Positions 1 to 64,000 of a stretch of DNA of 64,000 bases are shown piece after piece. The DNA is from CAVSKL01 sp963728475 [NCBI: Candidatus Eiseniibacteriota bacterium]. GTDB taxonomy: Bacteria > Eisenbacteria > RBG-16-71-46 > JABDJR01. The stretch covers positions 1,798,001 to 1,862,000 of the forward strand of contig CAVSKL010000001.1 in NCBI GenBank assembly GCA_963728475.1. The letters run 5' to 3'. The translations under genes were made by a program, and so were the position numbers. The notes under the pieces are model-generated. The model did no database searches. It saw nothing but the letters and a program-made list of their open reading frames with translations, and had not been told where the DNA came from. Each line of letters begins with the position of its first letter. The stretch's first letter is position 1.

Positions 1-169
1 TTCCCAGCGGACCGCCCTCGGCCAGGGACCAGGCCGGCTCGGCGATCCAGCCCTCGTCCACCCAGACCGCGGGGTACCGGTGGAGCGCGACCAGGGTCGC
101 TCCGAGGTAGAGGAGGGAAGCGACGAGAAGGATCGGCCGGAACCGCCCCGCTTTCTGTAATCTATTCAA
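1..169 (-). CDS. Partial N-terminus of a multi-pass membrane glycosyltransferase-like protein
   Basis: Reading the complement of the first 169 bases from a TTG at 169 gives an open frame to the window edge: a short basic start, one hydrophobic segment (ILLVASLLYLGATLVAL) and then RYPAVWVDEGWIAEPAWSLA. A first membrane helix followed by an Asp-Glu motif in a Trp-rich loop is the usual beginning of ArnT/PMT-type glycosyltransferases, which transfer sugars from polyprenyl-phosphate carriers at the outer face of the membrane. Only about 56 residues are visible, so the family call is an inference from that pattern. The start codon is uncertain because no strong ribosome binding site precedes it. 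The gene diverges from the dcw cluster. Confidence 0.45.
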   Translation of the reverse strand, partial: MNRLQKAGRFRPILLVASLLYLGATLVALHRYPAVWVDEGWIAEPAWSLAEGGPLG

Positions 170-225
170 ATGGCGACAATTCCGGCTGTGTTAGCAAGTT
201 TCTGGACCCGCGGATCATTTGTTCG

Positions 226-254
226 TTGACTGGCCGATCCAACTTGGATAGTTT
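226..254 (+). promoter_or_regulatory. Putative sigma-70-type promoter of the dcw cluster
   Basis: TTGACT at 226-231 could be a -35 box. With a 17-base spacer the -10 would be TAGTTT at 249-254, a weak match; GATAGT at 247-252 is an alternative with a short spacer. A 13-base inverted repeat (ATCCAA-C-TTGGAT, 237-249) lies inside the spacer and could be an operator. The surrounding 170-260 stretch is clearly more AT-rich than the genes on either side. Confidence 0.35.
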
Positions 255-326
255 CCCCCGTGGGAGTTGCTCCCAATTCTGCCCAAGGGCGACCAACCGG
301 AAACGGCATCGCCGAACCAGGGATGG

Positions 327-920
327 ATGCACGTGGGGAACCTGGACTTTGAAGCTCTGACCGGTAAGGCGGAGGTGGCCGTCGACGACAAGCGGCGGTT
401 CAGCCTCCCCCCCAAGTACCGGCCCCGATTCGGGTCCCGGGAAACCCCGTCAGGGTACACCCACCACGCGATCCTCGTCCCCTGGTACGGCGGCTCCCTG
501 GCGGTGATGCCGGAGAGCTACTGGGCCGAGATCCAGGCCCGGCTGTTCGCCCTGGAATATAGCACTCCAGATTTCCTGGAGGCTACGCGTCAATGCACTT
601 CGTGTATCGAATACGTCCACACCGACCCGGAGGGACGGCTCAGCCTCACCCCGGATCTGGGCGAGTGGCTCCGCCTCCCCGCCCGCGGCAAGGCCAAGGT
701 GGTGGTGGCGGGAGCGGTCCGGTACCTGGAGGTGTGGAACGCCGTCGAGTACGCGTCGGTGGCCAGGACGGGCAGGAACGACGCCACCCGGCCCGCGAGC
801 GACATCGAGTACGACAAGAAGCTCGAGATGCTGATGCGGGCGGGGCGGGAGGCCGGGGCCGCGGCAAGGCGGCCCGAGGCCGGCGCCCCCGGGGCGGAGG
901 GAGCGGATTCCGAAGGTTAA
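327..920 (+). CDS. mraZ: MraZ, DNA-binding regulator of the dcw cluster, with C-terminal extension
   Basis: MraZ is an AbrB-fold transcription factor that normally heads the dcw operon and controls it. Two MraZ half-domains are visible: VDDKRRFSLPPKYR near the N-terminus and TDPEGRLSLTPDLGEWLRL in the second half; family members have DDKGR and DxxGR at these places. The protein is 197 residues from ATG 327, longer than the usual 140-150, because about 50 Ala/Gly/Glu-rich residues follow the second domain. The frame is open back to a TTG at 267; ATG 327 is preferred because the domain begins just after it. The position at the head of the cluster supports the call. The canonical DDKGR is DDKRR here. 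Confidence 0.85.
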   Translation: MHVGNLDFEALTGKAEVAVDDKRRFSLPPKYRPRFGSRETPSGYTHHAILVPWYGGSLAVMPESYWAEIQARLFALEYSTPDFLEATRQCTSCIEYVHTDPEGRLSLTPDLGEWLRLPARGKAKVVVAGAVRYLEVWNAVEYASVARTGRNDATRPASDIEYDKKLEMLMRAGREAGAAARRPEAGAPGAEGADSEG

Positions 921-929
921 GGGCGCGCG

Positions 930-972
930 CCCCCGGTCCGGCCCCGAAGAAGGGCACGGGGTGGACCGGGGG
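930..972 (+). terminator. Hairpin after mraZ (attenuator or terminator)
   Basis: A perfect 10-base inverted repeat, CCCCCGGTCC (930-939) and GGACCGGGGG (963-972), encloses a loop with a further short CCCCG/CGGGG pairing. It starts 9 bases after the mraZ stop, in the 262-base gap before the STAS gene. No T-run follows, so it may attenuate readthrough or be Rho-dependent. The rest of the gap shows nothing recognisable until the ribosome binding site at about 1170. Confidence 0.4.
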
Positions 973-1182
973 CGACTTGCCCGATCGATGAGCGTCCGGG
1001 GCCCCGCGGCGCCCGCCCGCGCAGGGTCGCTGCAGGGCTTCCGGACGGTTTTTCGGCGCGAAGCACGCGCCGTGCGGCGGGGCCGCGTCCCGGCAGCGGG
1101 ACAGCGGGCGACTGGACGGGCCCGGGACTCCGGGAAGTCGTGACACGGCTCCGCCGCCGGAAGCTCCGACGAAGGAGGGCAC

Positions 1183-1584
1183 ATGCTCCGGACCGACCGG
1201 TCTGATGAAGGACGCGTCTGCCTGCTGGGCCTGGAGGGCAGTCTCAGCAGCGCCGACCTGGTGAATCTCGCAGCGCGGCTTCGCGGACTGGCGGCCCGGG
1301 GTATGTTGCGTGTCGTGGTGGATCTCCGGGGCGTCGACCACTGGGACTTCCGGGGGCTCCGGGCCCTGTCCGATGCGGTGGAGTTCCGCCGCCGGAGCGG
1401 GGCGGTCACCGCCTTCATCACTCCCAGCCGCTACCTGCGCGACATCGCGGTGGCGGCCGGCGTCGGGGATCTTCTCGACTTCTACGACGAGCTGCGGGTG
1501 GAGTCCGAAGTGGAGGCCTTCCCGTTGATGGTCGTGAGCGCGGAGCCGGAGGTGCTGGAATTCAAGCAAGCCTCCGGGCTGTGA
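1183..1584 (+). CDS. STAS-domain protein (anti-sigma-factor-antagonist type) inside the dcw cluster
   Basis: This 133-residue protein fits a single STAS domain, the fold of SpoIIAA/RsbV-type antagonists that bind serine-kinase anti-sigma factors. Visible elements are the first strand (VCLLGLEGSLSSADLVNL), the central VVVDLRGVDHWDFRGLRAL strand and helix, and ITPSRYLRDIAVAAGVGDLL. In classical antagonists the loop after the VVVDLxxV strand has a phosphorylatable Ser (DSSG); here it reads VDHWDFRG, so regulation by phosphorylation at the usual Ser is doubtful. ATG 1183 has a strong site, GAAGGAGGG, 6-8 bases upstream. It sits between mraZ and rsmH, 10 bases before rsmH, so co-transcription is likely. 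A STAS gene is not a standard dcw member. Confidence 0.75.
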   Translation: MLRTDRSDEGRVCLLGLEGSLSSADLVNLAARLRGLAARGMLRVVVDLRGVDHWDFRGLRALSDAVEFRRRSGAVTAFITPSRYLRDIAVAAGVGDLLDFYDELRVESEVEAFPLMVVSAEPEVLEFKQASGL

Positions 1585-1594
1585 CGGTTGGGGG

Positions 1595-2521
1595 GTGAGC
1601 GGCTCCGCCTACCATGAGCCGGTGCTCGTGGAGGAGGCGCTCGCCACCTGGTACACGGATGCTTACGGGCGGTATCTCGATGGGACGATCGGCGGCGGGG
1701 GGCACGCCGAAACCCTGCTCTCCCGCCATCCCGACGCCGAGTTGATCGGCTTCGACCGCGATCCCGCCGCCCTGGAGGAATCAGCACGTCGCCTGGCGCC
1801 CTTCGGGGACCGGGTGCGGCTGGATAGGACGGATTTCGCGGACATGGAGGATGCCCTGGCCCGCCTCGGCCGGCCGCGCATCGCCGGCATCCTTCTCGAT
1901 CTGGGAGTTTCGAGCCGACAACTCGACGACCCTCTCCGCGGCTTCTCCTATCAGGCCGAGGGCCCGCTCCGCATGGTGCTGGATCGGGATGAGGAACGCG
2001 GGGCGGCCGAGTGGCTGGCCGGGATCGAGGAGGGCGAGTTGAAGCGGATCTTGGCGGAGCTGGGCGAGCTGCCGGGAGCGGGCCGGGCCGCGCGGGCGGT
2101 CGCCGGAGCCCGCGACCGAGGCCGCCTCCGCACCACCGCCGATCTGGCCGCCGCCCTCCGTGCGGGGGGAGCGGGCAGCCCCCGCCGCCTCTCCCAGGCG
2201 TTCCAGGCCCTGCGCCTGGCCCTGAACCACGAACTGGAGTCGCTCGACCGGGGACTGGCCGCCGCCGCCCGCGTGCTCCCTCCCGGCGGCACCCTCACCG
2301 TGATCTCGTTCGAGTCCCTCATGGACCGCCGGGTAAAGCAGGCCTTCCGGCCTCCGCGGCTGGAACGGCCCCTTCCCGGGGTGCCCGACCCCGACCCGGT
2401 CTGGGAACTCCTGACGAGGAAAGTGGTCCGCCCGGGAGCGGAGGAGGCCGCCCGCAACCCGCGCGCCCGGAGCGCGCGCCTGCGCGCGGCGAGGAGGACG
2501 ACTCATGCGCCGTCTGCTTGA
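1595..2521 (+). CDS. rsmH: 16S rRNA m4C1402 methyltransferase RsmH (MraW)
   Basis: RsmH uses S-adenosylmethionine to N4-methylate C1402 of 16S rRNA. The SAM-binding start YLDGTIGGGGHAETLL, FDRDPAAL and LLDLGVSSRQLDDPLRGFSY are all present, and 308 residues is the normal length. GTG 1595 follows the STAS stop by 10 bases. Several positions usually conserved in the family differ: the GPLDMRMD block reads GPLRMVLDRD, the SFHSLEDR block reads SFESLMDR, and the YGEE-like block reads LGELPGAG. The fold is clearly RsmH, but active-site neighbours are altered. The 3' end overlaps ftsL by 17 bases, the usual dcw arrangement. Confidence 0.92.
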   Translation: MSGSAYHEPVLVEEALATWYTDAYGRYLDGTIGGGGHAETLLSRHPDAELIGFDRDPAALEESARRLAPFGDRVRLDRTDFADMEDALARLGRPRIAGILLDLGVSSRQLDDPLRGFSYQAEGPLRMVLDRDEERGAAEWLAGIEEGELKRILAELGELPGAGRAARAVAGARDRGRLRTTADLAAALRAGGAGSPRRLSQAFQALRLALNHELESLDRGLAAAARVLPPGGTLTVISFESLMDRRVKQAFRPPRLERPLPGVPDPDPVWELLTRKVVRPGAEEAARNPRARSARLRAARRTTHAPSA

Positions 2522-2939
2522 GCGCCTCCCGCGGCTCCGGCTCCGCCGTCCGAACCCGGCCGCGTTCCCCCGCCGGAACCGCCGCTCCCGCGGCGGCTCG
2601 CAGATCATGCTGGGAGTCCTCGGCATCACCCTCCTGCTGGTCATGGTGTGGGAGAAGGCGTCGGTGGACCGGCTCCTGGTCCGGCTCGAACACGAGAAGG
2701 CGCTGCACCGCGACCTCGAGACCAAGGTGCAGGCCCTGAGCATGCAGGCCGACCGCCTCTCGACCCTGTCCCAGGTCCAGGATCGCGCGACCCGGGAGCT
2801 GGGCATGCGCCGTCCCTCCCGCGACGAGATCATCCGGCTCGATTTCCAGGGCCCCCGGGACGGGGACCAGCACTTCGCGGTGGGCTCCCTGGTCCCCGAG
2901 GCGAACGCGGAGCCGGGGCCGGTCAGGGACCGCCGGTGA
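2505..2939 (+). CDS. ftsL: FtsL-like septal protein
   Basis: A small bitopic division protein of 144 residues: an Arg/Pro-rich cytoplasmic N-terminus of about 32 residues, one transmembrane helix (IMLGVLGITLLLVMVWEKA, roughly 34-52), then a leucine-rich periplasmic stretch (VDRLLVRLEHEKALHRDLETK and following) predicted to form a coiled coil. FtsL partners FtsB/DivIC and FtsQ and activates FtsWI. Sequence conservation in the family is poor, so topology, size and position between rsmH and ftsI carry the call. ATG 2505 lies inside the end of rsmH, and the stop overlaps the GTG start of ftsI. FtsL is often only about 100 residues; here the tail after the coiled coil is longer. Confidence 0.8.
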   Translation: MRRLLERLPRLRLRRPNPAAFPRRNRRSRGGSQIMLGVLGITLLLVMVWEKASVDRLLVRLEHEKALHRDLETKVQALSMQADRLSTLSQVQDRATRELGMRRPSRDEIIRLDFQGPRDGDQHFAVGSLVPEANAEPGPVRDRR

Positions 2940-4987
2940 GGGGCCGCTCCGCGCTGGCGCGGCTCAACCTGGTGGCGGTGCTGTGCGCGCTGCCCCTGGT
3001 GGCGGCGCTGGGGCGGGTGGCATGGCTCCAGGGGATCCGGGGCCAGGACTACCGCCGGCAGGCCGACTCCCAGCAGATGATGCGGGTGTACCTCGCCCCC
3101 GAGCGGGGCTCCATCCTCGACCGCAACAATGAGCCGCTGGCCTACACCGCCGCCAACTATTCCATCGTGGCCGACCCGGCCCTGGTCAAGAACCCCGCCC
3201 ACACCGCGCGGGTCCTGGGCCGGGCCCTGGACCTGCCCGCCGCCCGGATCGAGCGCCAGCTCCGCAGCCACCGGCGCGAGGTCTACCTGGAGCGGCGGGT
3301 GATCCCTCCCATCGAGGACCGGGTGGACCTCAATACCCTGCCCGGGGTGAGCGAGAAGACCGAGCAGAAGCGGATCTACCCCCAGGGCGAATTCGCCTCC
3401 CAGGTGGTGGGCTACGTCAACGCCGACGACCGCGGGGTGGGGGGGATCGAGGGGGAGTACGAGGAGCTTCTCCGCGGAGACCCCGGCTGGGCCACCGAGC
3501 TTCGCGACGGCCACGGCAACACCTACCCCGCCCTCGGCAAGCAGACCAAGCCCTCGGTGTCCGGGCACAACGTGGTCCTGACCCTCGACTCCTCGCTCCA
3601 GGACGTGGCCGCCTCCGCCCTCTACAAGCAGGCCCAGGCCCTGGACGCGCGCGGCGCCGCCCTGGTGGTGGTGGCGGTGCGGACCGGCGAGATCCTGGCC
3701 ATGGTCTCCTATCCCTCCTTCAATCCCGAGCAGGTGGGGATCTCCACCGCCGACGAACGCCGGAACCGCGCGGTGGTCGATCCCTACGAGCCCGGCTCCA
3801 CCTTCAAGGTGGTGGCGGCGAGCGCTGCCCTCACCGACCACCTCCTGGAGCCGACCACCCCCATCAACTGCGAGAACGGGCGCTACAACTTCGGCGGCTA
3901 CACCATCACCGACCACCACCCCTACGCCACCGTGACCTTCAAGCATGCGTTCGCAGTGAGCAGCAACATCGCGTTCGGCAAGGTGGGACGCCTGTGCGGC
4001 GACCGCCTCTACGGGATGGCGCGGGCGCTCGGCTTCGGTTCCCCCACCGGCATCGGACTTCCCGCCGAGGCCTCAGGCCGGGTCCCCAAGCCCTCGGGCT
4101 GGTCGGGGCGCACCGCCACCACCCTCGCCATCGGGTACGAGACCATGGTCACCCCGCTCCAGCTCGCCATGGCCTACGCCGCGGTGGCCAACGACGGCGT
4201 GCTCATGCGGCCGCAGCTGGTGAAGGCGATCACCGACGCCTCGGGGCGGCTGGTCTACCGGAGCCGGCCGGAGCCGGTGCGGCGGGTGATGGAGCCCTCG
4301 GTGGCGCGCACCCTGCGCACCTTCATGCGCGAGGTGATGACCGACGGCACCGGCCAGGACGCCGACCTCGACTGGATCGACGTGGGGGGCAAGACCGGGA
4401 CCTCGGAGAAGCTGGAGAACGGCCGCTACACCGCGGCCAAGCACTACGCGTCGTTCGTGGGGGTGGCCCCCATCGAGGATCCCAAGATCGTCTGCCTGGT
4501 CATGATGGACGAGCCCAAGGGCTCGACCTTCGGCGGCTCGGCGGCGGCCCCGGTGTTCAAGGAGATGCTGGAGAGCTGGGGGCGGCTGCCGGGGGCGTGG
4601 CTCAAGCCCGACTACGACGTGGTCCGGGTCTACGACCCGCCCACCCCCGCCAAGGACGGCAACCTGCTCACCCCCGCCGCCAGCTACGCCTCGGCCGGGC
4701 TCCACAGTCCGCCGCCCCCTCCGTCTCCCGACGGGGGGCTGCCGGAGTTGCGGGGGCTCGCGCTCCGGGTGGCGCTCCAGACCCTGCGCGGTTACGGGGT
4801 GCGGGCGGTGGTGCGCGGTTCGGGAACGGTGGTGGAGCAGACCCCGCCCCCGGGGTCGGCGGTGGACGGTCCGGTGACCCTGGAATGCAGCCGCACCGGC
4901 ACCCGGGCCCTGGTGGCCTCGCCGGCGTCGAAGTTCGGGCGCTCGGAGAGCGAGGCGGTGCCGGCAAGCACGGCCGGCGGTCGTTGA
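2936..4987 (+). CDS. ftsI: Septal peptidoglycan transpeptidase FtsI/PBP with C-terminal PASTA domain
   Basis: This class B penicillin-binding protein cross-links septal peptidoglycan. It has 683 residues from GTG 2936, which overlaps the ftsL stop. In order: an N-terminal membrane anchor (about 8-31), a dimerisation domain containing APERGSILDRN, and the transpeptidase with the three catalytic motifs STFK (Ser288, Lys291), SSN (about 342-344) and KTG (486-488). A PASTA domain follows (about 590-650: LPELRGLALRVALQTLRGYG then TVVEQTPPPGSAVDGPVTL). PASTA domains on the division transpeptidase are usual in Gram-positives and several deep-branching phyla, but absent from E. coli FtsI. murE begins 3 bases after the stop. 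Confidence 0.93.
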   Translation: MRGRSALARLNLVAVLCALPLVAALGRVAWLQGIRGQDYRRQADSQQMMRVYLAPERGSILDRNNEPLAYTAANYSIVADPALVKNPAHTARVLGRALDLPAARIERQLRSHRREVYLERRVIPPIEDRVDLNTLPGVSEKTEQKRIYPQGEFASQVVGYVNADDRGVGGIEGEYEELLRGDPGWATELRDGHGNTYPALGKQTKPSVSGHNVVLTLDSSLQDVAASALYKQAQALDARGAALVVVAVRTGEILAMVSYPSFNPEQVGISTADERRNRAVVDPYEPGSTFKVVAASAALTDHLLEPTTPINCENGRYNFGGYTITDHHPYATVTFKHAFAVSSNIAFGKVGRLCGDRLYGMARALGFGSPTGIGLPAEASGRVPKPSGWSGRTATTLAIGYETMVTPLQLAMAYAAVANDGVLMRPQLVKAITDASGRLVYRSRPEPVRRVMEPSVARTLRTFMREVMTDGTGQDADLDWIDVGGKTGTSEKLENGRYTAAKHYASFVGVAPIEDPKIVCLVMMDEPKGSTFGGSAAAPVFKEMLESWGRLPGAWLKPDYDVVRVYDPPTPAKDGNLLTPAASYASAGLHSPPPPPSPDGGLPELRGLALRVALQTLRGYGVRAVVRGSGTVVEQTPPPGSAVDGPVTLECSRTGTRALVASPASKFGRSESEAVPASTAGGR

Positions 4988-4990
4988 GGG

Positions 4991-6490
4991 ATGCGGCTAT
5001 CGGTACTTCTACCCGTACTTCCGAGTTACGAACTTCGTGGAACCGGAGACGCCGAAATCCGGTCCATAGAGCTGGACTCGCGGCGGGTCGGCGGCGGAGA
5101 TATGTTTGTCTGTCTGGAAGGGCTGGCCAGGAACGGGCACGACTTCGCCGCCGCCGCCGTGAGCCGGGGGGCGGTCGCGCTGCTCTGCCGTCGTTGGATC
5201 GACGGCGTGCCGGGCGCGACCCAGGTGCGGGTGGAGGATCCGCGCGAGGCCATGGCGCGCCTCTCGGCCGCCTTCTACCACCGCCCCTCGCATGAGCTGA
5301 CCCTGGCCGGGGTCACCGGCACCAACGGCAAGACCACCGTCACCCACCTGGTGGCGGCGATCGCCGGAGAGGCGGGGCTCAAGGCCGAGGTGCTGGGGAC
5401 CCTGGGGACCGGATCCGCCGGGGCCTACCGCCCCACCGGGTTCACCACCCCCGAATCCCCCGACCTCCAGCGTCTCTTCCGGGAGATGGCCGGACGCGGC
5501 ACCGAGTGGGTGGCGATGGAGGTTTCGAGCCACGCCCTGGCCCAGAAACGCGCCTTCGCCAGCGATTTCGCGGCGGTGATCTTCACCAACCTCACCCGGG
5601 ACCACCTCGACTACCACCACGACATGGAGAGCTACTTCCGGGCCAAGGCGCTGCTGTTCACCCGGGAGGGGCGGGGGTCGGACACCGACGCGGTGGCGGT
5701 GATGAACGTGGAGGATCCGGCGGGGCGCCGGCTGGCCACGCTCGCCGACGGCCGGGTGGCGACCTACGGATTCGGGGGCGGGGCCGATTACCGGGCGCGG
5801 CGGATCCATGCCGGGGGAGAGGGCACCCGCTACGAGCTGGTGACGCCGCGGGGGCGGGCGGCGGTGAGGCTTCCCCTCCTCGGGCGCTTCAACGTGCTGA
5901 ACGCGCTGGCCGCCCAGGCCGCGGCCATGGAGCTGGGCATCCCGCTGGGGACCGCCGCCCGCGGGGTGGAGCGGGTGGGACGGGTGCGGGGGCGGATGGA
6001 GGCGGTGCGCGGCGACCAGCCCTTCCTGGTGCTGGTGGACTACGCCCACACCCCCGACGCCCTGGAGCGGGCGATGGAGGCGAGCCGGGAGCTGGCCCGG
6101 GGCCGGCTCACCGTGGTCTTCGGGTGCGGAGGCGACCGCGATCCGGGCAAGCGTCCACTCATGGGGCGGCTGGCCGCGGAACGGGCGGACCGGGTGGTGG
6201 TGACCTCCGACAACCCCCGGAGCGAGGATCCCGAGGCGATCCTCGACGCGGTCCTCGCCGGGGCCTCGGGCGGCGACGCGGAGGTGGTGCGTGAGCCGGA
6301 CCGCGCGCGGGCCATCCGGCTCGCGCTCGCCGGCGCCCGCCGCGGGGACGTGGTGCTGGTGGCCGGGAAAGGGCACGAGACCGTGCAGATCGTGGGTGAG
6401 GTGAAGCGGCCCTTCGACGATCGCGAAACCGCCGTGAGCATCCTCACCGAACTGGGTTTTCATGTTGATGACATCCAACGCGACCTTTGA
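4991..6490 (+). CDS. murE: UDP-MurNAc-L-Ala-D-Glu:meso-DAP ligase MurE
   Basis: MurE is the ATP-dependent cytoplasmic ligase that adds the third amino acid of the peptidoglycan stem. The ATP loop GVTGTNGKTTV is at about residues 108-118. The substrate-domain signature SSHALAQKR and the carbamylated-lysine region SYFRAKALLF are present. The C-terminal domain has SDNPRSEDPEAI; DNPR marks enzymes that add meso-diaminopimelate rather than lysine, which supports a Gram-negative-type wall. At 499 residues it is full length. The last 29 bases overlap murF, so the two are probably translationally coupled. Confidence 0.96.
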   Translation: MRLSVLLPVLPSYELRGTGDAEIRSIELDSRRVGGGDMFVCLEGLARNGHDFAAAAVSRGAVALLCRRWIDGVPGATQVRVEDPREAMARLSAAFYHRPSHELTLAGVTGTNGKTTVTHLVAAIAGEAGLKAEVLGTLGTGSAGAYRPTGFTTPESPDLQRLFREMAGRGTEWVAMEVSSHALAQKRAFASDFAAVIFTNLTRDHLDYHHDMESYFRAKALLFTREGRGSDTDAVAVMNVEDPAGRRLATLADGRVATYGFGGGADYRARRIHAGGEGTRYELVTPRGRAAVRLPLLGRFNVLNALAAQAAAMELGIPLGTAARGVERVGRVRGRMEAVRGDQPFLVLVDYAHTPDALERAMEASRELARGRLTVVFGCGGDRDPGKRPLMGRLAAERADRVVVTSDNPRSEDPEAILDAVLAGASGGDAEVVREPDRARAIRLALAGARRGDVVLVAGKGHETVQIVGEVKRPFDDRETAVSILTELGFHVDDIQRDL

Positions 6491-7856
6491 CGGCGCATTC
6501 CTGAGACGGGCGCTCACGGGGACCCCGGTGGGGGATCCCCACGGCGACCGCGTACTCACCGATTCCCGCGTTCCGGTGGCGGGGGCGCTGTTCGTGGCGC
6601 TGGCCGGGCCCCGGTTCGACGGGCACGCCTTCGTGGAGGAGGTCCTGGCCGCGGGGGCGGCAGGGGCTGTGGTCTCGGCGGCCTGGTGGGGCGCCGGGGG
6701 GCGGCACCACGCCACCGACGTGTTCGTGGTCCCCGACACCGCTCTCGCCCTGGGCGATCTCGCCCGCGCCCACCGCGCGCGCCGCCCGGTGCCGCTGGCC
6801 GCGATCACCGGCTCCAACGGCAAGACCACCACCAAGGAACTCCTGGCCGCGGCGCTGGCCCCGCTGGGTCCGGTGCTCAAGACCCGCGGCAATCTCAACA
6901 ACCACGTCGGCCTTCCCCTCACCCTGCTCGAGCTGACCGGGGAGCACCGGGCGGCGGCGGTGGAGATCGGTCTCAACCATCCCGGCGAACTCCGGGTCCT
7001 GTCCGGGATCGCCCGGCCCCGGGTCGCGGTCATCACCAACGTCTCCGCCGCGCACCTGGAGGGGCTGGGGACGGTGGCGGGGGTGGCGCGGGCCAAGTCC
7101 GAGATCGTGGCCGGCCTGGAAGGCGGGGGGACCCTGGTCGTCCCCCACGGCGACGCCCCCCTCGCCGAGGCGCTGGCCGCCTACCGCGGGCGGCGCGTCA
7201 CTTTCGGGCTCGACCCCGCCGCCGGCCTCCACCCCGAGCGGCTGGCGCCCCGGTCCGACGGCGGAACCGACGTGATTCTCCCCGGCGGCGTCATCGTTCC
7301 CCTCAAGCTTCCCGGCGAGCACAACGTCCGGAACCTCCTGGCCGCGCTGGCCGCGGCCCGGGCCCTGGGAGTGGAACCGGCCGCCGCCGCCCCGCACGTG
7401 GCCGGAGTGGAACCGGTGGCCGGCCGGCTTGCTCCCCGCCGCGCCGGGGGCGTGCTCATCCTCGACGATACCTATAACGCCAACCCGGCGAGCCTCGCCG
7501 CCTCGCTCCGGGTGCTTGCCGCCCGGCCCGAGCCGGGGCGCCGCCACGCGATCCTGGGCGACATGCTCGAGCTGGGCCCCGACGCCGCCCGCCTCCATCG
7601 CGAGGCCGGGGCCGGGGCCGCCTTCGTGGACGGGCTGGTCACGGTGGGCGCCCTGGCGCGCGAGATCGGCGCGGGGGCGGTGGAGGCCGGGCTGTCCCCT
7701 GCCGCCTGGCGCGAGGCTCCCGACGGCGACGCCGCCGGCGCGCTCCTCGCCGCCGAGCTGGCCCCCGGGGACGTGGTCCTGGTCAAGGCCAGCCGCGGTA
7801 TCCGGCTCGAGACCGCGGTGGCGCGGCTCCTGGCCGCGCGGGGAGGGGCGGGCTGA
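6462..7856 (+). CDS. murF: UDP-MurNAc-tripeptide:D-Ala-D-Ala ligase MurF
   Basis: MurF completes the soluble UDP-MurNAc-pentapeptide. The ATP loop AITGSNGKTTTKEL, the NLNNHVGLPLTLL substrate motif and the LDDTYNANPASLAASL block are all characteristic of MurF. The length of 464 residues is normal. ATG 6462 lies within the murE 3' end, and the stop overlaps the mraY start as TGATG. No D-Ala-D-Ala ligase gene (ddl) is present in the window although many dcw clusters carry one after murB, so the dipeptide substrate must be made elsewhere in the genome. Confidence 0.96.
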   Translation: MLMTSNATFDGAFLRRALTGTPVGDPHGDRVLTDSRVPVAGALFVALAGPRFDGHAFVEEVLAAGAAGAVVSAAWWGAGGRHHATDVFVVPDTALALGDLARAHRARRPVPLAAITGSNGKTTTKELLAAALAPLGPVLKTRGNLNNHVGLPLTLLELTGEHRAAAVEIGLNHPGELRVLSGIARPRVAVITNVSAAHLEGLGTVAGVARAKSEIVAGLEGGGTLVVPHGDAPLAEALAAYRGRRVTFGLDPAAGLHPERLAPRSDGGTDVILPGGVIVPLKLPGEHNVRNLLAALAAARALGVEPAAAAPHVAGVEPVAGRLAPRRAGGVLILDDTYNANPASLAASLRVLAARPEPGRRHAILGDMLELGPDAARLHREAGAGAAFVDGLVTVGALAREIGAGAVEAGLSPAAWREAPDGDAAGALLAAELAPGDVVLVKASRGIRLETAVARLLAARGGAG

Positions 7857-8941
7857 TGCTCTACAACCTCCTCTACCCCCTCCACGACGTCTTCTCGCCG
7901 CTCAACGTCTTCCGGTACATCACCTTCCGCTCGGCCTACGCCACCGTGACCGCGCTCCTTCTCTGCTTCCTGCTGGGCCCGCCGCTGGTGCGGCGGCTCC
8001 GCCAGTTCAAGGTGCGCCAGATCATCCGCCAGGAAGGGCCCCGGAGCCACCTCACCAAGGAGGGCACCCCCACCATGGGGGGGATCCTGATCGTGGCCGC
8101 GATCGTGATCCCCACGCTGCTCTGGGCCTCGCTCCTCAACCGCTACGTGCTGGTGGCGACCTCGGTCACCCTGGTCCTGGGCGCGCTCGGCTTCCTGGAC
8201 GACTACCTTCACGTGGTACGGCGCGCTCCCAAGGGGCTTCTCGGCCGCTACAAGCTGGTGGTGCAGTTCGGAGTGGGCCTGGGGGTGGGGCTCATCCTCT
8301 ACCTGTTCCCGGTCGACCCCCAGTTCGCCACCGCCACCACCATTCCGTTCCTGAAGAGCCGGGTGCTGGACCTCGGACTCCTCTACGTGCCGTTCGTGGC
8401 GGTGGTCATCACCGCGACCTCGAATTCGGTGAACCTGACCGACGGGCTGGACGGCCTCGCCTCCGGCCTCATGGCCCTGGCCGCGGCCGCCTTCGCCGGG
8501 CTGGCCTACGTGAGCGGCAACGTGCGGATCGCCGGCTACCTCAACATTCCCTACATGCCGGGAAGCGGTGAGCTGGTGATCTTCTGCACCGCGATGTTCG
8601 GGGCGGCGCTGGGCTTCCTCTGGTTCAACACCCATCCCGCCGACGTGTTCATGGGCGACACCGGATCCCTGGCCCTGGGGGGCGCCCTGGGCACGGTGGC
8701 GGTGATGTTGAAGAAGGAGCTCCTGCTCTTCCTCATCGGCGGCATCTTCGTGGCCGAGGCCCTTTCGGTCATCATCCAGGTCGTTTCGTACAAGACCCGG
8801 CGGAAGCGGGTCTTCCGCATGGCACCCATCCATCACCACTTCGAGCTCATGGGCTGGCCGGAGAGCCGGGTGGTGGTGCGCTTCTGGATCGTGGGGGTGT
8901 TGTTGGCGCTCCTGAGCCTCAGCACCCTCAAGCTCCAGTGA
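7856..8941 (+). CDS. mraY: Phospho-MurNAc-pentapeptide translocase MraY
   Basis: MraY transfers phospho-MurNAc-pentapeptide to undecaprenyl phosphate, making lipid I on the inner face of the membrane. It is 361 residues with about ten transmembrane segments. Family motifs are visible: KEGTPTMGGILI near the N-terminus, DDYLHVVRR, NSVNLTDGLDGLASGL with the catalytic Asp pair, GDTGSLALGG, and the terminal PIHHHFELMGWPE loop that binds the uridine nucleotide. The start shares one base with the murF stop. A GAGGA sequence at the mraY stop serves as the binding site for murD. Confidence 0.97.
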   Translation: MLYNLLYPLHDVFSPLNVFRYITFRSAYATVTALLLCFLLGPPLVRRLRQFKVRQIIRQEGPRSHLTKEGTPTMGGILIVAAIVIPTLLWASLLNRYVLVATSVTLVLGALGFLDDYLHVVRRAPKGLLGRYKLVVQFGVGLGVGLILYLFPVDPQFATATTIPFLKSRVLDLGLLYVPFVAVVITATSNSVNLTDGLDGLASGLMALAAAAFAGLAYVSGNVRIAGYLNIPYMPGSGELVIFCTAMFGAALGFLWFNTHPADVFMGDTGSLALGGALGTVAVMLKKELLLFLIGGIFVAEALSVIIQVVSYKTRRKRVFRMAPIHHHFELMGWPESRVVVRFWIVGVLLALLSLSTLKLQ

Positions 8942-8954
8942 GGACCAGAACGGC

Positions 8955-10357
8955 GTGAACGCGAACCGTCCCCATAGCGGGCCCGAGGCCTGGCGCGACC
9001 GCCGGGTGGCGGTGGTGGGCATGGCCCGGAGCGGCCGGGCCGCCGCCCGGCTCCTGGCCCGCCACGGCGCCCGGGTGCGGGCCACCGACCTCAAGAGCGC
9101 CGGGGAGCTGGGGCTCGACGCCGGCCTCCTGGAGCGGGAAGGGGTGGAACTCCACCTGGGCGGTTTCGACCCCGCGGTCTACGACGGGATCGAGGTGGCG
9201 GTGGTGAGCCCGGGGATCCCCAAGACCGCGCCGGTCCTGGCCGAGGCCCGCCGCCGGGGCGTGCCTCTGGTCTCGGAGCTGGAAGCGGCCTCGGAGTTCG
9301 CGCGCGCCCCCATGGCCGCGGTCACCGGCACCAACGGCAAGAGCACGGTGGTGACGGTGGTGGGGGCCCTGGTCCAGTCGCTGGGCCGGCCGTCGGCGGT
9401 GGCGGGGAACGTGGGACGGGCGCTGAGCGAGGTGGTGGAGTCGGTCCCCCCCGAGGGGGTGCTGGCGGTGGAGGTGAGTTCGTTCCAGCTCGAGGACGTG
9501 ACCGCGTTCCATCCCCGGGCGGCGGCCATCCTCAACGCCACCCCCGACCACCTCGACCGCTACGACTCCTTCGAGGACTACGTCCGCACCAAGGCGCGCA
9601 TCTTCGCCCGCCTCGGTTCCGGCGACGCCGCGGTCATCCCCGCCGGCGACCCGCGGCTGGAGCCCTTCGTGGAGGGGCTCAACGCCCGGGTGCTGCGGTT
9701 CGGATTCGACGATCCGTTCCCGGACGGAGTGGCCGTCACCGGGGGACGGCTGATGCTGCGCGCGGCCGGGCGGGAGCGGCCGATCCTACCGGTGAGCGAG
9801 CTTTCGCTCCCCGGCCCCCACAACCGGGCCAACGTGGCCGCGGCGCTGTGCCTCCTTCACGGCCTCGGGCTGGACGTGTTCGACCCCCGGGTGAAGGAGA
9901 CCCTGCGCACCGTCAAGGGTCTCCCGCACCGGCTGGAGCCGGTCGGCCGGGTGGGCGAGGTCGTGTTCTACGACGACTCCAAGGCCACCAACCCGGAATC
10001 GCTGGAGGTGGCGCTCCTCTCCTTCCCCGAGCCGGTGGTGCTGATCGCCGGAGGCAAGGCCAAGGGGGGGACTACGTCCGGCTCTCGCCGCTGGTGGCCC
10101 GGCACGCGGCGGAGGTGATCCTGATCGGCCAGGCCACCCCGCTCCTGGAGAGGGCGTGGAGCGACGCCGGCGTGACCCTCACCCGCGCCGGGACCGACTT
10201 CGAGGCCGCGGTGCGGCTGGCCCACCGGCGGGCGGAAGCCCGGCGAACGGCGGTTCTTCTCTCGCCGGGATGTGCGTCCTTCGACATGTTCCGCGACTAC
10301 GAGGATCGCGGCGACCGGTTCCGGGAGCTGGTCCGGCGGCTGGAGGGCGAGGCATGA
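8955..10357 (+). CDS. murD: UDP-MurNAc-L-Ala:D-Glu ligase MurD, broken by a -1 frameshift in a poly-G run
   Basis: MurD adds D-glutamate to UDP-MurNAc-L-alanine. From GTG 8955 the frame carries the Rossmann start VAVVGMARSGRAAARLL, the ATP loop AVTGTNGKSTVVTVVG and the C-terminal YDDSKATNPESLEVALL. At GGKAKGG (about 10063-10070) the frame breaks and would end at 10118 after an unrelated tail. The expected continuation DYVRLSPLVARHAAEVILIG to the end at 10357 lies in another frame. The run holds seven G where eight restore MurD. Joined, the protein is about 467 residues, normal for MurD. A sequencing or assembly contraction is most likely because the gene is essential and both halves are well conserved. 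The end overlaps ftsW as ATGA. Confidence 0.92.
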
Positions 10358-11606
10358 GGCTCCCCGGCCTGAAATTCTCCGACCTGGGCCTGTCCGAGCT
10401 GAGGATCAGGGAGCGCTTCCTGCGGGCGGCCCTCCCCCTGGTGCGCGGAGACGGGGTCCCGGCCACCCTCCTCCCGGCCGAACTCCGGGGGGGCGGGTGG
10501 GACAAGTGGTTGATGGCCAGCACCTTCGCCCTGGTGGCGTTCGGGCTGACCATGGTCTATTCCGCCACCGCGATCAAGGGGGCCCGTTCCAGCACCTACC
10601 TGGAAAACCAGGCGATCAAGGTGGGGGGGGGATCTTCGCGTTCGCCTTGGGCCACCGCTTGGATTATCATCGTTGGGGTCGGTGGGCCCCATGGATCTAC
10701 CTCCTGGGTTTCGGCTCGCTGCTCCTGGTCTACGTCCCGGGTCTGGGACATACCGCGGGCAACGCGCGCCGATGGCTCTCGATCGGCGGCCTCACCCTCC
10801 AACCGGCGGACTTCGCCCGCTTGGCCCTCGTCGTCTACCTGGCCTTCCTGTTGTCCAAGCCGAGGGCGCGCCTGGAGCGGTTCGGGACCGGCGTGCTGCC
10901 GTGCCTGGTCGCGCTGGGACTGATGAGCGTCCTGGTGGTGAAGCAGCCCAATCTGAGCACCACGCTGGCCATGGTCTGGATCACGGGGCTGATGCTGGTG
11001 GCGGGGAGGATCCCGTGGCGGCACCTGGGGGTGTTGGCGGGATCGATTCCTCCCCTGGCCTTGCTGGCTCCCGTCGTGATGCATCACTACCAGCTCGGCC
11101 GGTTCCGGAACTGGTTCAACTTCGTCCTGCATCATGGGGAGCTGCAGGGCGCCAACTATCAGTTGCACCAGTCCATCCTGGCCATCGGTTCGGGAGAGTG
11201 GATCGGGCGGGGGTTGGGTGAGAGCCGTCAGAAGTGGTTCTTCCTTCCGGACGCCCACACCGACTTCATATTCGCGATCATAGGAGAAGAGCTTGGACTG
11301 ATCGGGGCGGTCATGTTGATCGTGCTTCTGGGGATCCTCCTGTGGCGGGCCTACGACGCCGCCCGCCGGGCCCCCGATCGCTTCGGATCACTGTTGGCCG
11401 TCGGCATCGGTGGCAGCATCGCCGTCTACGCCGGGGTGAACCTGTTGGTCGCCACCGGAATGTTCCCGACCACGGGACTGCCCCTGCCGCTGGTGAGCTA
11501 TGGCGGATCCGCCGTCCTCGTCATGCTCTTCTCCCTGGGAATTCTCGGCAACATTTCCTCGCAGGGCGATTCCTCGCTCCTGGCGGGGATCGGAGAGCAG
11601 GAGTAA
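10354..11606 (+). CDS. ftsW: Septal peptidoglycan glycosyltransferase FtsW, broken by a -1 frameshift in a poly-G run
   Basis: FtsW is the SEDS-family polymerase that works with FtsI at the septum. ATG 10354 overlaps the murD stop. The first part reads MRLPGLKFSDLGLSELRIRE, then a first transmembrane helix (WLMASTFALVAFGLTMVYSATAI). The frame is lost at the poly-G after IKVGGG (about 10623-10631, nine G where ten are needed). The second frame continues IFAFALGHRL and carries the SEDS motifs: GNARRWLSIGGLTLQPADFARLALVVYLA, DAHTDFIFAIIGEELGLIG and TGLPLPLVSYGGSAVLVMLF. Joined length is about 417 residues. The N-terminal cytoplasmic stretch of about 45 residues is somewhat long. It is almost certainly functional in the living cell. 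Confidence 0.9.
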
Positions 11607-13886
11607 ATGAGCGACGAAAGAGATCCCGAGCGGGGCGAAGCCCCCTCGAACGAGGCCGGAGCGGGCGCGGAGAGCCGCGGCCGGTCCTCCCGCCGCCGCC
11701 GGCGCGCGCGCCGGGGTTACGAGGGCCGTCCCGAGTGGAACGATCGGGGAGAGGGAAACGCGCCGGAGGTGCGGACGGAGTCCGGCGCGCCCGGACGGAG
11801 CGAGGGCGAAGCGCCCCGGCGGGAGCTGGAGCGCCGGTCCGAGGATCCGGAGCGCGGTGAGCGGCCCGGTCGCCGGGAAGAGGGCGCCGGGCGCCGCGAG
11901 CCGGGCGGGGAGCGCGAGACCGCCGGTCCCGCGGGGGACGAGGATCGCGGCGAGCCCGGACGCGAACCCGGACGCCGGGGGCGCCGGCGCCGGGTCCGCG
12001 GCGGCCGTGACCGGCGGGAGGGTGCCGGAGGTGAGCCGGCCCGCGACGAGGGGGCCGGGCGCTCGGCGGAGGCCTCCGGGGCCGTCGAGTCCCGGTCCGA
12101 GGCCCCGCCCTCCGAGGGTGCCGACGGCGAGGGGAGGGAACGCCGCCGTCGCCGGCCGCGCCGGCGGGGGCGCGGCGGACGGTCCGAATCGGGCGAGGGG
12201 GCGGAAGTGGGGCCCGGGCCGGAGAGCGCTTCCGGGGCCTCGGAAGGGGTGGCCGAGGCGGGGGCGGCCGAGAGCGCCCGCCCCGCCGTGAGCGAGGGCC
12301 AAGGGGCCCGCGCCGAGGCCGGGCCCGCCGGAGGACGATCCGGGAGCGGCCGCTCCGAGGGCGGTCGTGGGCGCCGGAGCGAAGGCGGAACCGGCGGGCG
12401 GTCCGAATCGGGCGAGCGGCGGCGCGGCAGCCGGGGCGAGGGCCGCGGTGAGAGCCGGGGCGAAGCCCGGAACGAAAGCCGGGGCGAAACCCGGAGCGAG
12501 AGCCGGGGCGAGGGGCGCGGTTCGCGGGGCGGCCCCCGGCGCGGCGACGGCCGGGACCGGGGACGCGAGCGGAGCGGCGACGCGCGGGGGGCGGGCGCGC
12601 GGAACGGCTCCCGGGACTTTCGCGGAGGCGGCTCCCGGACCGGCGGCGGTTACCGGGGCGGGACGGGACGGCCCTCCGGATCGGAGCAGCCGCTCAAGCC
12701 TACCGCGGAGCTCACGCTCCCGCCCCAGCCGGTGCGGGTGATGATCGCCGGGGGCGGCACCGGCGGCCACGTGATTCCGGCGCTCGGGATCTGGGAGGCG
12801 CTGCTGAAGCGCAATCCCGAGTCCCAGGTCATGTTCCTCGGCAGCGACCGGGGGATCGAGCGCGAGATGCTCGGGAACGGCTACCGCCTGGAGGAGTTCT
12901 CGCTCAAGGGGCTTCCCCGGCGCCCGGACGTGAGTTCGTTCCGGGCCGCGGTGGCCATGGTCAAGGCCTACCGGCGGATCCGCAAGCTCATGGACGAATT
13001 CAAGCCGGGGGTGCTGGTGGGGACCGGCGGCTACGTGATGGTCCCCGCGGTGGTGGCCGCCCGCCGGGCCGGGGTGCCGATCGTGCTCCAGGAGCAGAAC
13101 AGCGTTCCCGGCCGGGCCAACCGCTTCCTCTCCCGGTGGGCTTCGGAGGTCCACGTCCACTTCGCCGAATCGCGGCGCTACTTCAAGGACCGTGGCAAGC
13201 TCCGCCTCTCCGGGAACCCGGTCCGGGTGAAGATCGCCGAGGGGAGGGCGCTCCGCACCCTCCAGAAGATGCGGCTCTTCCCCGACCGCAAGACGGTGGT
13301 CATCCTCGGCGGCTCCCAGGGAGCCCACAGCCTCAACGTGGCGTTCACCGAGATGCTCCCGCACTTCCGGGGCGATCGCGCGGTGCAGTTCGTGATCCAG
13401 ACCGGCAAGGAGGATCACCCCGCGGTGGTGGAGGCGGTGCGGCAGTCGGGGGCCCGGGTGGTGGCCCGGCCGTTCTTCAACCACATGGAGGATCTCTACG
13501 CCATCGCGCACCTGGTCGTGGGGCGGGCGGGGGCGATGACGGTGTCCGAGATCTCGGCCTGCGGGCTTCCCAGCATCCTCATCCCCTATCCCCACGCCAT
13601 GAACGACCATCAGGCCCACAACGCCCATGCCCTCGAGGAGAAGGAAGCGGCGGTGGTCCTGGACGACAAGGACCTGAGCGGCGAGCGGCTGGCCGCGGAA
13701 ATCCGCAAGCTCTTCGCCGATCCCGCCCGCATGCGGACCATGGCCCGGAACGCGTTCCGCCTGAGCCGGCCCGACGCGGCCCGCCGGATCGCCGAGGCGG
13801 TGGAGAAGCTGGGCGGCGGCGCCCCCCAGTCCATGCTCCACGTTCCCGAGGAGTACGACGCCGCCGAACCGGACGAGGAGGACTAG
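11607..13886 (+). CDS. murG: MurG lipid II-forming GlcNAc transferase with a long Arg/Gly/Glu/Ser-rich N-terminal extension
   Basis: The C-terminal part (about 376-759) is MurG, which adds GlcNAc to lipid I at the inner membrane. It has the glycine loop VMIAGGGTGGHVIPALG, LGSDRGIEREMLG, TGGYVMVPAVVAARRAGVPIVLQEQN, VVILGGSQGAHSLN and GRAGAMTVSEISACGLPSILIPYP. The first 375 residues are low-complexity: Arg, Gly, Glu and Ser dominate, with RGE/RGR repeats (for example ESRGEARNESRGETRSESRG) and no recognisable fold. The frame is continuous with ATG 11607, which directly follows the ftsW stop, so the extension is either translated or an internal start near 12732-12744 (GTG or ATG) is used. Normal MurG is about 360 residues. 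The extension resembles disordered RNA-binding tails, but its role is unknown. Confidence 0.93.
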   Translation: MSDERDPERGEAPSNEAGAGAESRGRSSRRRRRARRGYEGRPEWNDRGEGNAPEVRTESGAPGRSEGEAPRRELERRSEDPERGERPGRREEGAGRREPGGERETAGPAGDEDRGEPGREPGRRGRRRRVRGGRDRREGAGGEPARDEGAGRSAEASGAVESRSEAPPSEGADGEGRERRRRRPRRRGRGGRSESGEGAEVGPGPESASGASEGVAEAGAAESARPAVSEGQGARAEAGPAGGRSGSGRSEGGRGRRSEGGTGGRSESGERRRGSRGEGRGESRGEARNESRGETRSESRGEGRGSRGGPRRGDGRDRGRERSGDARGAGARNGSRDFRGGGSRTGGGYRGGTGRPSGSEQPLKPTAELTLPPQPVRVMIAGGGTGGHVIPALGIWEALLKRNPESQVMFLGSDRGIEREMLGNGYRLEEFSLKGLPRRPDVSSFRAAVAMVKAYRRIRKLMDEFKPGVLVGTGGYVMVPAVVAARRAGVPIVLQEQNSVPGRANRFLSRWASEVHVHFAESRRYFKDRGKLRLSGNPVRVKIAEGRALRTLQKMRLFPDRKTVVILGGSQGAHSLNVAFTEMLPHFRGDRAVQFVIQTGKEDHPAVVEAVRQSGARVVARPFFNHMEDLYAIAHLVVGRAGAMTVSEISACGLPSILIPYPHAMNDHQAHNAHALEEKEAAVVLDDKDLSGERLAAEIRKLFADPARMRTMARNAFRLSRPDAARRIAEAVEKLGGGAPQSMLHVPEEYDAAEPDEED

Positions 13887-13892
13887 GCCGGG

Positions 13893-15293
13893 ATGTACGG
13901 TGACATCGGTCGCATCCACATGATCGGGGTGGGCGGCTCGGGGATGAGCGGCATCGCCGAGGTCCTCATCAACATGGGATACGAGGTGAGCGGCTCCGAC
14001 CTCTCCCGCTCCCCGGTCACCGACCGGCTGGTGGCGCTGGGAGCACGGGTGGCCCAGGGGCACCGGGCGGAGCACGTGCGCGGGGCTTCGGTGGTGGTCG
14101 CCTCCACCGCGGTCCGCGCCGACAACCCCGAGGTCTCCGAGGCCCGGCGGCTCAAGATCCCGGTCATCGCCCGGGCGGAGATGCTGGCCGAGCTCATGCA
14201 CATGAAGCACAGCGTGGCGGTGGCGGGCGCCCACGGCAAGACCACCACCACCTCGCTGGTGGCGTCGGTCCTGGCCGGGGGTGGGCTCGATCCGACCATC
14301 GTGGTGGGGGGGCGGCTCCGCGCGCTGGGTTCCAGCGCCAAGCTCGGCTCGGGCGACTTCTTCGTGGCCGAGGCGGACGAGAGCGACGGGTCCTTCCTCC
14401 GCCTGGCCCCCTCGATCGCGGTGGTCACCAACATCGACCGCGAGCACCTCGACCACTACCGCGGGGGGCTGGAGGAGATCCAGGACGCCTTCGTCACCTT
14501 CTGCAACAAGGTGCCGTTCTACGGGGCGGCGGTGATGTGCCAGGAGGACCCCCAGGTCCGCGCGATCCTGCCGAGGCTCCTGCGCCGGGTCATCACCTAC
14601 GGGGCGGAAGTGCCGGCCGACTACCGCCTGGCCGCGCTCGAGGCCCATCCGGACTACAGCCTCGCCTTCGACGTCTACGAGAGGGGATTCTTGCTCGGGC
14701 GCGCCCGGCTCCGCATGCCCGGGACCCACAACGCGCTCAACTCCCTGGCCGCGGTGGCGGTGGGGCGGGAGCTGGGGCTCAAGCCTCAGGTCATCTTCGG
14801 CGCGCTGGAGGAGTTCCAGGGGGTCTCCCGCCGCTTCGAGATCAAGGGCGAGGAGGGCGGGGTGCTGGTGGTGGACGACTACGGCCACCACCCCACCGAG
14901 GTCGCGGCGGTGCTCCGGGCGGCCAAGGCCCACGGCGACCGGCGGGTGGTGGTGCTGTTCCAGCCCCACCGCTACACCCGGACCCGCGATCTCACCCCGG
15001 AGTTCGGCGCCTGCTTCGGGAGCGCCGACCTGGTGTTCGTGCTCCCCATCTACGCCGCGGGCGAGGACCCGATCGAGGGGGTGAGTTCCGAGAACATCGT
15101 CCGGGCGGTGAATGCGGGGGGCCACGGCGGGGCCTCGCTCCTCCCCTCGGTGGAGGAGGCGCCCGCGCTGCTCGCTCCCCGGCTCCGTCCCGGCGACGTG
15201 GTGATCACCCTTGGCGCCGGAAACGTGTTCCAGGCCGGGGAGGCGCTGCTGGTCGAGCTGGCCGGCCGCGGCGCCGGAGCCGCGCGCCGGTGA
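13893..15293 (+). CDS. murC: UDP-MurNAc:L-alanine ligase MurC
   Basis: MurC ligates L-alanine to UDP-MurNAc, the first stem-peptide step. The N-terminal UDP-binding motif IHMIGVGGSGMSGIAEVL, the ATP loop GAHGKTTTTSLVASVL, the DESDGSFL block, IDREHLDHY and DDYGHHPTEV are all as in the family. The length of 466 residues is normal. It starts 6 bases after murG, and its stop is read through the GTG start of murB (GTGA overlap), so translation is coupled. Confidence 0.97.
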   Translation: MYGDIGRIHMIGVGGSGMSGIAEVLINMGYEVSGSDLSRSPVTDRLVALGARVAQGHRAEHVRGASVVVASTAVRADNPEVSEARRLKIPVIARAEMLAELMHMKHSVAVAGAHGKTTTTSLVASVLAGGGLDPTIVVGGRLRALGSSAKLGSGDFFVAEADESDGSFLRLAPSIAVVTNIDREHLDHYRGGLEEIQDAFVTFCNKVPFYGAAVMCQEDPQVRAILPRLLRRVITYGAEVPADYRLAALEAHPDYSLAFDVYERGFLLGRARLRMPGTHNALNSLAAVAVGRELGLKPQVIFGALEEFQGVSRRFEIKGEEGGVLVVDDYGHHPTEVAAVLRAAKAHGDRRVVVLFQPHRYTRTRDLTPEFGACFGSADLVFVLPIYAAGEDPIEGVSSENIVRAVNAGGHGGASLLPSVEEAPALLAPRLRPGDVVITLGAGNVFQAGEALLVELAGRGAGAARR

Positions 15294-16222
15294 CCCCCCC
15301 CCGCGATCCGCTCGCCGCGGTGGAGGCCGCCGCCCCCGGGCGGTGCCGCCGGGACGTGCCCCTGGCTCCGTTCTGCAGCTACAAGGTGGGGGGGGCGGCC
15401 GAGCTGTTCGTGGAACCGGCCACCGCGGAGGAGGTGGGGGCGGTTCTCCGCGCCGCCCGCGCCGGAGGGCTCGGGGTGTTCGTGCTCGGGGGCGGGACCA
15501 ACGTGCTGGTCCGGGCCGGCGGGGTGCGCGGGGTGACCCTGCGGCTGGGCAAGGCGTTCCGGACCGCCCGGGCGGAAGGGGAAAGGGTGACCGCGGGGGC
15601 GATCGCCCCCATGTCGCTGGCGGCCATGGCCGCGGAGCGGGCCGGACTCGAGGGGTTCGAGTTCGGCTACGACATCCCGGGGACGGTGGGCGGGGCGCTC
15701 CGCATGAACGCCGGGGCCCACGGCCGCGAGATCCGCGAGGTTCTGCGCGAGGTCCGTGGGGTGACCCTGGCCGGGGATCCGGCCGTGGTGGGAGTGGACG
15801 AGATCGGCTTCTCCTACCGCACCACCGACTACCCGGTGGAGATGATCTTCCTGGAAGGGGTGTTCGGGCTCCGGTCCGGCGATCGCGAGACCGCCGCCGC
15901 CCTCCGCCGCGAGTACCACGAGTTCCGGCTCCGGACCCAGCCCAAGGGGAACAGCGTGGGGTCGGTGTTCATCAACCCCCCCGGGGACCATGCGGGCCGG
16001 CTGATCGAAGCCGCCGGTCTCAAGGGGTTCCGGATCGGGAACGCGGTGGTCTCGGACAAGCACGCGAACTGGATCCTGAACGAAGGGGACGCGACCCCCG
16101 CCGAGCTGGAGGCGGTGATCCGCGCCGTGCAGGAGCGGGTGAAGGAGCGGTTCGGGGTGGACCTCCGCCCCGAGGTGCGGATCGTGGGCGAGCCCGAACC
16201 CAAGGAGGCGATGACCCGATGA
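15290..16222 (+). CDS. murB: UDP-N-acetylenolpyruvoylglucosamine reductase MurB
   Basis: MurB is the FAD enzyme that reduces enolpyruvyl-UDP-GlcNAc to UDP-MurNAc with NADPH. The protein is 310 residues from GTG 15290, which overlaps the murC stop. Motifs: SYKVGGAAELFVEP, the FAD-binding GGGTNVLV, PGTVGGALRMNAGAHG, the NSVGSVFINPPG block with the Ser that protonates the intermediate, KGFRIGNAVVSDKHANWILN, and PEVRIVGE with the terminal catalytic Glu. The length and the missing extra loop fit the shorter (type II) MurB class. The stop overlaps the ftsQ start, and an AAGGAGG site for ftsQ lies in its last codons. Confidence 0.95.
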   Translation: MTPPRDPLAAVEAAAPGRCRRDVPLAPFCSYKVGGAAELFVEPATAEEVGAVLRAARAGGLGVFVLGGGTNVLVRAGGVRGVTLRLGKAFRTARAEGERVTAGAIAPMSLAAMAAERAGLEGFEFGYDIPGTVGGALRMNAGAHGREIREVLREVRGVTLAGDPAVVGVDEIGFSYRTTDYPVEMIFLEGVFGLRSGDRETAAALRREYHEFRLRTQPKGNSVGSVFINPPGDHAGRLIEAAGLKGFRIGNAVVSDKHANWILNEGDATPAELEAVIRAVQERVKERFGVDLRPEVRIVGEPEPKEAMTR

Positions 16223-17097
16223 CCCGGTTCCTCCGCCGTCCGGTGGACCCCATGGGGGATGCGGACGCCCGCCGGGCCCTGGCCCGCCGGCGGCGGCGGC
16301 GGCGCGCGCGCATGGGCGCGGCCTGGGGGGTGGTGGTGGCGCTGGCGGTGGTGGGAGGCATGAGCCTGGCCCTGGGCTGGAACGCGGGAACGGGGTGGCT
16401 CCGGACCCATACCCGGCTCTTCCAGGTGCGCCAGGTGGACGTGAGCGCGACCCGGTGGGTGGCGCCGTGGGAGGTGGTGGAGCTCTCCGGGGTGACCCCG
16501 GGACAGGATCTGTTCACGGTGGACGAGGATTCGGTGGCGGCGCGCCTGGTGCGCCATCCCCGGATCGCCTCGGCGGAGGTGCACCGCACCTGGCGCCGCA
16601 CGGTGAAGCTCACCGTCACCGAACGCCCGCCGCTGGCCCTGTGGCTGGAGGGGGGGACGGTGGAGGTGGCCGCCGACGGCACCGTGCTCGGCCCGCCCCC
16701 CCTCCGGGTGGGCCCGGAGTGGCCGGCCCAGAGCGGCGCGGGGGACGATCCCCGCGGGGTGGACCTGCCGCTCCTCACCGGGCTCGGCGGGGTCTCCGCC
16801 CGCCCGGGAACGCGGATCGACGACCTGCGGGCGAAGGAGGCGCTGGCGTTTTTGGCCCGGCTCCGCCTCTACGGGATTCCCGGGGAGACCTGGATCAGCG
16901 AGGTCAACCTGGACCCCCACCAGGGTCTGACCGCGGTGACCCTGGGCGGGGTTTCGGTGCGGATCGGCGACGGCCGGCTCAGCCGGCGAAAGGTGGAGGC
17001 GCTCATGGCCGCTCTGGACCAGATGCGCCGGGAGGGCCGCGAGGTCCGGTACGTGGACGCCCGGTTCCACGACCAGGTCGTGGTCAAGGAAGGCTGA
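16219..17097 (+). CDS. ftsQ: Division protein FtsQ (POTRA domain)
   Basis: FtsQ links the early Z-ring to the late FtsWI synthase. The 292-residue protein has a basic cytoplasmic N-terminus (RRALARRRRRRRARM), one membrane helix (about 34-54: WGVVVALAVVGGMSLALGW), and a POTRA domain (FQVRQVDVSATRWVAPWEVV, GVTPGQDLFTVD, HPRIASAEVHRTWRRTVKLTVTERPPLALW), followed by the beta domain. ATG 16219 has AAGGAGG about 10 bases upstream. Sequence identity in this family is low, so topology, POTRA pattern and position before ftsA are the main evidence. No ddl gene lies between murB and ftsQ, unlike E. coli. Confidence 0.9.
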   Translation: MTRFLRRPVDPMGDADARRALARRRRRRRARMGAAWGVVVALAVVGGMSLALGWNAGTGWLRTHTRLFQVRQVDVSATRWVAPWEVVELSGVTPGQDLFTVDEDSVAARLVRHPRIASAEVHRTWRRTVKLTVTERPPLALWLEGGTVEVAADGTVLGPPPLRVGPEWPAQSGAGDDPRGVDLPLLTGLGGVSARPGTRIDDLRAKEALAFLARLRLYGIPGETWISEVNLDPHQGLTAVTLGGVSVRIGDGRLSRRKVEALMAALDQMRREGREVRYVDARFHDQVVVKEG

Positions 17098-17119
17098 CGA
17101 AAGGCAGGAGATCGTCCGG

Positions 17120-18337
17120 ATGCGCAACTACATCGGACTGGACATCGGCACCACCAAGACCGCCGCGGTGATCGCGGAGGGCGACGAGCGCGGCGCGGTC
17201 AAGGTGACGGGGGTGGGGCACGCCCCCTCGGGGGGGATCCGGCGGGGGGTGGTGGTGGACCTCGAGAATACGGTGCAGTCCATCCGCACCGCGGTGGCCG
17301 AAGCCGAGCGAATGGCCGGCTGCGCCGTCCGCCAGGTGGTCGCCGGGATCGCCGGCGAGCACGTCCGCTCCATCAACAGCCGCGGGGTGATCGCGGTGAG
17401 CCGGGGCGGGGCGGAGATCGGCCCCGACGACGTGGCGCGGGTGGTGGAGGCGGCGCGGGCGGTGGCCATCCCCGCGGACCGGGAGGTGCTCCACGTGATC
17501 CCCCAGGAGTACGTGGTGGACGATCAGGCGGGCATCCGGAACCCGGTGGGGATGAGCGGGGTCCGCCTCGAGGCCGAGGTGCACATCGTGACCGGGGCCG
17601 CCACCGGGGTCCGGAACGTGGAGAAGGCGGTCCAGCGGGCGGGGATCAAGGTGGAGAGCCTGGTCCTGGAGCCCCTGGCCTCGGCCTACGCGGTGCTGGC
17701 CCAGGACGAGAAGGAGCTCGGCTGCATCCTCATCGACCTCGGCGGAGGGACGACGGACCTGGCCCTCTTCTACGAGGGGGCGGTCCGCCATACCGCGGTC
17801 CTCGGCCTGGGCGGGAACAACGTCACCCACGACCTGGCCATCGGGCTCCGCACCCCCCCCGAGTCGGCCGAGGATCTCAAGGTCCGGTTCGGCTCGGCGA
17901 CGGCGTCGCGGGTAGGGGCCGAGGAGATGGTGGACGTTCCCGGGATGGGGGGGCGGGAGCCCCGGCCCATTTCCCGGCAGATTCTCGCCTCCATGATCGA
18001 ACCGCGGATGGAAGAGATCTTTACGATGGTTTATCGTGAGGTGAAGAAGAATAGCTTCAGCGATCTATTGGCCGGCGGGGTGGTGCTCACGGGCGGGGGC
18101 GCCTGTCTGGAGGGGGTGGAGGAGCTGGCCGAGCGCATTTTCGAGATGCCGGTCCGCCGCGGGGTGCCGCGGGGGGTGACCGGGATCCGCGAGGCGGTCG
18201 AGGACCCCCGCTACGCCACCGCGGTGGGCCTCGTCCTCTACGCCCGGGAGAAGGACGGGGAGGTTCGGCTGGAGGAGCCGCGCCTGCTGGGCCGGATCTC
18301 GGCCCCGATGCGGAGGTGGCTGGGCGAGTTCTTCTGA
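17120..18337 (+). CDS. ftsA: Cell division actin-like ATPase FtsA
   Basis: FtsA tethers FtsZ filaments to the membrane. The 405-residue protein shows the actin-fold phosphate-1 motif GLDIGTTKTAAVI at the start, the SHS2/1C region (AGIAGEHVRSINSRGVIAV), the phosphate-2 motif ILIDLGGGTTDLALFYEG, and the adenosine motif GGVVLTGGGACLEGVEELAE. The C-terminus ends RISAPMRRWLGEFF, a short basic amphipathic helix that fits the FtsA membrane-targeting tail. An AGGAG site lies upstream of ATG 17120. The gap to ftsZ is 80 bases. Confidence 0.96.
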   Translation: MRNYIGLDIGTTKTAAVIAEGDERGAVKVTGVGHAPSGGIRRGVVVDLENTVQSIRTAVAEAERMAGCAVRQVVAGIAGEHVRSINSRGVIAVSRGGAEIGPDDVARVVEAARAVAIPADREVLHVIPQEYVVDDQAGIRNPVGMSGVRLEAEVHIVTGAATGVRNVEKAVQRAGIKVESLVLEPLASAYAVLAQDEKELGCILIDLGGGTTDLALFYEGAVRHTAVLGLGGNNVTHDLAIGLRTPPESAEDLKVRFGSATASRVGAEEMVDVPGMGGREPRPISRQILASMIEPRMEEIFTMVYREVKKNSFSDLLAGGVVLTGGGACLEGVEELAERIFEMPVRRGVPRGVTGIREAVEDPRYATAVGLVLYAREKDGEVRLEEPRLLGRISAPMRRWLGEFF

Positions 18338-18417
18338 TCGGAGGCCGGTGATGGTCTCCGCGGGCCGGTGATGGCCCGAAACGCACGTTCCCCGGCGGGG
18401 GAAGAAGGAGGGACGAC

Positions 18418-19584
18418 ATGATGCTGGAACTGGTGGAGCCCAAGACGCACGCCGTGCTCAAGGTCATCGGCGTGGGAGGGGCGGGCGGCAACGCCGTCAA
18501 CGGAATGGTCCAGGGAGGGCTCACGGGGGTGGAGTTCATCGCCATGAACTCCGACGCCCAGGTCCTGGAGCAGAGCCTGGCCGGGCTCAAACTCCAGCTC
18601 GGCCTGGACACCACCCACGGGCTGGGCTGCGGCGGGAAGCCCGAGGTGGGACGCCAGTCCGCCGAGGAATCGACGGAGGAGATCCGGGAGGTGGTGCGGG
18701 GGGCCGACATGGTCTTCATCACCGCCGGCATGGGGGGCGGCACCGGGACCGGAGCGTCGCCGGTGGTGGCCCGGGTGGCCCGGGAGGAGGGCGCGCTCAC
18801 GGTGGCGGTGGTGAGCAAGCCGTTCCTGTTCGAGGGGCGCCAGCGGGGACGGCAGGCCGAGGACGGCCTGGCCGCGCTCCGGGACGAGGTGGACACCCTC
18901 ATCATCATCCCCAACCAGCGGCTCCTGACCGTCACCGACAAGTTGACCACGCTCCTCGACGGGTTCCGGAAGGCGGACGAGGTGCTCTTCCACGCCACCC
19001 GCGGGATCAGCGACCTCATCACCGTCCCCGGCCTCATCAACCTGGACTTCGCCGACGTGAAGACGGTGATGAGCGCCCGGGGCAACGCCCTCATGGGCAC
19101 CGGCTACGCCGCCGGCGAGACCGCGGCCGAGGACGCGGCCCGCATGGCCATCTCCAGCCCGCTCCTGGAGGACGTCTCCATCGCCGGGGCGGAGGCGGTC
19201 CTGGTCAACATCTGCGGGGCGCCCAACCTGGGGATCCACACCCTCAGCGAGGCCATGACCATCATCAACGAGGCGGTGGGGGGCGAGGCCAACGTCATCT
19301 TCGGGGCGGTGATCGATCCGACCATGGAGGACGGGGTCCGCATCACCGTGATCGCGACCGGGTTCGGGCAACCGGCGGCCGAGGCCCCCGCGGCCGACGC
19401 CCCTTCGATCCGCGCCCGGCGCGAGTCGGTGCTCGACCGGGTCATGAACCGGCCGGAGCCCGGGCAGGGCGGGGAGCGATCCTGGACCTCGGGATCCGCG
19501 TTCGTGCGGGAGCGCTGGGACCGGCTCCAGGGCGGCGGCGAGAACCTGGACGTGCCCGCCTTCATCCGGAAGCAAATGGACTGA
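18418..19584 (+). CDS. ftsZ: Cell division tubulin-like GTPase FtsZ
   Basis: FtsZ polymerises into the Z-ring. The 388-residue protein begins with the nucleotide-binding GVGGAGGNAVNGMV; the tubulin signature is GMGGGTGTGASPVV, and the T7 synergy loop is NLDFADVKTVM. After the globular core is a short linker of about 60 residues, then the conserved C-terminal peptide DVPAFIRKQ, which binds FtsA and other partners. A strong AAGGAGGG site precedes ATG 18418; a second ATG follows directly (ATGATG). The 80-base gap after ftsA leaves room for a separate promoter, but none is clear. Confidence 0.97.
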   Translation: MMLELVEPKTHAVLKVIGVGGAGGNAVNGMVQGGLTGVEFIAMNSDAQVLEQSLAGLKLQLGLDTTHGLGCGGKPEVGRQSAEESTEEIREVVRGADMVFITAGMGGGTGTGASPVVARVAREEGALTVAVVSKPFLFEGRQRGRQAEDGLAALRDEVDTLIIIPNQRLLTVTDKLTTLLDGFRKADEVLFHATRGISDLITVPGLINLDFADVKTVMSARGNALMGTGYAAGETAAEDAARMAISSPLLEDVSIAGAEAVLVNICGAPNLGIHTLSEAMTIINEAVGGEANVIFGAVIDPTMEDGVRITVIATGFGQPAAEAPAADAPSIRARRESVLDRVMNRPEPGQGGERSWTSGSAFVRERWDRLQGGGENLDVPAFIRKQMD

Positions 19585-19588
19585 AGCC

Positions 19589-21241
19589 GTGTCGTTTCTG
19601 AGCCGCGTATTCGGACGCTGGAACAACCCGCACTACGCCCGCGGAATCATGCTGTTCAACCGGCGTGAGTACGCCGAGGCGGTGGCGGAGTTCGAGGCGC
19701 TCCTGGCCGGGGTGAAGGGCTCGTCGAGCCCCGACGTGGAGCTGGCGCGGTTCTATGCCGCCGAGGCCCGTGCCAACCTGGGTCTGGCCCTCTACCGCCA
19801 GGGGGAGTTCGCACGCGCGGAGGAGGAGTTCCGTGCCGCGGTGGAGGTGGAGTCGGAGTACCCGGACCTCCACTACTACCTGGGGGTCCTGGCCGAGCGC
19901 CAGGGGCGCCTGCCCGAGGCCCTCCGCGCCCTGGACCGGGCGCTGGAGCTCCATCCCTCCTACGCGGAGGCGCTGGCCTACCGGGCCCTGGTCCACCAGG
20001 CGCTCCGGGATGACGAGGCCGCCGCCGGCGACCTCGAGCGGCTCTCACGGCTCGACTTCCACCTCCCCGCCTCGATCAAGGTGCAGAACCGGCCGCCGAT
20101 CCCGGTGCACGCCCTGGACGAACTCCGCGAGGCGGTGGCGTCGCGTTCCCGCGTCGACGACCACCTGGCCAAGGCCATCGAGGCCTACGACCGGGCGGAT
20201 CTCCTGAGCGCGCTCGCCTTCATGGACGCGGCCGTCGCCGCCGAACCCGGTTACCCCGACCTGCGCTGCCGCCGCGGCCAGATCCTGGCCGAGCTGAACC
20301 GGCACGAGGAGGCGGTGGAGTCGTTCGACGCGGCGCTGGCGGTGAACCCGAAGTACCTGGATGCGTTGGTGGCGCGGGGGCTGTCGCTCCTGGCCCTGGA
20401 CCGGCCGTCGGCGGCCCTGGAACCCTTCCACCGGGCCGCGGAGCTCAAACCCGGCTACGCCGACGTCGCCTGCTACGAGGGGGTGGCGGCGCTGCGCTCC
20501 GGCCGCCCCGCCGGGGCGCTGGCCGCGCTGGAGCGCGCGCTTTCCCTCAATCCGGCCTACGCCCGGGCGCGATTCGTGCTCGGGCAGGCCCTGGTGGCGT
20601 CGGGGGATCGCCGGCGGGGCATCGAGGAGCTGCGCAAGGCGCTGGAGGCCGACCGCAGACTGCTCCCCCAGCGCGCCTACCTGGGCGCGGTCTGCCTGGA
20701 CGACGGGCGGTACAACGACGCCGCCGACGCCCTGGGCCAGGCCGCCGCCGCCCATCCCGACTATCCCGACCTGAGGGTGCAGCTGGGCATGGCCCATCTC
20801 GGCGCCGGCCGGGTCGACGCCGCCCGCGAGGAGTTCGATGCCGCGGTGGCGCTCAACGGGCGCTACGTCGCCGCCCACGTCTATCTGGGCAAGACCGAGA
20901 TCACCGCGGGCCGTCCCCGCGAGGCGTTGCCGCACCTGGAGCGGGCGCTGGAGCTGGATCCGCGGCTGGCCGACGTGCGCGCGCTGATGGGCGAGGCGAT
21001 GGTCGCGGCCGGGGACGAGGCGGGGGCCGAGCGCGCGTTCGCCGCCGCCCTGGAGGCGAACCCACGCTATACCGACGCGCTCCTGGGAATGGCCGGGCTC
21101 CGCCGGCGCCAGGGCCGGGATGCCGAGGCGCGCGATCTCTACGCCACCGTGCTCCTGGGGGCGCCCGCGCACCCGGTGGCCCTGGCCGCCATCGATCGCG
21201 ACGACGAGGTGCTGCGTCCGGAGGGGAAGGGGAAGGAGTGA
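19589..21241 (+). CDS. Tetratricopeptide-repeat protein directly downstream of ftsZ
   Basis: The 550-residue protein consists almost entirely of TPR helices: repeated 34-residue units with the W/L-G-Y-A-F-A-P pattern (for example YLGVLAERQGRLPEALRALD, ARFVLGQALVASGDRRRGIE, AHVYLGKTEITAGRPREALP). It has no signal peptide or membrane helix, so it should be cytoplasmic. TPR arrays are protein-binding scaffolds; no enzymatic domain is visible. GTG 19589 is 4 bases after the ftsZ stop, so the two are probably co-transcribed and made together. A role in division is an inference from this position only. Confidence 0.85.
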   Translation: MSFLSRVFGRWNNPHYARGIMLFNRREYAEAVAEFEALLAGVKGSSSPDVELARFYAAEARANLGLALYRQGEFARAEEEFRAAVEVESEYPDLHYYLGVLAERQGRLPEALRALDRALELHPSYAEALAYRALVHQALRDDEAAAGDLERLSRLDFHLPASIKVQNRPPIPVHALDELREAVASRSRVDDHLAKAIEAYDRADLLSALAFMDAAVAAEPGYPDLRCRRGQILAELNRHEEAVESFDAALAVNPKYLDALVARGLSLLALDRPSAALEPFHRAAELKPGYADVACYEGVAALRSGRPAGALAALERALSLNPAYARARFVLGQALVASGDRRRGIEELRKALEADRRLLPQRAYLGAVCLDDGRYNDAADALGQAAAAHPDYPDLRVQLGMAHLGAGRVDAAREEFDAAVALNGRYVAAHVYLGKTEITAGRPREALPHLERALELDPRLADVRALMGEAMVAAGDEAGAERAFAAALEANPRYTDALLGMAGLRRRQGRDAEARDLYATVLLGAPAHPVALAAIDRDDEVLRPEGKGKE

Positions 21242-21268
21242 GCGGAAGGCGGGGGCGGCCGGGGAGGA

Positions 21269-21292
21269 GCCCCGCCCGTTCGAAGGCGGGGC
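21269..21292. terminator. Bidirectional hairpin between the TPR gene and rpmB
   Basis: GCCCCGCC (21269-21276) and GGCGGGGC (21285-21292) form a perfect 8-base stem with an 8-base loop. It lies between two convergent genes, immediately after both stops, so it can end transcripts from either side. No T-run is visible on either strand. Confidence 0.6.
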
Positions 21293-21293
21293 G

Positions 21294-21518
21294 CTAGAGT
21301 TCCGGGGTGGGCGCGACGCGCGGGGTGCGCACGTTCTTCACCACTTTTCCCGAACGCAGGCAGCGGGTGCAGACCCGGATCTTCTTGGGGCTCCCGTCCA
21401 CGATCGCGCGCACGCGCTGAAGGTTGGGCTCCCACCGCCGGCGGCTGGTATTGTGGGCGTGGCTGATCTTGTTGCCGTAAACCGGCCCCTTGCCGCAGAT
21501 TTCACATTGCTTGGCCAC
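21294..21518 (-). CDS. rpmB: 50S ribosomal protein L28 (zinc-binding form)
   Basis: The 74-residue protein is a typical bacterial L28: CEICGKGPVYGNKISHAHN near the N-terminus, RRRWEPNLQRVRAIVDG in the middle and KIRVCTRCLRSGKV at the end. Four cysteines (5, 8, 50, 53, as two CxxC pairs) mark the zinc-binding variant. The GTG start at 21518 is chosen because AAGGAG lies 7-8 bases upstream on that strand and the protein then begins directly with AKQCE. It is transcribed away from recG and towards the TPR gene. Confidence 0.95.
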   Translation of the reverse strand: MAKQCEICGKGPVYGNKISHAHNTSRRRWEPNLQRVRAIVDGSPKKIRVCTRCLRSGKVVKNVRTPRVAPTPEL

Positions 21519-21577
21519 GATGAGACTCCTTTTTTCCCAGGCCGGCTCCTCCAGGGACCCGGCGCAAAAGCCGGAGG

Positions 21578-21606
21578 AGAGTAGCATGCGGGGGCGGTGG
21601 GCTCAA
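21578..21606 (-). promoter_or_regulatory. Putative sigma-70 promoter of rpmB
   Basis: On the reverse strand TTGAGC (21606-21601) and TACTCT (21583-21578) are separated by exactly 17 bases. The predicted start near 21571 gives a leader of about 50 bases before the rpmB GTG. Confidence 0.5.
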
Positions 21607-21628
21607 GCCTCGGGTGGGGATGCCGCGG

Positions 21629-21657
21629 TTGAGGGGTGTTTCTTCGCCCGCTACACT
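21629..21657 (+). promoter_or_regulatory. Putative sigma-70 promoter of recG
   Basis: TTGAGG (21629-21634) and TACACT (21652-21657) are spaced by 17 bases and sit about 70 bases before the recG ATG. The promoter is back to back with the rpmB promoter, their -35 boxes 22 bases apart. Confidence 0.5.
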
Positions 21658-21725
21658 ATCCGGATGCTTAGCCGTTTTTCGCGTCCGGCGCCGGCGCCCT
21701 CCTCCCTCTCCGTCCCGCCGGCGCC

Positions 21726-23882
21726 ATGAGCCCCACCCGCGCTTCCGCCCTCGCGCCGCTTCCCCCCGAGGCCCCGGTGGAAATCCTCCACGGGGTGGGA
21801 ACGCGCCATGCCGCCGACCTGGAGCGGTTGGGGATCCGCACCGTGGGCGACCTCCTCCTCCACTACCCCGCGCGCTGGGTGGACCGCCGGGAGATCCGCC
21901 CGCTCTCGGACCTGAGCTACGCCGATACCCGCCGCACCGCCGACGAGGAGGACGATCGCGCCCGGAAGCCGGTGATCACGGTGATGGGGACGGTGATCAA
22001 GGCGGAGAAGGCGGGCCCGCCTCACCAGAAGCGGCTGTCGGTGGAGATCGGCGACGGCACCGGCATGATCGGGCTGGTGTTCTTCGGCGGCGCCTGGCGG
22101 CAGCGCCACTTCACCGCGGGGAGCAGGATGCTGATCTCGGGGCAGCTGGGGATGTTCGGGCGGAAGCTCCAGTTCCAGAATCCCGAATACGAGTTCCTGA
22201 ACGACGCCGAGGAAGCCGAACTCCACTCGGGCCGGCTGTGGCCGGTGTACCCGCTCACCCGCGGTCTCACCCAGCGCCAGCTCCGGGACTGGGTGCGCGC
22301 GGCCCTGGAACGCACGCTCCCGCTCCTGGAGGACGCCCTTCCCGCCCCGCTCCGCAAGCGGTACCGGCTGCTCCCCCTGGACCGCGCTCTGGCCGACATC
22401 CACTTTCCCCCGTCGCCGGAGGCGCGGGGGGCGGCCCGGCGCCGGCTCGCGTTCGAGGAACTCTTCCTGGACCAGCTCTTCGTTTATGCGGTGCGGCTTC
22501 GCCGCGAGCGGGGGCGGCGGGCCCCGGTCTTCGACGGGGAGGGCCCGCTCCTCCGCCGGGCCCGCGCCGCCCTCCCGTTCCGGCTCACCGGCGACCAGGT
22601 CCGCGCCCTGGGCGAGATCCTGGACGACCTCCGTTCCGGCCGCCCCATGAACCGGCTGCTGCAGGGGGACGTGGGTTCGGGAAAGACGGTGGTGGCGTTT
22701 TTGGCCGCGGCGGCCGCCGTCGACGCCGGGTACCAGACCGCGTTCATGGCTCCCACCGAGATCCTCGCCGAGCAGCACCTGCACACCCTGCGCGAGCTGG
22801 GAGCGGGGTTCGGACTGGAGCCGCGCCTCCTGACCGGGAGCCGGCGGGCGGCGGGCCGGCGCGAAGTGCTCCGGGCCCTCGCCGACGGTTCCGCGCCGCT
22901 GGTGGTCGGCACCCACGCCCTCTTCCAGGACGAGGTCCGGTTCGCCCGGCTGGGGCTGGTGGTGGTGGACGAGCAGCACCGTTTCGGGGTGCTCCAGCGG
23001 GTGGCGCTCACCGGGAAGGGGACCGCCCCCCACGTGCTTGCCATGTCCGCCACCCCGATTCCCCGGAGCCTGGCCCTCGTCCAGTACGCCGATCTGGAGC
23101 TCTCGGTGATCCGGGAACGGCCGGCGGGGCGGGGGCGGGTGATCACCCGGGTCGCCCCCGAGCACAAGCGGGAGACGGTCTACGCATTCCTCGCCGAACG
23201 ATTGGCGGAAGGACGCCAGGCTTTTATCATCTACCCACTGGTCGAGGAGTCGGAGAAGTCCGACCTCAAGGCGGCCACGGTGATGGCGGAACGGCTGGCC
23301 CGGCGTCCCGAGTTCGCCCCCTTCGGGGTGGATCTGCTCCACGGGCAGATGAAGTCCGAGGAGAAGGAAGCGGTGATGGCCCGCTTCGTCCGGGGCGAGT
23401 CGGGGGTGCTGGTGGCGACCACGGTGGTGGAGGTGGGGATCGACGTCCCCAACGCATCGTTCCTGGTCATCGAACACCCGGAGCGGTACGGTCTGAGCCA
23501 GTTGCATCAGCTCCGGGGGCGGATCGGCCGCGGGCGGCATACCTCCTATTGCGTGCTCCTCCGGGATGACCGGATGCCGCCGGGAGGGGTGGAGCGGCTT
23601 GAGACCTTCGCCGCCACCGACGACGGATTCGAGCTGGCCCGTCTGGACCTGGAAATCCGGGGCCGGGGGGACGTGGCGGGAACCCGCCAGAGCGGACGCC
23701 CGGCCTACCGCCTGGCGGATCCGCTCCACGACGTGAAGATGACCGAGGTGGCCCGGGAGGAGGCGCGCCGGGCCCTGGATTCGGGAGCGCTGGAGGGAGC
23801 GGAGGGTCCCGGCTGGGAGCCGCTCCGCCGCCGGGTTCGCGCCATGCTCGAAACCGCCGGTCCCCTGGTGGACGCCGGCTGA
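21726..23882 (+). CDS. recG: ATP-dependent DNA helicase RecG
   Basis: RecG is a superfamily 2 helicase that reverses stalled replication forks. The 718-residue protein has the N-terminal wedge/OB region (LHGVGTRHAADLERLGIRTVGDLLLHYP, VMGTVIKAEKAG), then helicase motifs: GDVGSGKTVVAFLAAAA (Walker A), MAPTEILAEQH (Ia), VVVDEQHRFGVLQR (Walker B, the DEQHR box typical of RecG), AMSATPIPRSLAL (III), and in the second lobe LLHGQMKSEEKEAVM, TTVVEVGIDVPNA and HQLRGRIGRG. The TRG motif region ARLDLEIRGRGDVAGTRQSG follows. Length and domain order are standard. Confidence 0.96.
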   Translation: MSPTRASALAPLPPEAPVEILHGVGTRHAADLERLGIRTVGDLLLHYPARWVDRREIRPLSDLSYADTRRTADEEDDRARKPVITVMGTVIKAEKAGPPHQKRLSVEIGDGTGMIGLVFFGGAWRQRHFTAGSRMLISGQLGMFGRKLQFQNPEYEFLNDAEEAELHSGRLWPVYPLTRGLTQRQLRDWVRAALERTLPLLEDALPAPLRKRYRLLPLDRALADIHFPPSPEARGAARRRLAFEELFLDQLFVYAVRLRRERGRRAPVFDGEGPLLRRARAALPFRLTGDQVRALGEILDDLRSGRPMNRLLQGDVGSGKTVVAFLAAAAAVDAGYQTAFMAPTEILAEQHLHTLRELGAGFGLEPRLLTGSRRAAGRREVLRALADGSAPLVVGTHALFQDEVRFARLGLVVVDEQHRFGVLQRVALTGKGTAPHVLAMSATPIPRSLALVQYADLELSVIRERPAGRGRVITRVAPEHKRETVYAFLAERLAEGRQAFIIYPLVEESEKSDLKAATVMAERLARRPEFAPFGVDLLHGQMKSEEKEAVMARFVRGESGVLVATTVVEVGIDVPNASFLVIEHPERYGLSQLHQLRGRIGRGRHTSYCVLLRDDRMPPGGVERLETFAATDDGFELARLDLEIRGRGDVAGTRQSGRPAYRLADPLHDVKMTEVAREEARRALDSGALEGAEGPGWEPLRRRVRAMLETAGPLVDAG

Positions 23883-23899
23883 GGGAAGGGGTAGCCCGC

Positions 23900-24394
23900 A
23901 TGATCGTGCGTTGCCCGGATTGCCGGACCAAGTACGAGATCGCCACCGACCGCGTTCCCGAAGCCGCATTCAAGCTCCGCTGTCCGCGGTGCAAAGCGGT
24001 GTTTCCGGTGAGCGGGGGGATGGAAGCGGCCGCCTCCGAGGTCTCGGAGGGGGGCGCGGTGCGCGCCCGGGAGACGGCGCCGCTCCCGCGACTCCCCCTC
24101 GGGAACGGATCGGGGGCGGCGGAATTCCCCCCGCCCCCCTCGCGTCCGCGCATCACCGATCCCGGCCTGGCCCGGCGCATGGCCCGCGCGATGATCTCGG
24201 AGATGGTGCTCAACCGCAGGACCGAGCGCGACGAGGCGCTCCGGACGGGGACGCTGCTGAGCCGGTTCGGCCCCGCCATCGCCGCCGCCTTCGAGATCTA
24301 CGAGAAGAAGACCTCGCCCGACCTGGGCGCGGCGCCCGGGCTCTTCCGCGAGGCGGTGAACGAGATCCTGGGCGAGGGGGAGCCGGTCCTGTAG
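23900..24394 (+). CDS. MJ0042-type zinc-ribbon protein
   Basis: The 164-residue protein begins with a compact zinc ribbon: CPDC at 5-8 and CPRC at 28-31, with the spacing and sequence of the MJ0042 family found at the N-terminus of many otherwise unrelated proteins in delta-proteobacteria and FCB-type bacteria. A Pro-rich linker and a charged helical C-terminal half (MARAMISEMVLNRRTERDE, EIYEKKTSPDLG) follow. There is no membrane segment. It starts 17 bases after recG with a GAAGGGG site and is probably co-transcribed with it. Function is unknown. Confidence 0.7.
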   Translation: MIVRCPDCRTKYEIATDRVPEAAFKLRCPRCKAVFPVSGGMEAAASEVSEGGAVRARETAPLPRLPLGNGSGAAEFPPPPSRPRITDPGLARRMARAMISEMVLNRRTERDEALRTGTLLSRFGPAIAAAFEIYEKKTSPDLGAAPGLFREAVNEILGEGEPVL

Positions 24395-24446
24395 CCGCCC
24401 GGTGAAAAGCCGGATCCGGCCGCGACCGGGGCGGCCGCCCCCCGGC

Positions 24447-25367
24447 TCAGTCGGTCTTCCGGGCGGGGGCCCCCGAGGCGGTGCACCCCACCGGGAACGC
24501 CCCCACCGGGCCGCAGCCGCCCGAATTGTCCGCGGCGCACGGCGAGATGTCCTTGATGGTGAAGACCCCGGTGCCGCAGAACAGCGGATCGGCGTGGAAG
24601 TCGCCGGCGGGCGGGTCGGTCCCCATGTAGTCGCCGTTGGCGCTGGCGAAGAAGTCGTTGCAGCCGCTGGAGTCGGCGAGAATGGCGCCGAGCTGGCAGG
24701 CCACCCCGAAATTGTGCGACCGGTTCACGATGTTGTTGTGGAGATAGGCGCTCACCCCGTTCTGGAGGAGGAGGCCGCAGTCCCCGGCGTTGTCGATGGT
24801 GTTGCCGGCGGACTCCAGGTCGGAGTCGCCGGTCATCATGATCGAGAACGTGCCGGCGTCGCGCATGAGATTCCCGGCGGCCACGAGGTGGAGCCCGTCG
24901 CCGGTCCCGTGGAGCTGGATCGCGGCGCCCGCCACGAACCGGCAGTCGGAGACGGTCAGTTCGCCCGGGCCGGTGGCTTCGAGCAGGGCGGGAGACCCGG
25001 CGCCGGTGAAGCTGACCGCCTCGACCTTGGTTCCCGCCTTGGGGCTCCTGAATCTCAGGAGCGCCACCGTGCCGGAACTGGTGATCAGCGGGAGATCCTT
25101 TCCCCCCCGGATCACGATGGGGGTCTGGTCGGAAGCGATCTCCAGCGTGCGGGAGACGTCGAAGGTGGTGAAGCCCCCCTGGAGGAGCAGGGTATCGCCG
25201 GGAGCGGCGGCGGCGACCGCCTCCTCCAGGGTCATGTCGACCGGGACCAGGATGGTCGTTCCCTTGTGGGTGGCCGGCTTGGTGGAGTCGTTGCACGAGG
25301 CCACGAAAAGGGCGCTCACGGCGGCGGCCGCGAGCACGACGAGAGCGGAGATGCGCTTGGGGTTCAT
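24447..25367 (-). CDS. Secreted lipoprotein with right-handed beta-helix repeats
   Basis: From ATG 25367 the 306-residue protein has a lipoprotein signal (basic start, ALVVLAAAAVSALFVASC with the lipobox Cys at about 26). The mature part reads like a parallel beta-helix: a first strand block about dispensing benefits from a table-like TTILVPVDMTLEEAVAAAAPGDTLLLQGG motif, common at the start of pectate-lyase-like proteins, then repeated short hydrophobic turns with Asn ladders (ESAGNTIDNAGDCGLLLQNG, AYLHNNIVNRSHNFG). Cysteines near the C-terminus (FCGTGVFTIKDISPCA) recall other secreted proteins of such phyla. No catalytic residues could be assigned. It converges on the zinc-ribbon gene. Confidence 0.7.
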   Translation of the reverse strand: MNPKRISALVVLAAAAVSALFVASCNDSTKPATHKGTTILVPVDMTLEEAVAAAAPGDTLLLQGGFTTFDVSRTLEIASDQTPIVIRGGKDLPLITSSGTVALLRFRSPKAGTKVEAVSFTGAGSPALLEATGPGELTVSDCRFVAGAAIQLHGTGDGLHLVAAGNLMRDAGTFSIMMTGDSDLESAGNTIDNAGDCGLLLQNGVSAYLHNNIVNRSHNFGVACQLGAILADSSGCNDFFASANGDYMGTDPPAGDFHADPLFCGTGVFTIKDISPCAADNSGGCGPVGAFPVGCTASGAPARKTD

Positions 25368-25425
25368 GGGGGTCGCTCCGTGATCAAGCCCGAAACACGC
25401 GGCCCGGGGCGGCCCGCAGGCTCTC

Positions 25426-25454
25426 ATCATACGCAGGGCGCTTGGGGCCAACAA
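25426..25454 (-). promoter_or_regulatory. Putative sigma-70 promoter of the beta-helix lipoprotein
   Basis: On the reverse strand TTGTTG (25454-25449) is followed after exactly 17 bases by TATGAT (25431-25426), a 5/6 match to the -10 consensus. The predicted start is about 50 bases before the lipoprotein ATG. Confidence 0.5.
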
Positions 25455-25492
25455 GGACGATATGGCGGGGCGGCGGGGAGCCCTCTACGCGA

Positions 25493-25520
25493 ACGGGGAG
25501 CCCCTTTAAAGGCTCCCCGT
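25493..25520. terminator. Strong hairpin downstream of the XRE-cupin gene
   Basis: ACGGGGAGCC (25493-25502) pairs perfectly with GGCTCCCCGT (25511-25520), leaving an 8-base loop that contains TTTAAA. It lies 26 bases after the XRE-cupin stop and separates that gene from the promoter of the beta-helix lipoprotein. Confidence 0.65.
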
Positions 25521-25546
25521 CCTTGCGATTGCGCTCGAGGCCCCGA

Positions 25547-26164
25547 TCAGTCGTTGACGCTGCTCGCCAGCAGCGAGCGGACCTCCGGGGCCACCATCTC
25601 GGACTTGGTCACCAGGATCACGCGGAGCTCGTCGGCGCCCACGTTCCGGATGACCTGGTCCTTCTGGGCCTTCACGAAGATCGAATCGCCCGGGTCCAGG
25701 ACGTAGTTGTCGCCCTGAACCTGCACTTCGCACTTGCCGCGCAGCACGTAGAGGAAGTACTCCTCGGGCACGCTGGGCCGCGGGTTCATGCGGAGTTCCC
25801 CGGTGTCCACTTCCAGGAAGAGCACGTTGAAGGCGCCGGAGTTGGACCGCGCGGCGAGCACCTCGATGCTCAGGTTCTCCTTGCTGCTCGCGACCTTCCG
25901 GCCCTTGCCCTTCCGCACCAGCTCCACTTCCTTCTTGCGCTCGTCCTCGAAGAACTCGGTCATGGGGACGTTGAGGGCCTGGGCGATGCGGTGCAGGGTG
26001 GCCAGTGACGGGGAGGAGACCCCGCGCTCGATGGTGGAAATCTGCCCGTTGGTAATGCTCACCTGCTGGGCCAGCTCCAGCTGGGTCAGGTTCTGCTCCT
26101 TGCGGAGCTTGCGGAGCTTCTGCCCCAGGTAGAGCATGTGAACGCGTTCGTCGTTGGTGTACAT
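25547..26164 (-). CDS. XRE-family regulator with C-terminal cupin domain
   Basis: The 205-residue protein joins an XRE-type helix-turn-helix (about 10-65: LGQKLRKLRKEQNLTQLELAQQVSITNGQISTIERGVSSPSLATLHRIAQAL) to a cupin sensor domain (about 115-185: YFLYVLRGKCEVQVQGDNYVLDPGDSIFVKAQKDQVIRN). This arrangement is typical of small-molecule-responsive regulators such as PuuR- and SutR-like proteins; the ligand cannot be read from the sequence. The usual cupin metal His residues are not evident, so metal binding is doubtful. ATG 26164 is preferred over the upstream frame because TAGGAGATGAG lies just before it. A charged linker (ERKKEVELVRKGKGRKV) connects the domains. Confidence 0.88.
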   Translation of the reverse strand: MYTNDERVHMLYLGQKLRKLRKEQNLTQLELAQQVSITNGQISTIERGVSSPSLATLHRIAQALNVPMTEFFEDERKKEVELVRKGKGRKVASSKENLSIEVLAARSNSGAFNVLFLEVDTGELRMNPRPSVPEEYFLYVLRGKCEVQVQGDNYVLDPGDSIFVKAQKDQVIRNVGADELRVILVTKSEMVAPEVRSLLASSVND

Positions 26165-26255
26165 CTCATCTCCTAGCCGCCCGATAAACCGGGGGGCCGG
26201 CGGGGACCACGATCTCGTCTTGCCGGCCTCCATGTGTAGGACAAACCATTACCTA

Positions 26256-26272
26256 TTCAGATTCCGTGCCAA
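26256..26272 (-). promoter_or_regulatory. Sigma-54-like -24 element upstream of XRE-cupin (weak -12)
   Basis: On the reverse strand TTGGCACG (26272-26265) is a perfect -24 box, and after four bases the -12 position reads CTGAA rather than TTGCA. The 26165-26378 gap is markedly AT-rich and holds the regulatory region of XRE-cupin; the element is only a partial promoter match. Confidence 0.3.
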
Positions 26273-26378
26273 TTCCATTACAGAGGGGAATATTCGCTAA
26301 ATTGAGACGGCAGAAGCGATTAACCAGAGGCCACTCTAACCCTGTTCGAGCTTTGGCGGACCAGGATTGAAAAATCCA

Positions 26379-27734
<1,356 letters not shown>

Positions 27735-27736
27735 GT

Positions 27737-28855
27737 TCAGGCCTCGACCTCGGGAGGACGTTCCGGGATCCGCAGGGTGACCACGGTGCCGCGCCCCGGC
27801 GTGGAGCTGAGGGCCGCCTCGCCCCCGTGGAGCTGCATGATCCGGCGGACGTTGCTGAGTCCCAACCCCATCTGATTGGTGGTGGTGGAGAAGAAGGGCT
27901 CGAATACACGTTCCTGGAGATGGGGGGCCACCCCGGGCCCGTTGTCCCGCACCTCCACCAGCCACCAGGTGCCCTCGTCGAGGGGCTGGCGCTTGATCAC
28001 GACGTGCACCTCGCCCTGGTGCTCCATGGCCTCGGACGCGTTCTGGACCAGCTGGGTGACGGCCTGGCTGAACTGCGCCCGGTCCAGGAGGAGGGTGGGC
28101 GCGGTCTGGGGGAACTGGCGGAAGAGGGCCACCGACTTGAGCACCAGGTAGGGCTTGGCGTCCTCCAGCCCCTGATTCACCGCGTCCACCAGCCGGGTCG
28201 GTTCCGGGCGCGGCCGGGGAGGGCGGGCGTAGTTGACCAGGGTGCGGAGGAAGAGTTCGGTCCGGTTCAGCTCGTCGCGGGCGATGGAGAAGTGGAGCTC
28301 CTCGTCCCCCTCCGGCTTCCGCTCGCTCTGGAGCATGTAGAGGCTCATCTTGATCGCGGAGAGATGGTTCCGCACCTCGTGGGCCACGTTGTGGGCGATG
28401 AGATCCAGCGTGCCCAGCTTCTCCTCCGCCACCAGCCGCCGCTGGAACGCGCGCTGCTCGGTGATGTCCCGGGCGATCCCCACCACCGCCATCGGCTCCC
28501 CGCCGCGTCCCCGCAGCGCGCTCGTTTCCAGGAAAATGGGGAAGGTGGATCCGTCCTTGCGGTAGCTGGTCAGCTCGCCGTTCCAGCCCCCGGCGAAGGT
28601 GGCCTGCAGGATCTCCTCCATGAGTTCGTGCGACATGGTGGGGCCGCACAGGGCGCGGATGTCGCGGCCGGCCATGTCCTCGCGCTCGTAGCCCAGGGCG
28701 CCCACGATCCGGTCGTTGACGTAGAGGAGCCGGCCCTGGAGGTCGGCCACCGCGATGCCGGTGGGGAGCGCCTCCACGGCATGCAGGATTTCCCGTAACT
28801 CGGCGGCGAGCTCGGCGGAGAGAGCCGGTTGGTCGGAAAGAAATTTCTTTTCCAA
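27737..28855 (-). CDS. Soluble PAS-domain sensor histidine kinase, partner of the adjacent NtrC-type regulator
   Basis: The protein has a PAS domain (EALPTGIAVADLQGRLLYVND through VGIARDITEQR), a HisKA helix with the phospho-acceptor His in AHNVAHEVRNHLSAI, and an HATPase domain with N box QNASEAMEHQG, G1 VRDNGPGV and G2 MGLGLSNVRRIMQLHGG. There is no membrane segment, so it should sense a cytoplasmic signal. The frame is open far upstream of the PAS domain without a good start; TTG 28855 (372 residues) is proposed because the upstream codons look non-coding and the region is AT-rich. No good ribosome binding site is visible, so the true start is uncertain by tens of codons. Confidence 0.88.
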   Translation of the reverse strand: MEKKFLSDQPALSAELAAELREILHAVEALPTGIAVADLQGRLLYVNDRIVGALGYEREDMAGRDIRALCGPTMSHELMEEILQATFAGGWNGELTSYRKDGSTFPIFLETSALRGRGGEPMAVVGIARDITEQRAFQRRLVAEEKLGTLDLIAHNVAHEVRNHLSAIKMSLYMLQSERKPEGDEELHFSIARDELNRTELFLRTLVNYARPPRPRPEPTRLVDAVNQGLEDAKPYLVLKSVALFRQFPQTAPTLLLDRAQFSQAVTQLVQNASEAMEHQGEVHVVIKRQPLDEGTWWLVEVRDNGPGVAPHLQERVFEPFFSTTTNQMGLGLSNVRRIMQLHGGEAALSSTPGRGTVVTLRIPERPPEVEA

Positions 28856-28947
28856 GAGACCCGGGTTCAAGGGGGCGGGAAATAGAATGGATTTAAATTG
28901 AAGATAGAGGGGCGGGCCGGAAACTTCAAGCCAAAGAAGGGAAGCGG

Positions 28948-29142
28948 TCAGGCCTGGCGGGCGGCCCCGTCTCCGGCCGCCGCGGCCTGGGGACCGCACC
29001 AGGCCTGGCAGTCCCGGCGGACCGGGCAGGCGGCGGCGCCTCCATCGTGCGGACACCCGCCCACCACCCGGTTGTCATGGCGGCAATAGAAGGCGGTGGG
29101 GGTCTGGGTTCCATCCGGCTTCCGAAACTTGAAGGTTCGCAT
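28948..29142 (-). CDS. Small Cys-rich protein, unknown function
   Basis: From ATG 29142 the frame gives 64 residues with five cysteines (20, 30, 39, 45, 49) in the pattern FYCRHDNRVVGGCPHDGGAAACPVRRDCQAWC. The start has a good GGAGG site 5-7 bases upstream, which supports real translation. The Cys/His spacing suggests a small metal-binding or redox knuckle, but I do not recognise a family. The first part (MRTFKFRKPDGTQTPTAFYC) is basic and strand-like. It sits between the kinase and the MglA-type gene, on the same strand as the kinase. Confidence 0.55.
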   Translation of the reverse strand: MRTFKFRKPDGTQTPTAFYCRHDNRVVGGCPHDGGAAACPVRRDCQAWCGPQAAAAGDGAARQA

Positions 29143-29577
29143 GGTGCCTCCGGGCTCGAGGTCCGCGGCTCGACCGGCCGCCACCCCATGCACTTAGCAA
29201 CCCTCGTGCCGCCGCCGCGCGGGGTGTGCCGGCGCGTGCTCCACAAGAGCGGATCCGGCGGCAACCTGTTTCGGATCAACGGATTGAAGCGCACGCCCTC
29301 GGCGCCCGGCGCGGCCTGCGGTCCGAGGCCCCCCCGGGCGAAGGCGGCAAAGGACCCACCCCGGGGCGGAAAAACGACCGGTGGGAAACCGGCCGGGAGG
29401 CTCGCTGCCGGAAGCCGGCGAGGCGGGGAGGGGGGGCCGGGGCCTCGGGCGGGATGCGTCCAACGCCAAGGACTTCAAGTCCGGCCCCCTCCCGCCGATA
29501 TTGACCTTGCGAGGGATTCCGCCCGCTCCGGGCGGACGAGGACTGAAGGCCTTCATCGAACCAAGGGGGTTCGTCCC
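29143..29577. other. Intergenic region upstream of the MglA-type gene
   Basis: This 435-base stretch lies between the divergent Cys-rich gene and the GTPase gene. The only clear structure is a perfect hairpin at 29518-29536 (TCCGCCCG, loop CTC, CGGGCGGA), in the probable leader of the GTPase mRNA. TTGACC at about 29501 could be a -35 box, but no -10 at the right distance was found. No gene with plausible coding character was seen. Confidence 0.4.
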
Positions 29578-30957
29578 ATGGTCGTAGTGTCGTACTCCGG
29601 GAAGGAAATCAACGCCAAGCTGGTCTACTACGGCCCGGGTTTGAGCGGAAAGACGACGAATCTCGAGTACATCTATCAGAGCGTGCCGACCAGCAACCGG
29701 GGCAAGATGGTCTCCATGAAGACCCGCACCGAGCGCACGCTCTTCTTCGACTTTCTCCCGGTGGACCTGGGCGAGCTGGGCGGATTCAAGACCCGCTTTC
29801 TCCTCTATACCGTCCCCGGGCAGGTCTACTACAACGCGACCCGAAAGCTGGTGCTTCGCGGGGTGGACGCGGTGATCTTCGTGGCCGACTCCGCCCGGGG
29901 CAAGATGGACGAGAACCTCGAGTCGCTGCAGAACCTGCACGAGAATCTGAGGGAGTACGGCCTCGACCTCAACAACATCCCCTACGTGGTGCAGTACAAC
30001 AAGCGCGACATCGACGACGGCTATTCGATCGAGGAGATGGAGCAGGCGCTGAACCCCACCGGCGCCCCCTACTACGAGGCGGTGGCCACCACCGGCCAGG
30101 GGGTGTTCGAGACGTTCCGGGGGATCGGCCGGCTGCTGCTCCAGAAGCTGAGCAAGGAGATCAAGCTGGGCGACGGGCGGTCGATCGCGACCCCGGCGCC
30201 GTCCATCGTGACCCCGGCGCTGCCGGCCGGCTCCCCGGCGGAGACCGGGCCCGCGGCTCCGGCGGCGGCCGCTCCCGCGGCTTCCCCTCCGGCGACGCCG
30301 AGCAACCCGTACCTGCACCGGCCCGAGGCGGGGGCCGGGCCGGACCCGGCTCCCCGGCCCGCTCCGGCCCGCGCGGTAGGGTCCACTCCGCCTTCGGCGT
30401 CCCCGGCGGCGGCATCCACTTCGAGTCCGGAGGCCCCGGCCGGCCCCGCACCGGCGGCGCCGGCCCGGCCGACGGCTCCCGAACCTCCCGCCCCCGGTCC
30501 CGCGGACGAGGCTCCCGCCGCGATCCGCGATCCGGCCGGGACCGGACGCTCGTCCCGGTCCGGGGGAGGTGCCCGCGGGGAGAGCCGGCAGATGCCGGCG
30601 CCTCTCCGTGCCGTGCCCGCCGCCGCGTCCCATCACGAGACCGAGGAACCGGTGGTCGAGGCCCGGGTGGTGGGGGACGAGTCCGGCTCCTCGCCGGGAT
30701 TCTGGGGACGCCTCCTGGGGCGCAAGTCCAAGCCCGCGGAGGAGGAAGGGCTGGAGGCGATTCCGAGCGCCCGGCTCGCCACCGTCACCCTGCCCGCGGT
30801 GGGGGGCTCCGGCTCCTCGAGCCCGGTCTTCATCGAGCGGCGGATCCAGGTTCCGATCACCCTCGGTCCCGAGGAGATGGTCCGGGGCGCCCGGCTCCGG
30901 CTGGTGCTCGAAATCCAAGTGGAAGCTTCCGAATCCAAGGACAGCCGGGTGGCCTGA
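29578..30957 (+). CDS. MglA-type small GTPase with long Pro/Ala-rich linker and C-terminal domain
   Basis: The first about 197 residues are a bacterial Ras-like GTPase of the MglA group: P-loop GPGLSGKTTN, switch region MKTRTERTLFFDFLPVDLG, LLYTVPGQVYYNATRKLVLRGVDAVIFVADS and base-recognition VQYNKRDIDDG. MglA controls front-rear polarity in gliding bacteria and is usually about 195 residues. Here a further 260 residues follow: a Pro/Ala/Gly-rich, probably disordered linker and a short C-terminal segment with hydrophobic strands (VFIERRIQVPITLGPEE, ARLRLVLEIQVEAS). ATG 29578 is chosen because the conserved MglA start (VVSYSGKEINAKLVYYGPG) follows at once; the frame is open upstream but looks non-coding. 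No MglB (roadblock) gene is adjacent. Confidence 0.9.
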   Translation: MVVVSYSGKEINAKLVYYGPGLSGKTTNLEYIYQSVPTSNRGKMVSMKTRTERTLFFDFLPVDLGELGGFKTRFLLYTVPGQVYYNATRKLVLRGVDAVIFVADSARGKMDENLESLQNLHENLREYGLDLNNIPYVVQYNKRDIDDGYSIEEMEQALNPTGAPYYEAVATTGQGVFETFRGIGRLLLQKLSKEIKLGDGRSIATPAPSIVTPALPAGSPAETGPAAPAAAAPAASPPATPSNPYLHRPEAGAGPDPAPRPAPARAVGSTPPSASPAAASTSSPEAPAGPAPAAPARPTAPEPPAPGPADEAPAAIRDPAGTGRSSRSGGGARGESRQMPAPLRAVPAAASHHETEEPVVEARVVGDESGSSPGFWGRLLGRKSKPAEEEGLEAIPSARLATVTLPAVGGSGSSSPVFIERRIQVPITLGPEEMVRGARLRLVLEIQVEASESKDSRVA

Positions 30958-30986
30958 GCCCGGGGTCCGGACGGAGCGATGATCCT

Positions 30987-31013
30987 CGACGGGGACCCAA
31001 GTGGTCCCCGTCG
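30987..31013 (+). terminator. Terminator hairpin of the MglA-type gene
   Basis: CGACGGGGACC (30987-30997) and GGTCCCCGTCG (31003-31013) form a perfect 11-base stem with a 5-base loop, 29 bases after the GTPase stop. A short AT-rich GTGTATAAGG follows; there is no long T-run. Confidence 0.65.
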
Positions 31014-31154
31014 GTGTATAAGGGATGAGCGACGGGAGGGGGCCGGCCGGACACCGGTTCTCCCGGCGCGAGGACGGCTCCTCGCTTGACCCCGCCCGGG
31101 CGCTCGACTAATCTCAACTCCGTGGTTCGTCTATCCCTTGCGGAGGCTTTGGTC

Positions 31155-31700
31155 ATGGCTCGATTCGCTCGCACTTCGCTGCTCCCCGGTCCCGCGCGGC
31201 TCGTACTCGGAGGGATCCTTGCCGCGGTGGCGGTGGCGGTGGCGGCGCCGGGCACGGCGCAGGCCGGTCCCGGCACCAATCCCCGGGCGTTCACCGGGAT
31301 CGCGTCCGAGCCCTCCACCGGGCTCCTCAACTCCGGCCTCTTGGATCTTTCCCGTTTCGACGTGCGGAACAGCCTGACCTACGGCGTCTCCTCCTACTCG
31401 GGATACGGCACCCGGTCCGGCGGGCTCTGGACCACCGAACTCGGCTACCGCCTCTCCGATCCCCTGCGGGTGTCGGTGGACGTGGGCGCGGTGCTCGATC
31501 CGCAGAACGGCAACCTGTTCAGCGAGAAGAACGTCTTCCTCCAGGGTTTCAACCTGGACTATGCGCCGAGCCGCCATTTCCAACTCAACGTCTCCTATCA
31601 AAACGTCCCCGCGGCGGTGAACGACGTCTTCGGATACCGCGGTTCTCCGCTCGGGTCGATCGGCCGGCCCTGGGGTTCGCCCCTGAGCGTGGCCCGGTGA
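31155..31700 (+). CDS. Secreted protein, probable small beta-rich outer-membrane-associated protein
   Basis: From ATG 31155 (GGAGG 8-10 bases upstream) the 181-residue protein has a signal peptide (ARLVLGGILAAVAVAVAAPGTAQA, cleavage near residue 36). The mature part alternates aromatic and polar residues in strand-like segments (SLTYGVSSYSGYGTRSGGLWTTELGYRLSD, LRVSVDVGAVLD, FNLDYAPSRHFQLNVSYQ), as in small beta-barrels. No named family was recognised. Its stop overlaps the GTG start of the following TPR gene. Confidence 0.65.
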   Translation: MARFARTSLLPGPARLVLGGILAAVAVAVAAPGTAQAGPGTNPRAFTGIASEPSTGLLNSGLLDLSRFDVRNSLTYGVSSYSGYGTRSGGLWTTELGYRLSDPLRVSVDVGAVLDPQNGNLFSEKNVFLQGFNLDYAPSRHFQLNVSYQNVPAAVNDVFGYRGSPLGSIGRPWGSPLSVAR

Positions 31701-32863
31701 AGTTTCGGTCGGGTTCCAGTTCCCCCGACGCTTCCTCCCTTCCCTCCTCGTCGACCTCGGGGGCGACCCGCGACCTGCGCGGTCGCGCCCAGGATGCCGC
31801 CCGCCGCCTGAAGCAGGAGCCGGGCCGGCTGGACCTGGCCCTGGAGCTGGCCTGCACCCTGGAGCGCCTGGGCGAGTTCCGCGACGCCCTCCGGGTGGTG
31901 GAGCGCATGACCCAGCGCGGCGCCGCCACCCCGGAGCTGGTGCGGCTCCGGGCGGAGTGCCTGCGCCGGGTGGGCCGCGCCGCCGAGGGGGTCGAGGTCC
32001 TGGACGGGGCCTCGGAGATCCTCACCGACCATGCCGCGGCCTGGATCACCCGCGGGCGCTGCCTGACCGACGCAGGCCGGGTGGACGAGGCGATCGAGGC
32101 GGTGACGCAGGCCTCCCGGCTCGAACCGGCCAGCGCCGAGGCCCAGTACGCCCTGGGAGTGGCTCTGGCCCGGGCCGGGCGTGCGTTCGAGGCGGAGCAG
32201 GCCTATAACCGCGCGCTGCGCCTGGACCCCGAGATGGCCAAGGCGCACGTGAACCTGGGCATTCTCTACGACGGGCTCGGGCGCAAGGAGGAGGCGCTGG
32301 CCGCGCTCCGCCGCGCCACCGTCTGCGACCCCGAGCTGGCGGCGGGCCACGCCAACCTGGGCGCGATCTACGGCGAGCAGGGGCGCCGCGAGGAGGCGCT
32401 GGCCGAGCTTCAGCGCGCGCTGGAGATCGAACCGGCCTCGGCCGAAGCTCACTTCAACCTGGCCATCCTCTACCTGGACGAGGGACGGCTGGAGGAGGCG
32501 TCGGCGTCGCTCGCCGAGGCCCGGCGGACCGCCCCCTCCGACACCCGCATCCTCTACTACGCCGGGGTGCTCCACCTCCGCCAAGGGCGCTACGCGGACG
32601 CGGTGGGGATCTTCACCGAGTACGCCCGGCTCCGGCCCGAAGATGCCCGCGGTTACTATCATCTGGGGGTGGGGCAGCTCAGGCTCTCCCGCCTGGACGA
32701 GGCCGTCCGCGTGCTCCAGAAGGCGGTCCAGCTCGATCCCGGCCATCAGCGGGCCCATTACTACCTGGGCGTCACCTTCGACCGGAAAGGTCTCCGGCAC
32801 GAAGCCCGCCTCGCCTACCACGCCGCCGACCGGCTCGACCGCGGCGGCCCCGGTCTGGGATAG
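31697..32863 (+). CDS. TPR-repeat protein
   Basis: The 388-residue protein contains about eight to nine TPR units after a Ser-rich N-terminus of 35 residues; clear units are AHVNLGILYDGLGRKEEALAAL, GHANLGAIYGEQGRREEALAEL, AHFNLAILYLDEGRLEEASASL and AHYYLGVTFDRKGLRHEARLAY. It has no signal peptide, so it is cytoplasmic. GTG 31697 overlaps the previous stop (GTGA) and uppP follows 12 bases later, which suggests one operon. A scaffold role for envelope or motility proteins is possible, but only context supports it. Confidence 0.8.
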   Translation: MKFRSGSSSPDASSLPSSSTSGATRDLRGRAQDAARRLKQEPGRLDLALELACTLERLGEFRDALRVVERMTQRGAATPELVRLRAECLRRVGRAAEGVEVLDGASEILTDHAAAWITRGRCLTDAGRVDEAIEAVTQASRLEPASAEAQYALGVALARAGRAFEAEQAYNRALRLDPEMAKAHVNLGILYDGLGRKEEALAALRRATVCDPELAAGHANLGAIYGEQGRREEALAELQRALEIEPASAEAHFNLAILYLDEGRLEEASASLAEARRTAPSDTRILYYAGVLHLRQGRYADAVGIFTEYARLRPEDARGYYHLGVGQLRLSRLDEAVRVLQKAVQLDPGHQRAHYYLGVTFDRKGLRHEARLAYHAADRLDRGGPGLG

Positions 32864-32875
32864 AGAACTCCCCTC

Positions 32876-33676
32876 ATGACATTCCTCGACGCCCTCATCC
32901 TGGGCCTGGTCCAGGGCCTGACCGAGTTCCTGCCCGTCTCCTCCTCCGGCCACCTGGCCCTGGCGGGACGGCTTCTGGGCCTGGGCGGGGGAGACGTGGC
33001 CTTCGACGTGTGGCTCCACCTCGCCACCCTGTTCGCGGTCCTGATCGCGCTCCGCCGGGACGTGTGGACCATGCTGGCCAGCCTGAGCCCCCGGGCGCCG
33101 GCGGATACCGCCAAGCGGGGGCGGCTCCTGGTCGCCGCGGTGGTGATCGGCACCCTCCCCGCGGTGGTGGTGGGACTTCTGGCCAAGGACGCGGTGGAGG
33201 CCGCCTTCACCAGCGTGCGGCTGGTGGGGGCCGACCTCATCCTCACCGCGATCATCCTCGGGATCTCGCGGATGTTCCCCGGCCGCGACATGCCCCTCTC
33301 GCCCATGAAGGGGCTGGGGATCGGGATCGCGCAGTGCATCGCCATCCTCCCCGGGGTGAGCCGCTCCGGCTCCACCCTCACCGCCGGCCTCATGTTCGGT
33401 CTCTCCGGCGAGGAGAGCGCCCGCTTCTCCTTCCTGCTCTCGGTTCCCGCCATCCTCGGCGCGGTGGTGCTCGACTACAAGGAGATCGCCGTGCTCGCCC
33501 ATCGTTCGCCCCTCCTCCTGGCCGGGAGCTTCGTGGTCGCGCTGGTGAGCGGCTACCTGGCCATCCGGGTGGTCTGGGGCGTCATGTCCCGGGGCCGGCT
33601 CGCCGTCTTCGCCCCCTACTGCGCGGCCCTCGGGGTGATCGCCCTGGTGGTGGGCGGCGTCACCCACGTGCATTGA
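32876..33676 (+). CDS. uppP: Undecaprenyl-diphosphatase UppP (BacA)
   Basis: UppP dephosphorylates undecaprenyl pyrophosphate in the membrane, recycling the lipid carrier of cell-wall synthesis and giving bacitracin tolerance. The 266-residue protein has about eight membrane helices and both catalytic motifs: GLTEFLPVSSSGHLAL (Glu-rich motif 1) and LPGVSRSGSTLTAGL (PGxSRSGxT). Length and topology match the family. It serves the same lipid cycle as MraY and MurG of the dcw cluster. Confidence 0.95.
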   Translation: MTFLDALILGLVQGLTEFLPVSSSGHLALAGRLLGLGGGDVAFDVWLHLATLFAVLIALRRDVWTMLASLSPRAPADTAKRGRLLVAAVVIGTLPAVVVGLLAKDAVEAAFTSVRLVGADLILTAIILGISRMFPGRDMPLSPMKGLGIGIAQCIAILPGVSRSGSTLTAGLMFGLSGEESARFSFLLSVPAILGAVVLDYKEIAVLAHRSPLLLAGSFVVALVSGYLAIRVVWGVMSRGRLAVFAPYCAALGVIALVVGGVTHVH

Positions 33677-33740
33677 TCGCGGGGGCCGGAGGTCCACGCC
33701 GCTTCCGGGGCCGGAGCGCGTCCGCGGCCGGAACGCCGCG

Positions 33741-34607
33741 GTGACCGGGCCGGCGCTCGTCCTGGGGGGCGGGTATCTGGGAACCCGCCTGGCCCGTCGG
33801 CTGTCCGGGGAGGGCGCCGCGGTGACCCTCACCTACCGGTCGCATCCTCCCCAGGCTCCGGGCGCGCACACCGCGGCCTGGGACGCCTCCCTTCCCGGGG
33901 CCGGGGAGGCGGTGGCCGCGCTGGCCCGGGGGGCCGCCCGCATCTTCTTCACCGCCGCCCCCGCCCGGGGCGGGGAGTACGCGCCGGTCTACCTGGGCGC
34001 GGCCCGGGCCCTGGCCGGAGCCGGGCTCGCCCCGGAGCAAACCGTGGTCTGGATCTCCAGCACCTCGGTCTACGGCACCGCCGACGGCTCGTGGGTGGAC
34101 GAATCCACCCCGCCCGCCCCCGCCTCGCCGGGGGGCGCGGTTCTCCTGGAGGCGGAGCGAATCCTTCTCGCCGCGCCGGGCCCCGCGCTCCGGATCGTGC
34201 GGGCGGCGGCGATCTACGGGCCCGGGCGCACCCCGGTGGAGCGGCTCAGCGCCGGGGGCCCGCTCCCCGGGACCGGCGAGGAGTGGTTGAACCTGATCCA
34301 CGTGGAGGACCTGGTCACGATCGCGATCGCGGCGGGGGAGCGGGGGCAGGACCGGGACCTGGTGGTGGCCGCCGACGGCCGGCCGGTGCGACGCCGGGTG
34401 TACTACGCCGAGGCCTCGGTGCTGGCCGCAATGCCCCCCCCGGTCTTCGCCGGGGGAGCGGCCGGCCCCCACGTCGCGGGAACGGGCAAGCGGGCCCGGA
34501 GCCGGCGGCTGGAGGAGCTGGGGGTGGCGCTTCGCCATCCCGATTTCCGCGCCGGCCTCCGGGCCGCCCGGGAGGAGCGGGGGCCGGAGGCACGGGAGGA
34601 GCGATGA
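33741..34607 (+). CDS. NAD-dependent epimerase/dehydratase-like SDR protein
   Basis: The 288-residue protein starts from GTG 33741 with a Rossmann motif LVLGGGYLGTRLARRL. A strand with ISSTSVYGTADGSWVDEST corresponds to the catalytic Ser and the SxxxYG region of extended SDRs; YGPGRTPVERL and LNLIHVEDLV are the downstream motifs of YeeZ-like and sugar-epimerase proteins. The usual YxxxK of SDR enzymes is not evident: the place after the Ser-rich strand reads SPGGAVLLEAERIL, so full catalytic activity is not assured, as in the YeeZ subfamily. The stop overlaps the next start as ATGA. Confidence 0.75.
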   Translation: MTGPALVLGGGYLGTRLARRLSGEGAAVTLTYRSHPPQAPGAHTAAWDASLPGAGEAVAALARGAARIFFTAAPARGGEYAPVYLGAARALAGAGLAPEQTVVWISSTSVYGTADGSWVDESTPPAPASPGGAVLLEAERILLAAPGPALRIVRAAAIYGPGRTPVERLSAGGPLPGTGEEWLNLIHVEDLVTIAIAAGERGQDRDLVVAADGRPVRRRVYYAEASVLAAMPPPVFAGGAAGPHVAGTGKRARSRRLEELGVALRHPDFRAGLRAAREERGPEAREER

Positions 34608-36049
34608 CCGGATCCGAGCACGCCGATCGCGAACCGTCACGGCTGAACATGGACCCCGAGGCGATGCGCCGCCTGGGCTACGACGCGGTGGACCGCGCGG
34701 TGGCGCGGTTCGCCGATCCCGGCGCCGGGCCGGCGTGGCGGATGCTGGAACGGGACCGGGCGGAGGCGCTGCTCCGGGAGCCCGCCCCCGAGACCGGAAC
34801 CGACGCCGGGGAGCTTCTGGACTTCGTGGAGCGCGAGGTGATCGGGGCCGGCGTCCGGGTGGGGCACCCGCGCTTTCTCGCCTTCGTGCCCGGCTCCCCG
34901 ACCTTCCCCGGAGTGGTCGGGGAGTTCCTGGCCGCCGCCCACAACGTGTTCGTGGGTTCGTGGGTGGGCGGTTCGGGGCCGACCATGATGGAGCTGGTGG
35001 CGGTGGACTGGATCCGCGAGATCACCGGGCTTCCCCCCGGCGCGGGCGGCATCCTCACCTCCGGCGGCTCCGCCGCCACCCTGATCGCGGTGGTGGCGGC
35101 GCGGCACGCGCGGCTGGAGGACCGCATCCCGGGGGCGGTGATCTATGCCTCGGACCAGACGCACTCCGCGTTCGCGAAGGCGGCGTGGATCGCCGGCTTC
35201 CCCCGGGAGGCGGTGCGGCTCCTGCCCGCCGGCCCCGACTTCCGGCTGGACCCCGCCGCGCTGGCCGGGGCGATCGCCGGGGATCGCGCGGCCGGGCGGA
35301 CGCCGTTCCTGATCGCGGCCAACGCCGGCACCACCAGCACCGGCTCGGTGGATCCGCTCCCGGAGCTGGCCGCGCTCGCCCGCCGCGAGGGGCTCTGGCT
35401 CCACGTGGACGCGGCCTACGGCGGGTTCGCCGCGATCACCGCCCGGGGCCGGGAGGTGCTGGCCGGCCTGGCCGAGGCCGACTCCTGGGTGTTCGATCCC
35501 CACAAGTGGCTCCATCAGGGATTCGAATGCGGCTCGGTGCTGCTCCGCCGGCCGGAGGAGCTGCGGCGCGCGTTCGGGGTCCAGGCCGAGTACCTCCAAG
35601 ACGTGCGGCTCGACCTCGAGCGCCCGAACCTCTACGAGCAGGGCCTCCAGCTCACCCGCTCCTTCCGCGCCCTCAAGCTGTGGCTCTCGCTCAAGCATTT
35701 CGGGGTGGCGGCGTTCCGCGCCGCCGTGGACCGCGCGCTGGATCTCACCGAGGCCGCCGGGGCGGCCCTGGCCGCCGACCCCGCGTTCGAGGTCCTCTCC
35801 CCGCCGCGGCTCGGGGTGGTCTGCTTCCGCCTCCGGGCCTCCGACGACCGGGCGGCGGAGGCGCTGAACCTCGAGGTTCTCACCCGGCTCAACCGCAGCG
35901 GTTACGCCTTCATCTCCTCCACCCGGCTCGGCGGGCGCTACGCGCTCCGGTTCTGCGTGCTCAGCCACCACACCGGGCGGGGCGACGTGGAGGGGGTGAT
36001 CACGCGGATCCGGGAGCTGGGCGAGGCGGTGCGCGGACCGGGAGCCTGA
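34604..36049 (+). CDS. Pyridoxal-phosphate-dependent aromatic-L-amino-acid-type decarboxylase
   Basis: A group II PLP decarboxylase of 481 residues. Motifs: HPRFLAFVPGSPTFPG, TSGGSAATLIAVVAARHA for cofactor phosphate binding, HVDAAYGGFA with the Asp that pairs with the pyridine nitrogen, and SWVFDPHKWLHQ with the Schiff-base lysine (Lys301). Such enzymes decarboxylate aromatic amino acids or similar substrates; the substrate cannot be read from the sequence. ATG 34604 overlaps the previous stop, so it is probably co-expressed with the SDR gene. Confidence 0.88.
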   Translation: MTGSEHADREPSRLNMDPEAMRRLGYDAVDRAVARFADPGAGPAWRMLERDRAEALLREPAPETGTDAGELLDFVEREVIGAGVRVGHPRFLAFVPGSPTFPGVVGEFLAAAHNVFVGSWVGGSGPTMMELVAVDWIREITGLPPGAGGILTSGGSAATLIAVVAARHARLEDRIPGAVIYASDQTHSAFAKAAWIAGFPREAVRLLPAGPDFRLDPAALAGAIAGDRAAGRTPFLIAANAGTTSTGSVDPLPELAALARREGLWLHVDAAYGGFAAITARGREVLAGLAEADSWVFDPHKWLHQGFECGSVLLRRPEELRRAFGVQAEYLQDVRLDLERPNLYEQGLQLTRSFRALKLWLSLKHFGVAAFRAAVDRALDLTEAAGAALAADPAFEVLSPPRLGVVCFRLRASDDRAAEALNLEVLTRLNRSGYAFISSTRLGGRYALRFCVLSHHTGRGDVEGVITRIRELGEAVRGPGA

Positions 36050-36059
36050 ACCGCCGCGG

Positions 36060-37082
36060 TCAGGGCTTCTCCCCCGATCGGCGCCTTTCCCGGTCCTGGA
36101 TCATCCAGCGCGGGTACCGGAGGGCGGGGCGGGTGAGCTCGTCCAGGCGGCGGAGGTCCTCGGGCTCCAGCGCCAGGCCGGAGGCCCCCAGGTCGTCCTC
36201 GAGCTGCGCGAGCTTGCGCGCCCCGACGATGACCGAGGTCACCGCGGGACGGCCCAGCACCCAGGCCAGGGCGACCCGGGCCGGGGTGGCGCCGCGGAGC
36301 CCGGCGATCTCGCGCAGGAGGTCCACCGTGCGCCAGCCCAGCTCGCGGTCGAAGGGGGGGAAATCGGAGCCGGTGGTGGCCCAGCGGCTCCCCTCGGGCG
36401 GGTTCTCCTCGTCCCGGCGGTACTTGCCGCTCAGGAATCCGCCGCAAAGCGGCGACCAGGCCAGGATCCCCACCCCCGCGTCCTCGCAGAACGGCACCAC
36501 CTCGTCCTCGATGTCGCGCCCGACCAGGCTGTAGTACATCTGCGCGGTGGCGAACCGCTCGAATCCCCGCTCCCGCGAGATCCCCCGCGCCGTCGCCGCC
36601 TGCCAGGCGGCCAGGTTGCTGTACCCGACGTAGCGCACCTTCCCCCGCCGGACGAGGTCGTTCAGGGTGGAGAGCGTCTCCTCGAGCGGCGGGAACGGGT
36701 CCCAGGAGTGGATCTGGTAAAGGTCGATCCATTCGGTATCCAGCCGGCGGAGGCTGGCCTCGACCCCGGCCAGGATGTGGGCGCGGGAGAGGCCGGCCTG
36801 GTTGGGGCCCGGACCGGTGCGGCCGCGGACCTTGGTGGCCAGGATCACCTCCTTGCGGCGGGCGCCGAGAGCCTGTCCGAGCAGGGTCTCGGCCTCGCCG
36901 GCGCTGTAGACGTCGGCGGTGTCGAAGAAGTTCACCCCGCCCTCCAGGGCCCGGGAGACCAGGCGGTCGGCGTCGCTCCGCCCCAGCCCCCCCAGCTTCC
37001 ACGCGTCGGTGCCGAAGGTCATGGCCCCGAAACAGATCTCGCTCACCAGGACGCCGGTGGTTCCCAACGGACGGTACTTCAT
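36060..37082 (-). CDS. Aldo/keto reductase
   Basis: A 340-residue NADPH-dependent oxidoreductase of the aldo/keto reductase superfamily (YajO/IolS-like group). The (beta/alpha)8 motifs are visible: [19 protein letters not shown] at the start, the catalytic tetrad region [17 protein letters not shown] (Asp, Tyr), ILATKVRGR (Lys) and [10 protein letters not shown] (His), and the cofactor-binding [12 protein letters not shown] and [23 protein letters not shown] lies 7-13 bases before ATG 37082. It converges on the decarboxylase gene with an 11-base gap. Confidence 0.92.
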
Positions 37083-37167
37083 CGCTCGCCTTCCTTTCCG
37101 GGGTAGCCCGTTCCCGATTGTATCGAATGCGGGACGCCCGCCCGGGGGGGAGCCGGGGCGGCCGGTT

Positions 37168-37203
37168 CCCGCGGCTTTCGGCCGCGGGCGGAGTCGGGTA
37201 TGA
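37168..37203 (+). promoter_or_regulatory. Hairpin and possible -10 box upstream of the small lipoprotein
   Basis: A perfect 8-base stem (CCCGCGGC 37168-37175, GCCGCGGG 37181-37188, loop TTTCG) precedes TATGAT (37198-37203), a 5/6 match to a -10 box, about 40 bases before the lipoprotein start. On the other strand TACAAT near 37120 could be the -10 of the aldo/keto reductase. No convincing -35 was found for either. Confidence 0.35.
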
Positions 37204-37241
37204 TTCCGCCCTGGCTCGACCCGCGTGAGGAGAGATTCATC

Positions 37242-37658
37242 GTGAGATCCGATCGGAAGTTGCCGGCCCTGGCCGTGTTCCTGTGTCTGACCGCTCTCGC
37301 CTGCGGCTCCGGGCGGCTCCCCCAGCTCCCGCCGGGGCCCACCTATACCGTGAGCGGACAGGTGAAGCAGGCGCAGGGCGATCCGTTGCAGTACGCGAGC
37401 GTGGTGCTTTCCGGAAGCCCCCTGGGCGCGCTCACCGACGACCAGGGCCGCTTCGGCGTCGACAACGTCCGCAGCGGCGGTTACGGCATGACCGTGCTCT
37501 ACCTGGGGTTTCGTTCCGCCCCGGCGCAGTTCCGGGTGCCCGGAACCAGGGACAGCACCCTGACCCTGGACCTAGTGCGCGATCCCGACCTGGGGGCGGC
37601 CCTGGCCGACAGCATGCCGCCGGTCACGGTGTCGTTCTCGGTCCAGCGCGCGCAGTAG
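37242..37658 (+). CDS. Small lipoprotein with carboxypeptidase-regulatory-like domain
   Basis: From GTG 37242 the 138-residue protein begins with a lipoprotein signal (LPALAVFLCLTALAC, lipobox Cys about 21). The mature part is a carboxypeptidase-D-regulatory-like beta sandwich: TYTVSGQVKQAQGDPLQYASVVLSGSPLGALTDDQGRFGVDNV with the GxVxxxxGxPLxxAxVxLxGTxxGxxTDxxGxF pattern. Such domains occur at the start of TonB-type receptors and alone on surface proteins. GTG 37242 is chosen because GAGGAGA lies 9-10 bases upstream. Confidence 0.75.
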   Translation: MRSDRKLPALAVFLCLTALACGSGRLPQLPPGPTYTVSGQVKQAQGDPLQYASVVLSGSPLGALTDDQGRFGVDNVRSGGYGMTVLYLGFRSAPAQFRVPGTRDSTLTLDLVRDPDLGAALADSMPPVTVSFSVQRAQ

Positions 37659-37709
37659 CTCCGTCCGGAGAGGCCGGAGAGAGGCCTCTCCCCGCAACCG
37701 AGGAGTCCG

Positions 37710-38912
37710 ATGCTGGAGAGCGGCCAGCCCGATCCGAATCCGGCCAAATCCACCCTCATCCGGGAGCTGGCGGACCTTTCCCGGTTCACCGAGGGGATCC
37801 TCCGCACCATGGGTTCGGGGGTGGTGGCGGTAAGCCCGGAGGGACGAGTGACCTACGTCAACCCCGCCGCCACCGCGCTCCTCGGCCGCACCGCCCAGGA
37901 ACTCCTCGATCGTCCCGCCGACGGGGTCCTGGTGACGCGCGGCGGCGGCAGCCTGTTCGGGGATGCCGTCCACCCCGAGGCCGCCTCCGGCGAGGTGGAC
38001 CTGAAGCTGCCGGACGGGCGGGTGGTCACCGTGGACGTCCGCGTCACCCGGCACCAGGGCAAGAACGGCGAGGAGGAGGGGGCGGTGGTGATCCTCACCG
38101 ACCGCACCGATCTCAAGCGCGCGGAGCAGGAGGCGCGGCGCAAGGAGCGGCTGGCCTCCCTGGGAGAACTCTCGGCCGGGGTCGCCCACGAGATCCGGAA
38201 CCCGCTGGCCGGGATCGCGGCCAGCGCCCAGCTCCTGAAGTCGCGGCTCGGCGCCGAGCCCGACCGCGTCCGCCTGGTGGACATGATCCTGGAGGAGGCG
38301 GCGCGGCTGGACCGGATCGTGGACAGCCTCCTCCACTTCGCGCGCCCGCCCGACCCGAACCTGAGCGAGTCGGACCCCGCCCGCTGCGTGGAGCGGGCGG
38401 TGGACCTGGTCCGCGACGAGGCCTCGCGCCAGGGGGTGGCGGTGGAGATGCGGCTGGCGCCCGACCTCCCCCGGCTCTGGATCGACCGCGACCAGATCCT
38501 GCAGGTCACCCTCAATCTCTTCCGCAACGCCATCCAGGCCATGGAAGGGGGAGGGACGCTCCGAGTGGAGCTCCGCAAGGTCTCCCGCCGCCGTTACGTG
38601 CGCCGCCGCGCCGGCCGCCGGAGCGAGGACCAGGGACGGCTGCCCGGCGGGCAGGCGCCGTTCCAGGACTGGGTGGAGCTGGAGGTCACCGACACCGGCC
38701 AGGGCATCCCCCCCGAGGTGGTGGACCGCGTGTTCAACCCGTTCTACACCACCCGCCGCCACGGCACCGGGCTGGGGCTCTCCATCTCCCAGTCCATCAT
38801 CCACGAGCACTGTGGCATGATCTCGATCAGCAGCGAACCGGGCCAGGGCACCAGCGTCCTGGTGGATCTCCCGGTGGAGAAGCGGCAACGCCGCCGCCGG
38901 GACGAAGGGTGA
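37710..38912 (+). CDS. NtrB-like PAS sensor histidine kinase
   Basis: The 400-residue soluble kinase has a PAS domain (about 20-135: FTEGILRTMGSGVVAVSPEGRVTYVNPAATALLGRTAQEL), a HisKA helix with His160 in GVAHEIRNPLAGIA, and the HATPase N box NLFRNAIQAMEGGG, G1 DTGQGIPPE and G2 GTGLGLSISQSII. An unusual Arg-rich insertion of about 30 residues (VSRRRYVRRRAGRRSEDQG and following) lies between the N and G1 boxes. There are no membrane segments. It is 19 bases from the next gene, an NtrC-type regulator that is its likely partner. The GAGGAG site upstream of ATG 37710 is good. Confidence 0.92.
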   Translation: MLESGQPDPNPAKSTLIRELADLSRFTEGILRTMGSGVVAVSPEGRVTYVNPAATALLGRTAQELLDRPADGVLVTRGGGSLFGDAVHPEAASGEVDLKLPDGRVVTVDVRVTRHQGKNGEEEGAVVILTDRTDLKRAEQEARRKERLASLGELSAGVAHEIRNPLAGIAASAQLLKSRLGAEPDRVRLVDMILEEAARLDRIVDSLLHFARPPDPNLSESDPARCVERAVDLVRDEASRQGVAVEMRLAPDLPRLWIDRDQILQVTLNLFRNAIQAMEGGGTLRVELRKVSRRRYVRRRAGRRSEDQGRLPGGQAPFQDWVELEVTDTGQGIPPEVVDRVFNPFYTTRRHGTGLGLSISQSIIHEHCGMISISSEPGQGTSVLVDLPVEKRQRRRRDEG

Positions 38913-38931
38913 GCGGACGCGGGGAGCCTCG

Positions 38932-40347
38932 ATGAGCATGGACGACAAGGAGACGCGAAGCCGCCGGCACGGCGTGCTGGTGGTCGACGACGAGCGCACG
39001 CTTCGGTTCACCCTGGCCGAGACCCTCCGCGACGAGGGCTACGCCGCCTACGAGGCCCCCGACGGGGCCGGGGCGTTCGCCGCGTTGCGCGAGCAGGACG
39101 TGGACGTGGTGCTGCTCGACATGCGGCTCAAGGAGAGCGGGGAGGACGGCCTCACCATCCTCAAGAGCATCAAGAAGGACTACCCCGAGGTGGAGGTGGT
39201 GATGATGACCGCCTACGGGAAGTTCGACCATGCGGTGGAAGCGACCCGGTCCGGCTGCTACCAGTTCGTGGGGAAGCCGTTCCAACTCGACCAGATCAAG
39301 ATGGTGGTGCGGGGCGCGCTGGAGAACGTTTCGCTCCGCCGCGAGGTGGAGGTGCTCCGCCGGGGGAGCCGGGGGCGGTTCCCCACCGACCAGGTGGTGG
39401 GGGACAGCGAGGCCATGCGGGGCGTGATGGACACGGTGGCCAAGGTGGCGCGGAGCCGCACCACCGTGCTTCTGACCGGCGAGACCGGCGCCGGCAAGGA
39501 AGTGATCGCCCGCGCGGTGCACCGGGCGTCGGGGGTGGCCTCGGGCCCCTTCGTGGCGGTCAACTGCAGCGCGGTGCCCGAGAACCTGCTGGAGTCCGAA
39601 CTCTTCGGCTACGAGAAGGGCGCATTCACCGACGCCAAGGCCCGCAAGAAGGGGATGTTCGAACTCGCCCACCAGGGGACGCTGTTCCTGGACGAGATCG
39701 GGGACATGGCCGCCGGGGTCCAGGCCAAGCTGCTCCGGGTGCTGGAGACCGGCACCTTCAAGCGGCTGGGAGGAACCGGCGACATCGAGGCCTCGGTGCG
39801 GGTGGTGGCCGCCACCAACAAGGACCTCAGGAAGGAGACGGCCGAGGGCCGCTTCCGCGAGGACCTCTACTATCGCCTGGCGGTGATCCCGATCCGGATT
39901 CCCCCCCTGCGCGAGCGCCCGGAGGCGATTCTCCCCCTGGCCCGGTTTTTCCTGGATCACCTGAACGCGGAGATGGGGCGCGCGCTGGCCGGCTTCTCGC
40001 CCGAGGCGGAGGCGGCGCTGGTCGCCCATCGCTGGCCGGGAAACGTCCGCGAGTTGCGGAACGTGGTGGAGCGGGCGGTCCTGCTGTCCACAGGGGACCG
40101 GATCGAGGCCTCGGTGCTTCCCCTCGAGGTCCTGGCCCCGGCCGCCCCCGCCGGCTCCGTTCGCCCCGCTCCCCCCGGAGACCGGGTGTGGAGCCTGGCC
40201 GACGCGGAGCGGTACGCGATCGAGATGGCGCTCCGGCGGTTCGAGGGGAACAAGACCCGCGCCGCCGAGGCGCTGGGCATCTCGCGGCAGACCCTGCGGG
40301 CCAAGATCAAGGAGTACGGCCTGGCCGACGGCGGGGGCGAGGACTAG
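38932..40347 (+). CDS. NtrC-family sigma-54 activator with a GAFTDA loop
   Basis: A 471-residue enhancer-binding protein: receiver domain with VVDDE, phospho-acceptor Asp63 (LLDMRLKESGEDG) and Lys115; AAA+ domain with GETGAGKE, Walker B LDEIGDMA and GNVRELRNVVERAVLL; and a Fis-type HTH (TRAAEALGISRQTLRAKIKEYG). The loop that contacts sigma-54 reads GAFTDA (230-235) instead of GAFTGA, a known minority variant. Partner of the preceding kinase. A sigma-54-type promoter lies 256 bases after its stop, in front of flhG, so flhG-fliA is a plausible direct target; FlrB/FlrC in Vibrio offer a functional comparison. Confidence 0.94.
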   Translation: MSMDDKETRSRRHGVLVVDDERTLRFTLAETLRDEGYAAYEAPDGAGAFAALREQDVDVVLLDMRLKESGEDGLTILKSIKKDYPEVEVVMMTAYGKFDHAVEATRSGCYQFVGKPFQLDQIKMVVRGALENVSLRREVEVLRRGSRGRFPTDQVVGDSEAMRGVMDTVAKVARSRTTVLLTGETGAGKEVIARAVHRASGVASGPFVAVNCSAVPENLLESELFGYEKGAFTDAKARKKGMFELAHQGTLFLDEIGDMAAGVQAKLLRVLETGTFKRLGGTGDIEASVRVVAATNKDLRKETAEGRFREDLYYRLAVIPIRIPPLRERPEAILPLARFFLDHLNAEMGRALAGFSPEAEAALVAHRWPGNVRELRNVVERAVLLSTGDRIEASVLPLEVLAPAAPAGSVRPAPPGDRVWSLADAERYAIEMALRRFEGNKTRAAEALGISRQTLRAKIKEYGLADGGGED

Positions 40348-40602
40348 GCCCGGATCCGGTCCGGCTTCCGGCGGTCAGCTTCTTACCGGGCATCGGGCAC
40401 GATCCGGCCATGCGGCGGCCGGCCCCGGCCCGGCCCTCCCGTCCCGCCCCGGGACGGGGCCGCCGGGTGCCTCCACTCCTTCGCCCCAACGGCTAACTTC
40501 CTGCCGTCCACCTGCTTGGGCGGGTGAACAGCGCTTCGGGCCGGGCGTTTTGCGGCGGCGGCAATCCCCCTCCCGGCCCCTCCGTGTAGTCCGCAATCCC
40601 CT

Positions 40603-40618
40603 TGGCCCTGGTCTTGCA
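40603..40618 (+). promoter_or_regulatory. Sigma-54-type promoter of flhG-fliA
   Basis: TTGGCCCT (40602-40609), then GGTC, then TTGCA (40614-40618). The invariant GG and GC dinucleotides are exactly 12 bases apart (G40604 to G40616), as in the consensus TTGGCACG-N4-TTGCA. The mismatches are A to C and G to T in the -24 box. The predicted start is near 40629, about 100 bases before flhG. Confidence 0.65.
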
Positions 40619-40642
40619 AGGTACAACTCCCGCAATCGGGGC

Positions 40643-40703
40643 CCGGACCGTTCGCGGTCCGGAACGAAGCACGCGACCCCCGACTCCCGGCGGAACCGCC
40701 GGG
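40643..40703 (+). promoter_or_regulatory. Two hairpins in the flhG leader, one with a UUCG tetraloop
   Basis: CCGGACCG-TTCG-CGGTCCGG (40643-40662) is a perfect 8-base stem capped by the very stable UUCG tetraloop; it starts about 14 bases after the predicted transcription start. CCCGGCGG-AA-CCGCCGGG (40686-40703) is a second perfect 8-base inverted repeat 27 bases before the flhG start. Both would fold in the mRNA leader and could protect its 5' end or control translation. Confidence 0.5.
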
Positions 40704-40729
40704 AACGGGGCCAAGCAGGGGGCGAAAAC

Positions 40730-41695
40730 GTGGACGGACGGACACCATGCATGCCTGCCGCCGGGTCGCCCGGGGGGGCGCACCCGCGACTCAAGCTGGT
40801 CGAGGGAGGCCGCCGCGAGTTGCGATCTTCCTGCCGGACCGGCGGGGCCGCGCCCCGCCTGGTGGCGGTGGTGAGCGGCAAGGGGGGAGTCGGCAAGACT
40901 TCGCTCGCGGTGAACCTGGCCGTTTCCCTGGCCGAGCTCCGCCGGCGGGTGCTGGTGGTGGACGGGGACTTCGGGCTGGGCCAGCTGGACCTCTACGTCG
41001 GCGCCGCCCCGCCCCTCAACCTGGGCCATGTGCTGGCCGACCTCTGCGACGTCTCCGACGCCGTGTTCACCGGGCCGCGGGGGGTACGGTTCCTGGCCGG
41101 AGCCTCGGGCCGGCGGGAGCTGGCGGTGCTCGACGCGGAGCTGAGGCGGCGCTTCTTCCTGGCCCTGGAGCGCTTCCGGCACGACACCGACCTGGTGGTG
41201 CTGGACCTGGCCAGCGGCATCGGCTCCAACCCGCTGGAGCTGGCCCGCCACGCCGGCGAGGTGCTGGTGGTGACGGTGCCCGAGCCCGCCGCCTACGCCG
41301 ACGCCTATGCCCTGATCAAGATCCTCTCCGCCCGGAGCCTGGTCGCGCCGCGCATCGTGGTCAACCGGGCCCGCTCCGAGGCGGAGGCCGAGGACACCTA
41401 CCTTCGCCTGAGCCGGACCGCCGAGCGCCACCTCGGTCTCACCCCGGTCTTCGGGGGCTGGATTCCCGAGGACGCCGCCGCGGGAGACGCGGTCCGCAGC
41501 CGGATTCCCTTCACCCTCGGCGCGCCCAACGCGCCGGCCAGCCGCTCCGTGCGCGAGCTGGCCTGGCGCCTGGTCCGGGGGACCCCCGACGGAGGCGATC
41601 GTGCCCCCGTCACCGCCGGAGACGCCCTCACCGGGCTCGCCGGCGGGCTTGCCGCGCGGGCCGGTGGCGGCCCCGCCCGGTGGGATGCCGCGTGA
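40730..41695 (+). CDS. flhG: MinD-like ATPase FlhG (flagellar number regulator)
   Basis: The 321-residue protein is a deviant-Walker P-loop ATPase: LVAVVSGKGGVGKTSLAVNLAV, then VVDGDFGLGQLDLYVGAAPPLNLGHVL and VVLDLASGIGSN. The FlhG/YlxH group, unlike MinD, has such a start preceded by a short N-terminal segment (HPRLKLVEGGRRELR here) and lies next to fliA, as here. FlhG limits flagellar number with FlhF. GTG 40730 is chosen for its AGGGGGC site 8 bases upstream; ATG 40751 is an alternative. The usual C-terminal amphipathic membrane helix is not obvious. No flhF or flhA gene is in the window. Confidence 0.82.
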   Translation: MDGRTPCMPAAGSPGGAHPRLKLVEGGRRELRSSCRTGGAAPRLVAVVSGKGGVGKTSLAVNLAVSLAELRRRVLVVDGDFGLGQLDLYVGAAPPLNLGHVLADLCDVSDAVFTGPRGVRFLAGASGRRELAVLDAELRRRFFLALERFRHDTDLVVLDLASGIGSNPLELARHAGEVLVVTVPEPAAYADAYALIKILSARSLVAPRIVVNRARSEAEAEDTYLRLSRTAERHLGLTPVFGGWIPEDAAAGDAVRSRIPFTLGAPNAPASRSVRELAWRLVRGTPDGGDRAPVTAGDALTGLAGGLAARAGGGPARWDAA

Positions 41696-41730
41696 TGAGC
41701 CGTACGACTACCAAGAGGAGTGCCCAACCC

Positions 41731-42504
41731 ATGCCCAGCCACCGTGCCGCCGTCGAGACCGCCGTCAAGACTTCCGCCAAGCTCCCGGTCTGGAGCAAGC
41801 CGACCAAGGACGAGGCGTACCGCCGTTACGCCCCCCTCATGAAGTACGTGGTCGATCGCGTGGCCTCCAACGTTCCCAAGTACGTCGAGCGGGACGACCT
41901 CCTGAACGCGGCCGCGCTGGGGCTCTTCGACGCCCTGGAGAAGTACGACAGCGGCAAGGGGACCAAGTTCGAGACCTACGCGGTCTGGCGCATCCGGGGG
42001 GCGGTCCTGGACGAGCTCCGGGCCATGGACTGGGCCAGCCGTTCGGTCCGGCGCAAGGCCCGCCACATCGACACCATGACCCGGGACCTGGACCAGCGGC
42101 TGGGGCGCGCGGCCAGCGACGAGGAGCTGGCCGAGGCCATGGAGCTGTCCTCCGCCGAGATGGCCCGGCTCCTGGAAGAGGTGCGCGGGGTGGTCCTGCT
42201 CTCGCTCAACCAGCCCGCCAACGAGGGCGAGGAGGGGCACGGGGGCGGCCTCGCCGAGGTGATCGAGGACCCCAACACCGAGGACGCCCTCGACGAGATC
42301 GAGAAGCAGCAGATGTCCGGGGTGCTGGTGGAGGTGATCAGCGACCTCTCCGAACAGGAGAAGCTGGTGCTCGCCCTCTACTACTACGAGGAGATGACGC
42401 TGAAGGAGATCGGCCAGACCCTGGGGATCAGCGAGTCCCGGGTCTCGCAGATCCACACCAAGGCGATTTCCCGGCTCAAGGGCCGGATGCGGCGCGCGGC
42501 CTGA
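41731..42504 (+). CDS. fliA: Sigma-28-type RNA polymerase sigma factor (FliA/WhiG family)
   Basis: The 257-residue protein has region 2 (YAPLMKYVVDRVASNVPKYVERDDLLNAAALGLFDALEKYD, FETYAVWRIRGAVLDELRAMDWASRSVRRKA), region 3 (LDQRLGRAASDEELAEAMELS) and region 4 (LSEQEKLVLALYYYEEMTLKEIGQTLGISESRVSQIHTKAISRLK). The sequence RGAVLDELRAMDWASRSVRRKAR is diagnostic for the FliA/WhiG group. It transcribes late flagellar and chemotaxis genes in motile bacteria. ATG 41731 has AAGAGGAG 10 bases upstream; an in-frame ATG at 41695 overlaps the flhG stop and would add 12 residues. It is co-transcribed with flhG. No anti-sigma factor FlgM is adjacent. Confidence 0.92.
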   Translation: MPSHRAAVETAVKTSAKLPVWSKPTKDEAYRRYAPLMKYVVDRVASNVPKYVERDDLLNAAALGLFDALEKYDSGKGTKFETYAVWRIRGAVLDELRAMDWASRSVRRKARHIDTMTRDLDQRLGRAASDEELAEAMELSSAEMARLLEEVRGVVLLSLNQPANEGEEGHGGGLAEVIEDPNTEDALDEIEKQQMSGVLVEVISDLSEQEKLVLALYYYEEMTLKEIGQTLGISESRVSQIHTKAISRLKGRMRRAA

Positions 42505-42522
42505 AGCCGCCGGGGGAAACCC

Positions 42523-42537
42523 TGGCACGCGCCTTGC
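42523..42537 (+). promoter_or_regulatory. Sigma-54 promoter of the GAF/GGDEF gene
   Basis: TGGCACG (42523-42529), CGCC, TTGC (42534-42537) matches the -24/-12 consensus TGGCACG-N4-TTGC at every fixed base with correct spacing. Transcription should start near 42549. It lies 18 bases after the fliA stop. Confidence 0.75.
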
Positions 42538-42719
42538 GTTTTGCATGACCGGCCGGAGCAAAGCGCCCCGGCCGCGGGAATCGACAGGGGGGGACGGAGC
42601 TCCGGCGGGGCGGAACGCCTAACCGGAGGCTCCGAAAGGGGTTCCGCGAGCGGAATCCGGGCCGCGGGGAGCGGCGGGGGCCTTCGGGGCTTCCGGCCCG
42701 GCCCCCCGGGCGCCGGCCG

Positions 42720-42747
42720 GAATCGGACCACCGCGGTGGTCGGATTC
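42720..42747 (+). repeat. 28-base near-palindrome in the leader
   Basis: GAATCGGACCACCG and CGGTGGTCGGATTC are inverted copies with one mismatched pair (13 of 14 pairs), centred on CCGCGG. In DNA it could be an operator; in RNA it would fold as a long hairpin in the leader of the GAF gene. Confidence 0.5.
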
Positions 42748-42877
42748 TGGCCACCGGACCGCGCTCGGCCCCGCCCGCCGAACGCTCCCCCCCGCATCGT
42801 CTGCCGCCGCGGTCCCGTCCGGTTCGGGGCCTCGGACACGATCCACGACCCTCGCTCGCACAGGGAGGACGCGCTCC

Positions 42878-44140
42878 GTGACAACCCAAGCCAAGAAGTC
42901 GACCACCACGAAGAAGACCACCACCAAGGGGACCCGGACCAAGGGCCCCCAGGCCAAGGCGGCCAGGGAGAAGCTGGCGCTGCTCGATTCGCTCCAGGGG
43001 ATGGGGCTCCTGTCCGATCCGGACGTCGAGAGGCTGCAGAAGAAGGCCGAGGCGATCGCCGAAGCCGGCGACGAGGCCCTCGCCCAGGCCGCCGCGTTCG
43101 ACCGCGGGCTGGGCCAGGGGCTGGCCGGTTTCGAGGCCGGAGCGGCCTCCGGGGCCGCGGCCGCGCTCCAGGCCCTGCTTCTCTGGCAGGGATCGGCGGC
43201 GGAGAATCCGCCCACCGGGGAGGGCCTGGCCGCCGCCCTCGCCTCGCTCCGCAAGGTGGTGCCCTACGACGGCGCCACCCTCTACCTGCGCGACTCCGAG
43301 CGGGGAACGGTCCGCCCCCTGGCCATGGTGGGGGCGGAGGTCGAACTCATCGGCCGCATCCGGTTCACCGAAGGGACCGGTTTCTCCTCGTGGGTGGCGG
43401 CGCGCAAGCGTCCGGTTCTCTACCCTTCCCTGCATCGGAACGAGGCTCCCGGCGAGGCGAACATCCGCTCCTTCATGTCGGTGCCGATGGTGGCCGGCGG
43501 CGAGTGCGTGGGGGTGGTCCACCTCGGACATCACGAGGAAGGCTTCTACGACCAGGCCGCGCTGCGCACCCTGGCCCTGGCCGCCTCCACCCTGGCCGCC
43601 CTGGTCCAGCGCCACGTCGCCCTGGCCCAGATCGCCGCCCGCGAGATCGCCGATTCCGCCACCGGGCTCGCCACCCCCGGCTACATCCGGTCCCGGCTGG
43701 AGGAGGAGGTGGTGCGATGCCGGGAGCTGGGCCATTCCATGTGCCTGGCCACCCTCCGCCTGGAGGGGCTCCCGGAGCACGTGGAGCGGTTCGGGCCCGA
43801 GTACCGCGAGCGTTGCCGGGCCGAACTGGCCGGGATCGTACGCTCCTGGCGCCAGCCCGCCGAGCTGGTCGGCCACGGGGAAGGGGATTCGCTCCTGGTC
43901 ATCCTCCCCGCGGTGCGGCGGGAGCGGGCCGAGGCCAGGATCGCCGAGCTCCGGAGCCGGGTGGAAAAGCACAACTTCCCCCGCCGGAAGAAGATGGCGC
44001 TGGCATCGGGGATCGCCACCTATCCGGCCGATGCGGACGAGGCTCAAGAACTCTTCGATTGCGCCGATAAGTCGCTTTACGAAGGGGGGCCCGACCGGGG
44101 CGTTCGTCCCGGCCCGATCCCGACGGTAGCCACTTCCTAG
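42878..44140 (+). CDS. GAF domain protein with degenerate GGDEF domain
   Basis: The 420-residue protein begins with a Lys/Thr-rich basic tail (QAKKSTTTKKTTTKGTRTKG), followed by helical segments, a GAF domain (about 110-255: VVPYDGATLYLRDSERGTV, GTGFSSWVAARKRPVLYPSL, SFMSVPMVAGGECVGVVHLG) and a GGDEF-like domain (about 260-400). The cyclase signature reads GHGEGDSLLVIL where an active diguanylate cyclase has GGDEF, so no catalysis is expected; it may bind a nucleotide or act as a partner module. Other GGDEF landmarks remain (TGLATPGYIRSRLEEEV, ASGIATYPADADEAQELFDCADKSLYEG). GTG 42878 has an AGGGAGGA site. It has its own sigma-54 promoter and sits 24 bases before the REC-GAF-kinase gene. Confidence 0.85.
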   Translation: MTTQAKKSTTTKKTTTKGTRTKGPQAKAAREKLALLDSLQGMGLLSDPDVERLQKKAEAIAEAGDEALAQAAAFDRGLGQGLAGFEAGAASGAAAALQALLLWQGSAAENPPTGEGLAAALASLRKVVPYDGATLYLRDSERGTVRPLAMVGAEVELIGRIRFTEGTGFSSWVAARKRPVLYPSLHRNEAPGEANIRSFMSVPMVAGGECVGVVHLGHHEEGFYDQAALRTLALAASTLAALVQRHVALAQIAAREIADSATGLATPGYIRSRLEEEVVRCRELGHSMCLATLRLEGLPEHVERFGPEYRERCRAELAGIVRSWRQPAELVGHGEGDSLLVILPAVRRERAEARIAELRSRVEKHNFPRRKKMALASGIATYPADADEAQELFDCADKSLYEGGPDRGVRPGPIPTVATS

Positions 44141-44164
44141 GAAGAGGGGGGAAAGCGGCACCCC

Positions 44165-45928
44165 ATGACCGAGCAATCCGAACAGAGCTTCCCCGACGGC
44201 TACCGCCCACGGCTCCTGGTGGTCGACGACGAGGAAAACGTGGTCCAGATCCTTCAGGACCTGTTTTCCGAGCGACCCTACGACGTGGACACGGTGGTCA
44301 CCGGGGAGGAGGCGCTGGAGCGCCTGCATGCCAATCGCTACGACCTGCTCCTCACCGACATCAACCTGCCGGGGGTGAACGGGCTCGAGGTGGTGGCCGC
44401 GGCCAAGGAAGCGGATCCCGAGATGGTGGTGGTGGTCATCACCGGCTACGCCTCCACCGGCACCGCCATCGACGCGCTCCGCCAGGGCGCCTACGACTAC
44501 ATCACCAAGCCCTTCGACCTGTGGGAGGTCGACCAGATCGTGGCCCGGGGGTTGAAGAGCCGCCTCCTGGTGCAGGAGAACCGCCGTCTCCTCCAGGACC
44601 TGCAGTTCGCCAACGGGGAACTCCGCCGGCACGAGGAGGCGCTCAAGGAAAAGGTGGCCACCGCCACCCGGCGAATCCGCACCCTCTACGAGATCGGCAA
44701 GGACCTCAACGCCAGCCTGGACGTCAACAAGACCCTGAACTTCATCGTGAGCCAGGCCGCCACCCTCACCGGGGCGCGGCTGGGCCTGCTCTTCCGGAGC
44801 CGCGAGAATACCGGCACCTTCGTGGCCGAGATGGGCTACGGCCCGGCCTGGGAGGGCGCCGACGCCGCCACCGTCCGCACCGGGCACGGGGTGAACGGCG
44901 AGGTGGTGCGAAGTCTGGAGCCGGCGCGGGTGGCCACCGAAGACCCGGCCAGCTTCGGCGAGGAATTCCTGGCCGGCCTGGGGGTGAAGACGCTGCTGGC
45001 CGTGCCGCTCATGCACAAGGGCCGCCTCATGGGCGTGCTCGACGTGATGGAGAAGGAAGGGGGGGAGTTCACCGACGAGGACCAGGATCTGCTGGAATCG
45101 TTCGCCTCCCAGGCCGCCCTCGCCCTGGCCAACGCCGAGCTCTACGAGACCGCGCGCGAACTCGACCGCATGAAGTCCGAGTTCGTGGCGGTGGTCTCCC
45201 ACGAGGTGCGCACCCCCCTCACCGCCATCCAGGGTTCGCTGGAGCTGGTGCTCGACGACCGCTACTTCGAGATGAACTCCAAGATGCGCGAGCTCCTCAG
45301 CATCTGCCAAACCAACGTGGAGCGGCTGCGGGTGCTCATCAACGACATCCTCGACTTCTCCAAGATCGAGGCGAACCGGCTGAGCCTCACCTTCCAGCCG
45401 ATCCGGCTCTCCGAGGTGGCGGCGGAGGTGCTGATCTCCATGGAGGCGATCGCCGAGCGAAAGTCGATCCGGCTCCGGCTCGACGCCGCCGACGACCTCC
45501 CCCTGATCCAGGCCGACCGCATGCGGGTGGGCCAGGTATTCACCAACCTGATCGGCAACGCGCTCAAGTTCACCCCCTCCGAGGGGCACGTGGACGTGAC
45601 CCTGGACCGGACGGCCGACGGCGGGGTGGCCTGCGTGGTCAGCGACACCGGCCCCGGGATCGCCCCCCAGGACCTCGGCAAGCTCTTCCAGAAGTTCCAG
45701 CAGCTCGACTCGTCCCTCACCCGCAAGCAGGGGGGCACCGGTCTCGGCCTAGTCATCTCCAAGGGGCTGGTCGAGGGGCACGGCGGGCGGATCTGGGTGG
45801 AGTCGAACCTCGGCATGGGAAGCCGGTTCTCCTTCACCCTCCCCGAGGTTCCTCCGGTCATGACCGAGGTTCCGGCCGGCGACCCCGGCGAGGACGCCGA
45901 TTCGGAGACCCCGGAGGCCGCCGCCTGA
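44165..45928 (+). CDS. REC-GAF-histidine kinase
   Basis: The 587-residue protein combines an N-terminal receiver (LLVVDDEEN, phospho-acceptor Asp65 in LLLTDINLPGVNG, KPFDLWE), a coiled coil (about 140-180), a GAF domain (about 185-330: LYEIGKDLNASLDVNKTLNF, LLAVPLMHKGRLMGVLDV) and a histidine kinase with H box AVVSHEVRTPLTAI, N box TNLIGNALKFTP, G1 DTGPGIAP and G2 GTGLGLVISKGLVEGHGG. A receiver in front of a kinase lets one phosphorelay control another. It has no membrane segment. It follows the GAF/GGDEF gene by 24 bases and has a GAAGAGGGGGG site. Confidence 0.93.
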   Translation: MTEQSEQSFPDGYRPRLLVVDDEENVVQILQDLFSERPYDVDTVVTGEEALERLHANRYDLLLTDINLPGVNGLEVVAAAKEADPEMVVVVITGYASTGTAIDALRQGAYDYITKPFDLWEVDQIVARGLKSRLLVQENRRLLQDLQFANGELRRHEEALKEKVATATRRIRTLYEIGKDLNASLDVNKTLNFIVSQAATLTGARLGLLFRSRENTGTFVAEMGYGPAWEGADAATVRTGHGVNGEVVRSLEPARVATEDPASFGEEFLAGLGVKTLLAVPLMHKGRLMGVLDVMEKEGGEFTDEDQDLLESFASQAALALANAELYETARELDRMKSEFVAVVSHEVRTPLTAIQGSLELVLDDRYFEMNSKMRELLSICQTNVERLRVLINDILDFSKIEANRLSLTFQPIRLSEVAAEVLISMEAIAERKSIRLRLDAADDLPLIQADRMRVGQVFTNLIGNALKFTPSEGHVDVTLDRTADGGVACVVSDTGPGIAPQDLGKLFQKFQQLDSSLTRKQGGTGLGLVISKGLVEGHGGRIWVESNLGMGSRFSFTLPEVPPVMTEVPAGDPGEDADSETPEAAA

Positions 45929-45956
45929 GCCTCTCCTAGCCCTCCGCGGCATGGAA

Positions 45957-45977
45957 AAGGCCCCCCCGGGGGGCCTT
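45957..45977. terminator. Bidirectional terminator between the REC-GAF-kinase and tricorn genes
   Basis: AAGGCCCC (45957-45964) and GGGGCCTT (45970-45977) form a strong stem with a short C/G loop, preceded by AAAA and followed by CTCCGTTTCC. It lies between two convergent genes, so it can serve both. Confidence 0.65.
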
Positions 45978-46014
45978 CTCCGTTTCCGTAGGTGCAGGCG
46001 GGGGGGCCGGCGGG

Positions 46015-49000
46015 CTACTTGGCGTCGCCCTCCTTGTAGGCGGGCCGCCCCGGCTCCTGGGGCTGGGCCGCGATCGCCGCCTTGACCAGTTCGATGGCCT
46101 TCTCGAGCTGGGGATCGCGGCCGGCGTTCATCGCCTCGGGCAGGTTGATCACCTCGGCGTCGGGGTCCACCCCGTGGTTCTCCACCTGCCACCCCTTGCC
46201 GGGGATCCAGAAGCCGAAGTCGGGCATGGTCACGTTCCCGCCGTCCATGAGACGGATGCCCCGGCTGATCCCGACCAGGCCGCCCCAGGTGCGGGTGCCC
46301 ACGATCGGCCCCAGGTTGGCCTCGCGGAAGAAGTAGGGGATGGCGTCCCCTCCCGAGCCCGCCCAGCTGTTGGTCACGCAGACCTTGGGCCCCAGGATCG
46401 CCGCCCCCGGGGTGCGGAAGTCGCGCCCCTCGCGCCGGGACCAGAACCCGAGGAAGGGCCGGCTCAGCCGGTCCACCATGTAGTCCGGGATGAACCCGCC
46501 GCTGTTGAAGCGGCCGTCCAGGATCACCCCCTTCTTGTCGGTCTGATTGTAGAAGTCACGGCTGAACCGCTTCACTCCGCCGATGCCGGTGTCGGGCATG
46601 TGGATGTAGGCGACCTGGCCGTCGGTGGCGTCGTAGACCCGCTGCCGGTTGGCCTCCACCCACGCCTCGTAGCGGAGCGGCGTCTCGTCGCGGACCGGGT
46701 CGACGGTGTAGGTGCGGGCGCCGTCCTCGCGGGGGGAGGAGTTCACCTCGAGCTTCACGTCCCTCCCCGCCTTGTTCTGGAACCAGGCGTAGACGCTGCG
46801 GTCGGTGGTGACCGGCTCGCCGTCCACCGAGATCAAATAGTCGCCCTCCCGGATCCCGACCCCGGGCTGGGCGAGGGGAGCGGCCACGTTACCGTCCCAG
46901 TCGCTCAGCCGGAAGATCCTCGAGAACCGGTAGCGGCCGCCGTCGGCCTCGAAGTCCGCCCCCAGCATCCCCACGTTCACGTGGGGAACGTCGGGGGTGT
47001 CGCCGCCGTAGACGTAGGTGTGGCTGGTGGAGAGTTCCCCGATGAGTTCGCCGATCACGTAGTTGAGATCGGGACGGTAGAGCACGTGGTCGACCAGGGG
47101 CTCGTAGCGCTTGCGCATCGCCTCCCAGTCCACCCCGTGCATGCCGGGGTCGTAGTAGAAGTCCCGTTCCAGGCGCCAGGCGTCCACGAACATCTCATGC
47201 CACTCCGCCCGGGGGTCGACCACCGTCTCCAGGCCGCCGGTGTCCAGGGTCCCGTCGCCCGGCTTCTGGTTCTCGGCCGCGTCCACGATTCCCCAGGACC
47301 GTCCCGAGCGATAGAGCACCTTGGAGCCGTCCGGAGTGAGCTGGTAGCCGCCGCTCAGCCCCGGGAGCACCGTCTTGACCTTGCGGGACTCGGTGTCGAA
47401 GTAGCGGAGTTCGTTGTCGCCGCGAGGCGGGCCCTCGTCGTCTTCATCGCTCATCCCCTCGCCGGCGGCCAGGTAGAAGATCTTTCCCTTGGCTGCGCTG
47501 AGCAGGGAGTAGTTGCCCGCGGGGACCGGGACCTCGGAGACGCGGTCCATGAGCTCCTCGGGGTCCACCTTGACCGCGACCGCCTTCTCGTCCTTGTCCT
47601 TGTCCTTGTCCTCGCCCCCCTTCTTGCCTTTCCCCTTCGCCTTGTCCTGGTCCTTGTCGGCGTCGTCGCCGGACTTGGAGGACTCCTCGTCGCTCAGGGG
47701 CGGGAACGGGCGCGGGGCGTCCCCGGCCAGGGTCACCGCGTAGAGCCCGGTGGCGTCGCGCAGCACGTACTCGAAGGCGAAGTTGCCGAAACTGGGGTTG
47801 AAGTGGCGGTTGGAGAGGAAGTAGAGGTATTTCCCGCCGGGATCGAAGGTGGGGGAGTTGTCGTCGGTGAGCTCCCCGGTCACCCGGAGGTTCTTCCCGC
47901 CGTCGAGCGAGTAGAGCCAGATCGAGTTGTAGTTGTTGGGATCGGACATGACGTAGGTGAGCCACTTGCTGTCCGGGCTCCAGGCGTAGTCGGTGATGTC
48001 GGTGACGTTGCTCCGGTCCACCTGGGTCACCTTTCCGCTCTCCACGTCCACCCAGTTGAGGGACCAGGTCTTGTCCGGGAACGCGATCTTGCGGCTGTCC
48101 GGCGACCACTGCTGGCTGAACATGAAGCTCTTGCGGCCGTGGGTGATCTGCCGGGGCTCGCCGGTGCCGTCCTGGGCCCGGACGTAGAGTTCGTACTCCC
48201 CGGTGGCGTCGGAGAAGTAGGAGACCCACTTCCCGTCCGGGGACCAGGCGGGGTAGCGCTCGTACTCGCCGGGAGTGGAGGTGAGCCGGCGGACGTCGCC
48301 GTGCTTGGCGGGCACGGTGAACAGCTCGCCGCGGGCCTCGAAGGCGACCCGCTTGGCGGAGGGGGAGATCGAGGCCCCACCGATCAGGTCCGCCACCTTG
48401 GTGAGTTCGGGCCGCGCGAGCACGGCGTCGGTCTCGACCTGGACCTCGATCTTCTTCGGCTTGCCGCCGGGGAGGTCCATGACGTAGAGCCAGCCGCCGT
48501 TCTCGAACACGATGGAGTCGCCGCCGAGGCTCGGCCAGCGGACGTCGTACTCCTTGAAGTCGGTGACCTGGGTGAACTGCTTGGATCCGACGTCGTAGGC
48601 CCAGAGGTTCAACTTCCAGTCCGCACGGTCGGAGAGGAAGTAGATCGTATTCCCGTGCCACATGGGGAAGCGGTCGGTGCCCTTCCAGTCGGTGACCCGG
48701 GTGCTCTTGTTCGCCTTGAAGTCGTAGATCCAGATGTCCTCGGCCGTTCCCCCCTGGTAACGCTTCCAGGTCCGGAACTCCCGGTTCAGCCAGTTGAAGG
48801 CGACGAGGTCCGTTCCCCGGGGGGAAAACGAGAGGCGTTCGCAGATCGGCAGATCCACCGGCTCCGGCCAGCCCCCGTCCACCGGGACGTGGAAGATCCG
48901 GTCGTAGCGGTGATTGGGACTCGAGCGCTGGGACCGGAAGTAGACCTCCTTCGAATCCGGGGACCAGGTGATCACCTGGTCGCTTCCGGGATGATAGGTC

Positions 49001-49314
49001 AGGCGGCGGGGTTCGCCCCCTTGGGCCGGAATGACGTAGACGTCGGCATTCCCGTCGTACTGGCCGGTGAAGGCGATCCAATTCCCGTCGGGGGAGATCC
49101 GGGCCAACTCCTCCATGCCGTCGTGGGTGGTGAGCCGCCGGGCGGTGCCGCCGTCCCTGGCCACCGTCCACAGATCTCCGGCGTAGGTGAAGACCACCTG
49201 GTCGCCGTGGATGTCGGGCATGCGTAGAAGGCGGCCTTCCTCGGCCGACGCGGAAACGGATCCGGCGAGGGCGGCCATCAGGACCGCCGAGGCAGCAAGG
49301 TACCGGGCTTTCAT
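46015..49314 (-). CDS. Secreted tricorn-like S41 protease
   Basis: The 1099-residue protein has a signal peptide (YLAASAVLMAALAGSVSASA), then beta-propeller repeats in the WD40/PD40 style (ITWSPDSKEVYFRS, PAWSPDGKWVSYFSDATGEYELY, YAWSPDSKWLTYVMSD), a PDZ-type domain (VGIREGDYLISVDGEPV) and the tricorn-type peptidase with SHTYVYGGD (catalytic His), KGVILDGRFNSGG and NSWAGSGGDAIPYFF (nucleophile Ser about 987), and a late Glu in WQVENHG. Tricorn degrades oligopeptides; in Gram-negatives these versions act in the periplasm. A highly charged low-complexity segment (KDQDKAKGKGKKGGEDKDKD) lies between propeller blocks. ATG 49314 starts the signal peptide directly. Confidence 0.93.
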   Translation of the reverse strand: MKARYLAASAVLMAALAGSVSASAEEGRLLRMPDIHGDQVVFTYAGDLWTVARDGGTARRLTTHDGMEELARISPDGNWIAFTGQYDGNADVYVIPAQGGEPRRLTYHPGSDQVITWSPDSKEVYFRSQRSSPNHRYDRIFHVPVDGGWPEPVDLPICERLSFSPRGTDLVAFNWLNREFRTWKRYQGGTAEDIWIYDFKANKSTRVTDWKGTDRFPMWHGNTIYFLSDRADWKLNLWAYDVGSKQFTQVTDFKEYDVRWPSLGGDSIVFENGGWLYVMDLPGGKPKKIEVQVETDAVLARPELTKVADLIGGASISPSAKRVAFEARGELFTVPAKHGDVRRLTSTPGEYERYPAWSPDGKWVSYFSDATGEYELYVRAQDGTGEPRQITHGRKSFMFSQQWSPDSRKIAFPDKTWSLNWVDVESGKVTQVDRSNVTDITDYAWSPDSKWLTYVMSDPNNYNSIWLYSLDGGKNLRVTGELTDDNSPTFDPGGKYLYFLSNRHFNPSFGNFAFEYVLRDATGLYAVTLAGDAPRPFPPLSDEESSKSGDDADKDQDKAKGKGKKGGEDKDKDKDEKAVAVKVDPEELMDRVSEVPVPAGNYSLLSAAKGKIFYLAAGEGMSDEDDEGPPRGDNELRYFDTESRKVKTVLPGLSGGYQLTPDGSKVLYRSGRSWGIVDAAENQKPGDGTLDTGGLETVVDPRAEWHEMFVDAWRLERDFYYDPGMHGVDWEAMRKRYEPLVDHVLYRPDLNYVIGELIGELSTSHTYVYGGDTPDVPHVNVGMLGADFEADGGRYRFSRIFRLSDWDGNVAAPLAQPGVGIREGDYLISVDGEPVTTDRSVYAWFQNKAGRDVKLEVNSSPREDGARTYTVDPVRDETPLRYEAWVEANRQRVYDATDGQVAYIHMPDTGIGGVKRFSRDFYNQTDKKGVILDGRFNSGGFIPDYMVDRLSRPFLGFWSRREGRDFRTPGAAILGPKVCVTNSWAGSGGDAIPYFFREANLGPIVGTRTWGGLVGISRGIRLMDGGNVTMPDFGFWIPGKGWQVENHGVDPDAEVINLPEAMNAGRDPQLEKAIELVKAAIAAQPQEPGRPAYKEGDAK

Positions 49315-49412
49315 GGAAGTTCCCTCATCAGTAGGGTCGCGGCAGGACCGGGGGGGGGAGGAGCCCGTACCCTACTACGGTCCCGGGAAACGCGCCAGAT
49401 GGGGGCGGGGGG

Positions 49413-50876
49413 TCAGCGGAGAAGCACGAGGCGGGCGGTCACCGCGCCGGTCAGCCCCGCCGCTCGTACGAAATACACCCCGGCGGGGCGGAGGCGACCG
49501 GACTCGTCCCGGCCGTCCCAGGCGAAGGTCCTGAGCCCGGGGGCGACCTCGCCGCGAAACAGGCGCCGCACCATCCCGCCGGTCACGTCGAACACCGAGA
49601 CCTCGATCCGGTCCCCGGCGGGGGAGGTCCACTCCAGCCGGGCGGGGGCCCGGACCGGATTGGCCGGGACCCGCAGCACCGGGCGCACCACCGCCGCCGG
49701 CCCCCCCGGATCGGCCACCCCGGTGGGATCGCCGTCCACGTGCGTGTACCGCAGGACGCCCTTGGTCTCGTCGTAGTAGACCGCGTTGGGAAGGTCCCGG
49801 TTCTCCATGCGGATGCTGGAGAAGCGGCCCACGTCTCCCCCGGTGGCCACGGTGTTGAAGATCCAGGTGCCCCGGTACCGGGCGGCGTAGAGGAGATCGC
49901 CGTTAGTCTTGTCGTAATAGAGCACGTGCGGCCGCCCGTGTCCGTCCACCGCGACCGAGGTTCCCGCGCCGACGTCTCCGGCCGAGTCGACGGTGAGCAC
50001 CAACCAGGACACGTCGTTGGTGCTGGAGGCGACCTTGAGGTCTCCGTGGGTCACGTCGTAGTAGGCGATGAAGGTCTCCTCGTCTCCGGCGGCCAGGGAC
50101 ACGTACCGGCCCACGTCGCCCACGCTGTCCACCCGGGTGATGGTCCAGCCCCCGCCGTTCCACTTGGCGAACTTGAGGTCGCGGTGAGTAAGGTCGTAGT
50201 AGGCGATCCGGAGACCGTCGTGGGTGGAGATCGCCGCGTACGGACCCACGGTGCCGGCGGTATCGACCAGGGCCAGGCTCCAGGAACCCCCGGAGGGCTT
50301 GGTGGCCAGCTTGAGGCCTCCGGCGCTGGCGTCGAAGTAGGCGATGTAGACGGTACCGGCCTCGTTGACCGCGATCGAGGTGAACTGCCCCTCGTTTCCG
50401 GAGACGTCCACCCGCTCGGTCCGCCAGGCGTTGAAGGCGGGGTCGAACCAGGCATGTTTCAGGTTCTGATCGAGCCCCCCCTCGAAGTAGGCGATGTGGG
50501 GCTGGCCGCCGGGATCGAGCGCGATGGAGGCATAGGCTCCGGTGTTGGGGTTCGGGTCCGCGGTCCTCACCGTCCACGGGCCCGCGCCCAGGGGGGATGG
50601 ATTGTAGGCGTAGCGGAGGTAGTTTCCCCCCTCGCTGAACGCGTCGTAGTGGAAACCGCATGCATGGAGAGAGCCGTCGCTCCCCACCGCCAGGGAGCAG
50701 AACTGCCCGACGTCGCCGGAGCTGTCCACTCCCGCGTGCCGCCAGATCCAGGCGGAGGCGGAATGGGGGAGGGCGGCCAGGAGAAATGCGGCGGTGAGCA
50801 GGCCGCCTCCGAGACAACGTCTTCCCCGCCGGGTATCCCGGCCGGTCCGCGCGACACGAAAGTTGTGTGATGGCAC
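49413..50876 (-). CDS. Secreted repeat protein (propeller-like) with FlgD-like C-terminal domain
   Basis: The 487-residue protein has a signal peptide (LLTAAFLLAALPHSASA). About seven repeats of 45-55 residues follow with the pattern DVGxxxSxAVDxxGxPHxxYYDxxxxDLKxA (for example TAGTVGPYAAISTHDGLRIAYYDLTHRDLKFA, VDSAGDVGAGTSVAVDGHGR), best read as a beta-propeller. The C-terminus is a FlgD-Ig/type IX-like domain (VSVFDVTGGMVRRLFRGEVAPG, FAWDGRDESGRLRPAGVYFVRA). GTG 50876 is chosen because AAGGGG lies 10-14 bases upstream and the basic signal start follows; the frame is open 20 codons further. Ligand and function are unknown. Confidence 0.75.
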   Translation of the reverse strand: MPSHNFRVARTGRDTRRGRRCLGGGLLTAAFLLAALPHSASAWIWRHAGVDSSGDVGQFCSLAVGSDGSLHACGFHYDAFSEGGNYLRYAYNPSPLGAGPWTVRTADPNPNTGAYASIALDPGGQPHIAYFEGGLDQNLKHAWFDPAFNAWRTERVDVSGNEGQFTSIAVNEAGTVYIAYFDASAGGLKLATKPSGGSWSLALVDTAGTVGPYAAISTHDGLRIAYYDLTHRDLKFAKWNGGGWTITRVDSVGDVGRYVSLAAGDEETFIAYYDVTHGDLKVASSTNDVSWLVLTVDSAGDVGAGTSVAVDGHGRPHVLYYDKTNGDLLYAARYRGTWIFNTVATGGDVGRFSSIRMENRDLPNAVYYDETKGVLRYTHVDGDPTGVADPGGPAAVVRPVLRVPANPVRAPARLEWTSPAGDRIEVSVFDVTGGMVRRLFRGEVAPGLRTFAWDGRDESGRLRPAGVYFVRAAGLTGAVTARLVLLR

Positions 50877-51537
50877 CGGATGCAGCCCCTTGTTGCCGTG
50901 GACGCCCCGGCGATGCGGGACGCGCCCCCCGATCATGACGCCGGGTTGTCCCGGGATTCAAACAAAAGCGATTCGTACCTGGGAGGGAGGGGCTCAGGCC
51001 CCGCCCCCGGGACCGGGTTCGTGTTTCCGGGCGCGCAAGCGCCGGGTGCGTCGGCGGATCTTCGGCCGGAATCCCATCGTCCGGAAAGAAATCCGACTGC
51101 CGGCCGTGAAACTCGATCGATCTGTCCGATCTGTTGACGAGTATCCAATCCGGTTGACGATGTTGCCCCGTTCGGCGGATAGGACCTTGCAGGACCTCTT
51201 CCGACTAAAGAATAACGGAAAACTAATCATAAGACAGCTTGAATATCGCCGTCGTTGTTTGATAGAACTTTACTGCAGCCTGCGCTGTATCGGACGAGGT
51301 TCGGCGACGCACGCGGGGGGTTCGGGACGGAGCGCCGCGGTCATCGGTGTCGTCCCGGAAGCGGGGACGGCTTGGGCATCCCCGCATGCAATCGGTTCCT
51401 TCCCTTCACGCCTTCGCACCTTCCCGCCCGGCGGCCCGGGGTCCACGTGCCTGCTCCCGGCGCCGCGCTTCGTGACACGTCTTCCGATCGACGGGGGTGC
51501 GCCTCATTCCGCGCCCCGGAAAATGGAGGTCCTCGCC
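50877..51537. other. Divergent intergenic region with an AT-rich island upstream of surface protein A
   Basis: The 661-base region lies between the leftward propeller gene and the rightward surface-protein gene. Bases 51100-51290 are much more AT-rich than the surroundings and contain TTGACG at 51154, part of a decamer (TTGACGATGT) also found in front of the second copy. No -10 box at a convincing distance was found. The reading frame of the surface protein is open through this region, but it does not look coding. Confidence 0.5.
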
Positions 51538-54500
51538 ATGTGTACCAGCCCGACCGCCCGAACGGGCGGAAGGATTCTCGGCGCCGTCGCGCTCGTCCTG
51601 GCCATGATGCTCGTGGCCGCGGGGAGTCCGGCGTCGGCCGCCAACAGCGAGAATCCCGCTCTCTCGAGCGGGGTGAGCGCCAACCAGGTGCGCGGCGCCG
51701 CGCAATCCACCGTGACCGACCCCGCCGCCGACGTCCAGTACAACGGAACGCCGGTGGTGGGAAGCGGTTTCGACTACGGCCAGGTCTATCTCTGGCTTCA
51801 CAACAACATCCTCTACGTCCTGGTCGAGGCCTACGGGCATCCCGGCGACTCGAACGCGGACGGCGGCTTCAACAGCATCAACGGCTGCGGAGCCACCGGC
51901 CCCGGGACCGGGGACGTGGGGGTGGTCGGCGTCGACACCCTGAGCGTGAACGAGACCTACATCTTCGAGATCAACCGGAACTGCGACGAGATCGCGCCGG
52001 GGGCCCAGCAGTGGGACCTGCAGTTCACCCTGGGCGGGTTCAACAAGGACCTGCTGTGGGTGACCTCGGATGATCTCGCCGGGAAGTCCGGGAACATCGT
52101 GGGGGCCTACAACGGGACGTGGGTGGCTTCGCCGCTCCAGGCGGGCGGGGACGCGCCCGGCTGCGATCCTTCGAGCCGGACCGGGGCGATCCTGTTCCAG
52201 ATTCCGAACTGGTCGAGCTACTTCGTGGACGTGAACACGAGCCAGATTCCGGCGGGGCTGAGCCCGGCCCGGTTCAACTGGCGGGTGGACGGCGGGAACG
52301 GCCAGGACCTCATCTCCGAGGACGAGGTGACCGGCGTGTTCGACGACCTGAATCCCCAGATCTCGATCACCAAGACGAAGTCCGACTCGCTCCTGTGCGC
52401 GCCGGGCGGAACGACGGTGTTCACGGTGACGGTGGCCGACACCGGCAACACCCCGGTGACCGGGGTGTCGCTGGTGGACGACCTGCCCGCGGGCCTGTCC
52501 TACGACGACAACTACGTGGACGACCCGGTCACCGCGATCGGGAGCCCGAGCTACGACGCGGGTCTGAACCGGCTGACCTGGCCGGGGTTCGACCTGCAGC
52601 CGGGAGAGTCCCGGACGATCTCCTTCCGCGCCCTGTCCGGAGCCGGCTGTTTCGGCACCCAGACCAACACCGCGAGCGCCTCGGGCCAGTTCAACAGCGC
52701 CTGCGAGGGGCTCCTGGCGGTGGGGCCGGTCCAGGCCACTGCCGACGTCCGGTGCGCCTCCGCCTGCGTCCAGCTCGCCGCCCGGGATACCCTGGGCTGT
52801 GCCGGAAGCACGGTCAACCTCCCGGTCCGGCTCACCAACTGCAGCCTGGACCCCGGGACCGTATCCTCGATCACCGCGACGGTCGACGGCAGCCCGGGGC
52901 CCGGGATCAGCCTCCCCCCCGGCTCGTTGGCGGCCGGCGGGTTCTACGATTTCCAGGTCCCGGTCCTGCTTCCGGCGATCTGCGGCAGCCCGCAGGTTCT
53001 CCGGGTGATCGCGAACATCCACCGCACCGGAGACCTCACCTGCACCGACGCCGACACCGCGTACGTGAACGTGAGCTGCGGTTCGGCCTGCGTTTCCCTC
53101 GCCGGTAGCGACACCTCGGGTTGCGCGGGAAGCACGATCAACGTTCCGGTGACCCTGGCCAACTGCGGCAACCGGACGGAGACCGTTTCGCAGATCACGG
53201 TGACGGTGAACGGGACGCCGCTGGCGCCCCCGGTCTCCCTCCCCGGCGGGCCGCTGGCCCCGGCCGGGACCTACCAGTTCCAGGTGCCGGTGATCCTGCC
53301 CGCGGTCTGCGGAAGCCCGGTCGCGGTCCGGGTGATCGCCGGGGCGTACGACTCCGACGACCGGACCTGCGCCGACCTGGACACCCTGGACGTCTCGGTG
53401 AGCTGCGGCTCGGCCTGCATCGCGGCGACCGCGGCCGACACTTCCGGTTGCGCCGGGAGCACGGTCGGGGTGCCGGTGACGGTGACCAACTGCGGGACCG
53501 GGAACGAAACCGTGTCCCAGATCACGGTGACGGTGAACGGGACGCCGCTGGCGCCCCCGGTCGCCCTCCCCGGGGGGCCGCTGGCCCCGGCCGGGACCTA
53601 CCAGTTCCAGGTGCCGGTGATCCTCCCCGCGGTCTGCGGAAGCCCGGTCGCGGTCCGGGTCATCACCGGGGCCTACGACGTCAACGACCAGACCTGCGCC
53701 GACCTGGACACCCTGGACGTCTCGGTGAGCTGCGGTGCGGCGTGCGTGACGTTGGCGGGTGACGACACGTCGTCGTGTCCGGGGACGGAGGTGCAGGTGC
53801 CGTTCCGGGTGACGAACTGCGGGTCGAGCCCGGAGGTGATCAGCAGCATTCTGTGCACGATCAACGGGACGCCGGTGGTGCCGGGGGTGACGCTGCCGGT
53901 GGACGCGGTGGCGGCGGCCGGGACTTTCGACTTCCAGGTGGCGGTGATGCTGCCGGCGGTGTGCGGGGATTCGATCGCGGTCCGGTGCATCGTGAACGGG
54001 TACGACGAGAACGATCAGACGTGCGCGGACAGCGACACGCTGACGGTGCACGTGGGGTGCGAGCCGCCGGACATCGACGTGGAGAAGACGGCGAGCCCGA
54101 CGCAGACGGACTCGAACTCGACGATCACGGTGGTGGTGAGGAACACGGGCGCCACGCGGTTGAACCCGGTGCAGGTGGTGGACGAGCTGCCTCCGGGGTT
54201 GACGTTGGACGCGGCGCTGGTGGTGGGACAGACGGTGACGGGGACCTGCGGAGCGACGCTGGACTCGGTGAAGACGGACACGGGGATCACGTGGGCGTAC
54301 TTCTCGGGGTTCGCGCTGGACGCGGGCGACTCGTGCACGATCAGCTACCGGGTGGACTGCGGCTCGTTCGACAACGCGTCGCGGATCGACACGGTGCGGG
54401 TGTCGGGATGGTGCGACGGCACGTTCGGGATCGCGGAGCCGGTGACGGCGAGCGACACCGCGCTGGTGGTCTGCACGGGTGGAGAGGCGTGTCCTCGTAC

Positions 54501-55332
54501 GATCGGGTTCTGGCGGCAGCAGTGCGCGCAGAAGGGGAACGGCTCCACCAAGGTGTGCCTGGAAGGGATGTACGGGCTGTGGCGGTGCGTGATCAACGCG
54601 ACCGGGGTGGTGCAGTTCAAGCTGAACGACGGCGGATACGAGACGACGGCGTCCCTGCAGGGGTTGAGCGATGCGGATCTGTTCGCGCATCTGTGCAGCC
54701 AGTTGCAGGGTCCGCGGCCGATGACGCTGCGGGACATGACCGAGGTGCAGTACCTGGGTCTGATGCTGAACTACTGTGCGGAGGCGCTGTCCGCCGGGAT
54801 CCCGGTGGAGAACGCCTTCAGCGGCACGGTAGGGGCGGCGATCGACTCGATCGAGGCGGCGCTGAACAGCGGCGTGAACCTGGGTTACTGGGAGCAGGTG
54901 GCGGACCAGATCAACAACGGCATCGGCGTGTTGGCGCGGTCGTGCCCGGAAGGGGACGATCTGTTCCGGAACCTGGCTCCGTGTGGAACGACCACCTCGC
55001 CGGACGCGGGGTTCAACTTCCTGTCGACGGGGAACCCGGACCGGCTGATGGCGCGGGCGTACCCGAACCCGGCGCTGCGGAGCAGCGGGACGATGATCTA
55101 TTACAACGTGCCGGCGGCGAAGGCGGACGGCACCGTGCGGCTGACGGTGTACGACATCACGGGCCGGCTGGTGCGGGAGCTGGTGAACGTGCCGGCGTCG
55201 GCGGGAGTGCAGACGGCGACGTGGAACCTGAGGGACGCCTCGGGAGCGCGGGTGTCGTCGGGGATGTACTTCTACCGGCTGGAGGCGGGCGGCGAGGCGG
55301 TGATCCAGAAGGTGCTGGTCCTGCCGAACTGA
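51538..55332 (+). CDS. Large Cys-rich surface protein A (DUF11, four Ig-like repeats, FlgD-like C-terminus)
   Basis: From ATG 51538 (GGAGG 9-13 bases upstream) the 1264-residue protein has a signal peptide (ILGAVALVLAMMLVAAGSPASA), an N-terminal beta-rich domain (about 40-270), a DUF11-type adhesion repeat (SITKTKSDSLLCAPGGTTVF, DTGNTPVTGVSLVDDLPAGLSY), four tandem 108-109-residue Cys-rich repeats (nt 52753-54057; each begins CxxAC), a second DUF11 repeat (IDVEKTASPTQTDSNSTITV), a domain starting CPRTIGFWRQQCAQ, and a C-terminal type IX/FlgD-like domain (ARAYPNPALRSSGTMIYYN, VYDITGRLVRELVNVPASAG, GMYFYRLEAGGEAVIQKVL). It is probably exported and anchored at the cell surface. It has a close paralogue directly downstream. 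Function is unknown beyond the domain pattern. Confidence 0.85.
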   Translation: MCTSPTARTGGRILGAVALVLAMMLVAAGSPASAANSENPALSSGVSANQVRGAAQSTVTDPAADVQYNGTPVVGSGFDYGQVYLWLHNNILYVLVEAYGHPGDSNADGGFNSINGCGATGPGTGDVGVVGVDTLSVNETYIFEINRNCDEIAPGAQQWDLQFTLGGFNKDLLWVTSDDLAGKSGNIVGAYNGTWVASPLQAGGDAPGCDPSSRTGAILFQIPNWSSYFVDVNTSQIPAGLSPARFNWRVDGGNGQDLISEDEVTGVFDDLNPQISITKTKSDSLLCAPGGTTVFTVTVADTGNTPVTGVSLVDDLPAGLSYDDNYVDDPVTAIGSPSYDAGLNRLTWPGFDLQPGESRTISFRALSGAGCFGTQTNTASASGQFNSACEGLLAVGPVQATADVRCASACVQLAARDTLGCAGSTVNLPVRLTNCSLDPGTVSSITATVDGSPGPGISLPPGSLAAGGFYDFQVPVLLPAICGSPQVLRVIANIHRTGDLTCTDADTAYVNVSCGSACVSLAGSDTSGCAGSTINVPVTLANCGNRTETVSQITVTVNGTPLAPPVSLPGGPLAPAGTYQFQVPVILPAVCGSPVAVRVIAGAYDSDDRTCADLDTLDVSVSCGSACIAATAADTSGCAGSTVGVPVTVTNCGTGNETVSQITVTVNGTPLAPPVALPGGPLAPAGTYQFQVPVILPAVCGSPVAVRVITGAYDVNDQTCADLDTLDVSVSCGAACVTLAGDDTSSCPGTEVQVPFRVTNCGSSPEVISSILCTINGTPVVPGVTLPVDAVAAAGTFDFQVAVMLPAVCGDSIAVRCIVNGYDENDQTCADSDTLTVHVGCEPPDIDVEKTASPTQTDSNSTITVVVRNTGATRLNPVQVVDELPPGLTLDAALVVGQTVTGTCGATLDSVKTDTGITWAYFSGFALDAGDSCTISYRVDCGSFDNASRIDTVRVSGWCDGTFGIAEPVTASDTALVVCTGGEACPRTIGFWRQQCAQKGNGSTKVCLEGMYGLWRCVINATGVVQFKLNDGGYETTASLQGLSDADLFAHLCSQLQGPRPMTLRDMTEVQYLGLMLNYCAEALSAGIPVENAFSGTVGAAIDSIEAALNSGVNLGYWEQVADQINNGIGVLARSCPEGDDLFRNLAPCGTTTSPDAGFNFLSTGNPDRLMARAYPNPALRSSGTMIYYNVPAAKADGTVRLTVYDITGRLVRELVNVPASAGVQTATWNLRDASGARVSSGMYFYRLEAGGEAVIQKVLVLPN
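52753..54057 (+). repeat. Four tandem Cys-rich repeats in surface protein A
   Basis: Units start at 52753, 53077, 53404 and 53731, with lengths 108, 109, 109 and 109 codons. Each reads CxxAC, LGC or SGC-AGST-like, TNC or NCG, a VNGTP or VDGSP turn, PxGxFDFQVxVxLPAxCG, and ends TCADxDTLxVxV before the next CG. Units 2 and 3 are nearly identical over their last 70 codons. Each unit carries six or seven cysteines, so disulphides are likely. Confidence 0.85.
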
Positions 55333-55363
55333 TCCTCTCCCATCCGCAAATCCCCTGATCACG

Positions 55364-55394
55364 GCGGGGGCCGGGCTCGCAGCCCGGCCCCCGC
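55364..55394 (+). terminator. Terminator of surface protein A
   Basis: GCGGGGGCCGGGCT (55364-55377), loop CGC, AGCCCGGCCCCCGC (55381-55394): a perfect 14-base stem followed by TTCTT, 31 bases after the stop. The same sequence follows the second copy. Confidence 0.85.
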
Positions 55395-55987
55395 TTCTTG
55401 GACGCCCGGGAAATCGTGGGTCCGGTCTGCGGCCGTCGGGGGGGATCTGCGGTGCGATCCGGCGACGGTTCTACCCGGCGGCGTCGGAAATCCCTTCTTT
55501 CGGGCGCGCTCCGGGGTCAGGTTTTCCGCCGGTCGCGGGCGCTTGACGATGTGGGATGTTCGTTCCAGACGACATCTGTAGCAAAACGGCGACAATCTAC
55601 TCCTCTTGTACGCTCAACCTGCTCTGGAGCCAAAACTTAGGCAAGTCGATGGGCTCGTTTGCGACTTGTAAATGATATGGACAGTTTGCGGTAATGGTTG
55701 ATAAAGTTGCGACTTCAATCGGATCAAGCTGGCCGGGGGGCTGGGCGGAATGACGCGAGGCAGGCCCCGGGGCGGTCAGGAATTCTCCTCATCCGCTCCG
55801 GTTGGAGCGTCCGGCTCCGGGGGTCCTGCCGCGAGTGCACGGCGAGAGGCCGCCCCCCCTTCGGGCACCGGTCGGGTCGACCGGCGCGAACAGCACTGCC
55901 GTGATCGCCTCAGGTTCGCGGCAGCCATTGCGATCATCATCCGGGGTCCGCCAGTCTGCCGCAGGCTCCGATACGGAGGTTCCAGCC
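55395..55987. other. Intergenic AT-rich region upstream of surface protein B
   Basis: 593 bases without a credible gene. Bases 55540-55730 are AT-rich; TTGACGATGT (55543-55552) is shared with the region in front of copy A and could contain a -35 box. Apart from this decamer and the GGAGG site at the start, the sequence is not similar to the upstream region of copy A. No promoter was firmly identified. Confidence 0.5.
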
Positions 55988-58804
55988 ATGTGTACCAGCC
56001 CGACCGCCCGAACGGGCGGAAGGATTCTAGGCGCCGTCGTGCTCGTCCTGGCCATGATGCTCGTGGCCGCGGGGAGTCCGGCGTCGGCCGCCAACAGCGA
56101 GAATCCTGCTCTTTCCAGCGGGGTGAGCGCCAACCAGGTGCGCGGCGTCGCGCAATCCACCGTGACCGACCCCGCCGCCGACGTCCAGTACAACGGAACG
56201 CCGGTGGTGGGAAGCGGTTTCGACTACGGCCAGGTCTATCTCTGGCTTCACAACAACATCCTCTACGTCCTGGTCGAGGCCTACGGGCATCCCGGCGACT
56301 CGAACGCGGACGGCGGCTTCAACAGCATCAACGGCTGCGGAGCCACCGGCCCCGGGACCGGGGACGTGGGGGTGGTCGGTGTCGACACCCTGAGCGTGAA
56401 CGAGACCTACATCTTCCAGATCAACCGGGACTGCGACGAGCTCGCGCCGGGGGTCCAGCAGTGGGACCTGCAGTTCACCCTGGGCGGGTTCAACAAGGAC
56501 CTGCTGTGGGTGACCGAGGACGATCTCGCCGGGAAGACCGGGAACATCGTGGGGGCCTACAACGGGACGTGGGTGGCTTCGCCGCTCCAGGCGGGCGGGG
56601 ACGCGCCCGGCTGCGATCCTTCGAGCCGGACCGGGGCGATCCTGTTCCAGATTCCGAACTGGTCGAGCTACTTCGTGGACGTGAACACGAGCCAGATTCC
56701 GGCGGGGCTGAGCCCGGCCCGGTTCAACTGGCGGGTGGACGGCGGGAACGGCCAGGACCTCATCTCCGAGGACGAGGTGACCGGCGTGTTCGACGACCTG
56801 AATCCCCAGATCTCGATCACCAAGACGAAGTCCGACTCGCTCCTGTGCGCGCCGGGCGGAACGACGGTGTTCACGGTGACGGTGGCCGACACCGGCAACA
56901 CCCCGGTGACCGGGGTGTCGCTGGTGGACGACCTGCCCGCGGGCCTGTCGTACGACGACAACTACGTGGACGACCCGGTCACCGCGATCGGGAGCCCGAG
57001 CTACGACGCGGGTCTGAACCGGCTGACCTGGCCGGGGTTCGACCTGCAGCCGGGAGAGTCCCGGACGATCTCCTTCCGCGCCCTGTCCGGAGCCGACTGC
57101 ATCGGCACCCAGACCAACACCGCGAGCGCATCGGGCCAGTTCGACAGCGCCTGCGAGGGGCTCCTGGCGGTGGGGCCGGTCCAGGCCACCGCGACCGTGA
57201 GCTGCGGTGCGGCGTGCGTGACGTTGGCGGGTGACGACACGTCGTCGTGTCCGGGGACGGAGGTGCAGGTGCCGTTCCGGGTGACGAACTGCGGGTCGAG
57301 CCCGGAGGTGATCAGCAGCATTCTGTGCACGATCAACGGGACGCCGGTGGTGCCGGGGGTGACGCTGCCGGTGGACGCGGTGGCGGCGGCCGGGACTTTC
57401 GACTTCCAGGTGGCGGTGATGCTGCCGGCGGTGTGCGGGGATTCGATCGCGGTCCGGTGCATCGTGAACGGGTACGACGAGAACGATCAGACGTGCGCGG
57501 ACAGCGACACGCTGACGGTGCACGTGGGGTGCGAGCCGCCGGACATCGACGTGGAGAAGACGGCGAGCCCGACGCAGACGGACTCGAACTCGACGATCAC
57601 GGTGGTGGTGAGGAACACGGGCGCCACGCGGTTGAACCCGGTGCAGGTGGTGGACGAGCTGCCTCCGGGGTTGACGTTGGACGCGGCGCTGGTGGTGGGA
57701 CAGACGGTGACGGGGACCTGCGGAGCGACGCTGGACTCGGTGAAGACGGACACGGGGATCACGTGGGCGTACTTCTCGGGGTTCGCGCTGGACGCGGGCG
57801 ACTCGTGCACGATCAGCTACCGGGTGGACTGCGGCTCGTTCGACAACGCGTCGCGGATCGACACGGTGCGGGTGTCGGGATGGTGCGACGGCACGTTCGG
57901 GATCGCGGAGCCGGTGACGGCGAGCGACACCGCGCTGGTGGTCTGCACGGGTGGAGAGGCGTGTCCTCGTACGATCGGGTTCTGGCGGCAGCAGTGCGCG
58001 CAGAAGGGGAACGGCTCCACCAAGGTGTGCCTGGAAGGGATGTACGGGCTGTGGCGGTGCGTGATCAACGCGACCGGGGTGGTGCAGTTCAAGCTGAACG
58101 ACGGCGGATACGAGACGACGGCGTCCCTGCAGGGGTTGAGCGATGCGGATCTGTTCGCGCATCTGTGCAGCCAGTTGCAGGGTCCGCGGCCGATGACGCT
58201 GCGGGACATGACCGAGGTGCAGTACCTGGGTCTGATGCTGAACTACTGTGCGGAGGCGCTGTCCGCCGGGATCCCGGTGGAGAACGCCTTCAGCGGCACG
58301 GTAGGGGCGGCGATCGACTCGATCGAGGCGGCGCTGAACAGCGGCGTGAACCTGGGTTACTGGGAGCAGGTGGCGGACCAGATCAACAACGGCATCGGCG
58401 TGTTGGCGCGGTCGTGCCCGGAAGGGGACGATCTGTTCCGGAACCTGGCTCCGTGTGGAACGACCACCTCGCCGGACGCGGGGTTCAACTTCCTGTCGAC
58501 GGGGAACCCGGACCGGCTGATGGCGCGGGCGTACCCGAACCCGGCGCTGCGGAGCAGCGGGACGATGATCTATTACAACGTGCCGGCGGCGAAGGCGGAC
58601 GGCACCGTGCGGCTGACGGTGTACGACATCACGGGCCGGCTGGTGCGGGAGCTGGTGAACGTGCCGGCGTCGGCGGGAGTGCAGACGGCGACGTGGAACC
58701 TGAGGGACGCCTCGGGAGCGCGGGTGTCGTCGGGGATGTACTTCTACCGGCTGGAGGCGGGCGGCGAGGCGGTGATCCAGAAGGTGCTGGTCCTGCCGAA
58801 CTGA
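55988..58804 (+). CDS. Large Cys-rich surface protein B, paralogue of A with one repeat
   Basis: From ATG 55988 (GGAGG upstream) the 938-residue protein has the same order as copy A: signal peptide, N-terminal domain, first DUF11 repeat, one Cys-rich repeat (57203-57529), second DUF11 repeat, the CPRTIGFWRQQCAQ domain and the type IX/FlgD-like C-terminus. Up to about 57196 it differs from A by scattered substitutions (for example FQINRDCDELAPGV against FEINRNCDEIAPGA). From 57197 to 58872 the DNA appears identical to 53725-55400. Copy B lacks exactly three repeats (326 residues). The frame is open upstream to TTG 55802, but the signal peptide fixes the start. Confidence 0.87.
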   Translation: MCTSPTARTGGRILGAVVLVLAMMLVAAGSPASAANSENPALSSGVSANQVRGVAQSTVTDPAADVQYNGTPVVGSGFDYGQVYLWLHNNILYVLVEAYGHPGDSNADGGFNSINGCGATGPGTGDVGVVGVDTLSVNETYIFQINRDCDELAPGVQQWDLQFTLGGFNKDLLWVTEDDLAGKTGNIVGAYNGTWVASPLQAGGDAPGCDPSSRTGAILFQIPNWSSYFVDVNTSQIPAGLSPARFNWRVDGGNGQDLISEDEVTGVFDDLNPQISITKTKSDSLLCAPGGTTVFTVTVADTGNTPVTGVSLVDDLPAGLSYDDNYVDDPVTAIGSPSYDAGLNRLTWPGFDLQPGESRTISFRALSGADCIGTQTNTASASGQFDSACEGLLAVGPVQATATVSCGAACVTLAGDDTSSCPGTEVQVPFRVTNCGSSPEVISSILCTINGTPVVPGVTLPVDAVAAAGTFDFQVAVMLPAVCGDSIAVRCIVNGYDENDQTCADSDTLTVHVGCEPPDIDVEKTASPTQTDSNSTITVVVRNTGATRLNPVQVVDELPPGLTLDAALVVGQTVTGTCGATLDSVKTDTGITWAYFSGFALDAGDSCTISYRVDCGSFDNASRIDTVRVSGWCDGTFGIAEPVTASDTALVVCTGGEACPRTIGFWRQQCAQKGNGSTKVCLEGMYGLWRCVINATGVVQFKLNDGGYETTASLQGLSDADLFAHLCSQLQGPRPMTLRDMTEVQYLGLMLNYCAEALSAGIPVENAFSGTVGAAIDSIEAALNSGVNLGYWEQVADQINNGIGVLARSCPEGDDLFRNLAPCGTTTSPDAGFNFLSTGNPDRLMARAYPNPALRSSGTMIYYNVPAAKADGTVRLTVYDITGRLVRELVNVPASAGVQTATWNLRDASGARVSSGMYFYRLEAGGEAVIQKVLVLPN

Positions 58805-58872
58805 TCCTCTCCCATCCGCAAATCCCCTGATCACGGCGGGGGCCGGGCTCGCAGCCCGGCCCCCGCTTCTTG
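57197..58872 (+). repeat. Direct repeat of 53725-55400 (3' half of the surface-protein genes plus terminator)
   Basis: The 1676-base block from GTGAGCTGCGG to TTCTTG after the terminator keeps a constant offset of 3472 bases from copy A, and I saw no mismatch on line-by-line reading. The flanking sequence diverges immediately at the 3' end, and at the 5' end copy A changes to its extra repeats. Confidence 0.85.
58836..58866 (+). terminator. Terminator of surface protein B
   Basis: Same perfect 14-base stem and CGC loop as after copy A, followed by TTCTT. It forms the right end of the duplicated block. Confidence 0.85.
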
Positions 58873-59196
58873 CTTCCGGGCGGAAGGGGAGCCCCCCTCT
58901 CCGTGGAAACTGAAGAAGAGCCGTGACATTCCGTGCCGTCTCGGACATCATCCCTCGTGAAAAACCAGCGGCTCACGGGTCGGGAGGGCCTCCGGACCGG
59001 GTGGGGCCGGCGCCCCACCGGATCGATTCTGCACGCTGACGCCGCTCAATTTGCGTCGATCCCCTGCCGTCGCCGCCCCTAAATCATTATGCAAATGGAA
59101 CTTACAACTTGGCGTAAGAATTGCGAGGTGACCCCTCCGGAGAGGTCTGCGGGGAGCCCACGTCCTTCCTCCCCGTGTTTCCTGCGAGGAGAGGTC
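58867..59196. other. Intergenic region upstream of the S8 protease
   Basis: 330 bases without a credible gene. It holds a perfect hairpin at 59000-59019 (GGTGGGGC, loop CGGC, GCCCCACC), an AT-rich part at 59075-59125, and a possible sigma-54 promoter at 59109-59125 about 70 bases before the protease start. Confidence 0.45.
59109..59125 (+). promoter_or_regulatory. Possible sigma-54 promoter of the S8 protease
   Basis: TTGGCGTA (59109-59116), AGAA, TTGCG (59121-59125). The GG and GC dinucleotides are exactly 12 bases apart; the second half of the -24 box differs from consensus (GTA against ACG). Confidence 0.4.
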
Positions 59197-61401
59197 ATGA
59201 AAGCACTGAATCGGATTCGTTCCGGATCCGGCGTCCTGGCAGTTCTGGCCGCGGCGGCGCTCCTCGGAAGCGCGCTCGCGGCAGCCGCGGCTCCCGAAGC
59301 GTCCGGTCCCGGCCGGCTCGATCCGGCGCTCCGGCTCCTCGGCGGCGCCGGGTCCCCCCGGGGCATCGCCGGCACCGCCGCCGACGGCCGCATTCCCGTC
59401 CTCATCCGGGGCCGGGTGGATGACGCGGCGCTGGAGCGCCTGGGGATCCAGGCGGGGCCGGCGCGGGGATCCATCCGGACGGCGTGGGTGCCGCGAAGCC
59501 GCCTCGCGGACCTGGCCGGCATTCCCGGAGTGGAGCAGGTCGGCGGCTCCCACGTTCTCCAGCCCCTCATGGACAGCGTCCGGTCCGCGACCCACGTGGA
59601 CGAGCTCTGGCAGGGTCCGCCGCCCGTCTACTCTCCCAGCGGCTACACCGGCCAGAACGTGGTCCTGGGCATCGTGGACACCGGAATCGACGTCAACCAC
59701 TCCGACTTTCGCAGGCCCGACGGCACCACCCGGGTCCTCTGCCTGTGGGACCAGACCGCCCTCACCGGGCCGGCGCCGGCGCCCTACACCTACGGCCGCG
59801 AGTACACCGCCGACGACATCAACGCCGGCCGCTGCCAGGCCTACGACACCAACGGGCACGGCACCCACGTGGCGGGGGTGGCCGCGGGAAACGGGCAGGC
59901 CACCGGGAACGGCTACCCGGCGTACCGCTACGTCGGCATGGCGCCCCAGGCCGACCTGATCGTGGTCAAGGCCAACGCCACCGGCGCGCCGGTCACCGAC
60001 GTCCAGGTCCTGGACGCGGTCGACTACATCTTCCAGCAGGCGGGGGCGCGCCCGGCGGTGGTCCTTCTGGCCTACGGCAAGCAATCCGGGCCCCACGACG
60101 GGACCGATCCGCTCGACGTGGGGATCGACGAGCGTTCGGGTCCGGGCAGGATCGTGGTGGCGGCGGCGGGCAACGAGGGGCTCTCCCGGATTCACGCCGA
60201 GGCCTCGGCGGCGCCCAACCAGACCGCCCGGGTGAGCTTCACCGTCCCGAACTACACCCTCTATTACATGGAAGTGGTGAGGATCGAGGGGTGGTTCAAC
60301 GCGGGAACCGACTATTCCATCACCGTGACCACGCCCTCCGGGGAGGTGGCCGGGCCGATCCGGCCCGGCCAGCAGATCCGCGCCTATACCGACGCGGGGG
60401 TGGTGGACCTGCTCTACATGGACGGCGGCTCCGGACCCGACGAGTTCTACCTGAGCGCGGCTCCGGATCCCGCCGGCGCCATCCCCCTGGGGATCGGCGA
60501 ATGGAAGATCGACGCGCGGGACATGACCGGCGCCGGCGGCGCCACCGACTACTGGCTCACCTACTACTCGATGGCGGGCGGGACCCCGGGCATGACCCAG
60601 GGCCAGTCCATCGAGAAGTGCATCGCATCGCCGGCCACCGCCGGCCGGGCGGTGGGGGTCAGCGCCTACACCACCAAGAAGTACTGGACCGACGTGAACG
60701 GCGGCCCCAAGTACTACATTTCGGCGGTCCTCGACCAGCTGGCCGACTTCTCGAGCCACGGTCCCCGGCGGGACGGCGTGGTCAAGCCGGACATCACCGC
60801 CTCCGGATACGGAGTGGCGGCGGCGCGGTCCGCCAACGCGTCCGTCTCCTCGAGCTACGTGGTGGAGGACGGGGTGCACCGCATGCTCTACGGCACCAGC
60901 GTGGCCGCCGCCGCGGTGGCGGGCGCGGTGGCGATCCTGCTGGAAGAGGAGCCGGCCCTGGACCCCGACGGGGTGAAGTCGATTCTCCAGGCTCGCGCCC
61001 TCCACGACGACGACACCGGCCCCGTGCCCAACCCCGAGTGGGGCGCCGGGAAGCTCTCGCTGGCCGCCCCCTCCCAGACCGGGGTCGGCGACGGCGAACC
61101 CCGGCCGGGGACGCTGGACCGTCCGGTGATGCTGGGCGCGCCCTATCCCAATCCCACCTCCGGGCTCAGCCAGATCGGGTTGTCGCTGGCCGCTCCCGCG
61201 CCGGGGATGGACGTCTCGGTCTACGACGTCGTGGGACGCCGGGTCCGCTCGCTCCACCGGGGCGCGCTCCCCGCCGGCAGCGTGACCCTGTCCTGGGACG
61301 GGGCCGACGACGCCGGCCGACAGGTCCCGGCCGGAAGCTATTACGTGGTGGCGGGGAACGAGGCGAACCGGGTGAGCCGGACGATCCTGATCGTGCGCTG
61401 A
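59197..61401 (+). CDS. Secreted subtilisin-like (S8) serine protease with FlgD-like C-terminus
   Basis: The 734-residue protein has a signal peptide (VLAVLAAAALLGSALAAAAA), a prodomain-like region, and the S8 catalytic core: Asp161 in VVLGIVDTGIDVNHSDF, His221 in NGHGTHVAGVAAG, and Ser568 in YGTSVAAAAVAGAVAILLE. An insertion of about 200 residues between the His and Ser motifs contains a beta domain (NYTLYYMEVVRIEGWFN, YSITVTTPSGEVAG). The last about 85 residues form a type IX/FlgD-like domain (APYPNPTSGLSQIGLSL, VYDVVGRRVRSLH, SWDGADDAGRQVPAGSYYV). A GAGGAGAGG site precedes ATG 59197. It may process or degrade extracellular proteins, possibly the neighbouring surface proteins. Confidence 0.92.
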   Translation: MKALNRIRSGSGVLAVLAAAALLGSALAAAAAPEASGPGRLDPALRLLGGAGSPRGIAGTAADGRIPVLIRGRVDDAALERLGIQAGPARGSIRTAWVPRSRLADLAGIPGVEQVGGSHVLQPLMDSVRSATHVDELWQGPPPVYSPSGYTGQNVVLGIVDTGIDVNHSDFRRPDGTTRVLCLWDQTALTGPAPAPYTYGREYTADDINAGRCQAYDTNGHGTHVAGVAAGNGQATGNGYPAYRYVGMAPQADLIVVKANATGAPVTDVQVLDAVDYIFQQAGARPAVVLLAYGKQSGPHDGTDPLDVGIDERSGPGRIVVAAAGNEGLSRIHAEASAAPNQTARVSFTVPNYTLYYMEVVRIEGWFNAGTDYSITVTTPSGEVAGPIRPGQQIRAYTDAGVVDLLYMDGGSGPDEFYLSAAPDPAGAIPLGIGEWKIDARDMTGAGGATDYWLTYYSMAGGTPGMTQGQSIEKCIASPATAGRAVGVSAYTTKKYWTDVNGGPKYYISAVLDQLADFSSHGPRRDGVVKPDITASGYGVAAARSANASVSSSYVVEDGVHRMLYGTSVAAAAVAGAVAILLEEEPALDPDGVKSILQARALHDDDTGPVPNPEWGAGKLSLAAPSQTGVGDGEPRPGTLDRPVMLGAPYPNPTSGLSQIGLSLAAPAPGMDVSVYDVVGRRVRSLHRGALPAGSVTLSWDGADDAGRQVPAGSYYVVAGNEANRVSRTILIVR

Positions 61402-61441
61402 CCGGCTGGATCCCCGGGGACCCGGCCGGCCGCCTCGCGAG

Positions 61442-61468
61442 CGCGGCCCGGATACCCTCCGGGCCGCG
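61442..61468 (+). terminator. Terminator of the S8 protease
   Basis: CGCGGCCCGGA (61442-61452), loop TACCC, TCCGGGCCGCG (61458-61468): a perfect 11-base stem about 40 bases after the stop. No T-run directly follows. Confidence 0.65.
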
Positions 61469-61564
61469 TCCGCGTGCGGCGGAAGGTGGCGGGGTGCTTG
61501 TAATTCTTCCGTAATTTCAAGTAACATTATGGTTTAGAGACTCCGCCAGCCACGGGGATCCCGG

Positions 61565-62830
61565 ATGCCTTCCTCAGTCCGATGCGCCGCGGTCATCAGC
61601 CTTTTCGCGATCCTCGTGGTCGGCGGCTTTTCCGCGACCGCGGCGGACGCCGCGTCCCCCGATTCCCTCGCCGCCTCTCTCACCGACCGCGGATTCGAGA
61701 ACGTCACCGTCGACGCCGGCCCCGGCGGGGTCACCGTCTGGTACGAGAACCGGATCTACCGCTACGAGATGGCGGCCCTGGGGGCGGTGGCCTGGCTCTC
61801 CGCCTCCGCGCTCGATCCCGGAACCTCGCTCGAGATCGTCCCTCTCAACCGGGCGGTGCCCATCGTGGCGGTCTCCGCCCCGGCGGGGGAATGGGTGCGT
61901 TTCCTGAACGGCGATGAGGACGCCGGCGCCTTCCGCGGCGCCCTTCGCGTTTCCACCCGAGGCTCCGGCGGAGCGTCGCCGCCCCCGCCGGGAAGCCGGC
62001 GGCTCAACCCCTCGCGCCTGCGCACCGACCTCGAGCTTCGACCGTTGTTCTCGTTCGAGCTGGGGATCGCCGACGATCCCTTCCAGTACTCCCTTTACGC
62101 CGCCCCGGAAGCGGTGATGAGCCCGGCCACCGGGTTCCTGGCCACCGTACAAGGCCAGATCAAGATCAACGACGACCTCGACCCGTTCGCCCGCGAGCTC
62201 TCCCCCGGCCGGAATACCCTCTCCTGGGGCGGGAGGGTGCCCGGGGACTGGCTCGCCGCCGCCAGCGCCGGCTATTTCTCCGATGACCGCTACGGGGCGG
62301 CGGTGGAGACGGGGCGGCTGTTCGGGGACGGTGCGGTGGAGTTCCGGGTAGGAGGGGATTACTCCGGGTATCTCCAGTTCTCCCGCGGCATCACCCTCTA
62401 TTCGGGGCTCAACGCCTGGTCGGGGTTCGCCGCCGCCACCTACCGGACCCCGGGGATCGACTTCGAGGCCACCGTGACCGGCGCGCGCTTCCTGGAGGGG
62501 AAGGCGGGGGGGCGGGTGGACGTGGCCCGGCGGTTCGGCGAGACCACCGTCGGGTTCTTCGCGATCAAGACCAGCGTGCGTTCGGTGGCGGGGGTGACGC
62601 TGGCGGTTCCGCTCCCGCTGGCGAAGGACCCGAGGCCGGCGCGGGTGCGGGTGGCCACGGTGGACTATTTCCCGTTCAGCTACCGGGAGTCCGCGCTCAG
62701 GATCGGGCTCCGCGTGCCCCTCTTCGACAACCTGGACCGGCTGCGCAAGGGCCTCTATCCCACCTTCATCCGGAACAACCTCGCGGATCTGCGCGCGGCG
62801 CTCGACGACGTGCGGGGGAGCGAACGATGA
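61565..62830 (+). CDS. YjbH-like outer-membrane protein, C-terminal half type
   Basis: The 421-residue protein has a signal peptide (VISLFAILVVGGFSATAADA), a small domain with the YjbH landmark GGVTVWYENRIYRYEMAALGAV, then a long beta-barrel-like region of alternating hydrophobic strands (LRPLFSFELGIADDPFQYSLYAAPEA, AVEFRVGGDYSGYLQFSRG, TVGFFAIKTSVRSVAGVTLAV). YjbH (DUF940) is an outer-membrane protein linked to exopolysaccharide production. In usual YjbH this part is the second half of one protein; here it is a separate gene placed before the part that resembles the first half. It overlaps the next gene by 4 bases (ATGA). Confidence 0.78.
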   Translation: MPSSVRCAAVISLFAILVVGGFSATAADAASPDSLAASLTDRGFENVTVDAGPGGVTVWYENRIYRYEMAALGAVAWLSASALDPGTSLEIVPLNRAVPIVAVSAPAGEWVRFLNGDEDAGAFRGALRVSTRGSGGASPPPPGSRRLNPSRLRTDLELRPLFSFELGIADDPFQYSLYAAPEAVMSPATGFLATVQGQIKINDDLDPFARELSPGRNTLSWGGRVPGDWLAAASAGYFSDDRYGAAVETGRLFGDGAVEFRVGGDYSGYLQFSRGITLYSGLNAWSGFAAATYRTPGIDFEATVTGARFLEGKAGGRVDVARRFGETTVGFFAIKTSVRSVAGVTLAVPLPLAKDPRPARVRVATVDYFPFSYRESALRIGLRVPLFDNLDRLRKGLYPTFIRNNLADLRAALDDVRGSER

Positions 62831-63552
62831 GAACCGCGGTCCCGGCGCTCGCGCTCCTCGCGATCCTTCTCCGCGCCCCGGATGTCCGTGCCGCCGGAGC
62901 CGGGGAATACGACGCGGGTCCGATGTCCGGCGGCATGAGCGGGCTCGTCAACGTCCCCACCGCCGAGGTGCTTCCCGACGCGCACTTCCGCGTGGGTTAC
63001 TTCCGGTTCCCCCGCAAGTGGGCCTACGAGGCGCGGGGGTACGACGAAAACGACGTCTACTTCCTCAGCATCGGCTTCCTTCCGCGGACCGAGGTCTCGA
63101 TCCGGGCCACCGTCTTCCCGCACGGGCGCCTGATCCCCGACGCTCCCGCCGCCACCGTGGACCGGATGGCCAGCGCCAGATTTCTGGCCCGGCACGAGGG
63201 GAGATGGCCCGCGCTCGCCTTCGGAGTGGACGACCTGAAGGGAACGCGACGATTCCATTCCCTGTATGTGGTTGGAACCAAGACGCTTACCTTGATCCCC
63301 GGGAGCGCCGGTGTAAAATTTTCCGGCGGCTATGGGTCGGAAGTCCTGCACGCTCACCGGCACATTCTTCATGGTGGATTCGGGGGGGCGGAATTCGTAA
63401 TTTCCGACTGGGCGGCGACTTCTCTTGAATACGACTCCGAAAAATGGAACACTGGTGTCCGGCTGGCGATCCGGCACCGCTTGGAAGTGCGCGCGGCGCT
63501 TCTGAACCTCGAGACCCTGGCCGGCGGCGTGAGCTGGCGGCAGGCGTTTTGA
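62827..63552 (+). CDS. YjbH-like outer-membrane protein, N-terminal half type
   Basis: The 241-residue protein has a signal peptide (ALALLAILLRAPDVRAAG) and then SGGMSGLVNVPTAEVLPDAHFRVGYFRFPRKWAY, the pattern with which YjbH proteins begin (G-GLxxxPTAxxxxDGxxxxGY), followed by barrel-like strands (FLSIGFLPRTEVSIRATVF, ALAFGVDDLKGTRRFHSLYVVG, FVISDWAATSLEYDSEKW, LEVRAALLNLETLAGGVSW). It is shorter than a full YjbH (about 700) and complements the upstream gene. Translation is coupled through the ATGA overlap. The 3' third has lower GC and more varied codons than the rest. Confidence 0.75.
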   Translation: MRTAVPALALLAILLRAPDVRAAGAGEYDAGPMSGGMSGLVNVPTAEVLPDAHFRVGYFRFPRKWAYEARGYDENDVYFLSIGFLPRTEVSIRATVFPHGRLIPDAPAATVDRMASARFLARHEGRWPALAFGVDDLKGTRRFHSLYVVGTKTLTLIPGSAGVKFSGGYGSEVLHAHRHILHGGFGGAEFVISDWAATSLEYDSEKWNTGVRLAIRHRLEVRAALLNLETLAGGVSWRQAF

Positions 63553-63725
63553 CGGGGCTGAATTTCCCGCGCACGACTTGGAAAGCAATCGCCGGCATGG
63601 ATGGTCCCGCCCCAATCGGGATTTGCCCTCTCGCAACCACCGGAACCGGGCGGCCATCCGATTTGGGGCGTATCCCCGTCCGTTAGGTAACTGCAATGCC
63701 AACATACTCAGGGGGGACCCGGGTC

Positions 63726-64000
63726 ATGATTTCGAAGCATCGGTTCCACAGATCCCATCTCTTCGTCGTACTGGTCGCGTCCCTGGCGTTCTTCGCGCTC
63801 GCCGCCTCGGATCCGCAGTGCGCCAAGGTGTCCGACCGCGTGACCGCTCCCGACGCCTCCCTCGATCAGCAGGGCAAGGGCGGGGTCGCCGACTGCGTGC
63901 AGTCCTGCGTGTCCTTCGCCAAGACCGCCCGCGCCGACGAGCAGGATCTCCACAAGGCCAACGTCGCGGCTTGCGGCGACGATGCCCAGTGCCTGGCCCA
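63726..64000 (+). CDS. Partial Cys-rich secreted protein at the right edge
   Basis: ATG 63726 opens a frame that runs off the window. It starts with a basic stretch and a signal peptide (FVVLVASLAFFALAAS) followed by DPQCAKVSDRV and a Cys-rich region (DCVQSCVSFAKTARADEQDL, NVAACGDDAQC). At least 91 residues are present. The paired cysteines (CVQSC, ACGDDAQC) suggest a disulphide-stabilised or metal-binding secreted helical protein. A run of six G (CAGGGGGGACC) 9-16 bases upstream can act as a ribosome binding site. No family was recognised. Confidence 0.6.
   Translation, partial: MISKHRFHRSHLFVVLVASLAFFALAASDPQCAKVSDRVTAPDASLDQQGKGGVADCVQSCVSFAKTARADEQDLHKANVAACGDDAQCLA

What the first reader, a model, noticed from the sequence alone, without database searches (positions are those of the whole stretch)
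51538..58872. Tandem surface-protein paralogues that differ by exactly three Cys-rich repeats
Two large secreted genes lie head to tail. Copy A has four tandem units of 108, 109, 109 and 109 codons (starts 52753, 53077, 53404, 53731); copy B has one (57203). The 326-residue length difference equals the three missing units. The pair looks like a recent duplication with repeat loss or gain in one copy, which would change the length of a surface stalk while keeping the head and the anchor. Each unit is rich in Cys and carries VNGTP-type turns. I do not know this repeat family by name.
Basis: partly seen in the sequence, partly recalled or inferred. Interest (0 to 1): 0.78.

Follow-up and report, generated by a model that had tools for sequence, protein, structure and literature searches.

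The report
Long and short twin surface-protein genes
A bacterium carries two neighbouring, nearly identical genes for what looks like a secreted surface protein, one with four and one with one copy of an immunoglobulin-like spacer domain, and the DNA suggests that the two genes have exchanged sequence; this is a tidy example of known processes rather than a new kind of system.

Summary
Gene A (51538-55332, 1264 aa) and gene B (55988-58804, 938 aa) differ by 326 residues, exactly A's units 1-3; B's one unit equals A's unit 4 base for base. The unit is best named CARDB-like: single units miss Pfam's cut-off, but whole protein A passes it and the predicted fold agrees. Around it lie a signal-like start, an unnamed head, DUF11-type domains, an unnamed Cys-rich domain and a C-terminal type IX secretion sorting domain. 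'Recent duplication' is incomplete: the pair is mosaic, 1218 bp at 97.95% (dS 0.034), then 1676 bp at 100% through a hairpin, which fits gene conversion or a fresher copying of the 3' part. Detected homology runs only from ribosome-binding site to hairpin. Units 2 and 3 are mosaic too. Best reading: long and short forms of one T9SS-exported surface protein, kept alike by recombination. Function, population variation and direction (loss or gain) are untested: no whole genome is held for the window and no full-length relative was found. Periscope-like in idea, not shown to be a Periscope Protein.

The parts
51525..51537 (+). shared upstream edge of the A/B homology, with a GGAGGT-type ribosome-binding site (by eye)
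   Evidence: blastn block starts here; 3 of the 25 mismatches lie here
51538..55332 (+). gene A, 1264 aa, long form with four units
   Evidence: open frame, ATG at 51538
51643..52350 (+). gene A N-terminal 'head', about residues 36-271, no named family
   Evidence: tested on B's copy: no Pfam match at or above cut-off; PDB sequence search gave one weak hit, Sec31A, E 0.012; 0 of 296 genomes of one phylum
52351..52752 (+). DUF11 domain a (gene A about residues 272-405)
   Evidence: PF01345 residues 275-383
52753..53076 (+). CARDB-like unit 1 (108 aa, 6 Cys)
   Evidence: no Pfam match when scanned singly
53077..53403 (+). CARDB-like unit 2 (109 aa, 6 Cys)
   Evidence: CARDB 19.1 bits against cut-off 22.7
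53404..53730 (+). CARDB-like unit 3 (109 aa, 6 Cys)
   Evidence: CARDB 21.9 bits against cut-off 22.7
53731..54057 (+). CARDB-like unit 4 (109 aa, 8 Cys), identical to B's unit
   Evidence: CARDB 14.6 bits; AF2 model pLDDT 81.2
54058..54468 (+). DUF11/DUF7933-type domain b (gene A about residues 841-977)
   Evidence: PF25564 residues 851-941
54469..55002 (+). Cys-rich unnamed domain with 'RTIGFW' (gene A about residues 978-1155)
   Evidence: tested on B's copy: no Pfam match; low-confidence model, pLDDT 49.2
55003..55332 (+). type IX secretion C-terminal sorting domain (gene A residues 1156-1264 and stop)
   Evidence: TIGR04183 38.6 bits, cut-off 23; FlgD_ig 32.8 bits, cut-off 27
55363..55394 (+). 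terminator-like hairpin behind gene A, inside the 100% block
   Evidence: minimum free energy -39.8 kcal/mol, z -3.83 for 55350-55410; two exact copies in the window; not flagged by the consensus terminator scan
53725..55400 (+). 3' block of A, 100% identical to 57197-58872
55401..55974 (.). 574-bp spacer without detected similarity to the flank upstream of A or downstream of B; one promoter-like site at 55678-55707
55988..58804 (+). gene B, 938 aa, short form with one unit
57193..57196 (+). B junction: 4 bp in place of A's 982 bp (52743-53724), net 978 bp in frame
57203..57529 (+). B's one CARDB-like unit, identical to A unit 4
57197..58872 (+). 3' block of B, 100% identical to A
58835..58866 (+). 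terminator-like hairpin behind gene B
   Evidence: one site flagged, 3.6 expected in shuffles

Best explanation
Genes A and B encode a long and a short form of one secreted protein that is exported and anchored by a type IX-type C-terminal sorting domain; the four or one CARDB-like units, probably held by disulfides, act as spacers between the DUF11 domain behind the N-terminal head and the C-terminal half. The two paralogues are kept alike by homologous recombination. The latest exchange (gene conversion or a re-copying) made everything from unit 4 to the hairpin identical and stopped where collinear homology ends, at the 978-bp length difference. Shown: domain matches, exact unit arithmetic, two-level mosaic, flanks without detected similarity. 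Inferred: export, surface position, disulfides, spacer role, recombination as the cause.
For: 3' block: 0 differences in 1676 bp and 0 at 413 synonymous sites, against 10 at 305 in the 5' block (dS 0.0335, dN 0.0135); chance of no synonymous change about 1e-6 at equal rates. The 100% block includes the non-coding hairpin and ends sharply. The longest identical run in the 5' block, 412 bp, is unusual (P 0.002). Flank comparisons do not exceed shuffles (54 of 200 and 155 of 200 shuffles reach the upstream and downstream scores). Units 2/3: 33 of the first 120 against 10 of the last 207 positions differ. Fold: CARDB structure 3idu_B Z 10.4, 94 aligned, rmsd 2.5; 3idu_A Foldseek E 4.7e-4, TM 0.64. 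Sorting domain TIGR04183 38.6 (A) and 39.1 (B) bits, cut-off 23.
Against: Direction and timing are unresolved: 4 bp at B's junction (57193-57196) match neither A partner cleanly. The model resembles many other sandwich domains at about the same or higher Z (best 10.9), and Foldseek's top rows are TRAP-complex chains, so the fold alone does not single out CARDB. Pfam's CssAB (CS6 fimbrial subunit) also passes its cut-off in A, 25.7 against 23.6, over residues 595-652. No related genome could be centred on. Unit pairs other than 2/3 are only 65-71% alike in DNA, little substrate for easy repeat gain or loss. The split in the units 2/3 test was chosen after looking. The flank test has little power for old, decayed homology.
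Confidence: 0.68

Rival explanations
1. A single duplicative insertion or duplication made the second gene recently; the 5' parts then diverged fast under relaxed or diversifying selection while the 3' parts stayed identical.
For: Nonsynonymous changes outnumber synonymous ones in the 5' block by count, 12 against 10, though per site dN is below dS (0.0135 against 0.0335); detected homology has sharp gene-to-hairpin edges like a copied cassette.
Against: Synonymous sites also differ between the blocks (10 at 305 against 0 at 413, P about 1e-6) and non-coding 3' bases are identical, so selection on protein does not explain it; the spacer matches neither flank as a plain tandem duplication would give.
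Confidence: 0.17
2. Assembly artefact: one locus, or a mixture of strains with one long and one short allele, was laid out as two genes.
For: A 1676-bp exact repeat and a strain-mixed sample are the usual setting for such errors (general knowledge); no reads are available here.
Against: The two copies have different sequence on both sides and distinct 5' halves with 25 differences; given one linear molecule with these junctions and two copies of the identical block, only one order of pieces is possible (inference). Extra copies of the inner segment could still be hidden.
Confidence: 0.1
3. Population-level length switching (compatible with the best explanation, not exclusive of it): the direct repeats let cells flip between long-only, short-only and paired states, as in Periscope Proteins and antigenic-variation loci.
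For: Two direct repeats, 1676 bp at 100% offset by 3472 bp and 1218 bp at 97.95% offset by 4450 bp (coordinates), would on loop-out leave a four-unit or a one-unit gene respectively (inference).
Against: No population or strain data; the units themselves are mostly too diverged for easy slippage.
Confidence: 0.15

Closest known systems
Periscope Proteins (PMC8201768, PMC9704523; passages seen)
   Same: Tandem, separately folding domains as a stalk of variable length on a surface protein; recombination proposed as cause.
   Different: There the repeats are highly identical and number varies between strains; here five of six unit pairs are 47-59% identical in protein and the variation is between two paralogues in one sequence.
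Helicobacter pylori paralogous adhesins with gene conversion (AlpA, PMC5971833: abstract and outline seen; BabA/BabB, PMC3444412: search listing with the start of the abstract)
   Same: Surface adhesin genes in which gene conversion or intragenomic recombination is reported.
   Different: Adhesins of a named pathogen; no whole-domain length difference is described in what was seen.
CARDB domain (PF07705; PF1109 structure 3idu)
   Same: Sandwich of about 100 residues; best-scoring Pfam family for units 2 and 3 and a good fold match.
   Different: Six to eight Cys per unit here; single units fall below Pfam's cut-off.
T9SS type A sorting domain proteins (TIGR04183)
   Same: C-terminal domain above cut-off in A and B.
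   Different: Organism not identified; secretion genes not seen among the proteins scanned.

Membership tests
CARDB (PF07705) | Pfam profile match at or above gathering score | tested here: inconclusive
   Whole protein A 47.8 bits (cut-off 22.7) but B 19.0; units alone: no match, 19.1, 21.9, 14.6
CARDB (PF07705) | CARDB fold | tested here: inconclusive
   Model pLDDT 81.2; 3idu_B Z 10.4, rmsd 2.5, 94 aligned, but tied with other domains up to Z 10.9
CS6 fimbrial subunit (PF16831, CssAB) | Pfam profile match at or above gathering score | tested here: inconclusive
   A 25.7 bits against 23.6 over residues 595-652, across the unit 2/3 border; not listed for B nor for single units; PDB hit 4b9g E 0.2
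T9SS type A cargo | C-terminal sorting domain above TIGR04183 cut-off | tested here: met
   A 38.6, B 39.1 bits, cut-off 23; Pfam Por_Secre_tail 24.8 and 25.4, just below its cut-off 27
T9SS type A cargo | T9SS machinery in the same genome | not testable with these tools
   No whole genome held
Periscope Proteins | Long, highly identical tandem repeat domains | tested here: not met
   1 of 6 unit pairs above 80% in protein and DNA; the other five 65-71% DNA
Periscope Proteins | Repeat number varies between strains or in the population | not testable with these tools
   No relative or reads; only paralogue variation seen
Periscope Proteins | Attached to the cell surface | not testable with these tools
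   Only inferred from a signal-like N terminus (by eye) and the sorting domain
Gene conversion between paralogues | Sharp change of divergence inside the pair, also at synonymous and non-coding sites | tested here: met
   0 at 413 against 10 at 305 synonymous sites; identical hairpin. A fresher copying of the 3' part would look the same.
Gene conversion between paralogues | Paralogues more alike to each other than to their orthologues in relatives | not testable with these tools
   No full-length relative found

The most novel reading that the evidence does not exclude
The locus is a length-switching cassette for a T9SS-anchored surface protein: two separately transcribed genes give long and short stalks at once, and their direct repeats let the population interconvert four-unit, one-unit and paired states, with disulfide-stapled CARDB-like units as the variable spacer.
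Probability: 0.15. Interest if true: 0.55.

Novelty: new member of a known kind. Interest (0 to 1): 0.3.

Why it matters
It is a clean snapshot, within one sequence, of how whole sandwich units differ between two copies of a surface protein while the 3' part is kept identical, most likely by recombination, in an organism for which the searches made found no full-length relative. If population data showed both forms interconverting, it would extend the variable-stalk idea to type IX secretion cargo. Otherwise it is ordinary paralogue evolution.

Tried and rejected
Relatives: gene A protein against genome contigs gave 12 pattern stretches and no relative; gene B against viral contigs gave 4 and none; the unit alignment against viral contigs gave 68 and none; gene B against plasmids gave none. 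A RecG scan meant to place the organism kept 80 loci of 580 relatives, best-segment identity 46% or less, so the phylum stays unknown and no near genome could be centred on; FtsZ was 49-52% identical in the three genomes tried. Searches of whole genomes reached through L001 (title: Bacteroidetes) and L003 (title: Chloroflexi): gene B in 58 genomes matched in 57, and every listed match ended in the C-terminal sorting domain (further rows were not listed); the RTIGFW domain 0 of 296 and 0 of 301; the head 0 of 296; the unit profile, at E 1e-5, 1 of 296 (L092, one sandwich-like stretch in a larger protein with a sorting-like end by eye) and 0 of 301. These empty answers carry little weight, as no positive genome was known.

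Rejected: a clean crossover between A's unit 1 and unit 4 starts as the source of B, because 4 bp at the junction fit neither; decayed upstream homology was not detected, scores being no better than shuffles, though old homology could be missed. The RTIGFW domain model is too poor to search (pLDDT 49.2). Rfam on 50900-59200 at gathering thresholds: no match. PHROGs: no match for A. PDB by sequence for A: the sorting domain (PorU 6za2, E 3.4e-5) and a weak hit to CS6 (4b9g, E 0.2); for the unit profile one weak hit (E 0.31). The consensus terminator scan flagged only B's hairpin, 1 site against 3.6 expected in shuffles, so it adds no support. The fold comparison lists many sandwich domains; absence of a family from it proves nothing.

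Paper searches: 'Eisenbacteria' with 'type IX secretion', CARDB with type IX secretion, CARDB with adhesin and stalk, gene conversion with tandem paralogs, surface protein and bacteria and three of four type IX/FlgD terms returned none; (32 papers) listed only off-topic papers, apparently through words such as 'cardboard'. The guess of Eisenbacteria came from memory (GC, FlgD-type tails) and was not tested.
Full report
What was checked. The frames of gene A and gene B are open to 55332 and 58804; from the ATGs at 51538 and 55988 they give 1264 and 938 aa. The frames also extend upstream of these ATGs; I chose them because the homology and a GGAGGT motif begin just ahead. Tandem Repeats Finder sees the 327-bp period independently. 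'VNGTP' holds exactly for units 2 and 3 only.

What the protein is. The start looks like a signal peptide by eye (printed). Pfam gives, above cut-off in A, DUF11 (two stretches), CARDB, FlgD_ig, DUF7507, DUF7933 and CssAB; in B the same without CARDB (19.0 against 22.7) and CssAB. NCBIfam gives the type IX secretion sorting domain TIGR04183 above its cut-off in both proteins (38.6 and 39.1 bits, cut-off 23), while Pfam's own model of it is just below cut-off (24.8 and 25.4, cut-off 27). The sorting domain is also where every listed match of B ended in 57 of 58 genomes. The N-terminal head and the Cys-rich RTIGFW domain match no Pfam family at cut-off.

What the repeat is. Singly, unit 1 has no Pfam match and units 2, 3 and 4 score 19.1, 21.9 and 14.6 bits for CARDB against a cut-off of 22.7; whole protein A reaches 47.8. 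CssAB, a fimbrial subunit family, also passes its cut-off in A (25.7 against 23.6), but over the border of units 2 and 3 and not in single units. A four-row alignment gave a confident model of unit 4 (pLDDT 81.2, pTM 0.72), all strands. Foldseek ranks the CARDB domain of PF1109 (3idu) ninth with E 4.7e-4 and TM 0.64, behind TRAP-complex, Spo0M and sialidase chains; VIA-align gives it Z 10.4 over 94 residues, tied with other domains up to Z 10.9. 'CARDB-like' is thus the best name, not proven membership. Six Cys are invariant in the four units; unit 4 has two more, in two different predicted strands, which fits a gained disulfide (inference).

How the pair evolved. A and B match over 51525-52742 / 55975-57192 at 97.95% without gaps and over 53725-55400 / 57197-58872 at 100%. 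In codons, the 5' block has 10 synonymous and 12 nonsynonymous differences (dS 0.0335, dN 0.0135) and the 3' block none at 413 synonymous sites; at equal rates that has a chance of about 1e-6, or 8e-16 counting all sites. The identical block runs past the stop codon through a strong hairpin and ends there. Inside the 5' block one identical run of 412 bp is itself unlikely (P 0.002). The 400 bp upstream and the downstream flanks do not exceed shuffled scores (reached by 54 of 200 and 155 of 200 shuffles), and the 574-bp spacer matches neither flank. Together this points to an exchange that homogenised the 3' part up to the edge of collinear homology. Whether the whole duplication is old and repeatedly converted, or recent as a cassette and once converted, is open.

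The length difference. B has 4 bp (57193-57196) where A has 982 bp (52743-53724), a net in-frame 978 bp. Those 4 bp fit neither A's entry to unit 1 nor its entry to unit 4 cleanly, so a simple crossover between the two is not seen, and loss in B cannot be told from gain in A. Units 2 and 3 are a mosaic too: 33 differences in the first 120 bp, 10 in the last 207 (Fisher P 1e-8, split chosen after looking), which suggests recombination inside the array, though uneven constraint could also contribute.

How it may work. The domain order suggests a secreted, anchored protein in which CARDB-like units set the distance between the DUF11 domain behind the head and the C-terminal half. The consensus scan flags B's hairpin as a terminator but not A's identical stem, probably because A's tail lies beyond the homology and has fewer T; overall it found 1 site against 3.6 expected, so it is no evidence by itself. 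One promoter-like site lies in the spacer at 55678-55707 and another at 58923-58951 (2 found, 0.5 expected). Separate expression of the short form is thus possible but unproven.

Limits. No whole genome is held for the window, so genome-wide copies, secretion genes and reads could not be examined. Searches for full-length relatives found none and could not be centred on the right lineage. The verdict is an ordinary but tidy case: a new member of a known kind, interest 0.3.

Noticed in passing
2648-19584: Cell-wall and division cluster: a PBP2/FtsI-type protein, murE, murF, mraY, murD, FtsW-type, murG, murC, FtsQ-type, ftsA, ftsZ.
   Followed up: partly
11607-13886: The ORF that holds MurG starts right behind the FtsW-type ORF and has about 375 extra N-terminal residues without a Pfam match, over a stretch with short tandem repeats at 12410-12602; a too-early start is possible.
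   Followed up: partly
15211-17097: FtsQ-type ORF with about 400 residues ahead of the POTRA domain and no Pfam match there.
   Followed up: no
59089-61401: Subtilase-family protein with a FlgD-type C-terminal domain directly behind gene B; the T9SS sorting model scores just below cut-off, 20.8 against 23.
   Followed up: no
46015-49314: Minus-strand tricorn-like protease with PD40, PDZ and S41 domains.
   Followed up: no
61565-63552: Two neighbouring ORFs match YjbH in reverse order: the first the middle of the profile (268-453 of 658), the second its start (6-132).
   Followed up: no
53731-54057: Unit 4 carries two Cys (residues 42 and 86 of the unit) absent from units 1-3, each in a different predicted strand.
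   Followed up: partly
53077-53730: Units 2 and 3 differ at 33 of the first 120 but 10 of the last 207 positions.
   Followed up: partly
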